From Prosthecobacter gellanilyticus (GTDB lineage Bacteria > Verrucomicrobiota > Verrucomicrobiia > Verrucomicrobiales > Verrucomicrobiaceae), in assembly GCF_007992435.1 (NCBI RefSeq), contig NZ_BKAG01000008.1:124001-188000 (forward strand): DNA of 64,000 bases, read 5' to 3'. The notes beneath the pieces are model-generated. The model was not told the origin of the DNA. It worked only from the letters and a program-made list of their open reading frames with translations, and did no database searches. The first letter of the stretch is position 1; each line of letters opens with the position of its first letter. The translations under genes were made by a program, and so were the position numbers. Below, piece after piece: positions 1 through 64,000 of the stretch.

Positions 1-92
1 GACACCCCCCTGGTGCCTGCCTTTGAAGGCATCTTCATCATTCATCAAACGACCCCGTTCCTGTGGGATCAAGAACCTCCTGAGCCTAACCA

Positions 93-779
93 ATGAAGCA
101 TTCACTACGCATCCTCGCTGCCTCGCTCCTGCTGCTGCAGCCGGCGCTGGGCACGTCCATCTCCTGGTTTGATGGCAGCGGGGACGTCATCGTCAATCCC
201 ACCGGCACAGCGCTGGATTCATCCTTCATCTTTGAGATCGGCACGTTTGGAAGCTTTGTGCCCACGGACAACAATCTCGACCAATGGGCCGCCAACTGGA
301 AGGTGTTTGACCGTGCGGTGATCGGTGACGGCTGGAATCCGGCCGAGGGTTACTTCACAAGCTTTGCCCAGTTGAGCGAGACGGGAACGCCGGGCCTTGG
401 CCAGAGCTCGTTCAGTGCGGAAACCTTTCAGTCAGGGGAGGTGGCCTACCTCTGGGTGTACAATGCGCTCGACCTTGTGCCGACCTCGCAGTGGGCTCTG
501 GTGCGTGACTCGACCAATGGCCCCGGCAGCGGGAGCTGGCTGATGCCGACCGCCGATGACAACGCTGTCGACTCCACGGATTGGGACCTGCTGCAGGCGA
601 ACCAGGCCATCCTCGGCATGGTGAACGGCGTCATGGGCCCTGGTGACTACACACCGATCGGCAATCCCGGCGGTGGTGCGGCCTGGCTGCAGCTCGCGGC
701 CGTGCCGGAGCCAGGGTCATGCTTGTTGTTAGGCGTGGCGGGGTTGTTGGGGCTTTGGAGGAGGAAGCGGGCGGCTTAG
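93..779 (+). CDS. PEP-CTERM sorting domain protein, exported
   Basis: This 228-residue protein begins with a clear Sec signal peptide (MKHSLRILAASLLLLQPALG). It ends with a PEP-CTERM sorting signal: VPEP, a short hydrophobic helix (LLLGVAGLLGLW) and the basic tail RRKRAA. PEP-CTERM proteins are exported and processed at the C-terminus by an exosortase, and are linked to exopolysaccharide or surface matrix in Verrucomicrobiota. The body (about residues 22-200) is rich in Gly, Asp and Trp and I do not recognise a catalytic fold in it. The ATG at 93 is chosen because it directly precedes the signal peptide; the leader CCTGAGCCTAACCA shows no strong Shine-Dalgarno sequence. No exosortase gene lies in the window. 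Confidence 0.85.
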   Translation: MKHSLRILAASLLLLQPALGTSISWFDGSGDVIVNPTGTALDSSFIFEIGTFGSFVPTDNNLDQWAANWKVFDRAVIGDGWNPAEGYFTSFAQLSETGTPGLGQSSFSAETFQSGEVAYLWVYNALDLVPTSQWALVRDSTNGPGSGSWLMPTADDNAVDSTDWDLLQANQAILGMVNGVMGPGDYTPIGNPGGGAAWLQLAAVPEPGSCLLLGVAGLLGLWRRKRAA

Positions 780-817
780 CCATCAACGGACTTCACCACG
801 CAGCATCTTGAGTGTCG

Positions 818-990
818 CGATAGCGTCCTGGACTGCGCCTGGCCTCTGGCGCTCTGGAAGTCCTGGCGAGAATCTTCGCGCATGGTGAATGCGAAGGTCA
901 TGCGGGGCTTTACGCGTTGTGAAATCCGCAAGCCACCCGCTCCGTCGGAAAGCTCCAGAGGACTGGAGCACTCCAGGACGCTTCGCGACA
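818..990. repeat. Imperfect inverted repeat with AGCGTCCTGGA arms
   Basis: The 270-bp gap between the PEP-CTERM gene and ftsZ contains no credible gene. It holds an imperfect inverted repeat: the left arm near 818 reads TCGCGATAGCGTCCTGGACT. The right arm near 965-990, read on the minus strand, gives TCGCGAAGCGTCCTGGAGTG. A related word, TCGCGAAGCGTCCCGGAGTG, recurs at about 62326, 61 kb away. This looks like a dispersed palindromic intergenic element rather than a terminator, since neither arm is followed by a T run. Confidence 0.5.
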
Positions 991-1048
991 GCGGCAAGGC
1001 ATGAGGGCGCGAAGTCTAACGAACTTCGCACCTGCTTATGGCGATGGA

Positions 1049-2854
1049 TTACCTCTTCAGCTTGCGCTTGAGACGCATCCAGGTGGGGACATCGAGGTCT
1101 TCGCCGCCATCGGCAAGGACGGGCTCGGTCTTCTGAAAGCGGCCGCGGTCTTCTTCAGAACCGAAGCGGAAGGCGATCTGCTCGTCGTCCTCGCTCACCT
1201 TGGAGGCGAGACGGGAACCGGGCATGTAAGGGGCGTCTTCCGCCGCAGGCGCGGGTGCGCGGCCGACCACAGCGGCGAGCGAGGTGGTGGGCAGAGGTGC
1301 GGGGCGCGGAGCAGGCTGGGTGATGAAGTCCTCAATGCGCGGCCGTGGAGGGCGCACTGGCTGCACGGGTTCCGGCTCGGGCTCTGGCTCTGGGATGTGA
1401 GCGGCGGCCATCGGCTGCTCGATGATGATCTCATCCGCGAACGGAGAAGGCTCTTCTTCGAAGGTCGCCTCAGCCACGGCCTCAGCCTCAGCTTGCGGCT
1501 CTTCCTCCAGGAAGGACTCAGGCTCGGGCTCGGGTTCAAACTCTGGCGCGCTGACTTCCTCCACGGAAAGCGGAAGCGGTGCGGAGGTGATGGAGGTCGG
1601 AGCCGCAGGAGCGGCGATCTCCTCGCTCCTGAAAAGCAAGTCCATCGGCTCTGTGGCAGGTGCAGACTTGGCGAGCTCAGCTCTCAGGGATGATTTGGAG
1701 GCGCGGGGCGCAGGGGCGGCCGCTGTGGCAGGGATGAGAGTAGGTGATGGTGCTGATGCTGGAGCTGGGGCGTGTGCGGCAGGCGCGCCCAGATTGTCCA
1801 TGATGGAGGGCATCGGGCGATCCTTGACCGGCAGCATGTCCACCGGAGGTGCGGCAGCCGCGACGGTATTCAGTTGAGCGAGACCGAGCGAGCTGAGCAG
1901 CGTGACGCAGACGGAGTCTCCGAGCTTTGCATCCACGGCGACGCCGAACAAGATGTGCGTCTGGTCCGGCACGTTCTTGCCGAGCAGCTTCATGATGGCA
2001 TCCACCTCGAGCAGGGTGAGGGACTCACCGCCGGCGATGTGGACGAGCAGGGTCTTCGTCTGGTGAAGAAGACGACCTTGATCGATAAGCGGAGACTTCA
2101 GTGCGCGCTTCACGGCCTCGCTGCCGCGGTTCTGGCCGCGGGCTTCGCCGAAGCCGAAGAGGCAGCGTCCGTTGGAGGTGTTGAGAGCGGCGGTGAGGTC
2201 ATCGAGGCCCAGCTTCACCAGGCCTGGCGTAGAAAGGATGGTGGACACCGCACGCAGGGACTGGGCAATGAGCTGGTCCGCCTGCGTGAATGCCTTCTGG
2301 ATACCGTCCTTGGGCAGCGTGAGCTCGCCCATGCGGTTGTTTTCAAAGAGGATCAGCGCATCTGCGCGCTTCTGGAGCTGGTCCAGAGATTCCTCGGCCT
2401 GCTTGAGGCGGCGCTTGCCTTCAAAGCTGAAGGGCATGGTGGCGGTGAGAAAGACGAGGGCGCCGGTGCCTTTGGCAATCTCTGCGATGACGGGAGCAGC
2501 GCCGGAACCAGTGCCGCCACCGAGACCGGTGCAGATGAAGACGATGTCATGGCCGTCCACGGCCTCGCGGATCTGCTCGCGGGAGAAGACGGCGGCCTCG
2601 CGGCCGAGCTCCGGATCACCACCGGCGCCGATGCCGCGCATGAGCTCCACCCCGAGCTGCACCTTGTGCGGAGACATCGAGTGGCTGAGCACGCGGATGT
2701 CCGTGTGCACGGTGACCAGCTTGGCCTCCACGGTGCGGTCCAGCGTGATGCGGTCCAGCACATTGCCACCGGCTCCGCCGACGCCGACGATGCAGGTTTT
2801 CAGCGAGCCGGGCTCGATGGTTTCCTTCAGGGCTTTGCGATCATATTCGACCAT
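1049..2854 (-). CDS. ftsZ: Cell division protein FtsZ, divergent
   Basis: FtsZ is the tubulin-like GTPase that forms the cytokinetic ring. In this 601-residue protein the nucleotide-binding N-domain is clear: VGVGGAGGN (23-31), the signature GGGTGSG (112-118) and PFSFEGKRR (141-149). The synergy T7 loop is not canonical. Family members read LINVDFADV, here the aligned residues 212-220 read LVKLGLDDL, so the usual Asn and first Asp are Lys and Gly. From about 330 to 585 there is an unusually long Pro/Glu/Ala-rich linker with Glu-Pro repeats. It is followed by a recognisable C-terminal tail peptide (DLDVPTWMRLKRKLKR) that would bind FtsA. It lies last in ftsQ-ftsA-ftsZ, 56 bp after ftsA. No Shine-Dalgarno sequence precedes the ATG. 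Confidence 0.95.
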   Translation of the reverse strand: MVEYDRKALKETIEPGSLKTCIVGVGGAGGNVLDRITLDRTVEAKLVTVHTDIRVLSHSMSPHKVQLGVELMRGIGAGGDPELGREAAVFSREQIREAVDGHDIVFICTGLGGGTGSGAAPVIAEIAKGTGALVFLTATMPFSFEGKRRLKQAEESLDQLQKRADALILFENNRMGELTLPKDGIQKAFTQADQLIAQSLRAVSTILSTPGLVKLGLDDLTAALNTSNGRCLFGFGEARGQNRGSEAVKRALKSPLIDQGRLLHQTKTLLVHIAGGESLTLLEVDAIMKLLGKNVPDQTHILFGVAVDAKLGDSVCVTLLSSLGLAQLNTVAAAAPPVDMLPVKDRPMPSIMDNLGAPAAHAPAPASAPSPTLIPATAAAPAPRASKSSLRAELAKSAPATEPMDLLFRSEEIAAPAAPTSITSAPLPLSVEEVSAPEFEPEPEPESFLEEEPQAEAEAVAEATFEEEPSPFADEIIIEQPMAAAHIPEPEPEPEPVQPVRPPRPRIEDFITQPAPRPAPLPTTSLAAVVGRAPAPAAEDAPYMPGSRLASKVSEDDEQIAFRFGSEEDRGRFQKTEPVLADGGEDLDVPTWMRLKRKLKR

Positions 2855-2910
2855 GTCGGTGGGGGTGTTGAGGATGGACGGGCGGAACTAACTAAAAGGA
2901 TGAAATGGCT

Positions 2911-4125
2911 TTATGGCACGACCGAGAGGAGGTCGGCCATCTTCCGCCCCAGCTTGCGGAGCGGTGACATGAACGGTTTCTCTTGATCCAGGATCTGAGC
3001 ATAACGTATCAGGCCGATGGGCGCTGAGAACTGCGGTTTCTCGAAAGTGGCGGTCACGCCACTGACGGGAGCCGAGCCTGCGCGCGTCACTTTCCTTTCA
3101 AACACATCTTGTGCCACCACGTCAATTCCTTTCAGCAGGCTCGTGCCACCTGTTAGGTAGATCCCGGCGGCCAGATGACCGATGTGTCCCTCGCAGCGAG
3201 TTTTGACCTGCTCGAAGATTTCACGCACACGGAGGTGGATGACTTCGTTGAGGAAACTGCGCTCGCACTCGGCGATCATGAAGCCGTTGTCGTCCTCCAC
3301 GCGGACGATGTCCTCCGGTGAGAGATCGTCAAAGATGCAGGAGCCTTCGGTGACTTTCAGCTCCTCGGCGCGGCGGTCCGGGATCTGCACTGCCATGGCG
3401 ATGTCCTGGGTGATGTGGTCACCCCCGAGCGGCACGCAGCCGGAGGCGGCGATCATACCGTCTTCATAGAGAACGTAATCCGCCGTGCCACCGCCGATAT
3501 CGATCATCAGGGCGCCCTGGGCTTTGGCCTCGCGGTTCAGCACCACCTGGGCCGCGGCGATGGCGGTGAAGACCACGTCCTCCACCTCCAGCGGCACTTC
3601 GCGCACGCACTTCACAGCGTTTTGAATACGACCACGCACGCCGTGGATGATGTGGTAATCCGCCTCCAGCACGCGGCCTTCACGGCCGATGGGCTGGCGC
3701 ACACCTTCCTGGCCATCCACGATGTACTGGCGGGTGATGCTGTGCAGAAACACATGATCCTGAGGGATCTCGACATTGCGGGCGATCTCCTTCGCCTCCT
3801 CGACATCGTCCTCGGTGATCTCGCCCTGGTCCTCCTGGAGGCGCCAGGCGCCGCGGCTGTTCAGGCTTTTGATGTGGCCGCCGGTGACGCCGAGGAAGAC
3901 GGTGCGGATCATGACATCACTCGGTTCCTCGGCACGCACGAGAGCGTCATTGAGGACGGTCTGCACCTTTTGAAAGTCCACGATCTCCCCTTTGCGCACG
4001 CCGCGAGAGGGTGCGGTGCCGACACCGAGAATCTTGATGGTGCCGTCACGCTTGGCCTCGCCGACGACGACGCAAATCTTGCTCGTGCCGATTTCGAGTC
4101 CTGCGTAGATGGTGCTTTTGGCCAT
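2911..4125 (-). CDS. ftsA: Cell division protein FtsA
   Basis: FtsA is the actin-like ATPase that tethers FtsZ to the membrane. The 404-residue protein starts with the phosphate-1 loop of the actin fold (AGLEIGTSKICVVVG, about 8-22) and has a second phosphate motif IDIGGGTADYV near residue 203. The SHS2/1C subdomain occupies roughly 85-165. The C-terminus (SPLRKLGRKMADLLSVV) fits the amphipathic membrane-targeting helix. Length is normal for the family. The gene is 17 bp after ftsQ and 56 bp before ftsZ, so the three are probably cotranscribed. Confidence 0.96.
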   Translation of the reverse strand: MAKSTIYAGLEIGTSKICVVVGEAKRDGTIKILGVGTAPSRGVRKGEIVDFQKVQTVLNDALVRAEEPSDVMIRTVFLGVTGGHIKSLNSRGAWRLQEDQGEITEDDVEEAKEIARNVEIPQDHVFLHSITRQYIVDGQEGVRQPIGREGRVLEADYHIIHGVRGRIQNAVKCVREVPLEVEDVVFTAIAAAQVVLNREAKAQGALMIDIGGGTADYVLYEDGMIAASGCVPLGGDHITQDIAMAVQIPDRRAEELKVTEGSCIFDDLSPEDIVRVEDDNGFMIAECERSFLNEVIHLRVREIFEQVKTRCEGHIGHLAAGIYLTGGTSLLKGIDVVAQDVFERKVTRAGSAPVSGVTATFEKPQFSAPIGLIRYAQILDQEKPFMSPLRKLGRKMADLLSVVP

Positions 4126-4142
4126 GGCGCTATTCTATTCTA

Positions 4143-5219
4143 TTAACGAACGGATGTTGGGGCTGCTGGAGAGCTGGGGTGTGGAGAAAGGGAGGCAGTG
4201 ACGGGATCCTGGAGGCCTTCGAGATTCGGCGGCTCGCGGAAAATGATGGGCAGGTTCTTCTGCACCAGCAGGTTCAGCGTCTCGATCTTCCACTCGCGAT
4301 GAAGGGCTTCAAGCCAGATACGGTCCAGGCGGGCGAGTTGATCGTCCAGATCATCCACGCCGAAAATGAACTGGCTGCGAAGCTTCGGATCCACGGCACC
4401 CATGCTGGCGGTGAGGGACCAGGGCTTCTGGATGTCGATCTGGTAGAGCTTCAGCAGGCCTTGCTTCTCCTCGCGCTGCTGCAGCTCGCCCAGGAGGTGG
4501 AGCGCGGACTTGATGGAAAGGTCGGTCATCGCTTCGCCAGAGGTGTTGTGCGCCAGTGTCTCATGACGGATCACGGGCAAAGCGTCATAAGCCTCTGTCA
4601 CCACCTCGCAGGGGAAGGTCACCCCTTCGGCATCAATGAAGTGGCCGATCTCAGGCTGGCGTGACTTCATGCCGAGCTTTGGCAGCTCGATCCAGGCCAC
4701 TGGCTGGCGCTGCTTGACCACGATGGTCAGGCGGCCCTCGTAGTCGCGGTTGATCTTCACGGAGCGCACGGCGGGCAGCGTCATGATGCGGCCCTGGATT
4801 TCCCGCATGTTCACGGTCAGCAGGTTCATGCCATGCGTCAGGGCGCTGGTGCGGACGATGCGCTCAGCCGTTACCGGACCTTCCGTGCGCACCACCACCT
4901 GCTTCAGGCTGAACTGCGGGTTCTTTAGAAAAGCCTCACGCACCGTGATCTTCAGCAGGGCACCCAGGCAGATGAAGAGGATCAGGCCCATGGCCCACTT
5001 GAAGCCACGGCGCTTGAAGGCGGCGCGCTCCATCTCGCGGATCTTCGGGGAGTCCACCTTCAGGTTCACGTCCAGCGTCATGCCACCCACCTTGCGGCGC
5101 TTCTTGCCCGCAGACGCAGGAGCCACCTCGGAGGGGGCTCTTGGCACGGGAGAGGCCTTGAGGGTTTTGGCAGGAATGGTTAAACGCGCGGGCATGACAA
5201 AGTCGAAGGCGTGCAACAC
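4143..5219 (-). CDS. ftsQ: Cell division protein FtsQ/DivIB
   Basis: This is a bitopic divisome protein of 358 residues. A basic cytoplasmic N-terminus of about 72 residues is followed by one membrane helix (WAMGLILFICLGALLKI, about 75-91). A POTRA domain follows (about 102-170, beginning PQFSLKQVVV) and then an FtsQ-type beta domain. Start choice is between a GTG at 5219, preceded by GGGAAG at a suitable distance, and an ATG at 5195; I prefer the GTG. It is the first gene of the ftsQ-ftsA-ftsZ cluster. The usual upstream murein genes (murC, ddl) are absent: a divergent gene begins at 5384. The AT-rich 164-bp intergenic region must hold the promoters. Confidence 0.88.
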   Translation of the reverse strand: MLHAFDFVMPARLTIPAKTLKASPVPRAPSEVAPASAGKKRRKVGGMTLDVNLKVDSPKIREMERAAFKRRGFKWAMGLILFICLGALLKITVREAFLKNPQFSLKQVVVRTEGPVTAERIVRTSALTHGMNLLTVNMREIQGRIMTLPAVRSVKINRDYEGRLTIVVKQRQPVAWIELPKLGMKSRQPEIGHFIDAEGVTFPCEVVTEAYDALPVIRHETLAHNTSGEAMTDLSIKSALHLLGELQQREEKQGLLKLYQIDIQKPWSLTASMGAVDPKLRSQFIFGVDDLDDQLARLDRIWLEALHREWKIETLNLLVQKNLPIIFREPPNLEGLQDPVTASLSPHPSSPAAPTSVR

Positions 5220-5383
5220 AGCCGAGACTTCCCGGCAGATCGTTAATATCCCTTAATAAACAATTTCGTTCCAAAACGCCACGCTTTTTCTGGAAAAATT
5301 AGCCCCTATGGCCGGGATGAAGTTATTCGCAGTTTCGACACATCCTTGCCAGTTCCCAATCGTAGCCTAGCCTCTTCTTCCTG

Positions 5384-6955
5384 ATGCCAAAATCCTCCCC
5401 TGCGCTCCTGCTTACCCTCCTTGTCTTGGCAGGGGCTGGCGCGGCGGTGTGGATGTCGCCGAAGAACGGCGCGCCGGTAGAGGTCAAAACCGCTCCGGTG
5501 GCCCCGGTGGAGCCGAGCCCTCTCCTGGAGGCAACCCTGCCCACGGATCAGCCGGACACGGCTCCTCAGATCAACATTTTGGTGGAGCCGAAGCCATCCG
5601 CCCCGCCCAAACCGGCAACGATGGAGGGTCTTCGTCAGCAGATAGCCCTGCTGGAGGGGCAGGTGGAGTATCTTCAGGGCCAGGTCGGCGCTCTCCAGGA
5701 TGAAAATGCCCAGCTCCTGCAAAAGCTCGGCACCCTCGGTATGAAGGGAGTGGCGAAGCTGGATCCCTTGCCGCCTCTGCCCATGGACGAGCCGCCGGAC
5801 TTCGTCGGCCTCGGCATCGAGCTCATGAAGTTCCGCCAAATCCAGGCCCTGCCCATCCCCACCACGGGTGTGAGCCAGGCCGAGGTGGAAAAGGCCATCC
5901 TCGCCTGGTTGCGCCAGCAGCAGCCGGAGGATGAAGGTCCGCGCTTTGCCCTCGCCCTCGCTGCCTTGGGCTGGATTCCGAAGCCTGTCGACCCCCTGCC
6001 TCTCCAGGCCTCCGTGCTGGCCCTGAACCTCGGCGGCTGGTATGACACTGCCTCCGGCACACTGCTGGTCGTGGATGAAAAAGCCGTGCCTGGCAAACCC
6101 GCGCCTGATCGACCCATGGCCGTGGCCTTCGGCCAGTTGCTCCGTGAGTATGGCAGCACGCTGTATCCGGCGCCGGGCAGGCCACCGTTGACCACGGACG
6201 AGCGCCTCGCGCGTCTAGCGCTGATCACGGGAGATGCAGCGCTCACCCGCTTCCTCTACAGCATTCAGAATCCCATCCCGCAGAGTCCCACGGACCTGCC
6301 CGCTGAAGATCCGGATCATCCGCTGAACCAGATCCCCATGCCGATGTATCTGAAGGAACTGTCGCTGTTTCCCTTCGCGAAAGGTCTGGAGTTCGCGCAG
6401 GCACTGCACAGCGCAGGACTGTATCCGCAGTTGAATGCCTCCTACTCGCGTCCGCCCACCTCGTGTGGCGAGATCATCGAGCCTGAGCGCTTTCTCGATC
6501 CGGAGCGCCTGCCGCCGGCCCGCGTGGACTTGCCTAACATTGAGATTGGTGGCGAGACACCCTACTGGGATGACCGTCTCGGCCGTTTCGCCACCTTCAC
6601 CGCGCTCCGCACCTACAATAGCGATGAGGAAGCCGGACTCGCGACCCGCGGCCAGAAGGGCGACCGCCTGCTGGCCTATGCCGCGCCGAACCATAAGCGT
6701 GACCATGCCGTTTGGCAGAGCCTCTTCATGACCTTTGAAAACAGCACCGCCTTTTTCAAAGCCATGCGCTCCTGCGTCACTCAGCGCTATGATGCCAAGC
6801 CGGAGGTCGATGAGCCGGGCAAGGTCACTTTGAAAGCCGATGACCGTCACGTGAGGATCCTCAGCACCCATGGTGGTCAGGGTGTGATGCTCATCGATGC
6901 CGCCACGGCTGAATTTGCCGATGCCGCAGAGAAGGCGGCATCATCACTGCGATGA
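5384..6955 (+). CDS. Exported coiled-coil protein of unknown function
   Basis: I do not recognise this 523-residue protein. It begins with a hydrophobic segment (ALLLTLLVLAGAGAAVWM) that could be a signal peptide or N-terminal anchor. A Pro-rich linker follows, then a predicted coiled coil at about 82-122 (LRQQIALLEGQVEYLQGQV and onward). The remainder is a globular, probably extracytoplasmic domain. No HExxH or other catalytic signature is evident. It is divergent from ftsQ, so the two may share a promoter region. Its stop codon lies one base upstream of the start of the next gene, which suggests cotranscription with the dipeptidase-like gene. A structural role in the envelope is possible, but that is inference from architecture alone. 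Confidence 0.75.
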   Translation: MPKSSPALLLTLLVLAGAGAAVWMSPKNGAPVEVKTAPVAPVEPSPLLEATLPTDQPDTAPQINILVEPKPSAPPKPATMEGLRQQIALLEGQVEYLQGQVGALQDENAQLLQKLGTLGMKGVAKLDPLPPLPMDEPPDFVGLGIELMKFRQIQALPIPTTGVSQAEVEKAILAWLRQQQPEDEGPRFALALAALGWIPKPVDPLPLQASVLALNLGGWYDTASGTLLVVDEKAVPGKPAPDRPMAVAFGQLLREYGSTLYPAPGRPPLTTDERLARLALITGDAALTRFLYSIQNPIPQSPTDLPAEDPDHPLNQIPMPMYLKELSLFPFAKGLEFAQALHSAGLYPQLNASYSRPPTSCGEIIEPERFLDPERLPPARVDLPNIEIGGETPYWDDRLGRFATFTALRTYNSDEEAGLATRGQKGDRLLAYAAPNHKRDHAVWQSLFMTFENSTAFFKAMRSCVTQRYDAKPEVDEPGKVTLKADDRHVRILSTHGGQGVMLIDAATAEFADAAEKAASSLR

Positions 6956-6956
6956 A

Positions 6957-8309
6957 ATGCGCCGCGAGATGCGTTTGTTCTCTCGCATGAGTTCCGCTCT
7001 CTCCCGCCGCCATCTTCTCCGCCAGCTCCCGCTCGCCGCACTCGCCGGTGGTTTTCACATTCATGCGCGCTCGCAGGAGTCGAAGCAGCTCTGGGTCACC
7101 GGGAATCCGAACATGGACAAAGCCCGCGAGATCGCGGTGAACCTCCTGAAGCCCACGCAGGCGCAGATCGAGCATGCCTGGGAGCTGCATTTCAATTCCG
7201 TGGTGTTTGAGAGCTATGGCTTTGCCCCGCGCTGCGCCATCGATGCAGAAGCCATGAACGAGGCCATCAAGTCAGGTGCCTCGGCTGCTGAGATCACCGA
7301 CCTGCGCGAGTCCATGTCCATGAATCGCAACGCCACGAACGAGCGCGAGCGAAAAGAGTTCCTGGATGCTTTCCATGCCGCTGGCGTGACCTGCATCTTC
7401 CAAAACACCGGTGAGGAGGGCAGTGATCCCATGCGCCTCATCAAACGTCTCGCACATTTCACCAAGGCGACGGATCTCTTGAAGCCTGCGCTTACCAAGG
7501 TGACGACCGCGGAAGAGATCGAAGGCTTGAAGAAAGCCGGTCATGTGGGCCTCTGCTTCACCATCAATGGCGTGCCTTTGATGCAGGACTGGGAAAGCGT
7601 GTCGGATGAGTTGCGCTTCGTGCGCATCTTCCATGAGCTCGGCACGCGCATGATGCATCTCACCTACAATCGTCGGAACCCGATCGGCGATGGCGCAGGC
7701 GAGCCACATGACGGTGGCCTGAGTGACTTCGGTCATGCCGCCGTGGCGGAGATGAACAAGCTCGGCGTCATTATCGATGTCGCGCACAGTGGTTGGAAGA
7801 CGGCCTTTGATGCGGCGAAGGCTTCAAAGAAACCCATGGTCGCCAGTCACACCACCTGCTGCGGTGTGTATGAGCACTTCCGTGGCAAGCCCGATGACAC
7901 CATCAAGGCCATCTGTGATACCGACGGCCTTGTGGGCATGTGCTGCATCCCACGTTTCCTCGGCGGCAAAGGCGATATCACCGCCTTGATGGATCATCTG
8001 GATCACGTCATCAAAAAGTTCGGCGCCAAGCATGCCGCCATCGGTTGTGACACCGCCTACATCTCGCGCTACGACAAAGAAGAGCGCGCGAAGCTGATGA
8101 AAGCGCCTGCTGGAAGCTCGGGCCGATGGGAGCATCTCTGGCCGAAGGATGAGTATGTGACCACGCTCGAAGCCGAGCAAAGCGTGGCCTGGTCCAACTG
8201 GCCGCTCTTCACTCTCGGCATGATCATGCGCGGTCACAGTGATGACACCATCCGTCAGGTCATCGGCGGCAACATGCTCCGCGTGCTGAAGGCGAACACC
8301 GTGGCGTGA
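6957..8309 (+). CDS. Membrane dipeptidase-like protein (peptidase M19)
   Basis: This is a renal-dipeptidase-fold (M19) amidohydrolase of about 450 residues with an N-terminal export signal containing SRRHLLRQLPLAALAGG, compatible with the Tat pathway. Family landmarks are present: HLTYNRRNPIGDG, the metal-ligand regions VIIDVAHSGW and MVASHTTC, and IGCDTAY near the C-terminus. Two acidic ligands typical of M19 look replaced. HxD appears as HFN (ELHFNSVVFE), and the bridging Glu region reads TINGVPL. Catalysis may therefore differ, or the protein belongs to a variant subfamily. Starts at 6957, 6969 and 6987 are all possible; 6957 immediately follows the upstream stop. Confidence 0.82.
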   Translation: MRREMRLFSRMSSALSRRHLLRQLPLAALAGGFHIHARSQESKQLWVTGNPNMDKAREIAVNLLKPTQAQIEHAWELHFNSVVFESYGFAPRCAIDAEAMNEAIKSGASAAEITDLRESMSMNRNATNERERKEFLDAFHAAGVTCIFQNTGEEGSDPMRLIKRLAHFTKATDLLKPALTKVTTAEEIEGLKKAGHVGLCFTINGVPLMQDWESVSDELRFVRIFHELGTRMMHLTYNRRNPIGDGAGEPHDGGLSDFGHAAVAEMNKLGVIIDVAHSGWKTAFDAAKASKKPMVASHTTCCGVYEHFRGKPDDTIKAICDTDGLVGMCCIPRFLGGKGDITALMDHLDHVIKKFGAKHAAIGCDTAYISRYDKEERAKLMKAPAGSSGRWEHLWPKDEYVTTLEAEQSVAWSNWPLFTLGMIMRGHSDDTIRQVIGGNMLRVLKANTVA

Positions 8310-8317
8310 TTGCAGAT

Positions 8318-8383
8318 GTACGTTGTTCACGCTTGAGCGTGTTCTTCGATCGTCATTGACACGCTAAAGCGTGAACAACGTAC
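8318..8383. repeat. REP-like palindromic element, family A copy 1
   Basis: This 66-bp near-perfect inverted repeat has arms GTACGTTGTTCACGCTT and AAGCGTGAACAACGTAC around a variable centre. The same element occurs at 28220-28285 and 51441-51508. Here it sits between convergently transcribed genes (M19 protein and Ser/Thr kinase), so it could also act as a bidirectional hairpin. Confidence 0.9.
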
Positions 8384-8397
8384 GAGTCTGGCGCGCT

Positions 8398-10302
8398 CTA
8401 CTCATCCTTCTCCTCCTCATCCTCCTGCCAGTCCAGCACGATGCGAAAGCCAATGACCGGAAGACGCATCTTGTTAGGCAGGGCACGAGGAAAGCCAAAG
8501 TTCACGGCCGCCGGCGTGCCATCGTGGTAGGCCGCGCCACGCAGGCGCACCTTGGCCTCGTTGTCGTTTTCCGCGTCATCGGAAACCCATTCGGCCATGT
8601 TTCCGGAGATGTCATACAGACCAAACGGCTCTGCCGGAAAAGAGCCCACCGGCGCGGAGCGTGGGAAGGGGTCACGCTCTTCAAAGGTCCGCCATGCCTG
8701 TGGCCATCGATCATCCCGGGCCTCGGGTCCGGCCACGTTTCCTGCGCGGGGCTGCGCGCCCGGACCTCCGGCAGCGGTCTGCCATTCGGCATTCTCCGGC
8801 AGGCGATAGCGCTGCCAGGGTTTGAGCCGGCCCTCCGTCACTTCCTTCCAGGTCAGCCAGTCGCAGAAACGCCTCGCTTCAAACACGGTGAAGAAGCAGG
8901 CCGGATGATCCGGACTCACGGCATAACCAAGATTGTTCCAACCACCGACGGGAGCCAGCTTGCCGCCGACATCGAGGATGTAGAAATTACTCAGCACCGT
9001 TTCCTTGGCGCGTTTCGCGCTCGCCGCGCGCCAGGCCGAGTTCAGCAGGCTCCTTTCCGCCATGATGAAAGGCTCCACGTCACGACGTCGCGCCTCCCAG
9101 ATGGAGAAAAGCACACGCGTTCCTGGCACGGGCACAAACCTCATGCCGAGACTGTTCTCCCAGGGCTGCTCCCTCGTGGCATTCATGGGCTTGGCAAACA
9201 CGGGCGGTGGTGGCGGAGCCATGTGCTGCTTCTGCCAGATCGCCCCTGCCGTGGCCGTGATGGCAGCGAGCACGATGCCTGCGGCCACAATCCGGATGCG
9301 CCGCCACTTCTGCGTGCGATGCGCGCCATGCAGGTGTTGCTGCCAGGCCGCCCTCACCTCATGGGCCAGCGTGTTGGCGCTCGCCGTGCGCTTCACGGGA
9401 TCCGCCTCCAACGCATTCGCGATGCTCCGATCAAAAGCTGCGGGCAGCCCGGTGATCCGTGAAACAGGCGTGTAGTTTCCCAGCGGCATCTGACCGGCCA
9501 GCAGATGATAAAGCAGCACGCCGAGCGCATAGATGTCCGCAGGTGGTCCCGCGCTCTTCGGCGAGAGGATGCGCTCCGGCGCGAGGTAGTAGGCGGTACC
9601 AAAGTTCTCCGTGGTGCCCGTGAAGGCGCCGATGGTGGAACCCGAGCCAGGACCGATGTCCTTCGCGAGTCCGAAGTCTGCCAGCTTCACCATCCCATCA
9701 TGCGCGGTGAGGATGTTCGCGGGCTTGATGTCACGATGCGCGAAGCCCTGCTCATGCGCATGAGCCACCGCCGAACATACTTTGCCAAAAATGTCGACCG
9801 CACGTTCACTTGCCAGTTTCTCCGCGCGCAGCAACCGCTCGAGATCGCAGCCTTCGACCAGTTCCATCACCAGGCAGAAGCGGCCGTCATCCGTCTCATT
9901 GGTTTCCAGCACGCGCACGATGTGCGGATGATGCAGTTTCATCAGCGCATGAGCCTCGGCTTCAAAGCGCGCCGCCATCAGCGGATCACGAGACCATCTG
10001 GACTCCAGCACCTTCACGGCTCCCGGACTGCCATCTCTTGCAGATTCGGCACGGAACACACGCCCCATGCCGCCAGCACCTAGAATGCCCGTGATGGTCC
10101 ATCCGGGCACCGTGGGTAATGAGTCATCCGCTTCAGATTCATGGCCTGAGGTCACCAGCCATCCGGTGTCCGCATCCAGCGCGCTGCGGGAAAAGCACGG
10201 CGCGCACAGTCCGCCGAGATCGATCGAGACCGTCGACGAACCACAGCGCGGGCAGGAATGCTCGGTGCTGGCTTCTTGAGCTGGTTCAGGCGCGGCTTTC
10301 AT
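8398..10302 (-). CDS. Transmembrane Ser/Thr protein kinase with FGE-like domain
   Basis: A 634-residue Hanks-type kinase. An N-terminal zinc ribbon has Cys17, Cys20, Cys33 and Cys36. The kinase domain (about 68-320) has the glycine loop GAGGMG (75-80), Lys97 in AVKVL, HRDIKPAN (189-196) and DFG (209-211), so it should be active. A transmembrane helix lies at about 336-355. The exterior part (about 381-628) is a formylglycine-generating-enzyme/SUMF1-type domain (NSLGMRFVPVPG, YDISGNMAEWV, GFRIVLD). The position where true FGEs carry a catalytic Cys in an R(S/C)-type motif here reads FGFPRALPNK. This suggests a ligand-binding module rather than an enzyme. It overlaps the upstream sigma-factor gene by 17 bp, implying translational coupling. 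Confidence 0.93.
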   Translation of the reverse strand: MKAAPEPAQEASTEHSCPRCGSSTVSIDLGGLCAPCFSRSALDADTGWLVTSGHESEADDSLPTVPGWTITGILGAGGMGRVFRAESARDGSPGAVKVLESRWSRDPLMAARFEAEAHALMKLHHPHIVRVLETNETDDGRFCLVMELVEGCDLERLLRAEKLASERAVDIFGKVCSAVAHAHEQGFAHRDIKPANILTAHDGMVKLADFGLAKDIGPGSGSTIGAFTGTTENFGTAYYLAPERILSPKSAGPPADIYALGVLLYHLLAGQMPLGNYTPVSRITGLPAAFDRSIANALEADPVKRTASANTLAHEVRAAWQQHLHGAHRTQKWRRIRIVAAGIVLAAITATAGAIWQKQHMAPPPPPVFAKPMNATREQPWENSLGMRFVPVPGTRVLFSIWEARRRDVEPFIMAERSLLNSAWRAASAKRAKETVLSNFYILDVGGKLAPVGGWNNLGYAVSPDHPACFFTVFEARRFCDWLTWKEVTEGRLKPWQRYRLPENAEWQTAAGGPGAQPRAGNVAGPEARDDRWPQAWRTFEERDPFPRSAPVGSFPAEPFGLYDISGNMAEWVSDDAENDNEAKVRLRGAAYHDGTPAAVNFGFPRALPNKMRLPVIGFRIVLDWQEDEEEKDE

Positions 10303-11104
10303 GGGCGAGTGCCTTCACGAGATAACGTGTCTCCTCCTCGATCTCCTGCTGCGAAGCCTCCGGCCCGAGCGTGCCCGCTGCTTCCGCGCGCAGAAACTCG
10401 GCCAAGCGCTTTCTCATGCGATGCACTTCAATGCGGATTTGGGCTTCACTCACGCCGAACATTAAACCAATGTCAGCATAAGGTTGCACGCCCTCATTGG
10501 AAATGAGCACCGGCTTCAGTTGGTTGAGCAGCGCGGACTTGTTGCGTCGCGCATAGCTCTCTTCCAGTTGCCGCATCGCACGGCCACACAGCGTCAGCGC
10601 CCATTCACGGTCGAAGACGGACTCCGGCTCGGCTTCGTGAGTGCCCTGGGCAGACTCCGGCACTTCATCCAAAGACAGCGTGGCGGCCCCGCCTCCGCGC
10701 TTCTGTGCCTGCGCATCCCGATACAGATTGTAGCAGTGATGCCGCGCGCTGGATTTCAGGTAATGCCGCAGCCGCCCGCGCGCACGGTCAAACTGCCGCA
10801 GCCCGTCCTTGCCTAACAATTGCGACATGATCTCCTGCGCACCATCTTCCGCATCCGGGATGTTCAGGCCAAGCGCGCGCAGGTAGTTCACCACCGGCCG
10901 CCAGTAGGCGCGGCACAGCTCCTCACGCGCGGCGATGGTCTCCGGCGCGGCCGGATCACATGCCGCCAGCAGCACCGTCCATGCCGTGGGTGGAAAGCCC
11001 CGGTCATCAGGATTCGCGGTGATGGGACGGGCGGATGACACGCGGCACCAAACGTCATCTCCGGCCTGCGGGCAAGCAGCGGTATGTGACGCACGGCCTG
11101 TCAT
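10286..11104 (-). CDS. ECF-type RNA polymerase sigma factor
   Basis: A 272-residue sigma-70 family protein of the type found with Ser/Thr kinases in Planctomycetota/Verrucomicrobiota. The signature start FPPTAWTVLLAACD (about 37-50) is followed by region 2 (EELCRAYWRPVVNYLRALG, then DAEDGAQEIMSQLL). The region-4 helix-turn-helix appears as YADIGLMFGVSEAQIRIEVH near 220. The N-terminal 35 residues from the ATG at 11104 look unconserved, so a downstream start is possible. The ATG at 11104 overlaps the stop of the RHS gene by 4 bp (ATGA), and the 3' end overlaps the kinase gene by 17 bp. The overlaps suggest one transcript, with kinase and sigma as a signalling pair. Confidence 0.88.
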   Translation of the reverse strand: MTGRASHTAACPQAGDDVWCRVSSARPITANPDDRGFPPTAWTVLLAACDPAAPETIAAREELCRAYWRPVVNYLRALGLNIPDAEDGAQEIMSQLLGKDGLRQFDRARGRLRHYLKSSARHHCYNLYRDAQAQKRGGGAATLSLDEVPESAQGTHEAEPESVFDREWALTLCGRAMRQLEESYARRNKSALLNQLKPVLISNEGVQPYADIGLMFGVSEAQIRIEVHRMRKRLAEFLRAEAAGTLGPEASQQEIEEETRYLVKALAHESRA

Positions 11105-14100
11105 TGGCCAAACATGAGAAGACAGTCCATCACCGAAAGCGCCTCCACGGCCAGCCCCGTGCCGGGTGGTGCGGAGACTCCGAAGTTAGACCCATAGCCA
11201 AAGCCCAGGGTGGCTGCGCCAAGAGGCCGTGGAAGGCTGGTGGGAATGCCGAAGAGCTCAAGGGCGCAGTTCTTCGGCTTGCCGGTGCTCCCGACCTGGA
11301 AGATCACCGCATTGGCCACACCAGCCCAGAGATTGGAAACACAGCTCGCATAAGAGCAGAGCGCACCAGGCCGCACGATGCCGACGATCAGCTCGATGTA
11401 CTCCAGCGCGGCATTCTGGCCGGTGGGATCCCGGAACATCACCGGATTGTTTCCCGCATAGCGGTAGAGGTTCATGTCACCGCCCTTGAGGCCGAGCGGA
11501 TCCTCCTGGGTGAAGCGGCCCAGACGCGGATCATAGTAGCGCGAGCGCATCTCATAGAGTCCGAGGGCCTCGTTGTAGAAACGACCTGCGAAACGCAGGG
11601 TGTCGATGCCCGGAGGCGCGGCACCGATGAGATTGCCAAACGCATCATACGAAGCCCAGAAGACCATGCTGCCCTCGGCGGACATGGCTCCCTGCACGGT
11701 GCCGATGTGGTCGGTGAACAGGAGGCGCTCACTGGAGCCCTGACGCCATACTCCGTAAAAGGTGTCGAGCTTGCTCGGATCATAGAGGAAGGCGGCATTC
11801 ACCGCGTTCGCACCATCTGCAAACTCAGCCAGCGGCATCTCGCGATCATAGAGAATCCAGGTCTTCGCGCCGTTCAGGCTGCGGCTGATCATGCGGCCCG
11901 CATAGTCATAGGCAAACTCGACCGTGGTGCTGGCAGGTGCGACGGCGTTGGCATGTAGCGTGGCCTGCACGAGCTGGCTCCGGTGGTCATAACTGTAGCG
12001 TGTGACCTGCCCGCTGGCGCTGTCCGTCTTCTCGGTGACATTGCCCTCGGCATCATGCGTGAAGGAAAGCGTGCCCGTGGTGAGCAGGCGGTTGCCAGTG
12101 CCGACTGTCGAGGGACCTGGAATGAGATGCGAAGACGTGCGCACGCCCATGGTGTTGTAGGTGTAGCTCTCCGCAACTCCACCGGTATGGGTCACTGCGG
12201 TGAGCTGGTCCAGCGGATCAAAGGTATGCGTCGCGGTATCGCTGGCTCGGGCGATGCTCGTGATCCGGCTTTCCGCATCGCGTGTGAGCACCGCCGGGGC
12301 TTCCGGATTCAGCGGCACGCCCGCGCCATCCGTGTGAGTGATGTTCGTCAGCCGGCCCAGCAGATCCCAGGTGTAGCTTGTTCGTGACTTCATCGGCCCG
12401 CCATTGTGATAGCGGCGGATCTCGGTGAGCGCGTTGTTCGCATTGCGATAGAAGTCCAGCGTCGGTCCAAAGAAATTGTTAGGCGGTGACCAAAGCAGGC
12501 GCTGCAGGTTCGGGCCCTTGTACTCCGCGATGATGCGGAAGAAGTCCGCGCCTCCGGTGACCAGCATCTGCGTTGGAGCGGGGTTGTCTGACACGGTCTC
12601 AGCCCCGCAGCAGCCACCGGATCCGCCGGCATCATTCGCACCCCAGGAGTAGGCGATCTGCTTCCGCACCTGTCCAGGATAGGTCACTCCGATCGCACCA
12701 GGTCTTGGCAAAGGACCGGCAAAATCCCAGGTGCCGCCGCTGTCCGTGATCACGGAGATGGAGTCATCGAATTGATACGTCACCGTGATGTCGCGGATCA
12801 CCGCGCCCGTTCCATCATGCCAGCGCTCATGCGTGACACGGTTGCTGCTGTCATAGGTAAAGGTACGGCGCTTGCCGTTGCGGTTGATGATCTCCGTCAC
12901 GTTGCCTGCCGTGTCGTAGGCGATGGTGGCAAAGGCTCCCGTGGGATCCGTGAATCTTGTGAGGCGGTTCAGCGCATCATACTGCCAGCTGGTGGTGTTG
13001 TTCGCGGCATCGGTGATGCTGGTCACATTGCGTTCCTCATCACGTAGGACGGAGGTGCTGGATCCGCCGGGCAGCGTGATCTTGTCGATCCTGCCGTCTT
13101 CAGTGGTGAGATAGTCCGTGGTGCGGCCGAGGCGGTCGGTGTCACGGCGTGTGCCATTTGGCAGCAGGGTGCTGCTCTTGCTGTGGTTATACGGATCCGT
13201 CTGCTGGGTCGGTACGCCCTGCGCATCATAGGCGAAGCTGAAGGTGCGGCCACCTGCCAGCGTGGCGTTTGTCATGTTTCCGTCGCCCGTAAAAATGGTC
13301 TGCGCGGCGAATCCGAAGGGACTTCTCACGGCGCTGAGACGGCCCTGCGCATTGTGCTCATAGGTGGTCACCAGATCCGGCCCTCCCGCGGGATTCGGAC
13401 TCGCCAAGGTGGCCAGCTTTCCCTCCGGCGTGTAGCTGTAGGTTCCCGCCGGTTTGCCGGGTTCAGAGGCCGTGGCCAGATTGCCCTTCGCATCGTAGGT
13501 GTAAGTCGCGGTCTCGCCGTTGAAGGTGCGCCGTGTGAGCATCTTGCCATCCGCATTGTAAGTCGCGTTGAAGTGTGAGCTGGGCCGGATCATCTGAGTC
13601 ACATGACCATGGGCATTGTACTGCCAGGTCTGCACATTCCCGCGTGCATCGGTGCGCTTGGTTTGCCTGTCAGGATTGGCCGGGTCATTGAACTCAAAGG
13701 TGGTGGTCTGGTTCAGCGCATTAGTCTCGCTCGTCACATTGCCGCGTTCGTCATAGACCAGGCTCGTCACGTTGCCGCGACGATCCGTGAGCGTGCCGGT
13801 GAAGGCTCCTGGATCCAGATCCAGCTCGGAGCGCTCGCCATTGGCATCAATGATCGCCACAAGCTTGCCTCCGGCGTCATATTCATAGGTCACACCCACG
13901 CGGCCCAGAGGATCACTCACATCCTTCAGGAAGTGCGCGGGATTCGCATGATAACTCATCTCGGTCACGCGGTTGTCATCATCCGTCACAGTCACGAGAT
14001 CTCCTGCGGCATCATAGCCATAACTAATGATCACACCATCCGGAGCCTGGATCTGCGTGATGCGGTTGTTGCCATCACGCGTGAAGGTGATGGCGGCTCC

Positions 14101-17082
14101 GGTGCTGTGACGAAGACCGCTGGCCGTGGCGGAAAGCACGTTGCCATTGCGGTCGCGTGCCTCGCGGAAGCCGCTGTCTTCATCATAAGTGTAGCGCGTG
14201 CCATCCGGCGTGGTGAGGATGTAGACGGAGGGATTCCAGGCCGTGCCGAGGAAGGAGAGGAAGACATCACCGTTGCTGTCGATGGCGAGAAAGGGATTGT
14301 TTCCTTCCGGCACCTCCAGGGTTTCATACACGCCGGGATCGGCGATGAACTCCGCTTTATACACGGCACCAAACAGGCCGCCGACACCGAACTCCGCGTG
14401 AAAGGTGAAGCCTGCGCGCTTGCCGCCGGGTGTGTTCACATACACGCGGGTGCCTTCACGGAAGGGCGTGTTGCCAAACATGCCGCTGCCGGTGTCCGCC
14501 ACAGTCTCCTTCACATCCGGATTGAGGAAGGCGAGGCTCCAGCCATGCCCGAGCCCCTGGTCTCTCTCCGCATCGAGTGAATCATAGACACGCCGGATCA
14601 CAAACGGGATGCCACCCACAGGCAGCGAGAGGTCCGTGAACTCACGGCGCAGACGTCCTAGCTTCACCGTGCCCGCGACTTCAATAGGCAGCGGCTCTGC
14701 CCAGCCGAGACGGATGTCATTCCAGGCCGTGATGCGCACGATGTAGGAGCCATCCGGGATCAACGAAGTGTCCAGGCGGGCGATGACATTGTTCGTGATG
14801 GTGGTCGTGCCTTGGGCAATGCGCTTCCACGGCGGCTCACTAGATCCGAGGTCATTCAGATCCACCATGTTTGCAGGCGCATACTCCGCGAACCATTCCA
14901 CCAGCGGCCTTGTGCTGGTGATACTGCCCATGATGGGTGTGACAAGTCCGGCCGTGCTGCCTTGCGCAGGCGAGGTGATGGTCACACGTGGCTGGATGTC
15001 CTCCGCATTCACGCCTTTGGCGAAGACCTGCCCGCGATACACCGTGGCACCACCACCCGTGGGCGTGGCACGCAGCCGGAGAAAGTAAATGCCGTTAGGC
15101 AAGGTCGCGATAGGCAACGTGCCCGCGCTTTGATTCGCCAGATAACCCGTGCCGCTGGCAATGCTGACCCAGTCTGGATCCGCGGCAGGCATGTTGTAGG
15201 GATCAATCAGCGCGACGGGTGCATAGTCGAGCACCCAGTGTGGTGTGGCCAGGCCTTCGATGGTGACCACCACGGGTGTGTTGTTGGTTAGGATCGCTCC
15301 CGAGTAAGGCGTGATGACACGCGCATCCAAGGTTCCTTCCACACCAGCGCCCGTGAGGTTGAGATTGAAGGGAGACGAGCCGTCCGCGTTGAGCACATAG
15401 ACAGTGGCTTCCTCGGTCGTCGTATGCCCGCCGGTGTCCGTCACGGTCGCCACTAACTGCACGGCGCCTGCGGTGGGCAGCGGCACTGTGCCCTCACCTT
15501 CAGCATTGAGGGAGATCGCCGCGCCATTGGCGGTGAGGCCTCTCGATGCGATGCCGATGTCATCCGCTGTCAGCACCTGCACGGGCGCGCTTTGTCCGGC
15601 CCGGAACTCCGCGCCATCCACAAACAGAAACACATCCGGCGGATCATCACGGAAATGCCTGCCGAAGTTCTGGTTCTCATACACTTCATTGCCCGCGATC
15701 ACGAGCTCGATGGAGCCCGCCCTCGGCCGAGCGAAGTTCACCGCTTCCGCGCCGACCAGATCAAAGCCCTGTGAAGCACCCTGGCTGCTCGTGGAGGTGA
15801 TCTTCACATACTGCACCACGCCGGTCACACCGCGCGTACCGAGATCGATCGGGATGGCGGTGGAGCTCGCGCCTAGCTGCTCGATGATCGTGCCTGCGTT
15901 TTGCAGCGTGCCGTTGGTTAGGCCGAGCTGGATCGTCGCTTCTTCATTCACTCCCTGGGTGATGACGTGGATGATCAGATCCGTGCCCGGCCTGTCGATG
16001 ATGCGCTCATCAAACCGCCAGGTGATGGAGCCGGTCTCGGGAATCGAGAGGTACTCATTGTAGCTCCACACCGCCGTCGGCGGCAGGTTGCCACGCCGAC
16101 CGATGGGCTTGAGCGTGATCGCGGGATCGAGAGGTTGATTGGCACGAAAGGCGATCTGCGGCACCACCACGGAGGTGTCTTCCGGAATGCCGTAAGGCAC
16201 GGCAAAATCACCCCCCACACCATGCGTGTAGTTCACCACTTCATCAGGCAGACGATTCAGCACCGGTGAAGCGCCGGGTGCTGGCAGTGTCTGCAGTTGT
16301 CCCGCTGCCAGAACCTGCCGCACGGGATACACACCAGGCAGGAGATGCGTGAACTCATACTGGCCGGAGACATTTGTTTCAGTCACGGGTTCATCGCTGT
16401 CGAACTCGCCATTGAAGTTAGTGTCGAGATAGACGGAGGTGCCTTGCAAGGCCTGCCCGTCCGCCGTGTTGCCATCGCCATTGGGATCGGTCTTCACCAC
16501 GCCGCGGATGGTGCCGCCCTGCGGATTCGCCACGAGAGGATTGGTGAAGGTCTGGTAGATCTCCGCGCCATCACTCAGGGTGTCGCCATCCGTATCCGCG
16601 AGCAGCACATTGGTGCCGAGAATGCCTTCTTCCAACGATGAGAGGCCATCGCCATCCACATCCAGCGGTTCCAGGGCTCCGAGGCGGTAGAAGCCTCGCC
16701 CACCACTCAGGGTGAAGTTTTGCGACATGAGTGCTCCCGTGCCGTTCAGCGTCGGGCTGAGGGAAGTCCACGACACCAGCGACACTGTTTGTTCGATCTC
16801 ATAGCGCGCGCCCAGACTGGAGGGCCAGGAGATCGTGATGGAACCTGGGGCTCCTGCTGAGATGAGCGAGGGCGGGATGGACGTGGCCTGACGTGGATGC
16901 GTGCCGAACAAATATTCCTCCCACGTGGTGAAGCCATCCGCATCATGATCCCAGTCCCACTCATAGGTGTGCAGGTTGTAGCGTTTCAGCCAATAGTCAC
17001 CCGGTTCACCGGCTGATGAGGTGCCACGGCCCAGCATCAGAGCCAGCGGCAGGATGAGAAATAAAACGGGGGGAGTTTTCAT
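11101..17082 (-). CDS. Giant RHS/YD-repeat surface protein
   Basis: A ~1993-residue secreted protein. The ATG at 17082 is chosen because GGAGGGAA precedes it at good spacing and it opens a signal peptide ([18 protein letters not shown]); an in-frame start at 17106 is less likely. In order there is a calcium-binding thrombospondin-3-like segment ([26 protein letters not shown]) and an SdrD-B-like domain ([18 protein letters not shown]). Ig/FnIII-like regions with probable bacterial surface adhesive roles follow, then many YD/RHS repeats, and the RHS core end ([19 protein letters not shown], then [10 protein letters not shown]). After DPTG there is a 105-residue Cys-containing hydrophobic tail that I do not recognise as a toxin. 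The sigma-factor gene starts within its stop codon, and no obvious immunity gene follows. Confidence 0.92.
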
Positions 17083-17214
17083 GGGGCTCTTCCCTCCGAT
17101 GAACAACTCCCGGCCCGACGTTGCAGTCCGCCGCCAGATTTTTCCGCGCTGGGAAATTCCAGCATGGTGCGGGCAAATGCGCGCGTTATGCTTTTCCTCG
17201 TTTCCAACCTCTGC

Positions 17215-18264
17215 ATGAAACCCCTCCTCGCCGCCTTTTTCGCCCTCACACTCGCTGCTTCAGCCCGGGACAAGACGCTGGACATCTACTGGATCGACTC
17301 CGAAGGCGGAGGCTCCACGCTCATCGTCACACCTGCGGGTGAATCCGTGCTGGTGGACACCGGCAACCCTGGCGGACGTGATCCGCAGCGCATCCAGAAG
17401 ATTGCGAAGGAGGTCGCAGGCCTGGAACGCATTGACCACGTCATCATCACGCATTTTCATGCGGATCACTTCGGCGGTCTGGCCGAGCTCGCGGCCTTGA
17501 TGCCCATTGGCACGCTGCATGACAAAGGTGTGCCGGAAGGCAGTCCCGATGGCAAGCCGCAGGATGCACGCTGGGCGCTGATGCGTCGTCCTTATCTCGA
17601 TGCGAAGGTGGAGAAGCGCGCGACGATTGGCGCCGGTGTAGAAGTGCCGCTGAAGCAGGCGGAAGGCAGTCCGAAGCTCGTCCTCCGCTGCCTGGGGGCT
17701 AACCAAAAGTTTATTCCACCGTATCCCGACCAGCCGGAGAACCCGCTCAAAGGTTCCGTGCCTCCGAAGGAGGTCGATCCGACCGACAATGCGAACAGCG
17801 TGGTGCTCGTGCTCGAATACGGCGGCTTCCGTTTCTTCGATGGCGGTGACCTGAGCTGGAATGTGGAGGACAAGCTGGTGTCACCCTTCAACCTCGTCGG
17901 CACCGTGGACCTGTATCAGGCCAACCATCACGGTCTGGAAGTGAGCAACAACCCCATCCTCATCCGTAGCCTGCAGCCGACGGTTTCCGTGATGAACAAC
18001 GGCCCGAAGAAAGGCACCAGCAAATCCGCCATGGATGCGCTGAAGTCCACACCGACCCTTCAGGCCATGTATCAGGTGCATGAAAACGTGCGCGACGATC
18101 ACGAGAACACCGCGGACAAGAGCATGATCGCGAATCACGGTGATCTCGCGGAAGGTTGTGCGGCGAATCACATCCACTGCACGGTCAGCACGGATGCGAA
18201 GAGCTACACCCTCGAGGTGCCTTCCCAAAAACACACGCGAACCTTCCAGACACGGGCGAAGTAA
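17215..18264 (+). CDS. Exported metallo-beta-lactamase-fold hydrolase
   Basis: The protein is about 349 residues with a signal peptide ([17 protein letters not shown]) and the metal-binding motif [10 protein letters not shown] typical of the metallo-beta-lactamase fold. Later histidines occur in [12 protein letters not shown], a pattern shared with the hydrolase domain of ComEC/Rec2 proteins. It is likely periplasmic; the substrate is unknown. Starts further upstream (17164, 17188) are open, but 17215 best fits the signal peptide. It is divergent from the RHS gene, with roughly 130 bp between the two starts. The stop is only 3 bp from the convergent gene at 18268. Confidence 0.85.
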
Positions 18265-18267
18265 GCG

Positions 18268-18846
18268 CTACTTCTCGACAGGTGCAGAAATGACGACGGT
18301 GTAAGTGACACCCGCAGCTTTCAGCACTTCATAGGGTGTGCCGATCTTCATGCGCAGCATGCCCTGGGAACGGTGCTGTTGATACTGCACGCTTGCGGAC
18401 ATGGGCTGGGCAAAGCCCGGTGCTGGCACGGCTTGCGGGGGAGCCACTGCTCCCGTTGCCACAGCCGTAACCACCGGGTAGCTGAAGTCGATGTTGTAGG
18501 TGAAGAGCAGGAGGCCTTCGTCTTCCGCCAGTTCTCCCGCGACTCCGAAGCTTGTGGGCGAAGGACCGCTGTCCAGCGGGCCCGAGACGGAGACTTGAGG
18601 GGAGCAGGTCAGCATGGTCAGTTCGCCGACCGGCTTGCCATTCGTCGTGGTGGAGAAGGTGATGAGGTAGTTTTTGCTCAGCGTGTCGGGCTTCGCTGGA
18701 GCCTGTGAACCCGGGGCTGCGATCAAGGCACGCCTTTTAACGGGAGGCACGACCGGTGCTGAAGGCGCTTGGGAAAAACCAGGGAGGATACCACTGGTCA
18801 TGAGTAGCAAACTGGCGAGCAGAAGAACAGGGAGAGAGAGCTTCAT
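18268..18846 (-). CDS. Small exported protein, unknown function
   Basis: This 192-residue protein has a strong signal peptide (MKLSLPVLLLASLLLMTSG) followed by a Pro/Ala-rich stretch to about residue 55. A beta-rich domain follows (KNYLITFSTTTNGKPVG, later TYTVVISAPVEK). I do not recognise the family. It is convergent with the metallo-beta-lactamase-fold gene and lies 73 bp downstream of the DUF2062 gene on the same strand, so it could be the last gene of the uppP transcript. Confidence 0.7.
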   Translation of the reverse strand: MKLSLPVLLLASLLLMTSGILPGFSQAPSAPVVPPVKRRALIAAPGSQAPAKPDTLSKNYLITFSTTTNGKPVGELTMLTCSPQVSVSGPLDSGPSPTSFGVAGELAEDEGLLLFTYNIDFSYPVVTAVATGAVAPPQAVPAPGFAQPMSASVQYQQHRSQGMLRMKIGTPYEVLKAAGVTYTVVISAPVEK

Positions 18847-18919
18847 GGCCGGTCTGTGACGAGAGCGCCGGACGAGATATTCGGATGAAAGCTAATCGCC
18901 CGGCAAACACCTAGACCAC

Positions 18920-19507
18920 TTAAAGCGGATCATCCCCGCTTTTCAGCGGCAGCTCGGGCTCCTTGCGCCGGTCGCGCCAGTGCTCCAGCCAGCCCCAGGT
19001 GACGTAGGACACAGCATAGGAGATGGGGGTGAGCACAGCGCCGAGCACCACGCCGCCAAAGAGCATGACGGGCGCATGCTCCCTCAGTGCCATCCACATG
19101 CCGGCCACATCTTCCGGCAGTTTGTCCGGAAAGGGAGTGCTGGGCACCTGGGTGAAAAAGGCCAGCGCCCATTTTCCCACCGCATACTCCAGCGGCACGA
19201 GCGCGGCCATGGTCACCGGATTGCTCAGCCAGCACATGACTAGCGCGATGGGGATGTTCACCCGGAAGATGGCCGCCACGATGGTGGCCGCAGGCATCTG
19301 GATGGGCAGCAGCTGCAGCGTGATGAACATGCCGATGGCCAGACCGCCGGAAAAGGTGTGCTGCGTGGGCTTCCACACCCGCTTGTTCAGAAAGTGCAGC
19401 GCGAACCAGCGCATGACCCCGCTCCGCTTCAGCTTTCTCGGATGCTTGAGAAAGCGGATCGTTTTAAAGACGGTGCGGCGGAAATAGCCTCTGACGTGAT
19501 CGAGCAT
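18920..19507 (-). CDS. DUF2062 membrane protein
   Basis: A 195-residue integral membrane protein of the DUF2062 family. A basic N-terminus (RRTVFKTIRFLKHPRKLKR) precedes the hallmark SGGLAIGMFITLQLLPIQMP segment near 53-72, followed by WLSNPVTMAALVPLEYAVG and a final membrane pair near 150-180. Family members are often close to glycosyltransferase or envelope genes. Here the gene begins 13 bp after uppP on the same strand, which suggests an envelope lipid-related role, though the molecular function is unknown. Confidence 0.88.
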   Translation of the reverse strand: MLDHVRGYFRRTVFKTIRFLKHPRKLKRSGVMRWFALHFLNKRVWKPTQHTFSGGLAIGMFITLQLLPIQMPAATIVAAIFRVNIPIALVMCWLSNPVTMAALVPLEYAVGKWALAFFTQVPSTPFPDKLPEDVAGMWMALREHAPVMLFGGVVLGAVLTPISYAVSYVTWGWLEHWRDRRKEPELPLKSGDDPL

Positions 19508-19520
19508 GAGCGCGTGGAAA

Positions 19521-20324
19521 TCAGTGGGTGTGGAGGGTCGCTGCCATGATGAGCAGGATCACACCGAGTACAATACGATACCAGGCAAAGCCATTGAAGG
19601 TATGGCTTTGCACAAAACGGATCAGCCACTTTACCACGACAAAGGCGGAGATGGCGGAGACCAGGGTGCCGAGGGCAATGAGACCCCAGTGCTCCTTCGC
19701 GGCCTCCCCTTCCAAAATGGAAGAGACGATCTTCAGGCCTCCCGCCGCCATCAGCGTGGGGATGCCGAGCAGGAAGGAAAACTCCGTGGCCGCAGGCCGG
19801 GCGATGCCGAAGGCCATGGCCATGAGGATGCTGGCTCCGGAGCGGGAGGTGCCAGGACAGACGGCCGCGAGCAACTGCGCCGCTGCCACGGCCACCACCA
19901 CGGCCCAGGTGATCTCTGAAAGCCCTTCCTTGCCGCGATACTGCCTCTCCAAAATCAGGATGATGATGCCGCCGATCAGCGTGGCCCAGGCCACCGGCTG
20001 GATGGTCTCCGGCAGCTCGACACCCAGTTTCTTGATCACCAGACCACCTGCGGCGGTGATGCCAAAAGAGACGGCAAGCTTCAGCAGGTAGTCCCGTGTG
20101 GCCGGATCTCTCAGAGTGGTGGCCAACTGCTTCACCCGCTGCATGAAAACGGCCAGCACCGCCAGCACAGCACCGCTCTGGATCACCACGTCAAAGAGGT
20201 CCCCCTGCTTCGGCAGCCAGCCCAGGTTCTGCGGGATCAGCAAATGCCCCGTGGAGGAGATGGGCAGGAACTCAGTGACCCCTTCAATGATTCCAAGGAT
20301 GATGACGGCGAGCCAGTCGGGCAT
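19521..20324 (-). CDS. uppP: Undecaprenyl-diphosphate phosphatase UppP (BacA)
   Basis: UppP dephosphorylates undecaprenyl diphosphate to recycle the lipid carrier of peptidoglycan and other wall polymers. The 267-residue protein carries both family motifs: GIIEGVTEFLPISSTGHL close to the N-terminus and PGTSRSGASI near 160. It has about eight membrane helices and ends with the typical ILGVILLIMAA-like helix. The start at 20324 (MPDWLAVIILGIIEG) matches the family; an in-frame extension to 20414 is rejected. DUF2062 follows 13 bp later. Confidence 0.96.
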   Translation of the reverse strand: MPDWLAVIILGIIEGVTEFLPISSTGHLLIPQNLGWLPKQGDLFDVVIQSGAVLAVLAVFMQRVKQLATTLRDPATRDYLLKLAVSFGITAAGGLVIKKLGVELPETIQPVAWATLIGGIIILILERQYRGKEGLSEITWAVVVAVAAAQLLAAVCPGTSRSGASILMAMAFGIARPAATEFSFLLGIPTLMAAGGLKIVSSILEGEAAKEHWGLIALGTLVSAISAFVVVKWLIRFVQSHTFNGFAWYRIVLGVILLIMAATLHTH

Positions 20325-20483
20325 GAGGGCGGAAAAAGGGCAGGGGGAGAGATTGCGGGCGCGAATAGTCGGGCAGGCGACGTTGAATGCAAGCCTCCCG
20401 GCAGTAAACCCCAACGTTTCGACGAACCCCTTGTCATAGTCCCGCGCCGCTGCGTATCTTTCCCGTCACGAGCCAATTTAATC

Positions 20484-21989
20484 ATGAAGCCACGTCTCCT
20501 CCTGCCAGTCCTGGCCCTGCTCTGCGGGGCTGGTCTCACCCCGGCCCCCGCCCAAGAAAACTCTGGTGCCAGCCAGGCGATCGATCTCAGCTCCGGTGAC
20601 TGGGAGGGTGTGGTGAACATCGACGTGTCCGTACTCTTCCCGGATTTCCGCGAGCCCTGGAATGCCGGAGCGCCCTCCAGCGGCAGCGGCACCGGCTTCA
20701 TGATCGGCAAAAACCGCTTCCTGACGAATGCGCACGTCGTCAGCAATGCCACGAAGCTGGTCATCCGAACCACGAATGATCCGCGTCCGCACCCGGCGCG
20801 TGTCGTGTTTGTGGCGCATGATTGTGACCTGGCCATCATCGAGGCGGAGGATGGAGCCCCTTTTGAGAAGATGAAGCAGCTGACCTTCGGCGGCATTCCA
20901 AAGCTGAACACAGAAGTCATCGCCGTGGGTTACCCCATCGGTGGTGAGCGCATTTCGGTGACACGCGGCGTGGTTTCTCGTATCGACTTCAACACCTACA
21001 GCCATAGCGAGGTTGACTCCCACCTCTCCATCCAGGTGGATGCGGCCATCAATCCCGGCAACTCCGGCGGTCCTGTGCTGCAGAATGGCAAGGTCGTGGG
21101 GGTGGCCTTCCAGGGATACAGCGGCCGCGTGGCGCAGAATGTGGGCTACATGATTCCGGTGCCGGTGATCCAGCGCTTCCTCAAGGATGTGGAAGACGGC
21201 AAGTATGACTACTACGTGGACCTCGCCATCACTGACTTCCCGGTGGAAAACAGCGCGCAAAAGAAGGCGCTCAACATCAGTGACGATGGCGTGGGCGTGA
21301 TGGTGGCAGAGGTGGAGCCTGCGGGCAGCGCCGGCGGCACCTTGCAGCGTGGTGATGTACTCCTCGCGCTCGATGATAATCCCGTGCTCAACAACGGCCT
21401 CATCCGCTTCGAAGGCGAGCTCATGGACATGAGCGAGGTGGTGGAGCGCAAGTTCGCCGGTGACAAGCTGAAGGTCGCCTTCATGCGCCAGGGCAAGAAG
21501 TTTGAGAAGGAGGTCGAGCTGAAGCGCTTCGCACCTTACGTGAAGCTTGGCAGCCAGTATAACATGCGTCCGCGCTACCTTGTGTATGCCGGCCTTGTCT
21601 TCCAGCCCATGGATCGCAACCTCATCGATGCGCACGGCGTGCGTGATCCGGTGGCCAGCTATGTGTTTGACAACTACCTCACGGACAAGCTCTACGTGGA
21701 GCGTCCTGAGCCCGTGATGCTCACCACCGTGCTTTCTGATGAGGTGAACGCGCATCTCACCGTCTATGCGCAGAGCGTGGTGGACGAGATCAACGGCGTG
21801 AAGATCCGCGAGCTCAATGATGTGGCCGAGGCGCTGAAGAAGCAGGACAAAAAGAAGGACTTTGTCGTCATCACGCTGCTGGAGAAAGGCCGCCCGGTGG
21901 TGCTAAAGCGCGACCTCGCTGACGCTGCGCATCCCCACATCATGCAGACCTATGGCATCCCTGCGGATTCCTACCTGGGCAACGAATGA
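20484..21989 (+). CDS. HtrA/Deg-family serine protease with PDZ domain
   Basis: A 501-residue exported trypsin-fold protease. After a signal peptide (MKPRLLLPVLALLCGAGL) comes the protease domain with an intact triad: His in LTNAHVVSN, Asp in HDCDLAIIE, Ser in NPGNSGGPVL. A PDZ domain follows (about 270-350; VMVAEVEPAGSAGG, RGDVLLALDD). A second PDZ-like C-terminal segment contains VDEINGVKIRELNDVAEAL. The layout resembles plant/bacterial Deg9-type proteins more than E. coli DegP. A role in envelope protein quality control is likely. It is the first gene of an operon with a degenerate paralogue (37 bp gap) and a thiol protein. The first ATG of the signal peptide is used. Confidence 0.92.
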   Translation: MKPRLLLPVLALLCGAGLTPAPAQENSGASQAIDLSSGDWEGVVNIDVSVLFPDFREPWNAGAPSSGSGTGFMIGKNRFLTNAHVVSNATKLVIRTTNDPRPHPARVVFVAHDCDLAIIEAEDGAPFEKMKQLTFGGIPKLNTEVIAVGYPIGGERISVTRGVVSRIDFNTYSHSEVDSHLSIQVDAAINPGNSGGPVLQNGKVVGVAFQGYSGRVAQNVGYMIPVPVIQRFLKDVEDGKYDYYVDLAITDFPVENSAQKKALNISDDGVGVMVAEVEPAGSAGGTLQRGDVLLALDDNPVLNNGLIRFEGELMDMSEVVERKFAGDKLKVAFMRQGKKFEKEVELKRFAPYVKLGSQYNMRPRYLVYAGLVFQPMDRNLIDAHGVRDPVASYVFDNYLTDKLYVERPEPVMLTTVLSDEVNAHLTVYAQSVVDEINGVKIRELNDVAEALKKQDKKKDFVVITLLEKGRPVVLKRDLADAAHPHIMQTYGIPADSYLGNE

Positions 21990-22026
21990 TCCCGCTGAGA
22001 CTGAAACTCCATTTTTTGAATCTGAC

Positions 22027-23682
22027 ATGAAGCCTTTCCTCACTCTCAGCCTCGTTCTCGCCGCCGGCCTTGCCCTGGCCCAGGAGCAGCCGCCTGAAGC
22101 GCCTAATCAAAAAGGCGGCAGCGCTGCTGCCAAGCCGCCGATTGCCGACCTGCCTCCGGGGGATGCCCCGCTGCGTCCGCCGCCCATGGCTCCGGGCCAG
22201 CCTCCGGGCATCGTCCGCAAACCCATCGGCACCATCATCCCGCCTCCGCAGATGATGCAGCCGGTGATCAACACCAGCTCGCTGCTGAAGGTCAACGTGA
22301 CCTACCAGAGCTTTAACCTGCAGATCCCCTGGCAGAAGGAAAGCGCCGGTGGCCGTCGTGGTCTCGGCATCGTGCTCGCGAAGAACCGTGTGCTCGTCAC
22401 CGCGCAGATGGTGGCGGACTCCACCTACATCGAATTTGAGCTGCCGGACAGCGGCCAGAAGCTGCCTGCGAAGGTCGAGGCCGTCGACTATGAGGCCAAC
22501 CTCGCCCTGCTGGCGCCAAACTCGCCTAACAAGGAGAAGGACTTCTTCCTCGGTCTCACCGGTGTGGAGCTGGACCCCTCCGCGCGCATCGGTGATGCGC
22601 TCTCCGTCTGGCAGTCTGGTCGCGTGGGTGACCTGATTGTCACTCCCATGCGCATCAGCAAGGTGATGACTCAGGGTTACTTCGTCGAGAATGCCGCCTT
22701 CCTCGTCTATGAGGCCACCGGCATCATCCGCAGTGAGTCGAACAGCTTCACGCTGCCCGTCGTGAAAGGCGGCAAGCTCGCCGGATTGCTGCTTCGCTAT
22801 GACTCGAAGAACCAGGTCGCCACGCTGCTCCCGGCCCCGATCATCGAGCACTTCCTCAAGGATGTGGGAGATGGCAAATACGATGGCTTCCCCTCCTTGG
22901 GCATCGAGCTTCAGGTCACGCAGGACGAGCAGTTCCGCGAGTATCTCGGCATGAAGAGCGGCACCCCGGGCGTCTTTATCAGCAAGGTGATGAAGGGCGG
23001 CACGGCTGACGAGGCGCGCATGCAGAAGGGGGACATCATGCTCTCCATCAATGGCAACGATGTCGACGCCCGCGGTGACTATCAGGACAAGCAGTTCGGC
23101 GCCGTGAGCGCCAGCCACCTCATCCGCGGCCGCGGCTTTGTGGGTGACGAGGTGGAGATCAAAGTGCTGCGTGATGGCAAGGAAGTGCTGCTCAAAGGCA
23201 AGCTCACCCGCAAGCAGCCGGACGACTATCTTGTGCGTCCGTACCTCTTTGATCACGGTCCAAAGTATGTGCTGAGCGGTGGTGTGCTCTTCCAGGAGCT
23301 GACCAGTTCCTACCTGAACTCCTTCGGTGGCGAAAGCCGCAGCGGAGCTCTTCTTCGCCTTCAGCGCATCGCCTCGAATCCTGAGGAGTTTGAGAAGGAC
23401 GGCCGCAAGAAGATCGTCTTCATCGGTGCCGTGCTGCCGACTCAGAGCACGCAGGGTTATGAGCGCATGAGCGGCCAGATGGTGCTGGAGGTGAACAGCC
23501 ACAAGATCACCGAGCTCAAGGACGTGGCGGCAGCCCTGAAGGAGCCGAAGGATGGCGTGCACACCATCAAGCTGCGCGAGTTCCCCTACCTCCTCTACCT
23601 TGATGCCCTCCGCGTGGAGCGTGACAACATGCAGCTCCTCAACGGCGCCTTCCGCGTCGGCGAGCTGTCACGCCTGGAGTAG
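22027..23682 (+). CDS. Catalytically dead HtrA-like PDZ protein (pseudoprotease)
   Basis: A 551-residue exported paralogue of the preceding protease. The two align through the body, for example IIEHFLKDVGDGKYDGF against VIQRFLKDVEDGKYDYY. The catalytic positions are changed: TNAHVV has become VTAQMVA (His to Gln) and CDLAII has become ANLALL (Asp to Asn). The GNSGGPV oxyanion motif reads SNSFTLPV, so the glycines are lost. The PDZ domain (SKVMKGGTADEARMQKGD) and C-terminal PDZ-like segment remain. It probably works as a substrate-binding or regulatory partner of the active protease. Its signal peptide is MKPFLTLSLVLAAGLALA, followed by a Pro-rich linker to about residue 80. Confidence 0.9.
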   Translation: MKPFLTLSLVLAAGLALAQEQPPEAPNQKGGSAAAKPPIADLPPGDAPLRPPPMAPGQPPGIVRKPIGTIIPPPQMMQPVINTSSLLKVNVTYQSFNLQIPWQKESAGGRRGLGIVLAKNRVLVTAQMVADSTYIEFELPDSGQKLPAKVEAVDYEANLALLAPNSPNKEKDFFLGLTGVELDPSARIGDALSVWQSGRVGDLIVTPMRISKVMTQGYFVENAAFLVYEATGIIRSESNSFTLPVVKGGKLAGLLLRYDSKNQVATLLPAPIIEHFLKDVGDGKYDGFPSLGIELQVTQDEQFREYLGMKSGTPGVFISKVMKGGTADEARMQKGDIMLSINGNDVDARGDYQDKQFGAVSASHLIRGRGFVGDEVEIKVLRDGKEVLLKGKLTRKQPDDYLVRPYLFDHGPKYVLSGGVLFQELTSSYLNSFGGESRSGALLRLQRIASNPEEFEKDGRKKIVFIGAVLPTQSTQGYERMSGQMVLEVNSHKITELKDVAAALKEPKDGVHTIKLREFPYLLYLDALRVERDNMQLLNGAFRVGELSRLE

Positions 23683-23711
23683 TTATTACTAGTTAGGTGA
23701 AATTGAAGAGC

Positions 23712-24341
23712 ATGAAACATCTCATCCATCTTCTCTGCCTGGCCTGTTTGCTCGGCGCTGTCACCAGTGCCGGGGCGCAGGGCCGGCCGAAGCGTGGTGA
23801 CATCGGTGTGAGTGGCCCCAAGCCAGGCACTGAGGCACCTGACTTCACGCTCACCAGCGTAGAGGGGAAGAGCATCCAGGCTTCAGCGCTGTGGAAGGAG
23901 AAGCCCACCGTCATCATCACGGCCAGCCACACCTGTCCCGTTTTCCGTGGCAAGGCGCTCGCCATCGAGTCCTTGCGGAAGGACTTTGGTGATCGCGCGA
24001 ACTTCATCGTCGTCTACACCCTCGAAGCCCATCCGCAGGGAGATCCCAGCCCCTACAGTGGTGAGGAGTGGGTCACGCCGAAGAACGAGAAGGAAGGCAT
24101 CCTCTTCCGCCAGCCCACCACGGATGCAGAGCGCATGGAGCGTGCGAAGGCCTGTTCCGAGCGTGAGAAAATGACCGTGCCGGTCGTCGTGGACAGCATG
24201 GCAAACACGGTTTGGAAAGCCTACGGCAGCGCGCCGAACTGCGCCTACATCATTGGCAAGGACGGCAAGGTCATCGAAGCCGAGCCCTGGATGGATGCGG
24301 CTAACCTGCGTCTGGTCCTGCAAAAGCTCACGGCCGGTTGA
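23712..24341 (+). CDS. Exported thioredoxin-fold protein, deiodinase-like
   Basis: A 209-residue protein with a signal peptide (MKHLIHLLCLACLLGAV). The thioredoxin-like core starts at GTEAPDFTLTSVEGK. The active-site region is ASHTCPVFRGKAL and is followed by VYTLEAHPQGDPSPYSG. The combination of TCPxF and EAHP recalls the iodothyronine-deiodinase-related branch of redoxins, in which the Cys here stands at the selenocysteine position. A single catalytic Cys with a later Cys in CSEREKM is visible. It probably reduces or detoxifies something in the periplasm; the substrate is unknown. It starts 29 bp after the pseudoprotease, so all three form one operon. ATG 23712 is preferred to a GTG at 23697. 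Confidence 0.82.
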   Translation: MKHLIHLLCLACLLGAVTSAGAQGRPKRGDIGVSGPKPGTEAPDFTLTSVEGKSIQASALWKEKPTVIITASHTCPVFRGKALAIESLRKDFGDRANFIVVYTLEAHPQGDPSPYSGEEWVTPKNEKEGILFRQPTTDAERMERAKACSEREKMTVPVVVDSMANTVWKAYGSAPNCAYIIGKDGKVIEAEPWMDAANLRLVLQKLTAG

Positions 24342-24420
24342 TCCCACTGTCACGTAGAGGAGGAGGGACTCCGTCTTTCTTGTTGGGCAGACCGGCTTTC
24401 AAGACCACGGCCCCATAAGA

Positions 24421-25992
24421 ATGATCCGCTCAATGAATGCCCGGCTCTGCTTTGTGTTTGGTGGACTGCTGTCGGTGACGCTTGTCTCATGCGTCACTCA
24501 CAAGGCGTCACCCGCAGCTTTGCCCACAACCGGCTTTGTCAGTGAGGAGACCATCGACCATGCCTGCCAGGTGCGCACGGTGCGCCGGCGCGGCACCTCC
24601 GGCTTTGAAGTCTTGTATGAGGGACGTGATGCCTATCTCGCCCGCCTGGCCGTGATCGAGGCCGCGCAGAAGACGCTGGATCTTCAGTACTTCATCTGGA
24701 GGGATGACCTGATCGGCACCCTCATGGTGGACCGTCTGCTGGCCGCCGCGGATCGCGGTGTGAAGGTGCGCCTGATGCTGGACGTGACCCTGGGCGCGCA
24801 GTCGGAAGTGCGCTCTGCCGTGCTCGCCGCGCACCCGAACATCACCGTCGCCTTTTTCAATCCCATGACGGATATGAAGGGCATCTTTGCCGGCAATCCA
24901 GTGCCTGTCATCGGCGAGATCGACCGCATGCAATGCCGCATGCATAACAAGGTCATGATCGCAGATGGTTCCATCGTCATTGGTGGCGGGCGCAATCTGG
25001 CGGATGGCTATTTTGGCGCCCACCGTCACTACAACATGCGGGATCTCGACTTCATCGCCTCAGGATCCGTGGTGGAGGACTCGGCAAAGTCTTATGAGCT
25101 CTTCTGGCGTTCACCACTCACGCAGGTGGGCGATCCCCAAAAGCTCACGAAGCATGATCACGAGGAGCTTCGTGAACTGCGCGGAAAAGTGGGACGCAAG
25201 ATGCGCTCGCTGGCGAAGAAGAACGGCACCCATCTCCCCCACTCCATGAGTCGCGGAGAGGCCCTGCAGACACTGCGCCAGCTGGCTGGCCGCATGGTCT
25301 GGGCTCCGTATGAGTTTGTGGCCGATCCACCCGAGCGCATGCTGCGGCAGACGAGGACAGCCTCACCGACCTCTCACAGCGTCGAGAAAGCCATGAAGGA
25401 AGCCGACTCTGAAGTGGTGATGCATGCCGCCTACTTTATCCCGGGTGATGAGATGCTCACCTTGTTCAAAGGCATCACCGATCGCGATGTCGAGGTCCGC
25501 GTGCTGACGAACTCGCTCGCTTCCATCGATGGCATCACCGCCATGTCAGGCATCGCCAATCGTCGAGAGGGCATCGTGGACAGCGGTGTCAGCCTTTATG
25601 AGCTGAATGCCAAAGCACCAAGCCGGAAGACTTATGTCATGGCTCCGAAGCCCACCCGCATGGGCATGCACACGAAGGGCTTTGTTGCGGACAATACCGT
25701 CTCCTTCATCGGCTCCTACAACATGGATCCGCGCTCCAAGTACATCAACACGGAGACCGGTGTCATCGTCCGCAGCCCAGCCTTCGCCGCTCGCTTGAAA
25801 GCCTCTCTGGAGGAGGACTTCAAGAAGGAGAACAGCTGGCACGTCACCCGTGATCAAGACGGGGTCATCATCTGGACCGGCCAGAAGCCGGGAAAGCCGC
25901 CCGCCGTTCATCATTCAGATCCTGGCGTCACCTTCGGCCGCCGCCTCCAATGCTGGATTCTCCGCCTCCTGCCTTGGGAAGACTTCTTGTAG
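24421..25992 (+). CDS. Phospholipase D-family lipoprotein (cardiolipin synthase-like)
   Basis: A 523-residue protein with a lipoprotein signal ending in a lipobox-like LVSC. Two HKD motifs define the phospholipase D superfamily: HNKVMIAD starting at His175 and HTKGFVAD starting at His417, the latter followed by GSYNMDPRSKYINTE. The arrangement is close to ClsC/YmdC-type cardiolipin synthases, which transfer phosphatidyl groups. It is probably periplasmic or outer-membrane facing. An alternative start at 24433 is possible. The gene stands alone, 79 bp after the deiodinase-like gene. Confidence 0.9.
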   Translation: MIRSMNARLCFVFGGLLSVTLVSCVTHKASPAALPTTGFVSEETIDHACQVRTVRRRGTSGFEVLYEGRDAYLARLAVIEAAQKTLDLQYFIWRDDLIGTLMVDRLLAAADRGVKVRLMLDVTLGAQSEVRSAVLAAHPNITVAFFNPMTDMKGIFAGNPVPVIGEIDRMQCRMHNKVMIADGSIVIGGGRNLADGYFGAHRHYNMRDLDFIASGSVVEDSAKSYELFWRSPLTQVGDPQKLTKHDHEELRELRGKVGRKMRSLAKKNGTHLPHSMSRGEALQTLRQLAGRMVWAPYEFVADPPERMLRQTRTASPTSHSVEKAMKEADSEVVMHAAYFIPGDEMLTLFKGITDRDVEVRVLTNSLASIDGITAMSGIANRREGIVDSGVSLYELNAKAPSRKTYVMAPKPTRMGMHTKGFVADNTVSFIGSYNMDPRSKYINTETGVIVRSPAFAARLKASLEEDFKKENSWHVTRDQDGVIIWTGQKPGKPPAVHHSDPGVTFGRRLQCWILRLLPWEDFL

Positions 25993-26227
25993 TCACAGGC
26001 TACAAACGTACAACCCCATTCCAATGGGGTTGAGTCCCGATGCTCCGGCATGCCCCGAATGGCACAGTAGACCTAACGAAAAGCTTGTGTCTAGCACCGC
26101 TTCTCCGAGCCGGAGGCTCGGCGGCCTGTAGCCGGTGGTGAAGTGAGCGCAGCGAACGAGAACCGCCGGTCCATCCCATCCCACACATCTCTCGATCACG
26201 TGTCCCGGAGGGACGCTGGAAGCACTT
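25993..26227. repeat. Intergenic tract with several palindromic repeats
   Basis: The stretch between the convergent phospholipase D and NHL genes contains no gene. It holds the hairpin AACCCCATTCCAATGGGGTT near 26011-26030, which is shared with 40524-40590. It also has a 17-bp palindrome CCGAGCCGGAGGCTCGG at 26105-26121, and a CCGGTGGTgaag...CCGCCGG pair about 30 bp apart. The density of hairpins suggests stacked mobile palindromic elements, which may also terminate transcription from both sides. Confidence 0.7.
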
Positions 26228-27196
26228 TCACCTTCCCACACCCTTCCGTACAAACTTCTGCACCCGGGCACCCGTCCCCTCCGCCACATACACCGCACCA
26301 TCTGGACCGATAGCGATGTCATGCCCCAGACGAAACTGCCCCGGCTCACTTCCGGCCGAACCAAAGGTATCAATAACATTCCCTTTCGTATCCAGCTCCA
26401 CCGCCTTGCCCCGGTTCGCAGCCTTCACGGATGGTGACCCGCCATCAATGATAAAGACACTGTTATTCGCAGACACATCCACGCCATACGGCTTGCCAAT
26501 CTGCGACCCTTTCCACTCTTCGATAAACACGCCTCTGGCATCAAACACCTGCAGCCGCTCATTCTCACGATCACAAACGATCACTCGCCCTTGGGCATCC
26601 ATCGCGATCCCATGCGGCAGATTGAACTGCCCCGGCCCCTCACCCTTCGCGCCCCATTCGAACTCAAACTTGCCCTCCGCGTTAAACTTCATCACGCGCG
26701 TGTTCTTATACCCATCGCTCACGTAAAAGGAGCCATCCTTCAGCACCGCCACATCCGTCGGCAGATTGAAGTGCCCCTGATCTGCGCCCGGCTTGCCAGC
26801 CTCACCCAGCACCAGCAGTTGCTTGCCCTCCGGCTTGAACTTGAAGACCTGATGCAGCCCCACATCGGTGAGCCAGAGGTTGCCCTCATGATCCGCTGTC
26901 AGCCCATGCGGCATGATGAAAAGCCCAGCACCCCATGAATAGAGCAGCTTGCCCGTCGCACCATCGATCACACTGATCGTTGGTTCGGCGATGGGCTCCT
27001 TCGGAAACGGGTTCGACCACTTCCTGCCGCTGCGGTGAAACACAAACACGCGGTTCTGCGCATCCACACCCACACCCGCGCAGAGTCCCAGCACATGCCC
27101 TTCCGGCAGCTTCAGCCAGTCAGCCACTACCTCATGCGCAGGCTGGGCCGAAGCCACGCCCAGCATGAGACAGAAGAGGGTGATGAGCCGCATCAT
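26228..27196 (-). CDS. Exported NHL-repeat beta-propeller protein
   Basis: A 322-residue protein with a signal peptide (MMRLITLFCLMLGVASA) and NHL repeats forming a six-bladed propeller. Repeated blades are visible, such as GQFNLPHGIAMDAQGRVIVC and GHFNLPTDVAVLKDGSFYVS. The order and spacing resemble the lyase domain of peptidyl-alpha-hydroxyglycine alpha-amidating lyase, but bacterial NHL proteins of this kind have unproven activities. It starts 5 bp after the stop of the sugar-phosphate epimerase gene, so the two are cotranscribed. Confidence 0.88.
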   Translation of the reverse strand: MMRLITLFCLMLGVASAQPAHEVVADWLKLPEGHVLGLCAGVGVDAQNRVFVFHRSGRKWSNPFPKEPIAEPTISVIDGATGKLLYSWGAGLFIMPHGLTADHEGNLWLTDVGLHQVFKFKPEGKQLLVLGEAGKPGADQGHFNLPTDVAVLKDGSFYVSDGYKNTRVMKFNAEGKFEFEWGAKGEGPGQFNLPHGIAMDAQGRVIVCDRENERLQVFDARGVFIEEWKGSQIGKPYGVDVSANNSVFIIDGGSPSVKAANRGKAVELDTKGNVIDTFGSAGSEPGQFRLGHDIAIGPDGAVYVAEGTGARVQKFVRKGVGR

Positions 27197-27201
27197 AGTG
27201 A

Positions 27202-28116
27202 TCAGCCAAAATAAGGTGCCAGCACATTGCGCGCGACTTTGAGCGCCTTCATGCGGCCATCAAGCGTGTTGCCAAAAGTGCCGTCCTCCACCTCGATGCA
27301 GAAGGGGCCGTCATAGCCGATGCGCATGAGCTCGCCCATGAACTGCCCCCAGTTGATCTCGCCATAGCCAGGCAGGCGCGGCTGGTGCCATTTCAGCGGG
27401 AAGTCAAAGCGGCCCACCTCGTTCAGTGCCTTGCGGTCGATCTTCACATCCTTCGCATGCACGTGGAAGAGCTTGCTCTTGAACTCCTGCAGCGGGCTCA
27501 GCGGATCCATGTCCTGAAGGATGAAATGACTCGGGTCGTAGTTCAATCCAAAGTTAGGTGAATCGATGTCGTTAAAGGCCCTGCGCCAGATCGCGGGAGT
27601 CGTGAGCAGGTTCTTGCCCGCGGGCCATTCATCCTTCGTGAAGGACATGGGGCAGTTCTCGATGCCGACTCTCACGCCATGATCTTCTGCAAAGGCGATG
27701 ATGGGCTTCCAGATCTTTAGAAAGCGTGGCCAGTTGTCATCCACGGTTTTTGTCCAGTCACGGCCCACGAAGCCCGTGGCCAGCTTCAAGCCCAGCTTCG
27801 GCGCGGCCGCGATGACCTTCTTGAAGTGCGCCACGGCCACACGAGAGGTCTCCGGATTCGGGTCCAGCATGTTCGGGTAATAACCCAGCGCCGTGATCTC
27901 CGTGCCATGATCCTGACACTGCGCCAGGATGTCCTCCGCCCTCGTCTTCGTCAGGGAGGTGACATCAATATGCGTCACACCCGCATACTTGCGCTCCGCC
28001 TTGCCCACCGGCCAGCACATGACCTCGATGGTGGGAAAGCCCTCATGCTGGGCAAAGGCGAGCACGTTCTCAAACGGCAGCTCAGGAAGGACGGCGGAGA
28101 CGAATCCAAGTTTCAT
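27202..28116 (-). CDS. Sugar phosphate isomerase/epimerase (AP endonuclease-2 fold)
   Basis: A 304-residue TIM-barrel protein of the xylose-isomerase-like family. Typical strands and metal ligands include VGIENCPM, FGLNYDPSHF, LFHVHAKDVKID and CIEVEDGTFG. These carry the Glu, Asp, His and Glu side chains expected for a divalent metal site. The likely role is isomerisation or epimerisation of a sugar or inositol derivative, but the substrate cannot be told from sequence. The start MKLGFVSAVLPELPFENV at 28116 matches the family; a longer in-frame start at 28188 is rejected. It forms a pair with the NHL gene. Confidence 0.9.
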   Translation of the reverse strand: MKLGFVSAVLPELPFENVLAFAQHEGFPTIEVMCWPVGKAERKYAGVTHIDVTSLTKTRAEDILAQCQDHGTEITALGYYPNMLDPNPETSRVAVAHFKKVIAAAPKLGLKLATGFVGRDWTKTVDDNWPRFLKIWKPIIAFAEDHGVRVGIENCPMSFTKDEWPAGKNLLTTPAIWRRAFNDIDSPNFGLNYDPSHFILQDMDPLSPLQEFKSKLFHVHAKDVKIDRKALNEVGRFDFPLKWHQPRLPGYGEINWGQFMGELMRIGYDGPFCIEVEDGTFGNTLDGRMKALKVARNVLAPYFG

Positions 28117-28219
28117 GGTGATGAGGGAGACATACGATGAGAAGGCCAGGCCTCCTGCGCCAATCCTTTGTGAGATGCCACGTGACAATCATCAGCTGAT
28201 TTGTGACTCGTTGCCTCGA

Positions 28220-28285
28220 GTACGTTGTTCACGCTTCAGCGTGTTCAATGACGTTCGAAGACACGCTAAAGCGTGAACAACGTAC
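28220..28285. repeat. REP-like palindromic element, family A copy 2
   Basis: A 66-bp inverted repeat with arms GTACGTTGTTCACGCTT and AAGCGTGAACAACGTAC, the same as at 8318 and 51441. It lies in the 400-bp region 28117-28518 between groEL and the epimerase gene. Apart from this repeat and the hairpin at 28325, I see nothing in that region. Confidence 0.92.
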
Positions 28286-28324
28286 ACCCCGATCATCCTC
28301 ATGGGCCTAACTATATAAAGTAAA

Positions 28325-28354
28325 ACCGGGCTGGAGATTGCTCTCCAGCCCGGT
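28325..28354. terminator. Strong hairpin, probable groEL terminator (bidirectional)
   Basis: A perfect 13-bp stem (ACCGGGCTGGAGA / TCTCCAGCCCGGT) encloses a 4-base loop. On the plus strand it is followed by CTTTTTT; on the minus strand, the direction of groEL, it is followed by TTTACTTTAT. It lies about 165 bp beyond the groEL stop. Confidence 0.75.
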
Positions 28355-28518
28355 CTTTTTTGGGGTTCCTTTGCGGGTTTTTTGTCCTCGGCCTTCACAC
28401 AGGCTCCCGGCAAGTGGGGAGGCCTCGGGTCAAAAAAGGTTCGCTGGGAAAGCGGCCTGGCAACTTTGAATCGCACAGACCGCCGTCATTGGACGCCCGA
28501 AAGCGTCCTTTATTCAAA

Positions 28519-30195
<1,677 letters not shown>

Positions 30196-30205
30196 TCACT
30201 TTCAA

Positions 30206-30502
30206 TTAGGCAATGATGCCCAGGATGTCGGTCTCGTTGATGATGAGGTGGTCCTCGCCATTCACTTTGACTTCGGTGCCGCCGTACTTGGAGATGAGGA
30301 CCTTGTCGCCCTTCTTCACAGTGAAGAGAGTGGACACGTCCTTGCCTTCGTCGTCCTTGCCGGTGCCGAGCGCGATCACTTCAGCTTCCTGGGGTTTTTC
30401 TTTGGCGGTGTCAGGGAGGAAGATGCCTCCAGCGGTTTTTTCTTCGCTGAGGGAGCGCTTCACGAGGACACGACGTCCGAGCGGGGTGATTGCGGTAGCC
30501 AT
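30206..30502 (-). CDS. groS: Co-chaperonin GroES (10 kDa)
   Basis: The 98-residue lid of the GroEL chamber. Family motifs are [10 protein letters not shown] at the N-terminus, the mobile loop [13 protein letters not shown] (19-31) and [15 protein letters not shown] near 66-80. It is the first gene of groES-groEL. No CIRCE element (GCACTC-N9-GAGTGC) is visible upstream, so HrcA control is not supported by the sequence. A long imperfect hairpin lies at 30552-30595. Confidence 0.97.
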
Positions 30503-30551
30503 ATTGGTCTGGTTATTGCTTATCGGGTTGTGGTTCTGGTTTGGTTTGTCT

Positions 30552-30595
30552 GCCCGACCGCCGCCCTGCGGGGAATGCAGGGACGGTGGTCGGGC
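30552..30595. promoter_or_regulatory. Inverted repeat upstream of groES
   Basis: GCCCGACC at 30552 pairs with GGTCGGGC ending at 30595, and GCCCTGC with GCAGGG inside. The 44-bp imperfect hairpin lies 50 bp before the groES start and about the same distance after the upstream lipoprotein stop. No T run follows on the minus strand, so a regulatory leader or a repeat is as likely as a terminator. Confidence 0.45.
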
Positions 30596-30644
30596 GGAAA
30601 TTTATGGGAGGGTCTCAGTTCAGAGGTCTCGGTTTGGGGAAAGG

Positions 30645-31238
30645 TTATTTGGCAGGGGCCGGGTTCTCTCGGATCGCCACGCCATTGCTCGCGCGTGCGG
30701 CGCCTTCGAGCGTCAGCTCAGGCACGGCCTCGCCGACTTCACCGGTGATGAAGCTCACGATCTGTTTCGGGTCTTCAGACAGCACCGCCTGCAGCATGCG
30801 GGACTTCTGGTCATGGTTGTAGTTCTTGATGTCCATGTCGATCCCCACCGTGCCGGGATCGCCAGAGAGGCCTTTCATCTTGGCCACCATCTGAGCGCTG
30901 TTGTTGATCTGGTCCTGCAGCCGCTTTTCCTGGCCCAGCTTCGTCAGTCCCACTTTCAGCGCGGCATTCACCTCTGGCACATTCAGCAGCTCATTGGCCG
31001 TCTTGTTCGGATATTTGGCAAGGATGTCCTCGGCTTCACCTTCCAGCTCAGCCTGGACATCCGTTTGGTTAGGCGTGGGCGCATTCAGCGCATCCGTGAT
31101 CTCCGCATCAATCTTCGCATCCGAAACCGCAGCGGGCTTCGGCGCTTCAGCCGCCGTCTTCACAGCCTCCTTCTTGCCACAGGCGGAAAGCAGCAGGCAC
31201 GCAGACAGCATCAGGAATGCCGGCCGTTTGGCCGACAT
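30645..31238 (-). CDS. Small lipoprotein, unknown function
   Basis: A protein of about 197 residues with a lipoprotein signal peptide (SAKRPAFLMLSACLLLSAC, lipobox LSAC). An acidic, Ala-rich, largely helical body follows (DAKIDAEITDALNAPTPNQT and onward). I do not recognise the family. The in-frame start at 31274 would add 12 residues before the signal peptide. It lies between dnaK and groES on the same strand, 76 bp after the dnaK stop; a stress-linked role is possible but is only suggested by position. Confidence 0.72.
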   Translation of the reverse strand: MSAKRPAFLMLSACLLLSACGKKEAVKTAAEAPKPAAVSDAKIDAEITDALNAPTPNQTDVQAELEGEAEDILAKYPNKTANELLNVPEVNAALKVGLTKLGQEKRLQDQINNSAQMVAKMKGLSGDPGTVGIDMDIKNYNHDQKSRMLQAVLSEDPKQIVSFITGEVGEAVPELTLEGAARASNGVAIRENPAPAK

Positions 31239-31314
31239 TCCATGATGAATGTTCTGGATGATCGCTTTAAGCATGATCGATCGCGGTTCGGGAGGAGTCC
31301 GTCGTCAGTCCGTT

Positions 31315-33375
<2,061 letters not shown>

Positions 33376-33412
33376 TTAATATTTTTAATCCCCCGCTCAA
33401 TCCGCCTTAAAA

Positions 33413-33473
33413 GTGCCATTTATGGCACAATTGGTCATTTTAGACCCTGGCACTTGGCACTTTGCTGGCACTT
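33413..33473. promoter_or_regulatory. Cluster of TGGCAC boxes upstream of dnaK
   Basis: The palindrome GTGCCATTTATGGCAC lies at 33413-33428. Three direct TGGCACTT copies follow at 33448, 33455 and 33466. Five half-sites within 60 bp suggest a repeated binding site. It lies about 150-210 bases before dnaK in the 699-bp dnaK/esterase intergenic region. Confidence 0.4.
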
Positions 33474-33702
33474 TCGAGGTCCCTGAGCCACCCAATCCAT
33501 TCCGTGCTCTCCGCAACCTACCTTGATGAACCTTGATCCACCAGGATCGGCTAAAGTGGCCACCTTTCTCCGAAAGGTGAGCCAGCCTCGAAAGCTCGCG
33601 CCAGCCCTGCCTTCCCAAGGAGTGCTCTGGCCACCACCCGCCTTTAACAAGGTCGGATCCAGTCGGATTGACCCGGATCGGCCTCCCCTTTCTGAAACTA
33701 TC

Positions 33703-33742
33703 GTAAACAGCCGTCAACCACTGTAAACCACCGTAAACATCC
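33703..33742. repeat. Four 10-bp phased GTAAAC repeats
   Basis: GTAAACAGCC, GTCAACCACT, GTAAACCACC and GTAAACATCC follow each other with an exact 10-bp period. Three copies have GTAAAC and one has GTCAAC. The period is close to one helical turn. They lie in the middle of the divergent dnaK/esterase intergenic region, 220 bp before the esterase. Confidence 0.6.
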
Positions 33743-33914
33743 CCGGCTCCCATCCCTTTTCCGCGTCTTCCGCGTGTTCCGTCGGCAAATCTTCTCCCTC
33801 TCTGCCTCCAACTCTCCTGTGAAAAAGCCATTCATAGCTCCTCACGCTCCACCACGTCCCCCAACCCTCCAAGTGACCCAAGCGGCCCCTTTGGACAGCG
33901 CGGACACTCCTCCT

Positions 33915-33946
33915 TCCTGATTCGCTTCACAAACCCTGAATCAGGA
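33915..33946. promoter_or_regulatory. Inverted repeat before the esterase gene
   Basis: TCCTGATTC (33915-33923) and GAATCAGGA (33938-33946) form a perfect 9-bp inverted repeat with a 14-bp spacer, ending 17 bases before the esterase ATG. It could be an operator or a leader hairpin. Confidence 0.4.
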
Positions 33947-33963
33947 GTCATGAATCTAAAATC

Positions 33964-34776
33964 ATGAATCCCACAGCTTTCCGCACCATCGAGCTCTCCG
34001 ATCCCGCCCTAACACCGGCAGGCGTGCATTTCATCACGGTGAAATCCGCCGCGCTCCGTCGTCGGGCAGACATCACCGTCTATCTTCCACCGGGCACGAA
34101 GCCGGAGACCGAGAGCCTCCCCCTCGTCACCCTCCTTCACGGCGTCTATGGCAGCCATTGGGCCTGGCTTTTCAAAGGTGCCGCACATCACGTGCTCGAC
34201 CGCCTCATCCGTGAGGAAAACCTCCCACCCATAATGCTCGCCATGCCTTCGGATGGCCTTTGGGGAGACGGCAGCGGCTACCTCCGCCACGCCACCGCCG
34301 ACTACACGCGCTGGATCATCGACGAAGTCCCCGCCGCTGCCGCCGAGATCGACTCCCGCTGCGTGCACTCGCCCCGCTTCATCGCCGGCCTTTCCATGGG
34401 CGGTTACGGCGCCCTCCGCCTCGGTGCCTTGCATCCTGAGCAGTTCGCCGGCATCAGCGCCCACAGCAGCATCTCAGATGCCGCCCAGATGCAGGGCTTC
34501 ATTGAGGAAACCACCGCCCAGTTTGATCTTGCGGATGATCACCCTTCCCACGTGCTCGACTGCATGAAGCTGAACGCCCACCGCCTGCCTCCCGTGCGCT
34601 TTGACTGCGGCAGCGATGACATCCTCATCGAGCACAACCGCACCCTCCACCGCGAGCTCGACCTCGCCGGCATCCCCCACACGTATGAGGAATTCCCCGG
34701 CGCCCACACCTGGGACTACTGGCATACCCACCTTGCCGACTCCCTCCGCTTCTTCGCCCGCTGTCTGGCGAAGTGA
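33964..34776 (+). CDS. Esterase D-like alpha/beta hydrolase
   Basis: A 270-residue putative esterase. The strand PLVTLLHGVYGSHWAW gives the oxyanion region, GLSMGGYGALRLG the nucleophilic Ser, and AHTWDYWHTHL the catalytic His; Asp is likely in FDCGSDD. There is no signal peptide, so it is cytoplasmic. Related proteins hydrolyse acyl or feruloyl esters or S-formylglutathione; the exact substrate is open. It is divergent from dnaK. Confidence 0.9.
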   Translation: MNPTAFRTIELSDPALTPAGVHFITVKSAALRRRADITVYLPPGTKPETESLPLVTLLHGVYGSHWAWLFKGAAHHVLDRLIREENLPPIMLAMPSDGLWGDGSGYLRHATADYTRWIIDEVPAAAAEIDSRCVHSPRFIAGLSMGGYGALRLGALHPEQFAGISAHSSISDAAQMQGFIEETTAQFDLADDHPSHVLDCMKLNAHRLPPVRFDCGSDDILIEHNRTLHRELDLAGIPHTYEEFPGAHTWDYWHTHLADSLRFFARCLAK

Positions 34777-34791
34777 CGAAGCACTCTTCCC

Positions 34792-34940
34792 TTGGACTGC
34801 GGCAGCCCTGCTGCCGCTTTGAGGTTTGGCAGCCTTGCTGCCGGGAGGAGAGCCTAGCATAGACCCCTGAGGTTGTTTGAGTTCGAGACGGCCAGCAAGG
34901 CTGGCCTGGAGAAAGCGGCAGCAAGGCTGCCGCAGTCCAA
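34792..34940. repeat. 149-bp element bounded by 29-bp inverted repeats
   Basis: Left arm 34792-34820 (TTGGACTGCGGCAGCCCTGC and onward) is the near-perfect reverse complement of 34912-34940. Inner hairpins repeat the GGCAGCctTGCTGCC theme, and another (GGCCAGCAAGGCTGGCC) lies near 34890. The whole forms a nested palindrome between the esterase and the DUF1549/1553 gene. It resembles a miniature mobile element with no coding capacity. Confidence 0.75.
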
Positions 34941-35024
34941 AGACTCCGCCATTCCATGTCAGATTCCGCTCCCATGGCGAGGAAGGGCAGGGGATGCGCG
35001 TATTCCCCTCTCCCACCCCCACTC

Positions 35025-38000
35025 ATGCGTTCGCTGTTCGCCATCTTGATCTCTTTGCCCGTCGCTGCCAGCGCCGTGGATTTTTCGCGCGAGATCCGGC
35101 CCATCCTCTCGGAGAACTGCTTCTTCTGCCACGGCCCCGATGAAAAGAAGCGCGAGGCCGGCCTGCGCCTCGATGAAGAACTCTCCGCCAAAAAAGACAA
35201 CGACGGCGTCATCGCCGTGGTGCCTGGGAATCCCGAAAAGAGCGCCCTCCTCCAGCGCATCCTTTCCACCGATCCGGATGAGGTCATGCCTCCGCCGAAG
35301 CAGCACAAAATCATCCCCGCTGCCCAGATCGCCCTGATCAAAGAATGGATCAAGCAAGGCGCCACCTGGGGCAAGCACTGGAGCTATGAGAAGGTCAAGC
35401 GCTCCGAAGTCCCCGGTGAAGCAAAGCAGCCCATTGACGCCTTTTTGGTTCAGCGTTTGAAAAAGGAAGGCCTCGCCTTCTCCCCCGAAGCCGATGCTGC
35501 TACTCTCGTCCGTCGCGTGTCCCTCGACCTCACGGGCCTGCCGCCAACCTTGGAGGAACTGGAGAAGTTTGCGGCCCCATCGGCATCCTATGAAAGCATG
35601 GTCGATCACTACCTCGCCAAGACCACCTTCGGCGAACACTGGGCCTCGCAATGGCTCGACCTCGCGCGCTATGCCGACAGCTCCGGTTATCCCAGCGATC
35701 AACCCCGCGAGATCTGGGCCTATCGTGATTGGGTCATCCGCGCGCTGAATGCGAACATGCCGTTCGACCAGTTCACCCTCGAGCAGCTTGCCGGCGATCT
35801 CCTGCCGAACCCGAACGATGACCGTCTCATCGCCACCGCTTTTCATCGCAACACGATGACGCAAAACGAAGGTGGCACGAGCGATGAAGAGTTCCGTAAT
35901 GCGGCCGTGATCGACCGCGTGAACACGACCTTCGCCGTGTGGATGGGCACCACCATGGCATGCGCGCAGTGTCACACGCACAAGTATGATCCGCTGACCC
36001 ACAAAGAGTACTTCCAGATCTATGCCTTCCTGAATCAAAGCGCGGATGCCGACAAGAAAGACGAGTCACCGCTGCACTCCTTCGTCACCCCCGAGCTCAA
36101 GAAGCAGCGCGAAAATCTCGAAACCGAGATCGCCGCACTCGAGTCCCGCTTCGCCAAGCCTGACGCCAAATGGCTTGCAGGCCTCGAAGGCTGGGAAAAG
36201 CAGTTCCGCCAGGAGCTTCCCTGGAAAGCGGAGCCACCAACAAAAGTCACCACCCAAAGCGAGCAGAAGGCCGTGGTCGGCACAGATGCCATCGTTTCCG
36301 TCCCAGAGCGTCGCGACACAGATGGTTATACCCTGGAGCTGCCCGTGAAATCAGAAAGGATCACCGCGCTGCGCTTGGAAACCATGCCCACGCCGGGCTT
36401 CGGCAACTTCGTCCTCACCAGCCTCAAAGCGCTGATCATCCCGCCCGCAAATCTGCCAGCTCCGAAAGCCCGCTTTGTACGTGTGGAACTCCCCGGCAAA
36501 GACCAGCCACTCCAACTCGCCGAGGTGCAGGTCTTTGGCGCGGGTGATAACCTCGCCTTCCGCCGTCCGGCGAAGCAGAGCAGCAACTATGCGGATGCTG
36601 ATGCACGTCGCGCCGTCGATGGCACCACCGAGGGAGACTACGCCAAAGGCAGCGTCGCCCACACCAGCGGCCAGGACACTGATCCTTGGTGGGAAGTGGA
36701 GCTCAAAGACGACTCCTCCATTGAGCGCGTCGTGGTTTGGAACCGCACGGATGGTGATGTCGGCAAGCGTCTCGAAGGCTTCCGCGTCGTGCTGCTCGAT
36801 GCCAAGCGCCAGACCGTGTGGAAGAGCGAGTCCACCGCCGCTCCCGCCAAGGACAAAACCTTCGCCATCGGCGGCCCTGTCAGCGTCACCTTCTCCGCTG
36901 CGCTGGCCGATCATGAGCAAAACGGCTTCACCGCCGCCTCCGTCATCCTGCCAAAAGACAAAAACAACCAAGGCTGGGCCGTCGCTCCACAAATCGACAA
37001 GCCTCACACCCTCACTCTTCTCTGTGCCTCGCCCGTCATGGCGCCCGCAGGCTCCACTCTCCGCGTGACCCTGGAGCACCAGTCGAGTCATAAGCAACAT
37101 ACGTTAGGCAAGTTCAAGCTCAGCCTCACCGATGATCCACGCGTGCAGAGTGTCACCGCACTGCCCTCAAACATCCTCGCTGCCGTCACCATCGCGCCTG
37201 ACAAGCGCACGCCTGCGCAGCAGTCCGTGATTCAGGATCACTACATCCGCACCGTCGCCAAGGAAGCCGCGCCTGAGCGCAAGAAACTGGCCGCCTTGCA
37301 GAAGCAGCTCACCGCCTTGAAGCCTGTCACCGTGCCCATCATGAAGGATCTTAGCGGCAAAGATCGCCGCGTCACCAAGATCCAGCTTCGCGGTAATTGG
37401 CAGGACCTCGGTGATCAAGTGGCTGAAGGCACCCCCGCCATCTTCCCGCCTCTGCCCAAGGATGCGCCGATGAACCGCCTCACGTTGGCCCAGTGGCTCG
37501 TTAGTCGTGACAATCCACTCACCGCCCGCGTGCAAGTAAACCGCCTGTGGGAAACCCTCTTCGGCACCGGCATCGTCCGCACCAGCGAGGAGTTCGGCAG
37601 CCAGGGCGATCTCCCATATCATCCTGAGTTGCTCGACTGGCTCGCCGCCGAGTTCATGGACAGCGGCTGGGACGTGAAGCACATGCTCAAGCTCATGCTC
37701 ATGACCCAGGCCTATCGTCAGAACAGTACAACGAACTTTCCAGTTCAGGACCGTAGAACGAACTTTCCAGTTCGTTCAGCAGCCAGTTCAGAGAGTGAAC
37801 TTGGAAGTTCACTTGTCGAACGCGACCCCGACAACCGCCTCATCGCCCGCGGCCCGCGCTTCCGCCCCACTGGCGAGATGCTTCGCGATCAAGCCCTCGC
37901 CGTCAGCGGCTTGCTCAGCGCCAAAATGTATGGCCCCAGCGTGCGCCCCGTCGCACCAAACATGGGCCTCACCACCGCCTTCGGCCGCAGCAACGACTGG

Positions 38001-38492
38001 GTCACGAGTGAGGGTGAAGACAAGCATCGCCGCAGCGTCTACACCGAGATCCGCCGCAACTCGCCCTATGCCAGCTTCACCACCTTTGATGCCGGCAACC
38101 GCGAGGTCTGCATGGTCCGCCGCAACCGCACCAACACCCCGCTGCAGGCCTTCGTCACCCTGAACGATCCCGTCTTCATCGAAACGAATCAAGCCATGGC
38201 CCGCCGCATGGTGCTCGGTGATGCCAAAGCCCTCCCCAGTGTGAAGGACAAGCTCGTCCGCATGTTCAAGCTCTGCGTCTCCCGCGAACCCACCGCCCCC
38301 GAGATCGCCACCCTCACTCGTCTGCATGATGAGAGCCTCGCCGCCTATCAGCAGGACAAGGAAGCCGCCACCCAGATGGCCACCGACCCCATCGGCCCCG
38401 CTCCCGAAGGCTCCGACATTGCCGAACTCGCCGCCTGGACCACCGTCGCGAATGTCGTCATGAACCTGGATGAGTTCTTGATGAGACGGTGA
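35025..38492 (+). CDS. DUF1549/DUF1553 cytochrome c-type protein with discoidin-like domain
   Basis: A 1155-residue exported protein of the planctomycete/verrucomicrobial cytochrome-C-like type. The signal peptide (MRSLFAILISLPVAASA) is followed by a haem-binding CFFCH in the PSCyt1 domain. DUF1549 comes next (IDAFLVQRLKKEGLAF, RRVSLDLTGLPPT) with a second CxxCH (CAQCHTHKYDP). An F5/8 type C-like region lies around 500-600 (FRRPAKQSSNYADADARRAV), and DUF1553 at the end (WLVSRDNPLTARVQVNRLWE, RRNRTNTPLQAFVTLNDPVF). About 30 residues between RQNS and ERDPDNRL (around 902-930) are foreign to the family and come from a palindromic repeat. The usual DUF1501 partner is not adjacent. The ATG at 35025 fits the signal peptide. 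Confidence 0.93.
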   Translation: MRSLFAILISLPVAASAVDFSREIRPILSENCFFCHGPDEKKREAGLRLDEELSAKKDNDGVIAVVPGNPEKSALLQRILSTDPDEVMPPPKQHKIIPAAQIALIKEWIKQGATWGKHWSYEKVKRSEVPGEAKQPIDAFLVQRLKKEGLAFSPEADAATLVRRVSLDLTGLPPTLEELEKFAAPSASYESMVDHYLAKTTFGEHWASQWLDLARYADSSGYPSDQPREIWAYRDWVIRALNANMPFDQFTLEQLAGDLLPNPNDDRLIATAFHRNTMTQNEGGTSDEEFRNAAVIDRVNTTFAVWMGTTMACAQCHTHKYDPLTHKEYFQIYAFLNQSADADKKDESPLHSFVTPELKKQRENLETEIAALESRFAKPDAKWLAGLEGWEKQFRQELPWKAEPPTKVTTQSEQKAVVGTDAIVSVPERRDTDGYTLELPVKSERITALRLETMPTPGFGNFVLTSLKALIIPPANLPAPKARFVRVELPGKDQPLQLAEVQVFGAGDNLAFRRPAKQSSNYADADARRAVDGTTEGDYAKGSVAHTSGQDTDPWWEVELKDDSSIERVVVWNRTDGDVGKRLEGFRVVLLDAKRQTVWKSESTAAPAKDKTFAIGGPVSVTFSAALADHEQNGFTAASVILPKDKNNQGWAVAPQIDKPHTLTLLCASPVMAPAGSTLRVTLEHQSSHKQHTLGKFKLSLTDDPRVQSVTALPSNILAAVTIAPDKRTPAQQSVIQDHYIRTVAKEAAPERKKLAALQKQLTALKPVTVPIMKDLSGKDRRVTKIQLRGNWQDLGDQVAEGTPAIFPPLPKDAPMNRLTLAQWLVSRDNPLTARVQVNRLWETLFGTGIVRTSEEFGSQGDLPYHPELLDWLAAEFMDSGWDVKHMLKLMLMTQAYRQNSTTNFPVQDRRTNFPVRSAASSESELGSSLVERDPDNRLIARGPRFRPTGEMLRDQALAVSGLLSAKMYGPSVRPVAPNMGLTTAFGRSNDWVTSEGEDKHRRSVYTEIRRNSPYASFTTFDAGNREVCMVRRNRTNTPLQAFVTLNDPVFIETNQAMARRMVLGDAKALPSVKDKLVRMFKLCVSREPTAPEIATLTRLHDESLAAYQQDKEAATQMATDPIGPAPEGSDIAELAAWTTVANVVMNLDEFLMRR
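37729..37812. repeat. Palindromic repeats inserted in frame in the DUF1553 gene
   Basis: Two copies of AACGAACTTTCCAGTTC (near 37729 and 37757; the second is the full palindrome GAACGAACTTTCCAGTTCGT) are followed by GTGAACTTGGAAGTTCAC at 37795-37812. The same AACGAACTTTCCAGTTCGTT occurs at 60201-60220. Together they add codons reading TNFPVQDRRTNFPV without breaking the frame. Confidence 0.85.
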
Positions 38493-38546
38493 GGCGGGTA
38501 TCGAATGGGCCTTGAAACCCCACCTTCAGAGTCTAAACTGCTTATC

Positions 38547-38813
38547 ATGAGCACCATCACCGAGGCAGGCATTCTCAGCCGTGTCATCCAGCCTGATAAG
38601 GGTGGCTGGGACAAAGGTGTCGCTAATGCGATCTTGGGCTTTGCCTTCTCGGATGCTGATCGTGAGCGCATGAATACACTGTTGGAAATGGCCAAGACGG
38701 ACGCCTTGGATGCCGATGGACGTCAGGAGCTGGCCAGCTTCCACAAAGCCGGACGCATGCTCGAGCTCATGAAAGCTCGTGCGCGCATTTCTCTCCAGCA
38801 GTCCGCCGCCTGA
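38547..38813 (+). CDS. Small conserved-looking protein next to HNH gene
   Basis: An 88-residue, largely helical acidic/basic protein (MSTITEAGILSRVIQPDKGG at the start). I do not recognise a named family. It ends 3 bases before the start of the broken HNH nuclease gene, a tight arrangement that suggests one transcript. The in-frame start at 38505 would add 14 unlikely residues. Confidence 0.7.
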   Translation: MSTITEAGILSRVIQPDKGGWDKGVANAILGFAFSDADRERMNTLLEMAKTDALDADGRQELASFHKAGRMLELMKARARISLQQSAA

Positions 38814-38816
38814 GTC

Positions 38817-39220
38817 ATGCCCAGACCTTCACGCGAGCTTGAACGTGCAGTCATCGCTCGAGCAGCAGGCCGCTGTGAATACTGCCAGCTGCCTGAAAAA
38901 GTCTCGGATCTGCCATTCCACGTTGACCAGTCATCGCCGAGAAACATCGCGGTTTGACGGTGCTTGAGAATCTGGTTTGGGCATGTTTTTCCTGCAACAT
39001 GCATAAGGGATCAAATATCGCCGGGATTGATCCCGTGACAGATGAGGTCGTCAGACTATTTCGTCCCCATCAGGATATTTGGACGGATCATTTTCGCTGG
39101 CAGGGAGCGTGGCTTCATGGGCTGACAGACATCGGACGCACCACAGTCACGGTACTGGAGATGAATGATCCAGACATGGTGCTGCTGCGTGAGCTTTTGC
39201 TGCGCGCAGGTTCTTTTTGA
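38817..39220 (+). pseudogene. HNH endonuclease, frameshifted at the catalytic His
   Basis: The ATG at 38817 opens an HNH protein (RAAGRCEYCQLPEK, then LPFHVD). The frame is lost at 38929/38930 and stops at about 38957. In the next frame the family sequence resumes (VIAEKHRGLTVLENLVWAC, CNMHKGSNIAGIDPVTDE) to 39220. Restoring one C after 38929 would give HVDHVIAEKH, the expected HNH core. So a single-base deletion hit the second His of the motif. Either the gene is inactivated or this is a sequencing error; the rest of the protein looks well preserved. Confidence 0.85.
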
Positions 39221-39271
39221 AGAATGTGCTGGCATGCAGCGCTCTTCTTGAGCTTCCTTCAGCATACTCAC

Positions 39272-40450
39272 ATGACCCCACTCCACCATCTCCGCGCAGG
39301 CATCATCGGCACAGGCTTCATCGGTCCCGTCCACATTGAGGCGCTGAAGCGCCTCGGCATCCAGGTCACCGCCATCTGCGGTTCCAGCAAGAGCGCCAGG
39401 AAGACCGCCGAGATGTGGGGCATCCCCGAGGTGTATGGCGACTACGACTTCGAGGCCATGTATGCCAGCCCGAACGTGGACGTGGTGCACATCACCTCGC
39501 CTAACAAAGCGCATGTTGAGCAGTGCCTGAAGGCGCTGGAGGTGGGCAAGCACGTCATCTGTGAAAAGCCGCTCGGCATGACCACCGATGAAACCGCGCT
39601 CGTGGTGGATGCGGTGAAGAAGGGTGGAAAAAAAGGCCCCGTCTTCGCGGTGAACTACATGTGCCGCTTCTTCCCCGCCGTGCTGCAGATGCGTGCCATG
39701 GTGGAGCGCGGAGACCTCGGCAAGATCATCCACGTGCAGGGCCATTTCTTCCAGGACTGGCTCCTGCATCAGACCGACTACAACTGGCGCGTCCTTGCCA
39801 GCGAGGGCGGCAAGCTCCGCGCCGTCGGTGATATCGGCACCCATTGGATTGATGCCGTCAGCTTCATCCTCGGCGCCAAGGCCACGAACGTCTTTGCCCA
39901 CATCGAAACCTTCCACAAACAGCGCCTGCGCCCGAAAGGCGAGGTCCAGACCTTCGCCAAGGTCGATCCCAAGACCATGGTGCCCTATAAAGTGGACACG
40001 GAAGACTTCGGCAGCGTGCTCCTGAAGTTCGGCAAGGCCAAGCATGGCAATGCCGATGCCGTGCATGCCAATGCCAGCATCTCCCAGGTCGCCGCCGGTT
40101 GGAAATGCAGCCTCGCACTCGGCATCTACGGCACGAAAGGCAGCGTGCGCTGGGACCTCCAGCAGCCGAACGAAATCCAGGTCGGTCGTCGCGATGAGCC
40201 TAACCAAATCCTCCAGCGCGGCACTCCCGGTTTCATGGAGGACGTGGCCAACTTCACCGACTACCCCGGCGGCCACCCCGAAGGCTTCAGCGACGCGCAC
40301 AAGATGCACTACCGCGCCGTCTACGAGCACATCGCCAGCGGCAAGAAGACGCCTGCCTTGTTCGCCACCGCCGAAGACGGCCACCACGAAGTCAAACTCT
40401 GCGAAGCCATCCTCCAGAGCAGCAAGAGCCAAGGCTGGGTGAAGATCTAG
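39272..40450 (+). CDS. Gfo/Idh/MocA-family oxidoreductase
   Basis: A 392-residue NAD(P)-dependent sugar or inositol dehydrogenase-like protein. The Rossmann motif GIIGTGFIGPVH (about 9-20) and the EKPLG motif (VICEKPLGMT) are typical. The C-terminal alpha/beta domain has DIGTHWIDAVSFILGA with the likely catalytic His. The substrate is unknown. The start MTPLHHLRAGIIGTGF at 39272 is chosen over an in-frame 39224. It stands alone, 51 bp after the HNH remnant. Confidence 0.93.
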   Translation: MTPLHHLRAGIIGTGFIGPVHIEALKRLGIQVTAICGSSKSARKTAEMWGIPEVYGDYDFEAMYASPNVDVVHITSPNKAHVEQCLKALEVGKHVICEKPLGMTTDETALVVDAVKKGGKKGPVFAVNYMCRFFPAVLQMRAMVERGDLGKIIHVQGHFFQDWLLHQTDYNWRVLASEGGKLRAVGDIGTHWIDAVSFILGAKATNVFAHIETFHKQRLRPKGEVQTFAKVDPKTMVPYKVDTEDFGSVLLKFGKAKHGNADAVHANASISQVAAGWKCSLALGIYGTKGSVRWDLQQPNEIQVGRRDEPNQILQRGTPGFMEDVANFTDYPGGHPEGFSDAHKMHYRAVYEHIASGKKTPALFATAEDGHHEVKLCEAILQSSKSQGWVKI

Positions 40451-40523
40451 TCAGCGATAGGAGGGCGACCATCTGGAGCAGGATTTTGAACAGCCTTCAA
40501 ACTCATCCGTGAATCGCGAATGG

Positions 40524-40590
40524 AACCCCATTGGAATGGGGTTCTACGTCTGGCCCGCATCGTACCACCCCATTCCAATGGGGTGGTGCC
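40524..40590. repeat. Pair of CCCCATTCCAATGGGG hairpins in opposite orientation
   Basis: AACCCCATTGGAATGGGGTT lies near 40525-40544 and CACCCCATTCCAATGGGGTG near 40567-40586. They are inverted with respect to each other in their 6-base centre. A third copy lies near 26011. They fill the space between the convergent oxidoreductase and DAHP synthase genes. Confidence 0.85.
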
Positions 40591-40646
40591 CCGATTCGCT
40601 AATCGATGCTCTATTCCAGAATGTAACCTTTTCTTTAGTTAGGCAC

Positions 40647-41690
40647 TCACCCCAAAACCCGGTGCGTCTCCCTCAGCAAACTCTCCGTCGTCTCCCAATC
40701 AATACAAGCATCGGTGATCGACTGGCCGCGTGTGAGCTGGTCCAGCGGCTGCGGGAATTTCTGGTTCCCGGCCACGAGATTGCTCTCCAGCATCGCGCCG
40801 ATGATCGCCTTCTGGCCGGCCACGCGCTGGCGCACGATCTCACGAAACACATCCGGCATGCGGCGGTGATCCTTCGCGCAGTTGCCATGGCTGGCGTCGA
40901 TCATGATCGCGGGCTTCAGCTTCGCGGCTTCCAGCGCATCGATGGTTTCCTGCACATCATCCGCGCCAAAGTTCGGGCCGTCCTCACCACCGCGCAGGAT
41001 GATATGGCAGTCCGGATTGCCGCTCGTCGTCACCGCAGAGGCCACGCCATCCTCACTCACACCGAGGAAGGTCTGCGGCTGCATCCCCGCCTTGATGGCG
41101 TTCACCGCAGGTGAGATATGCCCAAAGGTGCCGTTCTTGAAACCCAGCGGCATGGAAAGGCCGGAAGCCATTTGCCGGTGCGTTTGTGATTCCGTCGTGC
41201 GCGCGCCAATGGCGCTCCAGCTAATGAGATCCGCAATGTACTGCGGCGTGATCGGATCCAGCAGCTCCGTCGCCGTCGGCAAACCAAGGTCCAGCACATC
41301 ACGCAGGATCTTCCTCGCGAGTTTCAGGCCCGCCGGAATGTCACAGCTACCATCCAGCCGAGGATCCATGATCAAACCCTTCCAGCCCACTGTGGTGCGC
41401 GGCTTTTCAAAATACACACGCATCACGATGCACAGCCGGTCGCTGAGCTCTTTGGAAAGCGCGGCCAGCTTCCTCGCATACTCCAGGCCCGCTTCCGGAT
41501 CGTGGATCGAGCACGGCCCCAGCACCACCAGGAAGCGTGAATCACTGCCAAAGATGATCTCGCGGATCTCGCGGCGGGATTGCGCCATGAAGGCGGTCTG
41601 CGCCTCAGTGGGAGCGATTTCGGCCACCATCGAGCGCGGTGAAGGCAGCGCGACATTCGAGGCGATGTGGAGATTGGCAGTCTGACTCAT
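40647..41690 (-). CDS. 3-deoxy-7-phosphoheptulonate (DAHP) synthase, class I
   Basis: This 347-residue enzyme condenses phosphoenolpyruvate and erythrose 4-phosphate in the first step of the shikimate pathway. Family motifs are VVLGPCSIHDPEAGLEYA near 54-71, YFEKPRTTVGWKG, GARTTESQTHRQMASGLSMP and MIDASHGNCAKDH. It fits the AroF/G/H type; which feedback class cannot be read from sequence here. The bases just before the ATG are ACTACCTCCT, so there is no Shine-Dalgarno sequence. It is a single gene, not in an aromatic operon. Confidence 0.96.
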   Translation of the reverse strand: MSQTANLHIASNVALPSPRSMVAEIAPTEAQTAFMAQSRREIREIIFGSDSRFLVVLGPCSIHDPEAGLEYARKLAALSKELSDRLCIVMRVYFEKPRTTVGWKGLIMDPRLDGSCDIPAGLKLARKILRDVLDLGLPTATELLDPITPQYIADLISWSAIGARTTESQTHRQMASGLSMPLGFKNGTFGHISPAVNAIKAGMQPQTFLGVSEDGVASAVTTSGNPDCHIILRGGEDGPNFGADDVQETIDALEAAKLKPAIMIDASHGNCAKDHRRMPDVFREIVRQRVAGQKAIIGAMLESNLVAGNQKFPQPLDQLTRGQSITDACIDWETTESLLRETHRVLG

Positions 41691-41778
41691 AGGAGGTAGT
41701 ATAAACGCCTGTAGTCCTGGAAGAGCCGCGCTTCAACCGGCGGAAATCCTCGCTCTCTAGCATTCGCCATCGCGTTGA

Positions 41779-43872
41779 TCACCGCTTGTGAGGCTGCGCA
41801 GGCGCTGGCGGGCCGAAGATGAGCTTGTCATCCGGCCTGAAGATATCCAAGGCTCCCGAGTAGAAAGCAGAGCTTCCTCCAGGAAATGAAGCAGGTGCCT
41901 TGAAATGAAAGTAACCCCCTCCACGACTCAGCCCCGGCGCCATCATGCCGCGAAAGCTCACCGTCTGGGATTTTGTGCTTGTGTCCTCCCCCCCATCGAA
42001 AAGCTTGAAGCTTCCCGTGAAAAAGCCTGTGGCGGCATAGATATCGATTTTGAAGCTGCGAGGATCCGGCTTCGGAAACACCGCCCGGTCGTTAGGCAGG
42101 AGGTCAAAAGGAAGGTGATCAGCAACGATGAGATCCGCAAAGGCGCTGCCCCCATTTAACTGGATGAAGGCCTCCGTCCCCGGCAAGGTCGATGGCAGCA
42201 ACGGGCCTGTTTCCGGTCGGAAGTACAACTCACCGCTGACGTTCACCACCCATTCCTTCAGCGTTCCGGCCAGCCATCCTTTGCCTGGGACAGGGATTCG
42301 CAGCCAGTTCAGGATTCCACTCAAAACGGGCCGATCTTCACTGTACCAGGGAACGCCGACCATTTCCAGTTGTCCCAGCAGATTCTCACCGTCCTGCCTG
42401 AGTGGACTGTAAAAGACGACTGAGAAAGGCTGGCCGGACACCACTGGCATGGAGCCCGTTATTCCGCTGCCATCTGGAAGCATGCCAGCAACATCCACTC
42501 TTTGCAGCTTTTGCACGGGAACTGCGCTCATATATCCAGTGCCAACCGCATAACCATCCTCGGTCGGATCAACCGGCATGAGGGCGGTGATGCGTCCCAT
42601 GCCGCTAGGTCTGAGCACATCTGCTGAATCAGGTGCACGGGGAACCTCCAGGCCGCCGACCAGATTCCAGTCTTCAGCATGCTCTCCCAAAATCTCAGGA
42701 TGGGTGAATTCAACTTCAAAGGTGACATCGAGATAGGGACCGCCTGCGAAGCAATTCACGATGCAGACCAGACGCTTGAGCCCTGCCGGCGGCGCTAACG
42801 CCATTCGGCAGCGAAAAGCCTCGCCATCCCAGCGCAGGGTGCCTGCTAGCGGCCAGCGTCGATGTCCCAGCCGCAGCAAGCCTGAGAAAGTGCCTTGGGC
42901 GGAGGCCTGAAGCTCAATCATGCCCGCAGAAACTCCGCGCACAGGAATGTCGTTGGTAAAGCCCGTCACCTGGCCGGCCCACAGACCGGGAATGACGGCG
43001 ACTGCAGGCTTCTCAGGATCTTTGACAAAGATCCTGCTTTGAGAGGTGTCCATGACTCGTCCGTCCATATCCAGCAGCTTCCACTGTAGTTGATAGTTGC
43101 CAGCCTTGGTGGGCGTGCCGGAGAGCATTCCATCAGACGCCGTCACGCCTGGAGGCATCCCTGAGACCTCCAGCATCCCACCGTCCGTTTGCAAGGTAGC
43201 TTGCCCGATTTCCTCACCCACGTTGGCCTCAATGTCCCAAGGCGCATAGTGGAAGCTCGCCCGCGCGAAGGGCCTTGAGAAATCATACTCAAACACAAAG
43301 CTTCCCAGCAGGATTTCCTCACCACCCACGATGCCTATGCAGTCGACGTTTCCACGAAGCATGAAGTAAGAGAGAATGCGCAGACGGGATGTCTGCGTCC
43401 CTCTCGCCCACCAGCAATCTTTTAACACCTCTCGTTGGAACGGTGGTGACTGGCTCGTCCAATAAATGCGGTCCACCGGGCCCCAGAACGCAGGCTCCAT
43501 CGTCAGGGATGGACTGGAGATGGTGATCTGTTTGGCGTCCTGGCTCTCCAGGATCACCACCGGAGTCTTTGGGCTGAATCCTGAAACTCCATTCGGTCCG
43601 ATGACACGGGCTTGATAGTTCCCTGCATGCAGCGGGCGGCCCACACGAATCTCCAGACTGGACCCGCGCTGGCTTGGGATAACCTTGCCATCCTTCCACC
43701 ACTCGTAGCGGAGAGTTCCGTCGTCAGACGGATCATTCACCGTCAGCATGATTGGCTGGCCGACGGTTGTCACAAAATGTGCTGAATCGAGAGTCACCTC
43801 TGTTGCCATGGAGTTCAGCGAAGGCAGGATGGCCAGTGTGCAGAACCAAGATCTCAAAAGCCGCGCAAACAT
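41779..43872 (-). CDS. Exported Ig-like surface protein, unknown function
   Basis: A 697-residue protein with a signal peptide (MFARLLRSWFCTLAILPSL). An N-terminal Ig-like region (TVGQPIMLTVNDPSDDGTLR) is followed by a putative-Ig/He_PIG segment (MPPGVTASDGMLSGTPTKAG). The C-terminal part (about 350-690) shares motifs with the neighbour at 45047-48508: GSFKLFDGGE against GTFKLSDAGR, then GMM/GMI and GYF. This indicates a common surface module. An in-frame start at 44025 is rejected because it precedes the signal peptide by 51 unlikely residues. It is divergent from the alpha/beta hydrolase gene. Confidence 0.85.
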   Translation of the reverse strand: MFARLLRSWFCTLAILPSLNSMATEVTLDSAHFVTTVGQPIMLTVNDPSDDGTLRYEWWKDGKVIPSQRGSSLEIRVGRPLHAGNYQARVIGPNGVSGFSPKTPVVILESQDAKQITISSPSLTMEPAFWGPVDRIYWTSQSPPFQREVLKDCWWARGTQTSRLRILSYFMLRGNVDCIGIVGGEEILLGSFVFEYDFSRPFARASFHYAPWDIEANVGEEIGQATLQTDGGMLEVSGMPPGVTASDGMLSGTPTKAGNYQLQWKLLDMDGRVMDTSQSRIFVKDPEKPAVAVIPGLWAGQVTGFTNDIPVRGVSAGMIELQASAQGTFSGLLRLGHRRWPLAGTLRWDGEAFRCRMALAPPAGLKRLVCIVNCFAGGPYLDVTFEVEFTHPEILGEHAEDWNLVGGLEVPRAPDSADVLRPSGMGRITALMPVDPTEDGYAVGTGYMSAVPVQKLQRVDVAGMLPDGSGITGSMPVVSGQPFSVVFYSPLRQDGENLLGQLEMVGVPWYSEDRPVLSGILNWLRIPVPGKGWLAGTLKEWVVNVSGELYFRPETGPLLPSTLPGTEAFIQLNGGSAFADLIVADHLPFDLLPNDRAVFPKPDPRSFKIDIYAATGFFTGSFKLFDGGEDTSTKSQTVSFRGMMAPGLSRGGGYFHFKAPASFPGGSSAFYSGALDIFRPDDKLIFGPPAPAQPHKR

Positions 43873-44088
43873 AAAGGGTGTCAGAGCATGACTGCATGAA
43901 TTTGGCAGACCGCTGGAAACCAAGCTACTCAATCTGCGGCCCTGTCTGCAAGACCTATGACAAGGGGTGTAAAAAAGATTGTCGCTCCAGTCTTGTGACG
44001 GCTCATGATCGTCCGTTATCTGCAATCATGGATTTCAGAGGCAGCCGCATTGAGCACCTGCCTCCCGGTCTCTGTCACACCCGCCTTG

Positions 44089-44916
44089 ATGTCCCTCCGC
44101 CGCATTCTCCGAGTGATCTTCCTCCTGCTTCTCATCCCGGTGCTCCTGCTGCTCGGATGCCAGTCCCGTCTCATCTACTATCCGCAGCCTAACCACGAAG
44201 GCTTGCACAAGACCCTGGCAAAGCAGAAGGGCCAGCCCGTGGAGTATCAGACACCGCAGGGCAGGCAGGTGGCCTTCTACATCCCGCCTCGCAGCGGCGC
44301 TCCGGGCACGCCAGACACCATCTGGTTATGCTTCGCGGGCAATGGCTCTCTTGCGCTGCACTGGCTGAGCCTGCTGCGCGAGTGGGATCCTTCCTTCGGC
44401 TACCTCCTCGTGGACTACCCCGGTTATGGCGACTGCCAGGGCAAGCCCAGTCCTGCCACGATTCGTGAATCGTCCAAAGCGGCTGTCACGGCCCTCGCCG
44501 CGCATTTAAAGCTCACTCCGCAGGATCTGCAGCCTCGGCTCGCCGTTCTCGCTCACTCCATCGGCTGTGCCGCGGGGCTCATGGCAGCGGAGGATCAGCA
44601 GGTGAAGCGCATTGTGCTCGTGGCTCCCTTCACCACCATGACGGAGATGGGCCGGCGCGTTCTCGGCTGGCCGCTGTGCTATTTAAACATTCATCGGTTT
44701 GACAACCGCAAGCACCTCGCTGCCGTGGTAAAACAAGGCGCCAAAGTGGTGATCTTCCACGGCACCGCAGATGAGATCATTCCTGTCTCAATGAGCCGTG
44801 AACTGGCAGCCGCGCATCCTGAGTCCGTCACGCTGCATGAGGAGTTAGGCCAGGACCATAACTTCATCCTTGGCAACTGCTCCACCCGCATTGGTGAGGC
44901 GATGATGAAGCGATAA
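44089..44916 (+). CDS. Alpha/beta hydrolase lipoprotein
   Basis: A 275-residue protein with an N-terminal lipoprotein signal (RVIFLLLLIPVLLLLGC; lipobox LLGC). The hydrolase core has LAHSIGCAAG carrying the nucleophilic Ser, HGTADEIIPV with the Asp, and GQDHNFIL with the His. It probably sits in a membrane facing the periplasm. Its substrate is unknown. The start at 44089 gives a compact n-region (MSLRRILR); upstream in-frame starts are not used. Confidence 0.88.
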   Translation: MSLRRILRVIFLLLLIPVLLLLGCQSRLIYYPQPNHEGLHKTLAKQKGQPVEYQTPQGRQVAFYIPPRSGAPGTPDTIWLCFAGNGSLALHWLSLLREWDPSFGYLLVDYPGYGDCQGKPSPATIRESSKAAVTALAAHLKLTPQDLQPRLAVLAHSIGCAAGLMAAEDQQVKRIVLVAPFTTMTEMGRRVLGWPLCYLNIHRFDNRKHLAAVVKQGAKVVIFHGTADEIIPVSMSRELAAAHPESVTLHEELGQDHNFILGNCSTRIGEAMMKR

Positions 44917-45046
44917 AACGGCGCTTTAGAAAAAAGGATGAATCCAGTTTCCATCCCGCTGCGGATAACACCCCGCATGCAGAAGGCTGGGTTCGGATGC
45001 TCCCGCAGAGGTCGGCTTTCTCATTGGAACCCCGACCCTATCTGCC

Positions 45047-48000
45047 ATGAACATTCACCAACACCTCTTTGTTAGTCCTGCCGGAAGATCATCCTCAGCA
45101 CGGAAGTGGCGAGCGTCCTCTTCCTGGTCCTGGCATGCCGCAGCATTGCTTTTGCTGGCGCTCACACAGATCACCATCGCGCAGGTTGCGCCGACACCGA
45201 TCTATGTTTTGACGGATACCGGCGCTCTCGCCACCGCCACTCTGAGCGCGCCAGGAACCACCAGCACACCTATCGCCATCACTGGCATCGCCGCCGGAGA
45301 GACCTTGGTGGGCATTGATGTTCGTCCGCAAAACTCAGCGCTGTATGGTGTCGGTGTGGACCCGGTCGCGGAGACCGTGCAGATCTACCACATCACTCCT
45401 CAGACAGGTGCTGCTGTCGCTGTCGGCACGCCGTTTTTCTACACCCTCGTGGATGGTGTCACGAAGGTGGATCTTCCGCCTGCAGGCTGGGACATTGACT
45501 TCAATCCAGCCGTGGACCGCCTGCGCCTGGTGGCGGGATCTTTGAATCTGCGTGCCAACCCCAACAATGGCACCCCTGTCGACGGCAACGCGGGGATGCC
45601 CGGTAATAATGCGGACGGCTCTTTCAATGGCTTCTCCACCGTGGCCAGTGCCACGGCTTACACGAACAACCAGCCTAACAATGGCAACATCACCACGCAG
45701 TACACGCTGGATGCCGCCACCAATGCCCTCTACATTCAGAATCCGCCTAACAATGGCACTCTGACCAATCAACTGATCATCACAGTGGCTGGCTCGCCCC
45801 TGGACTTCACCTCGGTCAGCGGTTTTGACATCGAACCCGGTGTGAATGCAGCAGGGTCTGCCATGGCCGTCAGCTCGGGAGTGGGCTATGCGGTGCTGAC
45901 AGCGGCCTCCACCTCGAATCTGTATCAGATCGATCTCACCACCGGCGCGGCCACCGTGATCGCGAACTTCGCCCCGCGCAGTTTTACCATCCGCCATCGC
46001 CTGCCCGTGAGCATCGCTCTGAATGACACCGGCACTTCTCTCGTGCGCTTTTCTCCGCTGAACCCCAGCACCACCACTAGCGTGGCTCTCAGCGGCATCA
46101 CCTCGGGCGAGGTCATCGTGGGTGTCGACATGCGCCCGGCCACCGGTCAGTTTTACGCCCTCGGCATTGATACCACGCTGAACACAGGTTCGCTCTACCT
46201 GCTGGACCCTCAGACAGGTGCTCTGGCCACGGTGGGTGTTGCGGGCCAGGTCGCATTTGTCGATGCCATGGGCATGGCCGTGCCTCTGCCGCCCGCCAGC
46301 GTGGGTTATGACATTGATTTCAATCCCACGGTGGATCGTGTGCGTGTCGTCTCTGGCAGTGGGCTGAACTTCCGCGTCCGTCCTGATACAGGGGCCGCTG
46401 TGGATGGCAATGCAGTCACCGGAGGCACAAACACGGATGGCTCCATCAATGGCCCGACCACAGGCGTGAACGGCACGGCCTACACCAACAGCTTTGGTGG
46501 AGCCACGGCCACCACTCAGTACACTCTGGATGCCGTCACAAACTCTCTCTACATCCAGAACCCGCCTAACAATGGCACTCAGACCAATGGCCTGCCGGTG
46601 ACCCTGGCTGGTTCCACTCTTGATTTCGCATCGCCGGTCGGGTTTGACATCCTCGGCTCCGTGACCGTGGCCACCAGCAATATTGCCGCCACGGGCGATG
46701 GCTTCTTCGTCACCAGCGTGGGTGCGACAGGTGGTGTCTATCGCATCAATCTGGCCACCGGTGCCGCGACACTCCTCGGCACCCCTGGTGTGAACCTTTC
46801 CAGTTTCAGCATCATCTCTATGCCCACCGTTGCCACAGTGACCACACCGACGGTGGCCAATCTGACCCCCACCTCGGCCGTCCTGGGCGGCACTGTGTCA
46901 GATGATGGCGGCAGCGCCGTCACTCAGCGTGGCATCGTGCTCGCACTGACGAGTGCCAGTCCGACACCTTCGCTCGGCGGCACGGGAGTGACGAATCTTC
47001 CGGCTGGAGGCACCGCCAGCACGTTCACCGTGGGAGCCCCAGGCCTCACCACCAGCGCCAGCTACAGCTTCCGTGCCTATGTCACCAATGCGCTGGGCAC
47101 GACCTACTCGGCCGTGCGCACCTTCACGCCGCCCATCCTGGCCCAGCCTGTCTTCCCGACCACCATCGTCAGCCAGGACTACATGGTCACTTTGAACTTT
47201 GCCCCTGGCACCACCTTCACCTCCAGCCTCCTGCCTGCGGGCCTGAAGCTGGATGCCAAGACCGGTGTCATCAAAGGCCGTCCTGCCACGCCAGGCTCCT
47301 ATGTGTTCACCATCACGGCGAAGGGGGCTGGCGGTGCGACCATCACGTATTCAAACACCCTCATCGTGCAGGCTCTGCCGCGCAGCGCCGTGGGTGCCTT
47401 CATCGGCCTTGTTCTTCCTGATGTGAATCTGAATGGCAATGCCGGCGGCCGCATCGATCTCACCACTACGAACAAAGGCAGCTACACCCTCAAGCTGACC
47501 CAGCGCACGAAAAGCTACAGCTCACCTGCTAACAGCTTCCTGACGACTTCTGTGGGTGCCAATCCCACCCTCACAGTCACCTTTACCGGCGGCATCACGG
47601 TGAACCTCACTCTCTTCCCCAATGACACCGTGACGGGCACCCTGACGGTGGGAGCTGACTCTGTCGCCATCTCAGGCTGGCGCAAAATTTACGACAAGGT
47701 TTTCTATCCGGCGAATCCGGAGATGGGCTACTACTCCGTCAGCATGAAGCGCACGCCGGTGAATGCGGGGAATGTGATCGTGCCTCAGGGCAGCGGCTTT
47801 GCTTCCGTCCTCATCGGAGAGGATGGCAGCGCCACCTTCGCCGGCCAGTCAGCGGATGGCATGCCGCTGACCAGCGGCGGATTCATGGGACCCAATGGCG
47901 AGATCCTCGTCCATGCGCAGACGTATACGAAGCTCGGCGCTGTCCTCGGCATCCTTGGCCAAACGAACGACCCCGGTGACAACTACGCAGAGAACACCAT

Positions 48001-48508
48001 CACTGGCAGCCTCTACCTAACCAAACCTGCGACCACGGGACGCACCTACCCTGCCGCGCTGAACGTGCTCGAACTGGAGACGGCAGGGAAATATCTGGCC
48101 TATGCTGCCAAGGGCGCCATCGTGCTCGGCCTGCCCTCCACGGAAGATCCCTCCACGCTGGACTTCTATGATGGCGGCATCTCCCTCGCTGCCATCAATC
48201 CTGATCTGGTGGATTCCGTCACCCTGGCCATTCCATCGTTGAAGGTGGGCGTGCCGGTCGCGGGCAGCCTGCAGAATCCAGGTCGTGTGGCCCTAACCAT
48301 CAATGCTGCCACGGGAAGTGTGACTGGCACGTTCAAGCTCAGTGATGCCGGTCGTAACGCCATCTATAAATTCCAGGGCATGATCATCCGCCGAGCGGAT
48401 GGCAGTACCACGGCCAACGGTTACTTCCTCCTGCCGCAGATCCCGGTGGGCGCTGAGACAGCGGCTAATTCGCCGATCCTGTCCGGCAGCGTCGATTTGG
48501 TTCCCTGA
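45047..48508 (+). CDS. Giant DUF4394-repeat surface protein
   Basis: A 1153-residue exported protein. After a long basic N-terminus and hydrophobic segment (HAAALLLLALTQITIAQ) there are two tandem DUF4394 units. Each has the run TPIAITGIAAGETLVGID or similar, VDRLRLV/VDRVRVV and IQNPPNNGT, and starts near residues 50 and 320. A fibronectin-like region (PTSAVLGGTVSDDGGSAVTQ) and an He_PIG-type Ig region (AGLKLDAKTGVIKGRPATPG) follow. The final ~350 residues share motifs with the protein at 41779-43872. No catalytic motif is evident. It is followed by a strong terminator hairpin, so it is transcribed alone. Confidence 0.88.
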   Translation: MNIHQHLFVSPAGRSSSARKWRASSSWSWHAAALLLLALTQITIAQVAPTPIYVLTDTGALATATLSAPGTTSTPIAITGIAAGETLVGIDVRPQNSALYGVGVDPVAETVQIYHITPQTGAAVAVGTPFFYTLVDGVTKVDLPPAGWDIDFNPAVDRLRLVAGSLNLRANPNNGTPVDGNAGMPGNNADGSFNGFSTVASATAYTNNQPNNGNITTQYTLDAATNALYIQNPPNNGTLTNQLIITVAGSPLDFTSVSGFDIEPGVNAAGSAMAVSSGVGYAVLTAASTSNLYQIDLTTGAATVIANFAPRSFTIRHRLPVSIALNDTGTSLVRFSPLNPSTTTSVALSGITSGEVIVGVDMRPATGQFYALGIDTTLNTGSLYLLDPQTGALATVGVAGQVAFVDAMGMAVPLPPASVGYDIDFNPTVDRVRVVSGSGLNFRVRPDTGAAVDGNAVTGGTNTDGSINGPTTGVNGTAYTNSFGGATATTQYTLDAVTNSLYIQNPPNNGTQTNGLPVTLAGSTLDFASPVGFDILGSVTVATSNIAATGDGFFVTSVGATGGVYRINLATGAATLLGTPGVNLSSFSIISMPTVATVTTPTVANLTPTSAVLGGTVSDDGGSAVTQRGIVLALTSASPTPSLGGTGVTNLPAGGTASTFTVGAPGLTTSASYSFRAYVTNALGTTYSAVRTFTPPILAQPVFPTTIVSQDYMVTLNFAPGTTFTSSLLPAGLKLDAKTGVIKGRPATPGSYVFTITAKGAGGATITYSNTLIVQALPRSAVGAFIGLVLPDVNLNGNAGGRIDLTTTNKGSYTLKLTQRTKSYSSPANSFLTTSVGANPTLTVTFTGGITVNLTLFPNDTVTGTLTVGADSVAISGWRKIYDKVFYPANPEMGYYSVSMKRTPVNAGNVIVPQGSGFASVLIGEDGSATFAGQSADGMPLTSGGFMGPNGEILVHAQTYTKLGAVLGILGQTNDPGDNYAENTITGSLYLTKPATTGRTYPAALNVLELETAGKYLAYAAKGAIVLGLPSTEDPSTLDFYDGGISLAAINPDLVDSVTLAIPSLKVGVPVAGSLQNPGRVALTINAATGSVTGTFKLSDAGRNAIYKFQGMIIRRADGSTTANGYFLLPQIPVGAETAANSPILSGSVDLVP

Positions 48509-48527
48509 TGCATTTCAGGAACCACAG

Positions 48528-48580
48528 CCGCCTCCCTTTGCTACGCCGTGAGGTAGCAGGGGAGGCGGTCTTGTTTGTTT
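48528..48580 (+). terminator. Rho-independent terminator
   Basis: The stem CCGCCTCCC...GGGGAGGCGG with an inner GCTAC/GTAGC pair is followed by TCTTGTTTGTTT. It begins 20 bases after the stop of the DUF4394 gene. Confidence 0.88.
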
Positions 48581-48626
48581 TGGGAAGAGCCTTTGCAAAC
48601 AAGAGGCTCCCGCTATCCTGCGAGCA

Positions 48627-49385
48627 ATGATGATTTCACGCCTTCTCTGCCTCCTGCTCCTTTCCGCCGTCACGGCCAGCGCGGCTGTCTCCCTCAGCCA
48701 GGCCCAGCTCTCACGGGTGGGCCAGCGCATCTGGCAAAACGAATGTGCCGGCACCATCTCCGGCCTCACCAGCTGGAATTCCGGTGAAGATTTCGCCTCT
48801 CTCGGCATCGGTCACTTCATCTGGTATCCCGCCGGAAAGCGCGGCCCTTTTGAAGAGAGCTTTCCACCCCTGGCCGCCTTCCTCGAGTCCCGTGGTGTCA
48901 AAGTCCCGGCCTACACCAAAGGCCCATGCCCCTGGAACACCAAGTCCGCTTTCGAGGCTGACAAAGGTGGTGCCCGCCAGAAAGAACTGCGCACCCTCCT
49001 CTCCCAGACCGTCTCCTTGCAGACCGAGTTCATCATGGTGCGTCTCCAGCGCGCTCTCCCGAAGATGCTCGCCGAGACCAAGCTGAAAAAGCGCGTGCAG
49101 GCAAACTTCGACGGCCTCTCCGCCACCCCCGAGGGCGCCTTCTGCCTCATCGACTACGTGAATTTCAAAGGTGAAGGCACCGCCAAGACCGAGCGCTACG
49201 CCGGGCAGGGCTGGGGCCTCCTCCAGGTCCTGGAGGGCATGGCCTCTCCCACCCCTGCGGCCTTCGGATCCTCTGCCAAGGCCGTCCTCAGCCGCCGAGT
49301 GCAAAATGCCCCGCCTGCCCGCAAAGAGCAGCGCTGGCTCTCCGGCTGGCACAACCGCTGCGACGGCTACCTGCGCCGCCTTTGA
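48627..49385 (+). CDS. Exported lysozyme-like protein, unknown function
   Basis: A 252-residue protein with a signal peptide (MMISRLLCLLLLSAVTASA). The N-terminal region has NECAGTISGLTSWNSGEDF followed by LGIGHFIWYPAG. A Glu followed by a T/S-rich turn and GIGH recalls the active-site layout of phage-type lysozymes, so a role on peptidoglycan is plausible. That is inference only. Conserved helical segments follow (LRTLLSQTVSLQTEFIMVRL). It is transcribed alone between two repeats or terminators. Confidence 0.78.
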   Translation: MMISRLLCLLLLSAVTASAAVSLSQAQLSRVGQRIWQNECAGTISGLTSWNSGEDFASLGIGHFIWYPAGKRGPFEESFPPLAAFLESRGVKVPAYTKGPCPWNTKSAFEADKGGARQKELRTLLSQTVSLQTEFIMVRLQRALPKMLAETKLKKRVQANFDGLSATPEGAFCLIDYVNFKGEGTAKTERYAGQGWGLLQVLEGMASPTPAAFGSSAKAVLSRRVQNAPPARKEQRWLSGWHNRCDGYLRRL

Positions 49386-49405
49386 TCTGCGTTCGGGGCC
49401 AAGGT

Positions 49406-49472
49406 CACAGGATTCACAAGATTGGAACCTCTGTTTCCCAATCCTGGAATCCTGAAATCTTGTGAATCCTGT
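49406..49472. repeat. Inverted repeat, CAGGATTCACAAGATT family, copy 1
   Basis: CACAGGATTCACAAGATT and AATCTTGTGAATCCTGT flank about 32 bases that include further AATCCTGGAATCCTGA copies. Related arms lie at 61676-61732. It lies between the lysozyme-like gene and rpoA. Confidence 0.85.
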
Positions 49473-49537
49473 CAAAAATAGCCTGTTTCCGCGGCAATAG
49501 TTAAGCCCTGCTAACCAAAGGCAGGTCAAAAACCCGC

Positions 49538-49565
49538 TTGCACACTGGGCAGTCGCCCCCATACT
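49538..49565 (+). promoter_or_regulatory. Possible rpoA promoter
   Basis: TTGCAC and CATACT are separated by 17 bases, about 115 bases before the rpoA ATG. The match to sigma-70 consensus is modest and rests mainly on spacing. Confidence 0.25.
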
Positions 49566-49620
49566 CCCGCCCCTCGCGAGCCAGACCCCCTGTTACAACT
49601 CGCCGTTGGTTTCCAGATCC

Positions 49621-49679
49621 ACCCCACTCGTGGGGTATGGATGGCTCGTCTGGAGGTAACCCGGCACTACATACCCCAC
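49621..49679 (+). promoter_or_regulatory. rpoA leader with mutually exclusive hairpins
   Basis: GTGGGGTAT (49630-49638) can pair with ACCCCAC (49621-49627, 7 bp) or with ATACCCCAC (49671-49679, 9 bp), the latter ending two bases before the rpoA ATG. A GGAGGT at 49652-49657 lies in the loop of the second structure. These could be an autoregulatory leader. Confidence 0.5.
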
Positions 49680-49681
49680 AC

Positions 49682-50794
49682 ATGTCAGCTCGTCTCGCCC
49701 GATTCGAAATGCCTAGCCGTCTCGTCAAAAACGAGGCCACGGCCACCGATACCTACGCGCAGTTTGTCGCCGAACCCTTTGATAAGGGCTACGGTCACAC
49801 CATTGGCAACAGCCTCCGCCGCGTCCTGCTCTCCTCTCTTGAGGGAGCCGCCATCACCTCCGTGAAAATCCGCGGAGTTGAGCATGAGTTCTCCACCATC
49901 CCCGGCGTCGTCGAAGACGTGGTGCAGATCATCCTGAACCTGAAGAAAGTCCGCTTCCTTCACCACAGCGAAAGCAAGGAGCCACGTCTCCTTTCCATCG
50001 CGGTGGAAAAAGACGGCACCATCACCGCTGGTGACATCAAGGAAGACAACCATTACGAAGTCATCAACAAGGACCTCGTGATCTGTCACCTCGACCGCAA
50101 GATCAAATTTGATTGCGAGTTCGAAGTGCGCGTCGGTCGTGGTTTCGCCTCCTGGGAGGAAAACAAGCGTCCGGACATGCCTATCGGCGTCATCCCGATC
50201 GACTCCATCTACAGCCCCGTCACCCGCGTGAAGTATGGTGTGGAAAACACCCGCGTCGGCCAGAACACCGACTACGACAAGCTCGTGCTCGACATCTGGA
50301 CAGACGGCCGCATCAGCCCGCATGATGCCCTTCTCCAGTCCGCTGCCATCCTTCGCCACCACCTGGACGTCTTCGTGAACTACGACGACAAGGCCGTGGA
50401 ATTCGAAGCCGCACCAGAAGCCCAGAGCGAGGAAAACGCCGAACTCCGCAAGCTGCTCAACATGAGCGTCAACGAGATCGAGCTTTCCGTCCGCGCCGCG
50501 AACTGCCTGAACAACGCCAACATCACCTCTGTCGGCCAGCTGGCCATGAAGACCGAGGCCGAGATGCTGCGTTACCGCAACTTCGGCAAGAAGTCCCTCA
50601 CCGAGATCAAGGAAAAGCTCGCCGAGCTGGGCCTCTCTCTCGGCATGAAGTTCGACGCCGCGCTGCTTGAAGCCAACCCAGGCGGTGTCTCCCTCCTCGC
50701 CCGCAGCGCCCTGCTCGCTGACGACGATGAGGCTGACGCCATGGACTTCACCAAGCTGATCGACAGCAACCTCGGTGACGAAGACGACGAGTAG
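49682..50794 (+). CDS. rpoA: RNA polymerase alpha subunit
   Basis: The 370-residue alpha subunit is the scaffold for polymerase assembly. The N-terminal domain has FVAEPFDKGYGHTIGNSLRR and RVLLSSLEGAAITSVKIRGV. The C-terminal domain has the helix ELSVRAANCLNNANITSVGQ and MLRYRNFGKKSLTEIKEKL. The start at MSARLARFEMPSRL fits the family. An acidic tail (SNLGDEDDE) is present. Together with rplQ it is separated from the rest of the usual ribosomal operon, since upstream lies only an exported protein. Confidence 0.98.
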   Translation: MSARLARFEMPSRLVKNEATATDTYAQFVAEPFDKGYGHTIGNSLRRVLLSSLEGAAITSVKIRGVEHEFSTIPGVVEDVVQIILNLKKVRFLHHSESKEPRLLSIAVEKDGTITAGDIKEDNHYEVINKDLVICHLDRKIKFDCEFEVRVGRGFASWEENKRPDMPIGVIPIDSIYSPVTRVKYGVENTRVGQNTDYDKLVLDIWTDGRISPHDALLQSAAILRHHLDVFVNYDDKAVEFEAAPEAQSEENAELRKLLNMSVNEIELSVRAANCLNNANITSVGQLAMKTEAEMLRYRNFGKKSLTEIKEKLAELGLSLGMKFDAALLEANPGGVSLLARSALLADDDEADAMDFTKLIDSNLGDEDDE

Positions 50795-50861
50795 TCATTC
50801 GTCCGTCCCGATCCGTTCCCGCATTTTTTAAACCCATATTGATTGAGAAAGAGAAGAAGAC

Positions 50862-51359
50862 ATGAACCACGGTAGAAAAGTTCCAAAGCTCCAGCGTGAC
50901 GCCTCCCATCGTAAAGCGCTCCTGGCCAACCTCGTTTGCTCCCTGATCGAGCACACCCGCATCCGCACCACCCTGGCCAAGGCCAAGGCTCTCCGCCCCG
51001 TCGCTGAGAAGCTCGTCACCCTCGGCAAGCGCGGCGACCTGCACGCCCGCCGTCTCGCCATCGGCTCCATCCACAGCAAGACCGCTGTGAAGAAGCTGTT
51101 TGAAGAGATCGCCGTCGCCTCCAAGGAGCGCAAAGGTGGTTATACCCGCATCACCAAGCTCGGCCAGCGCCGCAGCGACTCCGCCCCGATGGCTTTCATC
51201 GAGTGGGTCGACGCCTACGTGCCGAAGAAGAAGGCTGCCAAGGCCGCTGAAGAAGCCGAAGTCGAAGTCGCGACCGCCGAGCCTGAGGCTCCTGCTGCTG
51301 AAGCAGCCGCTCCCAAGAAGCGCGCCACGAAGAAGGCCAAGGCCAAGACCGAGGAATAA
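50862..51359 (+). CDS. rplQ: 50S ribosomal protein L17
   Basis: A 165-residue L17. Residues 1-120 match the family ([40 protein letters not shown]). The C-terminus is extended by about 45 Ala/Glu/Lys-rich residues ([19 protein letters not shown]), a common feature of ribosomal proteins in this phylum. It lies 67 bp after rpoA and has a purine-rich leader (GAGAAGAAG) resembling a Shine-Dalgarno sequence. A terminator follows. Confidence 0.97.
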
Positions 51360-51387
51360 TCATCTGGAGCTAGTCTCCTGATTCCCC

Positions 51388-51423
51388 AGCGCGGATGCCC
51401 CCAAAGGCATCCGCGCTTTTTTT
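51388..51423 (+). terminator. Rho-independent terminator after rplQ
   Basis: AGCGCGGATGCC and GGCATCCGCGCT form a perfect 12-bp stem with a 5-6-base loop, followed by seven Ts. It begins 28 bases after the rplQ stop. Confidence 0.95.
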
Positions 51424-51440
51424 GTGCCCGTGCTCTGCCC

Positions 51441-51508
51441 GTACGTCGTTCACGCTTCAGCGTGTTCAATGAACCTCCGAGCCACACGCTGAAGCGTGAA
51501 CAACGTAC
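51441..51508. repeat. REP-like palindromic element, family A copy 3
   Basis: Arms GTACGTCGTTCACGCTTCAG and CTGAAGCGTGAACAACGTAC match the elements at 8318 and 28220. The remaining 294 bases before rsbR (51509-51802) are AT-rich with no credible gene. They contain a 6-bp inverted repeat ATCAGG/CCTGAT at 51697-51713, which could be a promoter-proximal operator. Confidence 0.9.
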
Positions 51509-51802
51509 TTGTGCCTGCCCCTGCCGAGCCTATCAGCCCGCCGTGAAGCAAAATGAGCTAGGTCACGATGGGCGCGCTCTCATCATTGGCTCGGACATTT
51601 GGGATCTTTTCGTTGCCTCAATCTCCCCACCACATAACAAAAAACGCTGAACAAAGCACAAGAAATGAGGTATTAGCAGCCAGGCACAGTCTCCTCATCA
51701 GGGAAAACCTGATCTTTCAAAATGAGTCTTTACATCTCCTGGATCTAAAGCTGTGTTACGAACTGTCCCGATGCTGATTTCAGCCTTCATCCTTAACATT
51801 TT

Positions 51803-52663
51803 ATGAGCAAGACCCAACTTCCCGGAATCATCAAGAAAGCCAAGGACAAGCTCCAGGCGAATTGGGTGCAGCAGCAATTCGACGCGGTAGGCATGCGCCG
51901 TGACCTCATCAAGACCGATGAGCTCACCAAACAGTCCGGTGACTTTTTGAATCAATTTCTCGCCGGGGTCGAAAGCGGTAACATGGTTGATATCAAATCC
52001 CCTGCCTGGGCACCTGCCCTGGAGTTCCTGAACACCATTTCCCGTCAGCGTGAGCGCATGGGCTTTTCGCCTTCGGAAACCGCCCAGTTCGTATTTTCCC
52101 TCAAGGAACCTCTTTTCGCCCAGTTGCGCACGGATTTGAAAGGCTCTCCCGACGAACTGATCGAGGAGATGAACAGCGCCACGGCTCTCCTGGACAAGCT
52201 CGGCCTCTACGTCACCGAGGTCTTCCAGTCGGCCCGTGAAGATGTGATCAAGCGCCAGCAGGAGGAGATGCTGGAACTCTCCACCCCAGTCGTGAAGATG
52301 TGGGATGGCATCGTGGCCCTGCCGCTGATCGGCACGCTGGACAGCGCACGCACCAGTGTCGTCATGGAGTCCCTGCTCCAGCGAATTGTCGAGACAGGCT
52401 CTGAGATCGCCATCATCGATATCACTGGCGTGCCTACCGTGGACACCCTGGTGGCCCAGCATTTGCTGAAGACCGTCGCCGCCGCCCGTCTCATGGGCGC
52501 GGACTGCATCATCAGCGGCATCCGTCCGCAGATCGCCCAGACCATGGTGCATCTGGCCATTGACCTGAGCGCTGTGACGACGAAGGCAAGCCTCGCGGAG
52601 GCCCTTAAGGTGGCTCTGCAGCGCACGGGCCATCGTGTGGTTCGCGACGTTGACGTTAAGTAA
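51803..52663 (+). CDS. rsbR: Stressosome scaffold RsbR (STAS domain)
   Basis: A 286-residue RsbRA-type co-antagonist. The N-terminal non-haem globin-like sensor region (about 1-150) is helical. The C-terminal STAS domain begins ELSTPVVKMWDGIVALPLIG and contains IIDITGVPTVDTLVAQHLLK and GIRPQIAQTMVHLAIDLS. The RsbT target positions align with Ser181 (Thr171 in Bacillus RsbRA, here GTLDS) and Thr215 (Thr205). It is the first gene of the rsbR-rsbS-rsbT-phosphatase-kinase operon, preceded by an AT-rich leader. Confidence 0.93.
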   Translation: MSKTQLPGIIKKAKDKLQANWVQQQFDAVGMRRDLIKTDELTKQSGDFLNQFLAGVESGNMVDIKSPAWAPALEFLNTISRQRERMGFSPSETAQFVFSLKEPLFAQLRTDLKGSPDELIEEMNSATALLDKLGLYVTEVFQSAREDVIKRQQEEMLELSTPVVKMWDGIVALPLIGTLDSARTSVVMESLLQRIVETGSEIAIIDITGVPTVDTLVAQHLLKTVAAARLMGADCIISGIRPQIAQTMVHLAIDLSAVTTKASLAEALKVALQRTGHRVVRDVDVK

Positions 52664-52689
52664 GGTAGCGGAAAAATTTTCTACAGATC

Positions 52690-53043
52690 ATGCAGGACCG
52701 CATTCCAATTTTGCATATGGGCAGTTGCTTGCTCGTGACCATCCAGGTGGACATGCACGACCGTCTGGCCTTGCAGTTGCAAGATGACCTTACCGAAAGG
52801 ATCAGCAGCACGGGCGCCAAGGGAGTCCTCATTGACATTTCCAGCCTGGAAATGGTGGACTCCTTCATCGGCCGTGTGCTCGGAAACATCTCTTCCATGG
52901 CCCGCGTTCTGGATGCCAAAACTGTCGTCGTCGGCATGCAGCCGGCGGTCGCCATCACTTTGGTGGAACTGGGCCTCTCCCTCGTCGGCGTCTCCACGGC
53001 GCTGAATGTGGAGAAGGGTATGAAACTGCTCGCCAACGCCTGA
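52690..53043 (+). CDS. rsbS: Stressosome antagonist RsbS (STAS domain)
   Basis: A 117-residue single STAS-domain protein. The phosphorylatable serine is Ser58 in LEMVDSFIGR, matching Ser59 of Bacillus RsbS. It assembles with RsbR into the stressosome core and binds RsbT until phosphorylated. It begins 26 bp after rsbR and ends 10 bp before rsbT. Confidence 0.95.
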   Translation: MQDRIPILHMGSCLLVTIQVDMHDRLALQLQDDLTERISSTGAKGVLIDISSLEMVDSFIGRVLGNISSMARVLDAKTVVVGMQPAVAITLVELGLSLVGVSTALNVEKGMKLLANA

Positions 53044-53053
53044 CCGGTCTTTT

Positions 53054-53458
53054 ATGCCCACTCTTAAAAGCGAAGTCCTGCCGGTCGTTTCTGAAAACGA
53101 CATCGTCTATGTGCGGCAGGCCGTGCGCAAGTGGGCCATCGAGATCAAGTGCTCTCTTGTAGACCAGACCAAGGTCGTCACAGCCGCCAGTGAGCTTGCC
53201 CGCAATCTGCTGATCTACGGCGGTGGTGGTGAAGTGACACTGGTGCATCTGCAGGAAGGCATCCGAAATGGTCTCCGCGTCATCTTTGCCGACCAGGGGC
53301 CGGGCATCCCGGACATCGAGCAGGCTCTCAAAGATGGCTTCACCAGTGGCAAAGGCATGGGCCTTGGCCTGGGCGGTGCCAAACGACTGGTCAATGAATT
53401 CGATATCGAGTCTGAGGTGAACAAGGGCACGCGAATCACCATCACCAAATGGCGGTGA
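53054..53458 (+). CDS. rsbT: Serine/threonine switch kinase RsbT
   Basis: A 134-residue GHKL kinase that phosphorylates RsbS and RsbR and is then released to a downstream target. The N box is ASELARNLLIYG, G1 is FADQGPGIPD and G2 is SGKGMGLGLGGAKRLVNEF. The protein is complete. Its last 10 bases overlap the next gene. Confidence 0.95.
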   Translation: MPTLKSEVLPVVSENDIVYVRQAVRKWAIEIKCSLVDQTKVVTAASELARNLLIYGGGGEVTLVHLQEGIRNGLRVIFADQGPGIPDIEQALKDGFTSGKGMGLGLGGAKRLVNEFDIESEVNKGTRITITKWR

Positions 53459-54483
53459 CACACTTCCTGTCACTCATGCCTGACTCCCTTCACCTCACCG
53501 TCCGCGAACGGTCCCAGGCCGGAGAAGCCAGGCGTCTCGCCCTTTCGTGGGCTGCTGACAATGGCTGCTCACCGGATCAGCAGGCCAAGGTAGCTCTCGT
53601 GATCTCTGAGCTCGCAAACAATCTCGCCCTGCACACGACAGACGGCGGGCATCTCCTGCTCCGCATGCTGGACGATGGCGGGCCGGATGCGGTCGAGATC
53701 CTTTCCCTGGACCAAGGTCCCGGTAGCGCGAATTTTGGAGCCTGCATGCGGGATGGCTACTCCACTGCGGGCACGGCCGGCACGGGCTTGGGAGCTGTCC
53801 AGCGCGCTTCAGAGTATTTTGAGACCTTCTCCCAGCTTGGCACCGGCACGGTCATCCTCAGCCAGCTCTGCCCTAACAAACCTATGGGCATCAGGCGCCA
53901 TCAGTTTGGCCTGACGAATGTTCCCATCAAAGGAGAAGTGGTCTGTGGAGATGCTGGTGGTTATCTCGATCTCGGTGGCGGTCGTTTCCGTTTCATTGTC
54001 GCGGACGGCCTGGGTCACGGCCCATGCGCCGCAGATGCTTCGCAGGCAGCTCTCAAGGTCTTTAAAGAGCATCCCAAGGCGGACCTTCCAACTCTCATGC
54101 AAAACATCCACGGCGCTCTGCGCGCCACTCGCGGCGCCGCCGTCGCGCTTGTGGAGGTGGACTCCAGTGCTGGCACGGTTTCTTATCTCGGGGTGGGAAA
54201 CATCGCCAGTTCGCTGGTCCGGCATGACGGGAGCGCATCGCATCTGGTCTCAAGCAATGGCACCGTGGGTGTCGTGCTGCCGAGATTGCAGCCCTTTAGC
54301 TATACGTGGTCAGCGGAAACGCTGCTCGTCATGACCTCTGATGGCGTCAAAAACCATTGGCGGCTCGACAAGTATGCGGGTCTGATGAATCGGCATCCAA
54401 GCTTGATTGCAGGCGTCCTATTTCGTGATCACTCACGAAAGACGGATGACACCACCGCCGCCGTTTTCCGTATCTGCACCTGA
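53449..54483 (+). CDS. ATPase-SpoIIE phosphatase fusion (RsbX-like)
   Basis: A 344-residue protein with an N-terminal RsbW/RsbT-type GHKL ATPase (about 10-145; ISELANNLALHT, LDQGPGSANF, GTAGTGLGAVQRASEYF). A PP2C/SpoIIE phosphatase follows (about 150-344; GEVVCGDAGGYLDL, FIVADGLGHGPCAADAS, MTSDGVKNHW, RKTDDTTAAVF) with the expected metal-binding Asp residues. In stressosome operons such phosphatases reset phospho-RsbR and phospho-RsbS. The ATG at 53449 overlaps rsbT; ATG 53476 is possible. Confidence 0.92.
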   Translation: MAVTHFLSLMPDSLHLTVRERSQAGEARRLALSWAADNGCSPDQQAKVALVISELANNLALHTTDGGHLLLRMLDDGGPDAVEILSLDQGPGSANFGACMRDGYSTAGTAGTGLGAVQRASEYFETFSQLGTGTVILSQLCPNKPMGIRRHQFGLTNVPIKGEVVCGDAGGYLDLGGGRFRFIVADGLGHGPCAADASQAALKVFKEHPKADLPTLMQNIHGALRATRGAAVALVEVDSSAGTVSYLGVGNIASSLVRHDGSASHLVSSNGTVGVVLPRLQPFSYTWSAETLLVMTSDGVKNHWRLDKYAGLMNRHPSLIAGVLFRDHSRKTDDTTAAVFRICT

Positions 54484-54489
54484 CCTGAC

Positions 54490-56778
54490 ATGAGCAGCGA
54501 TCTCGAAATCGTTCCCCTGCTGAAGCTCGATCTCCGCACTGAGCCGGACATCGTGACCTGCAGGCAGCACGCGCGTCAGTTCGCCGCAGGACTCGGTTTT
54601 GATCTGCAATCTCAGACTCGCATCTCCACCGCTGTTTCCGAGGTCGCCCGCAATGCCTATCAATATGCAGGCGGCGGTGATGCCGAGTTTCAGGTCGAGT
54701 CTGAGTATGATGGCCTCCACCGTTTCGATCAGCGCCGTCAGGCCCTGGTCATCATCCTTCGTGATCAAGGCCCGGGCATCAAGGATCTGGCCACCGTCCT
54801 GTCTGGAAACTACCGCTCCACCACCGGCATGGGCGTGGGCCTCATCGGTGCACGCCGCCTCATGGATGCCGTGGAGATCGATAGCTCTTCCGCAGGCACC
54901 GTCATCACCTTGCGGAAAAATCTGCCGGCCAAGGCCTCCCGCAAAACTTCCGATGAACTGAAGAAGCTGGTCGTCGAGCAAGCGCCCAAGCCGCCGTCCA
55001 ATGACCATATCATCACCGAGGTGCAGCTTCAAAACCAGGAGCTGCTGGGTGTGATGGAGGAAGTGCGTGCGCGTCAGGAAGAACTCACTCAATTGAACAA
55101 GGAGCTGGAACAGACCAACTCCGGCGTCCTGGCTTTGTATGATGAACTGGAGACACTCCACCGTGTCGGCTTGCTGCTCGCATCCAAGATTGATCAGCGG
55201 GCCGTCATTCAGGCGCTGATCGAAGCCACGACGGATCTGACGGGCGCAGAGTTTGGTACGTGCTATCTGCGCGGCGGTGTTCAGGAAGACTGGACACGTT
55301 ATGCCAGTGCGGGGCCGCAGCAGGCTTTGCTTCAATGCCTGCCGGAGATCGAGCATCCAGATTTCTTCGGCCCTGATTTTGGCTCCGGTGCCCTCGAGCA
55401 CATTCCAGACCACAGCATCCATGCGGAGCCGTGCTGCTGTTCCAGGTTTGCAAAGGCCCTGTTCCCCGGCGTCACACTGCGGAGCTGTCTCACCGTCCCC
55501 TTGGTGGACAGTGACCTTGCCGTTATCGGCGCGCTGGTGTTTGGCAGCGCGGAGCCCTGCATCTTTTCCGAGCGTAGTGAGCGCATCGTCGCCAGCATCG
55601 CCGTCCAGGCTGCGGTGGCCATCGACAAGGCTCGCCTCTATGACAGCGTGAAGGCCGCGAGCGAGGCCAAGGACAAGTTCCTGGCCATGATCAGCCATGA
55701 GCTCCGTACGCCGCTGACTCCCGTGCTGAACATTGTTTCCAGCCTGCATCAGGATGCCAGCCTGCCACCGACTGTTCGCGAGGACATGGCCGTCGTCCTG
55801 CGCAACGTGCAGCTCGAGGCCCGCTTGATTGATGATTTGTTAGACTTCCACCGCATCATCAAGGGGAATCTCAGTTTTGCCCGTGAGCTCGTGGATGTGC
55901 ACGCCATGATTCACAACGTCATGGAGATCTGCACCTCGGATGCGACCAGCTTCTCCCATGATCTGCAGCTTCACCTGGAATCATCCCGGCATACGGTGCT
56001 TGGAGATCCTGCCCGTCTTCAGCAGGTGCTGTGGAATGTGCTGAAGAACGCCATCAAGTTCACCCCTCGCGGCGGACGCATCATCGTCAGGACAGGGATT
56101 CAGGAACCCGCCACGCTGCACATCTCCGTCACGGACAATGGTCGCGGCATCGAGCCCGAGCTGCTTCAGGGCATCTTCGGTGCCTTTGAGCAGGGCAGCG
56201 TGGAAGGCATCACGCAGTTTGGCGGTCTCGGTCTCGGCCTCGCCATCACTAAGGCTTTCATTGATAAGCATGAGGGCAGTGTCATGGCCCACAGCCTAGG
56301 TCGCGGGCACGGCACCTCAATTAACATCCATCTCCCGCTCGCCGAAACGGAAGCTCCTGAGGTGGCTCGCGCTCCCGCAGCGCCCCAGTCATCCGTGCAG
56401 CAGCCGTCCTCCCTGAGCATCCTGTTGATTGATGACCACACGGACACGCTCTGGAGCCTGAGCCGCCTGCTCAAGCGCCACGGCCACACCGTCACCACCG
56501 CTTCCAACTGTGCCGAAGCCCTGGAGCATTCCGGCCAGACTGTCTTTGATCTCATCATCAGCGACCTCGGCCTGCCTGATGGCTCCGGCCTCGACCTGAT
56601 CCGCGAGATCCGCAAGTCCCGCACCACCCCGGCCATCGCCCTCAGCGGCTACGGCATGGAGAGTGACGTCCAAAAGAGCACCGACGCCGGTTTCGAAGCC
56701 CACCTGACCAAACCCATCGTCTTTCAGTCCCTCCTCCGCACCATCGCCGCGCTGACGCAGGCGGGCACGGCTGCGTAG
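54490..56778 (+). CDS. Stressosome-linked hybrid histidine kinase
   Basis: A 762-residue cytoplasmic protein. It starts with an RsbT/RsbW-type GHKL ATPase (about 10-150; VSEVARNAYQYAGGG, LRDQGPGIKD, GMGVGLIGARRLMD). A coiled coil follows (about 175-220; LQNQELLGVMEEVRARQEEL) and then a GAF domain (about 220-380). HisKA has His403 in AMISHELRTPLTP, and the HATPase has DNGRGIEPELLQGIFGAFEQ and GLGLGLAITKAF. A C-terminal receiver domain has Asp692 in IISDLGLPDG. No membrane segment is visible. It begins 6 bp after the phosphatase gene and is probably the output of the RsbT switch. Confidence 0.93.
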   Translation: MSSDLEIVPLLKLDLRTEPDIVTCRQHARQFAAGLGFDLQSQTRISTAVSEVARNAYQYAGGGDAEFQVESEYDGLHRFDQRRQALVIILRDQGPGIKDLATVLSGNYRSTTGMGVGLIGARRLMDAVEIDSSSAGTVITLRKNLPAKASRKTSDELKKLVVEQAPKPPSNDHIITEVQLQNQELLGVMEEVRARQEELTQLNKELEQTNSGVLALYDELETLHRVGLLLASKIDQRAVIQALIEATTDLTGAEFGTCYLRGGVQEDWTRYASAGPQQALLQCLPEIEHPDFFGPDFGSGALEHIPDHSIHAEPCCCSRFAKALFPGVTLRSCLTVPLVDSDLAVIGALVFGSAEPCIFSERSERIVASIAVQAAVAIDKARLYDSVKAASEAKDKFLAMISHELRTPLTPVLNIVSSLHQDASLPPTVREDMAVVLRNVQLEARLIDDLLDFHRIIKGNLSFARELVDVHAMIHNVMEICTSDATSFSHDLQLHLESSRHTVLGDPARLQQVLWNVLKNAIKFTPRGGRIIVRTGIQEPATLHISVTDNGRGIEPELLQGIFGAFEQGSVEGITQFGGLGLGLAITKAFIDKHEGSVMAHSLGRGHGTSINIHLPLAETEAPEVARAPAAPQSSVQQPSSLSILLIDDHTDTLWSLSRLLKRHGHTVTTASNCAEALEHSGQTVFDLIISDLGLPDGSGLDLIREIRKSRTTPAIALSGYGMESDVQKSTDAGFEAHLTKPIVFQSLLRTIAALTQAGTAA

Positions 56779-56886
56779 TTGCCAGTAAATCACAGGCAGG
56801 TTAGCCTGGTGTTATGGAGGCTCTGACCTTGGTCACCAGCATGGAACTGACCAGCCTTCTAATTCAAAACCTCGCTCTGACCTGCC

Positions 56887-57111
56887 GTGCTTGAAGTGAT
56901 CGCCATCTTAAGCGTTGGTTCGCTGTTCGCTTACATGGGCCTTCGCGCATTGCGCACCGGTGTAGCCGCCATCAAAGGCTATCGTTTTCAAAGGGAGGAA
57001 AGCTACATGCTGTTCTGGGGCGTCACGGCGATGTGGTTCAGCATGTCCTTTTTGGTCTTCTTACCCTTCATCGCTGGTGTGATACATTACCTATTGGGAC
57101 TGGAAGAATAG
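56887..57111 (+). CDS. Small two-helix membrane protein
   Basis: A 74-residue protein from a GTG start with two hydrophobic helices (VIAILSVGSLFAYMGLRAL and WFSMSFLVFLPFIAGVIHYL) and a basic loop between them. I do not recognise the family. It lies between the stressosome operon and glgE, on the same strand. Confidence 0.6.
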   Translation: MLEVIAILSVGSLFAYMGLRALRTGVAAIKGYRFQREESYMLFWGVTAMWFSMSFLVFLPFIAGVIHYLLGLEE

Positions 57112-57304
57112 GGAGACGAGGCTGCACCTTCGTACCATGGGCTTTCTGGCCTCCGCCAGTTCAATTCTGCGCAGGGGCAGGGCCGCCCAAAGCTCCCGAC
57201 AACGGAAAACCGCGAACCGTGAACTGAGAACCGTAAACGGCTTGGCCCCAACATCCGCTCTTGCCTCACGGCCCTCCCTCCGCTGTATACAATACCTTCA
57301 CGCC

Positions 57305-59266
57305 ATGCCCGCAGCCGCCGTCTACGCCCCCACTGTCGTCATCGAGAACTTCTACCCTTGCATCGAGGGTGGCCGCCACGCCATCAAGCGCATCGTCGGC
57401 GAGCCTCTCGAGCTCTGGTGCGATATCTTCACGGACGGCCACGTCGTCATGTCCGCCGTGCTCAAATGGCGCCTCATCGGCACCAAGCGCTGGTTTGAGG
57501 CCCCCATGCAGCTTGTGGAAAACGACCGCTGGCACGGCCAGTGCAGCTTTGAATCCCCTGGCCGCTGGGAGTATGCCGTCGAGGCCTGGTCAGACACCTT
57601 CAAGGGCTGGAAAAAGACCTTCCCCGTGCGTGTGCAGGCCCATGACCCGGATGTGCCCGTGGAAGCCCTGGACGGCGCCCGCCTCCTCCGTGAGGCCGCC
57701 CAGCGCGCCCGCGCGGCCGGCGCGCCAGACTGCGCCACGCAGATTGAGGACGTCGCCGATCTGCTGACCTCCTTGCCACCTCAGGAAGTCATGGAGGTGC
57801 TCCTTTCCGCCGAGCTGCAGAAGCTCATGGATGTCTACGCTGACCGCGCCCTCTCCACCACCAGCGAGCCGCTGAAGGTCATCGTCGAGCGTGAGCGCGC
57901 CCGCTTCTCCGCCTGGTATGAGTTCTTCCCGCGCAATGCCGAGGGCCGTGCCGACAAGCACAGCACCTTCCGCGACTGCCTCCCGCGCCTGGATGATGCG
58001 AAGGCCATGGGCTTTGACACCATCTACTTCCCGCCCATCCATCCGATCGGCGTCACAGCGCGCAAGGGCAAGAACAACACCCTCATCGCCTATGACGGTG
58101 ATGTCGGCAGCCCTTGGGCCATCGGCGGACCTGCCGGCGGCCACCGCGATGTCGAGCCTGCGCTTGGCACGGTCGAAGATTTTGTTTGGCTGGTCGGCGA
58201 GGCACAGAAACGCGGCCTCGAGATCGCGCTCGACTTCGCCATCAACTGCTCCCCGGACCATCCCTATGTCAAAGCGCATCCGGATTGGTTCTACCAGCGT
58301 CCTGACGGCAGTATTCGTTATGCCGAAAACCCGCCGAAGAAGTATCAGGATATCTACCCCCTGAACTTCCATTGCGCCGACTGGAAAAACCTCTGGCGCG
58401 AGCTCATCGACGTCGTCCTCTTCTGGGTCGACAAAGGCGTGAAGATCTTCCGCGTCGACAATCCGCACACGAAGCCCGTCTCCTTTTGGGAAGAGCTGAT
58501 CAGCAGCGTGCATCGCAAGCACCCGGACATCATCTTCCTCGCCGAGGCCTTCACCAAGCCGAAGATGATGCAGGTGCTGGGCAAGATCGGCTTCACCCAG
58601 AGCTACACCTACTTCACCTGGCGTGAGGACAAGGCTGGCCTAACCGAATATGCCAAAGAATTGACCGAGGGCGACATGCGCTGGTACTACCGCGCTAACT
58701 TCTGGCCGAACACACCGGACATCCTGCCTTTCTACCTGCAGAACGCCCCGAGCAGCATCTTCCGCCTGCGCGCCGCGCTTGCCTCCACGCTCACCCCCAC
58801 CTGGGGCATGTACTCCGGCTATGAGCTCTGCGAAAACCAGCCGCTCCCCGGCAAGGAGGAGTATCTCGATTCGGAAAAGTTCCAGCTCCGCAACCGCGAC
58901 CACAACGCCCCAGGCAACATCAAAGGCTTCATCGCTCGTCTGAACAACATCCGTCGCGACAACGCCGCGCTGCATCTTTACGACAACCTCACGTTCCACC
59001 ACGCCTCGCATAGCCAGATCATCTGCTACAGCAAGGTCACCCCGGACAAGCGCAACCGCATCCTCTGCATCATCAGTCTCGATGGCATCGGCAATGCCGC
59101 CGGCACCGTCCATCTGGATCTCGGCGCGCTCGGCCTCGATGCCAGCAAGCCCTACCGCGTGAACGACCTCATGCACGGCCACAGCTACGAGTGGAGCGGC
59201 TCCGAAAACTACGTCGAGCTCAACCCCGCCGGCACCTCCATGCACATCTTCCGGGTAGAGCAGTGA
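57305..59266 (+). CDS. glgE: Alpha-1,4-glucan:maltose-1-phosphate maltosyltransferase GlgE
   Basis: GlgE extends alpha-1,4-glucan using maltose 1-phosphate. The 653-residue protein has an N-terminal beta-sandwich domain (VIENFYPCIEGGRHAIKRIV). Its GH13 barrel has FPPIHPIGVTARKGKNNTL, the nucleophile Asp385 in FRVDNPHTK and acid/base Glu414 in FLAEAFTKP. The 29-residue spacing equals that of Streptomyces GlgE. The end (MHGHSYEWSGSENYVELNP) is typical. The start MPAAAVYAPTVVIENFY at 57305 is used. The other genes of the GlgE pathway (treS, pep2, glgB) are not adjacent. Confidence 0.95.
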   Translation: MPAAAVYAPTVVIENFYPCIEGGRHAIKRIVGEPLELWCDIFTDGHVVMSAVLKWRLIGTKRWFEAPMQLVENDRWHGQCSFESPGRWEYAVEAWSDTFKGWKKTFPVRVQAHDPDVPVEALDGARLLREAAQRARAAGAPDCATQIEDVADLLTSLPPQEVMEVLLSAELQKLMDVYADRALSTTSEPLKVIVERERARFSAWYEFFPRNAEGRADKHSTFRDCLPRLDDAKAMGFDTIYFPPIHPIGVTARKGKNNTLIAYDGDVGSPWAIGGPAGGHRDVEPALGTVEDFVWLVGEAQKRGLEIALDFAINCSPDHPYVKAHPDWFYQRPDGSIRYAENPPKKYQDIYPLNFHCADWKNLWRELIDVVLFWVDKGVKIFRVDNPHTKPVSFWEELISSVHRKHPDIIFLAEAFTKPKMMQVLGKIGFTQSYTYFTWREDKAGLTEYAKELTEGDMRWYYRANFWPNTPDILPFYLQNAPSSIFRLRAALASTLTPTWGMYSGYELCENQPLPGKEEYLDSEKFQLRNRDHNAPGNIKGFIARLNNIRRDNAALHLYDNLTFHHASHSQIICYSKVTPDKRNRILCIISLDGIGNAAGTVHLDLGALGLDASKPYRVNDLMHGHSYEWSGSENYVELNPAGTSMHIFRVEQ

Positions 59267-59275
59267 TCTTCATCC

Positions 59276-59719
59276 ATGCCGCGCTGGATTCAGACTCTTT
59301 TCGGGCTTCGTGAGGATCAGCTGATCCGGAACGGGTACCTGTCCTTCTGGATGAGTCTCGGGGGTGTCGTGCTCTTTCTCAGCGCGGCGGTCGGTGTTTA
59401 TTACATGGTGAATGTAAGACTCAACGCCGGAGTGGGGGATCATGTGTCCTATCTTCGGGAGGAAGCTCGAGCCCTCTCCGTCGATGTAGCGTCCAGGCAG
59501 CAGTTGAGTTCGTCCTTCCGCGTCGCAGCAGATCTGCTGGAAAGCAGCATGTCCGCCCTTAGCGTGGTCTGGATCATCATCGCAAGCCTCGTCATCTTCT
59601 GCGCATACGCAGCCGCAGCCTCCCTGCGTATGCGTGACTTGGCGCTCGAAATCCAGGCTCTGAAAAACCGACCGGGTGCATGGGCCGATGGCGTATGCAA
59701 TAAGGAGGGCCAGTCATGA
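59276..59719 (+). CDS. Small membrane protein with two helices, unknown function
   Basis: A 147-residue protein with two hydrophobic helices (FWMSLGGVVLFLSAAVGVYY near 22-41 and VVWIIIASLVIFCAYAAAA near 98-116) and a periplasmic or cytoplasmic loop between them. I do not recognise the family. The stop overlaps the start of the Fur-family gene by 4 bp, so the two are coupled. Confidence 0.7.
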   Translation: MPRWIQTLFGLREDQLIRNGYLSFWMSLGGVVLFLSAAVGVYYMVNVRLNAGVGDHVSYLREEARALSVDVASRQQLSSSFRVAADLLESSMSALSVVWIIIASLVIFCAYAAAASLRMRDLALEIQALKNRPGAWADGVCNKEGQS

Positions 59720-60195
59720 GCAAGCACCACCATCACCACCACGACGGCTGTCACCGCCCGGAGCCTGAAAAGCTCCTGGAGGACTCCCTGGCCCGTGCCC
59801 GTGGCAAGGGACTGCGCCGCACCAAGGCGCTGAGTGACGTGCTCTCCATCCTCATCCAGGCCTGCCAGCCGCTCACCCTGGCAGACATCTCCGAGTCCGA
59901 GGCCCTCGTCAGCGAGGCCGACCGCGCCACCGTCTACCGCCTGCTCGTCAAACTGGAGCAGCACGGCCTCATCCGTCGCCTGGGCCTGCACGACCGCGCC
60001 GCCTACTACATCATCAATCTCCCCGGCGAGCACCACGACTACCTCATCTGCAACGACTGCGGCCGCATCGAGCGCCTGGACATCGCCTGTCCCGTGCAGA
60101 CCTTGGAGGAAACGATCGCCAAGTCCTCCGGCTTCAAAGGCATCTACCACGAGCTCGCCTTCTACGGCCAGTGCCCGGACTGCTCAAAGACGTAA
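59716..60195 (+). CDS. Fur-family metalloregulator with natural N-terminal His6
   Basis: A 159-residue Fur/Zur-type regulator. The extreme N-terminus is MSKHHHHHHDGCH, a natural metal-binding stretch. The winged helix (about 25-95) has GLRRTKALSDVLSILIQ and ATVYRLLVKLEQHGLI. The dimerisation domain has EHHDYLICNDCGRIERLD and the C-terminal CPDC, two CxxC pairs of the structural zinc site. Whether it senses iron, zinc or peroxide is unclear. It is coupled to the upstream membrane protein gene and followed by a palindromic repeat. Confidence 0.92.
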   Translation: MSKHHHHHHDGCHRPEPEKLLEDSLARARGKGLRRTKALSDVLSILIQACQPLTLADISESEALVSEADRATVYRLLVKLEQHGLIRRLGLHDRAAYYIINLPGEHHDYLICNDCGRIERLDIACPVQTLEETIAKSSGFKGIYHELAFYGQCPDCSKT

Positions 60196-60198
60196 CGT

Positions 60199-60222
60199 AA
60201 AACGAACTTTCCAGTTCGTTTT
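60199..60222. repeat. AACGAACTTTCCAGTTCGTT hairpin
   Basis: A palindromic 24-base repeat immediately after the Fur-family gene, with flanking AAAA and TTTT. The same core lies inside the DUF1553 gene at 37729-37777. It may double as a terminator. Confidence 0.8.
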
Positions 60223-60317
60223 CTGGCGCAGAGCGCGCCCTCTGCCTCCCGCGCGCCCACATTTCTTGTCCAGACCCTGCAAATTGCGGCCTTCTAAGAG
60301 CGTAGCCCTTCCCCCCC

Positions 60318-61637
60318 ATGAAGCACCTCCACCGCCGCCAATTCCTCCGCGACCTCGGCATCTCCGCCGGAACCTTGCCGTTCCTCTCCGGACTGCCGAG
60401 CATCACGGGCGCGCCTGCTCCTCAGAAGCGCCAGCGGCTGGTCATCATGTTCTCGCCCAATGGCACCCTGCCGAATGAGTTCTGGCCGGACCAGGAAGGC
60501 GCGGATTTCAGCTTCAAAAGCATCCTGAAGCCTCTCGAGCCCTTCAAGAAGCAGATGCTCATCCTTCACGGCATCGCCAACAAGGTGCGTGGCGATGGAG
60601 ACAGCCACATGCGCGGCATGAGCTGCCTCCTGACCTGCGATGAGCTGCTGAAGGGCAACATCATGGGCGGTGGCGGCAACCCCGCCGGCTGGGCCAGCAG
60701 CATCTCCATCGACCAGGAGATCAAAAACTTCCTCCAGAGCCAGGTCGCCACGAAGACCCGCTTCGGCTCCCTCGAGTTCGGTGTCGCCGTCCCTGAGCGC
60801 GCCGACCCCTGGACCCGCATGAGCTATGCCGGCGGCAATCAGCCCATCGCTCCCATCGATGACCCGCACCAGATGCTGAAAAAGCTCTACGGTCAGATGA
60901 AGGACAAGGAGAGCCTTGTGAGCATTCTCGATGACGTGCGCGATGACCTGAAGCGCATCTCCGCCAAGCTCAGCGCCCGTGACAAGGCCCTCCTCGAGCA
61001 GCACATGACCCTCGTTCGTGGCTTTGAGCAGGACCTCGCCGATGCTGACAAGCAGGGCAAGCTCGCTCACCCCGTGCCCAAGGTCGACCCGAGCATCGAG
61101 CTCGTGAACGACAACACTCCGCAGATCAGCCGCATCCAGATCGACCTGCTGGTGAACTCCCTCGCCAACGACATGGCCCGCGTGGCCACCCTGCAGTTCA
61201 TGCGCAGCGTCGGCATGGCGCAGATGCGCTGGCTCGGTGTCGAGGAAGGCCACCACAGCCTCTCTCACGATCCCGACGACAAGAAGGAGAGCTACGAGAA
61301 GCTCCTGAAGATCAATACTTGGTTCGCCGGCGAGTTCGCCTACATGGCCAAGCGCCTCAGCGAAACGCCCGAGCCTGGCGGCGAAGGCAGCATGCTGGAC
61401 AACACCCTCCTCGTCTGGACCAACGAGCTCGGCAAAGGCAACAACCACACGCTCGACAACATTCCTTACGTGATGCTTGGCGGCGGTTTCGGCTTCAAGA
61501 TGGGCCGCAGCCTGAAGTTCGACAAAGCCGCCCACAACCGCCTCTGGATGACCATCGCCCACGCCATGGGTCACAAAGGTCTCAAGACCTTCGGCAAAGC
61601 CGAGCTCTGCGAAGGCGGCCTCCTCAACCTGGCCTAA
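60318..61637 (+). CDS. DUF1552 exported protein
   Basis: A 439-residue protein of the DUF1552 family, common in Planctomycetota/Verrucomicrobiota. The N-terminus MKHLHRRQFLRDLGISAG has a Tat-like RRxFL motif. Conserved parts include RLVIMFSPNGTLPNEFWP, NPAGWASSISIDQEI, ARVATLQFMRSVGMAQMRW and TLLVWTNELGKGNNHTLDN. The function is unknown. The DUF1587/1588/1592 cytochrome partner usually next to it is absent. Confidence 0.94.
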   Translation: MKHLHRRQFLRDLGISAGTLPFLSGLPSITGAPAPQKRQRLVIMFSPNGTLPNEFWPDQEGADFSFKSILKPLEPFKKQMLILHGIANKVRGDGDSHMRGMSCLLTCDELLKGNIMGGGGNPAGWASSISIDQEIKNFLQSQVATKTRFGSLEFGVAVPERADPWTRMSYAGGNQPIAPIDDPHQMLKKLYGQMKDKESLVSILDDVRDDLKRISAKLSARDKALLEQHMTLVRGFEQDLADADKQGKLAHPVPKVDPSIELVNDNTPQISRIQIDLLVNSLANDMARVATLQFMRSVGMAQMRWLGVEEGHHSLSHDPDDKKESYEKLLKINTWFAGEFAYMAKRLSETPEPGGEGSMLDNTLLVWTNELGKGNNHTLDNIPYVMLGGGFGFKMGRSLKFDKAAHNRLWMTIAHAMGHKGLKTFGKAELCEGGLLNLA

Positions 61638-61675
61638 CCATTAAAAGAAAACATCCGCACCGCCGGAGACATGTT

Positions 61676-61732
61676 TCACAGGATTAACCAAAAATAAAAT
61701 CCTGTGAATCCTGCCATCTTGTTAATCCTGTA
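61676..61732. repeat. CAGGATTAACAAGAT repeat family, copy 2
   Basis: ACAGGATTAACC, AATCCTGTGAATCCTGCC and TCTTGTTAATCCTGTA form inverted and direct copies in the 227-bp space between the DUF1552 and CBS genes. They match the arms at 49406-49472. Confidence 0.75.
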
Positions 61733-61864
61733 ATAAAAAGCCCGCGGACATCCCAAAAGTCAGCTCCGCCAAAGGATTCACTGTCTGTCAGGGCATCCCC
61801 GATTCCCGGATCAGGGCCAGAACCACCTTGCCATCCTTGCAGCATTTTTGGATAATCCAGCCAT

Positions 61865-62314
61865 ATGGAAATCAAAACCGCTGCCAAAACCCTGCTGGAG
61901 CACAAGAACCGGGAAGTCTGGACCATCTCCCCGAACGTCACCGTGCTGGAAGCCATCAAGACCATGGCGGAGAACAACGTCGGCGCCCTGCCCGTGGTGG
62001 AGGGTGGCAAGCTCGTCGGCATGATTTCCGAGCGCGACTACACCCGCAAAGTCATGCTTAAAGGCCGCTCCTCCAAGGACACGCCGGTGGGTGACATCAT
62101 GTCTCGTGACCTCGTCACCGTCTCCCCGGATCAAAGCGTCTCCGAGTGCATGTCCATCATCACCGAGAACCGCGTCCGCCACCTCCCGGTGGTCGATGGC
62201 ACCCAGCTCGTCGGCATCATTTCCATCGGCGACCTCGTCCGCTGGACCATCGCCACCCAGCGCATGACCATCGAGCAGCTCGAAGCCTACATCGCCGGCG
62301 GCTACCCAGGCTAA
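61865..62314 (+). CDS. CBS-domain pair protein
   Basis: A 149-residue protein with two CBS domains (about 15-70 and 80-135). Visible motifs are VWTISPNVTVLEAIKTMAE, VGALPVVEGGKLVGMISERD, then DLVTVSPDQSVSECMSIITE and VRHLPVVDGTQLVGIISIGD. Stand-alone CBS pairs bind adenosine nucleotides and regulate other proteins. No partner is evident in the neighbourhood. Confidence 0.93.
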   Translation: MEIKTAAKTLLEHKNREVWTISPNVTVLEAIKTMAENNVGALPVVEGGKLVGMISERDYTRKVMLKGRSSKDTPVGDIMSRDLVTVSPDQSVSECMSIITENRVRHLPVVDGTQLVGIISIGDLVRWTIATQRMTIEQLEAYIAGGYPG

Positions 62315-62315
62315 G

Positions 62316-62515
62316 CGCCCGCGAAGTCGCGAAGCGTCCCGGAGTGCGGTGGCAGAGATGTACGGGCCACCGTGCATCGTCGACACCGCTCTCGTGCGCA
62401 CCCCGCACATCCCGTTGCCTAAAACATCGAGGACGCACAGTTGCGTGTGCCCACGCGCGTCGCCTTTCGCCCCACAAGGCGCCCTCTTCCTAACTCCGAC
62501 CTCCGCCTTCCGAAC
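62316..62515. repeat. Intergenic tract with AAGCGTCC repeat arms
   Basis: The 200-bp stretch between two convergent genes begins with GCGAAGTCGCGAAGCGTCCC and GGAGTGCGGTGGC, related to the arms at 818-990. A second pair (GTGCGGTGGC...CACCGCTC, about 45 bp apart) adds hairpin potential. No gene is seen. Confidence 0.5.
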
Positions 62516-63940
62516 TCACTTCACTGGCGCCTCCACCAACCAAACCTCCGCACAACTCAAACGCTTGTTAGGCAGCTCTGCCGTCAGATTCACCCGCACA
62601 TCATCGCCAACTTTCAGATCACCCAGCGTCATCGCCTTGTCCCCCTTCCAAACCTTCGTCGCCTCACTCACCGGAAGAATCCGCTGCGCAATGTCCTGCG
62701 GCCGCTGCATGTCCCCATTGTAGTCCTTCACCATCGGCAGCTGCCATGCGATGTGCAGCCTGTCCGGATGAATGGCCGCCACACGCCCCGTCGTGGCATT
62801 CGCCATCAAGTGGCTGACCTCGTCACTGATGATCGTCACACGCGTGAAGGCCCCCTTGTCATCCTGATAGCAGTGGAAACGATAGCGCTGGCCTGTTGGC
62901 AGTTTAACCAACTGCGTGTCCTTTCCGAGATGCTTGACCGTGTGCTTCTTGATCAACGTAAAATTCACCGCCTCACCCGTCCTCTCCGCTAGAAACTGGC
63001 CCGTGCCTGTCTTTGCATCCGCAGACACCAGCTCACCAAACACCAGATGCTCGGAGAAAGGCGGTGCCTTCACCCCTTCCTTGAGCTGATACCACGGCAG
63101 ATGCTCGTTGCTGTAGTCCGTACGGAAGGGAAACTGCTCCGGATACTCCTTCGCCACATTCTGCACCAGCTCCTGATTCAGCAGGCGCCCAAACCCATAG
63201 CCCATCAGACTCTCACCATAGTACTGGTCCTGCGCCTTCCACCCTTGCAGGAACACACGCACCACACGCCCTTTGCGAAACCCCTCGAGCATGTTGGACA
63301 CACTCAGCGTGACCTGATACCCGCTGAACCCAAAGCCATCCACCGGCAGCTTCTGCACCTCGAGCACGGCCCCGTTCTCACCATCCACCCCCGGATTCCA
63401 CGTGCGCAGCTCATCATTCGCCACACAGGTCTTCGTGGTCTTGCCCTTCACGAGAAGCTGACCATAAGCCGCTTCATAGAAAGCCGGATCACCGCTGAAC
63501 AAAGCCACCGTGACCGCTTTGCCCTCCGTCTTCGTGATCCATCCAGCCACACCACGCTTCTCCGTGAATTCACGAAACTTCTTCTGCAGCTCCGCATCCG
63601 GCTTCGTCTCACCATCATCCGTCGTGATCAGCTTCACCGGCCGATCCGTCTCACCCGGCAGCACCAGAAAGTCCATCTTCGCTCCCAGCGGCACCTCGCG
63701 CAAATCCGCCTCGCTGCCGCGATACTTCATGATCGCATAGGGCGGCATCGTGAAGTCCACCAACTCCCCCTTGTCCGTGCGGAACTGCCCCGCACGACGA
63801 ATGAAATCCACATTCACCAGCTCCCCATGCATGCGTTGGGCATCCGTGAGCTTGGGAAAAGTCTGCTCAACGGCGCTGAGTGACGAAGAAAGCAGTAGCA
63901 ATAAAGTGCCGAGGAGGCGTGAGACAGACGTGCAATTCAT
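62516..63940 (-). CDS. Exported protein, unknown function
   Basis: A 474-residue protein with a signal peptide (MNCTSVSRLLGTLLLLLSSS). The body repeats a small beta-rich unit several times: GELVNVDFIRRAGQFRTDKG near 38-57, GELVSADAKTGTGQFLAERT near 308-327 and ATTGRVAAIHPDRLHIAWQL near 385-405. Each has the form of an OB-like or SH3-like barrel. I do not recognise the family. It is the last complete gene, and I see no other gene to 64000. Confidence 0.8.
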   Translation of the reverse strand: MNCTSVSRLLGTLLLLLSSSLSAVEQTFPKLTDAQRMHGELVNVDFIRRAGQFRTDKGELVDFTMPPYAIMKYRGSEADLREVPLGAKMDFLVLPGETDRPVKLITTDDGETKPDAELQKKFREFTEKRGVAGWITKTEGKAVTVALFSGDPAFYEAAYGQLLVKGKTTKTCVANDELRTWNPGVDGENGAVLEVQKLPVDGFGFSGYQVTLSVSNMLEGFRKGRVVRVFLQGWKAQDQYYGESLMGYGFGRLLNQELVQNVAKEYPEQFPFRTDYSNEHLPWYQLKEGVKAPPFSEHLVFGELVSADAKTGTGQFLAERTGEAVNFTLIKKHTVKHLGKDTQLVKLPTGQRYRFHCYQDDKGAFTRVTIISDEVSHLMANATTGRVAAIHPDRLHIAWQLPMVKDYNGDMQRPQDIAQRILPVSEATKVWKGDKAMTLGDLKVGDDVRVNLTAELPNKRLSCAEVWLVEAPVK

Positions 63941-64000
63941 AAAACAATAATCATTCAGAAGTCAGGCGCCACTTGCCCCAGAGCTTCGGCGTCAGTTCGG

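Follow-up and report, generated by a model that had tools for sequence, protein, structure and literature searches.

A kinase-linked ECF sigma factor beside a giant RHS/YD-repeat gene: a candidate one-target switch in Prosthecobacter gellanilyticus

The window analysed here is a stretch of 64,000 nucleotides from Prosthecobacter gellanilyticus (contig NZ_BKAG01000008.1). The locus consists of three minus-strand open reading frames, 11101-17106, 10286-11104 and 8398-10302, which are confirmed as real genes for an RHS protein, an ECF sigma factor and a Ser/Thr kinase (Table 1). As frames they overlap by 4 nt (RHS and sigma) and by 17 nt (sigma and kinase), as the original prediction stated. The gene caller trims starts, and start codons were therefore settled by comparison with homologues.

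Table 1. Features of the locus, in coordinates of the window.
Feature	Position	Strand	Remarks
Promoter-like element TGCAAC-N15-GTTCA	17100..17125	-	43 nt upstream of ATG 17082
RHS/YD-repeat protein	11101..17082	-	1993 aa from ATG 17082; signal-peptide-like N-terminus
58-aa domain 'Y..ie.S.DL..W...FYRV'	16678..16842	-	RHS residues 81-135
RHS repeat-associated core domain (TIGR03696)	11416..11649	-	83.6 bits, cut-off 32.5
RHS C-terminal tail, ~105 aa	11104..11415	-	least conserved part; no significant Pfam match
Gap from RHS stop to probable sigma start	11042..11100	-	59 nt
ECF sigma factor	10286..11041	-	probable GTG start; frame extends to ATG 11104
Ser/Thr kinase with FGE-like domain	8398..10302	-	634 aa; overlaps the sigma gene; membrane helix by eye
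Protein kinase domain	9475..10095	-	residues 70-276; Pkinase 162.6 bits; HRDIKPAN and DFG motifs
FGE-like (sulfatase-modifying-factor) domain	8521..9090	-	residues 405-594; FGE-sulfatase 69.9 bits

The RHS protein belongs to the RHS/YD-repeat proteins, with PF05593 at 221 bits and DUF6531 over its cut-off. It opens with MKTPP, and a simple home-made rule classes this N-terminus as signal-peptide-like; judged from its sequence, the protein is probably exported. Calcium-binding-like repeats can be recognised by eye in its front, which SdrD_B matches below threshold. The 58-aa domain is found too in other proteins adjoining this sigma family. Of 79 sigma genes, 8 have an upstream neighbour with the domain, which none of the 263 control genes carries; the model behind these counts was itself built in part from such neighbours. 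In the genome-wide count, for which 129 of 140 sigma rows were used and the 11 weakest dropped, 7 of 90 copies lie less than 2 kb from a sigma gene where 1.2 are expected, and 5 are counted once 7 already known copies are removed (P 0.009).

The sigma factor passes the curated cut-offs of sigma-70 region 2 (PF04542, 29.6 over 24) and of the ECF model (TIGR02937, 43.7 over 42.9), which places it among ECF factors. A candidate start lies 4-12 codons ahead of the conserved aFPxTxW in 34 of 34 homologues (22 and 12 more, two of them from near-identical genomes), and several of them carry an in-frame stop shortly before it that rules out a longer start. The counterpart in the window is GTG 11041 (codon -13), 21 codons within the frame, and this is probably where the sigma gene starts. 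A codon model scores the 21 codons upstream at -5.5, which is weak support for GTG 11041 because the first 20 kinase codons also score -3.6. With this start, RHS and sigma no longer touch. The 4-bp overlap had been predicted to couple the two genes translationally; given the homologue starts and the codon score, we reject this coupling and regard the overlap as a likely artefact of the reading frame. The geometry alone is unsurprising, because 46 of 243 control pairs are same-strand neighbours no more than 60 nt apart; 9 of the 243 show a 4-nt overlap. When 10900-11500, 17000-17300 and 8250-8500 were scanned for promoters and terminators, a single weak terminator-like site came up, and it lies on the opposite strand; for the gap between RHS and sigma, none was found in 10900-11500.

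The RHS gene is also not a conserved partner of the sigma gene. The comparison with relatives that had been proposed as the refuting one places an RHS gene at one sigma gene among 89, that of the window itself; none lies within 3 kb of the other 88, some of these loci being cut by contig ends. Conversely, the family has 29 further RHS-core loci, and no sigma gene was found at any of them.

What is conserved is the pair of sigma and kinase. A Ser/Thr kinase follows directly downstream in 20 of 22 homologous sigma loci, 19 of them with an FGE-like domain, the rest being cut by contig ends. Outside these 22, L107, L049 and L050 have a kinase without FGE, and at L108 no kinase was found. Across the wider family the kinase lies downstream in 59 of 89 cases and upstream in 7, so that the sigma factor counts as kinase-linked irrespective of group. 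The overlap of sigma and kinase genes, 17 nt here, is borne out and general: among 18 other pairs, the nearest possible kinase start falls within the sigma gene in 16. For 19 pairs, the distances between sigma factors and those between kinases are correlated (r = 0.97, not corrected for species descent). The kinase motifs are intact, with HRD and DFG both seen, and the predicted transmembrane helix stands as a judgement by eye. The catalytic Cys of formylglycine-generating enzyme lies in the C-terminal part of its domain. Here that part is free of Cys, as predicted, and the domain does not qualify as such an enzyme. Solved structures gave matches to the kinase domain only and none for sigma.

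A different kind of neighbour recurs at the sigma gene. At the three nearest sigma relatives and at eight loci of another subclade, a large exported-looking protein is encoded divergently beside sigma. Within 9-12 kb, G008:C72 and G077:C50 have in common only sigma, kinase and a neighbour of 1266 and 1256 aa, respectively (57%). In the other subclade, a neighbour of ~850 aa lies divergent from sigma at five loci from four genera and two families; in G076 it is 802 nt from sigma with small ORFs between. At one ~850-aa locus, that of G043, the sigma frame contains a stop. This ~850-aa family has 11 matches in 386 genomes, with two candidates scored per genome. Eight of the 11 lie divergent beside sigma and kinase, two do not and one is at a contig end.

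Size and signal peptide of the neighbour were also compared with control genes, in post hoc statistics that are uncorrected for kinship and use the home-made signal-peptide rule. The gene upstream of sigma has at least 600 aa in 8 of 22 related loci versus 36 of 240 control genes (P 0.017), a signal peptide in 12 versus 60 (P 0.005), and both in 4 versus 14 (P 0.05). For the complete set of 79 loci the numbers are 29 for size (P 8e-5), 25 for signal peptide (P 0.24) and 9 for both (P 0.13). Controls were 20 stretches of 20 kb at round coordinates, not random ones, and one of them (G010:C184) holds a sigma gene of the family.

The large neighbours of the window's subclade share an upstream element. 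TGCAAC-N15-GTTCA occurs as a single exact copy in the 7.65-Mb genome, before RHS, although a reversed control pattern also has one copy there; in G008 it is again single, before the large neighbour. The motif was first spotted with the window sequence in view. A third relative, G077:C35, was examined afterwards and was missed by the GTTCA form because it has GTTCT, and the motif was then shortened by one base. In this form, TGCAAC-N15-GTTC, it lies 37-53 nt before the large gene at all four loci of the subclade (tree support 100/98), RHS included, and precedes three protein families without mutual BLAST similarity. A related pattern, TGTAAY-N15-GGCC, stands before the gene at all eight loci of the ~850-aa group. 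Neither pattern was found before the 263 control genes; a relaxed form occurs before none of them and 7 times in 800,000 positions, where the strict form is absent. When a model is built solely from the two nearest relatives, the RHS upstream region reaches a score of 23.3, against 12.3 for the best of 256 control upstreams. The only test of the element fixed beforehand used 14 RHS homologues without a sigma gene seen alongside, and none of the 14 carries it; the TGTAAY-N15-GGCC pattern is missing there too.

The element has limits within the family. The relaxed form was not found before 11 neighbour genes outside both groups, and a second form stands before 1 of 17 neighbour genes (L037) versus 1 of 263 controls. 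Further sigma subclades lack the element. G077:C3 encodes a copy of the 1256-aa protein on the downstream side of the kinase, and this copy lacks it as well. G077 holds six copies of the pattern, one of them before a second DUF5650 protein, and the sigma-kinase pair 1.3 kb downstream of that gene is a more distant one (32%). The element therefore does not strictly track one sigma subclade. Its register allows two placements: GTTC as the -10 box would give a very short leader, and an AT-rich block lying one step further upstream permits TGYAAY as -10. The region upstream of sigma has no such element on the sigma strand. A promoter common to the sigma genes themselves was also sought, and the alignment of two groups of upstream regions gave nothing in common outside close relatives.

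We consider it fairly likely that the locus is a kinase-linked ECF sigma switch with one dedicated, swappable exported output. It could instead be that RHS landed by chance upstream of an ordinary sigma-kinase pair which regulates genes elsewhere, the element being coincidental. The single RHS gene among 89 sigma loci, the many different contexts in which the pair occurs and the commonness of short same-strand gaps would all fit such an arrangement. Base composition, however, gives a chance of only ~4e-5 that the strict element falls 66 nt or less from a given start, and its presence at every subclade locus and absence before control and other RHS genes make coincidence improbable. Alternatively, the element may be the binding site of another regulator, or a promoter through which another sigma factor serves genes for exported proteins, in which case the adjoining sigma would not target it. 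TGTAAT resembles a housekeeping -10 box, the second DUF5650 gene of G077 bears the element with a distant family member as nearest sigma, and the forms of the two groups are so unlike that the ~850-aa model misses the elements of RHS and of two relatives, and the reverse likewise. Against this stand the three dissimilar proteins preceded by the same element, its absence at RHS genes elsewhere and its single occurrence in two genomes, which is not what a general promoter would look like. We hold this explanation to be unlikely, though it deserves to be kept in mind.

A polymorphic toxin followed by its immunity gene, with sigma and kinase unrelated, would account for the RHS core with its DPxG motifs ahead of the tail and for a tail that reaches only 14-28% identity with four G049 copies. 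Yet the best Pfam match of the tail is GerPB at E 0.14, its front is alignable with six G049 copies, the next gene encodes a sigma factor where an immunity gene would be expected, and for four of the five G049 copies that could be read, the mechanical ORF that comes next lies on the opposite strand. We regard a toxin role as highly improbable. The protein shares RHS repeats, RHS core and DUF6531 with the polymorphic toxins and teneurin-like members of the RHS/YD-repeat class. It differs from them by a signal-peptide-like start and a repeat front in place of a secretion adaptor, and by a short tail that matches no toxin; an immunity gene was not seen.

For the switch we propose, the outer part of the membrane kinase, an FGE-like non-catalytic binding domain, would sense something outside the cytoplasm. 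The kinase would be made jointly with the sigma factor through the overlapping genes and would most likely activate it by phosphorylation. Sigma would then direct RNA polymerase to the putative promoter just upstream of RHS, and the cell would make the giant, presumably exported RHS/YD protein. In the closest relatives, pairs of this kind may drive other giant exported proteins from the same element, the target being swapped and the switch kept. RHS is oriented towards sigma and kinase, and no terminator was seen in the 59 nt that separate it from sigma, so that read-through is possible and might boost the expression of the switch itself. The original prediction of a surface system tied to a kinase-linked sigma factor thus stands in part: the giant exported-looking neighbours and the shared element are in its favour, while the comparison with relatives and the probable sigma start speak against the literal coupling to RHS.

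Beyond the locus, we tentatively suggest that this kinase-linked ECF group of Verrucomicrobiota may consist of one-target circuits with a private promoter, in which the exported protein (RHS, the unnamed 1256-aa family, DUF5650 repeats, the ~850-aa family) is swapped while switch and promoter are kept. RHS would then have taken over the promoter of a former target, and its orientation would have made a positive-feedback surface switch. Such systems might serve the display of a giant surface protein that is exchanged between lineages. Because the target is adjacent and single and the 26-nt element is unique in the genome, one reporter could serve to test promoter, kinase substrate and signal.

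The arrangement resembles the ECF43 systems EcfK-PknS of Xanthomonas citri and EcfP-PknT of Vibrio parahaemolyticus, for which the available sections of PMC13147305 and PMC8999054 describe an ECF sigma factor beside a Hanks-type Ser/Thr kinase and, for the group, variable outer kinase domains. In these sections ECF43 factors lack the acidic DAED motif and have a phospho-Thr there, whereas the window sigma retains the acidic motif, PDAEDGAQE, with Ala in place of the Thr found beside it in 17 of 21 homologues. With neither uncharged residues in place of DAED nor that Thr, it is not an ECF43 member. Thr19 and Thr224 of the sigma factor, numbered from GTG 11041, are invariant. EcfK drives a type VI secretion system in the same accounts, while the window's sigma probably has a single exported protein, encoded next to it, as its output. 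ECF59, ECF61, ECF62 and ECF217, kinase-linked groups with planctomycete examples, share the kinase neighbour and the acidic motif, and their descriptions in the available part of PMC8999054 make no mention of an exported neighbour that is dedicated to the pair and preceded by a shared element. Targets are described there and in the corresponding part of PMC8103513 for few kinase-linked ECF factors, and titles and abstract openings of the open-access literature gave no kinase-ECF-exported-protein module. Relatives of the window sigma are present also in Planctomycetota, and its own genome holds 22 matches of the family.

Judged from gene order, the ECF sigma factor and the Ser/Thr kinase belong together. 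Among 89 sigma-like genes, a few of them double-counted or taken from genomes that are nearly identical, a kinase gene lies within 300 nt downstream in 59 cases, 24 of which, the window included, encode an FGE-like domain, and upstream in 7 cases. For 22 sigma homologues that were followed up, we find the kinase in 20 and the FGE-like domain in 19, with the exceptions located at contig ends. This set omits four loci of similar score, three of which (L107, L049, L050) have a kinase without FGE-like domain, and at the fourth (L108) no kinase was found adjoining the sigma gene. Sigma and kinase distances correlate with r = 0.97 over 19 pairs, as is expected of any two co-inherited genes. The 17-bp overlap of sigma and kinase genes stands, and 16 of 18 other pairs overlap by 1–17 nt, measured from the nearest possible kinase start. 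The 4-bp junction of RHS and sigma genes, originally predicted to couple their translation, is probably an artefact. In all 34 homologues (22 + 12), a candidate start codon falls 4 to 12 codons (−4 to −12) before the conserved aFPxTxW, and several have an in-frame stop just 5' of it. The window offers GTG at codon −13 (11041) and ATG at codon −34 (11104), and the homologues' start positions point to GTG 11041, 59 nt past the RHS stop, as the probable start. The low codon score of the stretch between ATG and GTG counts little, because the first 20 codons of the kinase also score low.

Features of the window and positions of the shared element (minus signs, upstream distance in nt)
Feature	Position	Strand	Remark
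RHS/YD-repeat gene	ATG 17082, stop 11101	minus	
58-aa domain	16678-16842	minus	no Pfam name found
ECF sigma gene, then Ser/Thr kinase gene with FGE-like domain		minus	same strand as RHS
TGCAAC-N15-GTTC, window's sigma subclade	-53 G077:C50; -37 G008:C72; -50 G077:C35; -43 RHS		
FtsZ (601 aa), FtsA, FtsQ-type POTRA protein in a row	1049-5219	minus	cell-division cluster ~3 kb from kinase gene
Large protein, PSCyt1/PSCyt2/PSD1 and galactose-binding domain	34956-38492	plus	
Large protein, DUF4394 and Ig domain	45047-48508	plus	

The expectation that an RHS protein is a conserved partner of this sigma factor is not borne out. An RHS gene lies within 3 kb of only one of the 89 sigma genes, the window's own, and none of 20 other RHS loci has an adjoining sigma gene, the nearest being 5.1 kb off. 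Of 30 RHS-core loci in 59 genomes of the family, the window's alone has a sigma gene within its 1.5-kb flanks. A search of 386 genomes of the order with the RHS protein, two candidates being scored per genome, gave 14 strong matches among those listed, in 11 genomes; several are cut by contig ends, and where the surroundings are readable a sigma-kinase pair stands beside the window's only. Full-length matches (37–44% identity) fall in other families of the order, and the genus holds a partial match (705–1900, 37%, genome G057). By these comparisons the RHS gene is lineage-specific. Its product has a signal-peptide-like start, calcium-binding-like repeats recognized by eye, a sub-threshold hit to SdrD_B, the RHS core and a tail of 105 aa, which matches no toxin family and varies as the tails of RHS/YD polymorphic toxins do. 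It also contains a 58-aa domain common to several sigma-adjacent proteins, which is rare (2–25 copies per genome in 8 genomes); within 2 kb of sigma genes of this family its copies are about 4 to 6 times as frequent as expected.

Comparison of gene neighbours across the sigma clade shows other large proteins in this place. The two nearest sigma relatives (G008:C72 and G077:C50) have one further gene in common within 9–12 kb, divergent from sigma and encoding a protein of 1266 and 1256 aa, respectively (57% identity, no Pfam match). G077:C3 carries another copy (43%), downstream of its kinase gene. In the next nearest relative, G077:C35, the corresponding divergent position is taken by a DUF5650-repeat protein of 1284 aa, and in another sigma subclade by a protein of ~850 aa whose weak TSP3 match stays below cut-off. 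Across 386 genomes this last family gives 11 matches, of which 8 adjoin sigma and kinase, 2 do not and 1 is undecidable. FG-GAP or Ig-type proteins neighbour some further pairs. A giant neighbour is not universal, because other pairs have ordinary neighbours, e.g. a Gfo/Idh-like protein. At L042 (G049:C40, 7454–8976, minus strand), two sigma genes of the family stand in tandem after one that encodes a kelch/propeller protein of 1951 aa.

Where the large gene diverges from sigma, the intergenic DNA holds a conserved block, read on the large gene's strand. In the window's subclade, TGCAAC-N15-GTTC precedes proteins without BLAST similarity across families, and the sigma tree unites the four loci with support 100/98. 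The ~850-aa group has the form TGTAAY-N15-GGCC in 8/8 loci. The motif was defined with the window's copy in view, and its final A was removed since G077:C35, inspected later, ends GTTCT. In 263 control genes, no possible start has either form within 75 nt, and 800,000 control positions contain the relaxed form 7 times and the strict form 0 times. Base composition gives a chance of 4e-5 for the strict element within 66 nt of one start. Among neighbour genes outside the two groups, the relaxed form is found in 0/11 and a second form in 1/17. As the sole element control fixed beforehand, 14 RHS homologues with no sigma seen beside them lack the element, 3 of them ending ~0.4 kb or less from a contig end. 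The longer form TGCAAC-N15-GTTCA has a single copy in the window's genome and a single copy in G008, each before the large gene adjoining sigma, and six copies in G077, including the C50 locus. At G077:C48 (L290, 2481–9355), it lies 66 nt before the gene of a second DUF5650-type protein (1279 aa; 52% identity over 491 residues to that of G077:C35). Downstream of this gene by 1.3 kb, and on its strand, come the nearest sigma gene, a distant family member (32% identical to the window's), and a kinase gene, an arrangement resembling that of the window. Just 5' of the ~850-aa gene start at L146, L272 and L245, an inverted repeat like GGATGA...TCATCC is visible by eye, perhaps an mRNA hairpin.

PMC8103513 gives AAC at −35 and CGT at −10 for ECF factors; by this, TGCAAC fits the −35, whereas GTTC does not fit the −10. 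An AT-rich block one step upstream allows an alternative promoter register. The sigma factor differs from ECF43 as described in PMC8999054 and PMC13147305 in that it keeps the acidic region-2.2 motif PDAEDGAQE. Threonine occurs within this motif in 17/21 sigma relatives and is Ala in the window, so that the site of any phosphorylation by the kinase would differ from that of EcfP. Thr19 and Thr224, counted from the GTG, are invariant in the aligned homologues.

The predicted control of a surface protein by a kinase-linked sigma factor gains support in its general form, but not in the literal RHS-sigma junction, probably an artefact, nor in RHS as constant partner. Recurrent large neighbours and the shared element lend better support than before to a recurrent module, in which the sigma factor would command a surface protein and the target is swapped. 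The outer FGE-like domain would sense a signal, the kinase would phosphorylate sigma, and sigma would transcribe the giant gene. The window's large gene runs in the same direction as sigma and kinase, and a scan of 10900–11500 showed no terminator between RHS and sigma; RHS transcription continuing into sigma and kinase could therefore provide read-through feedback.
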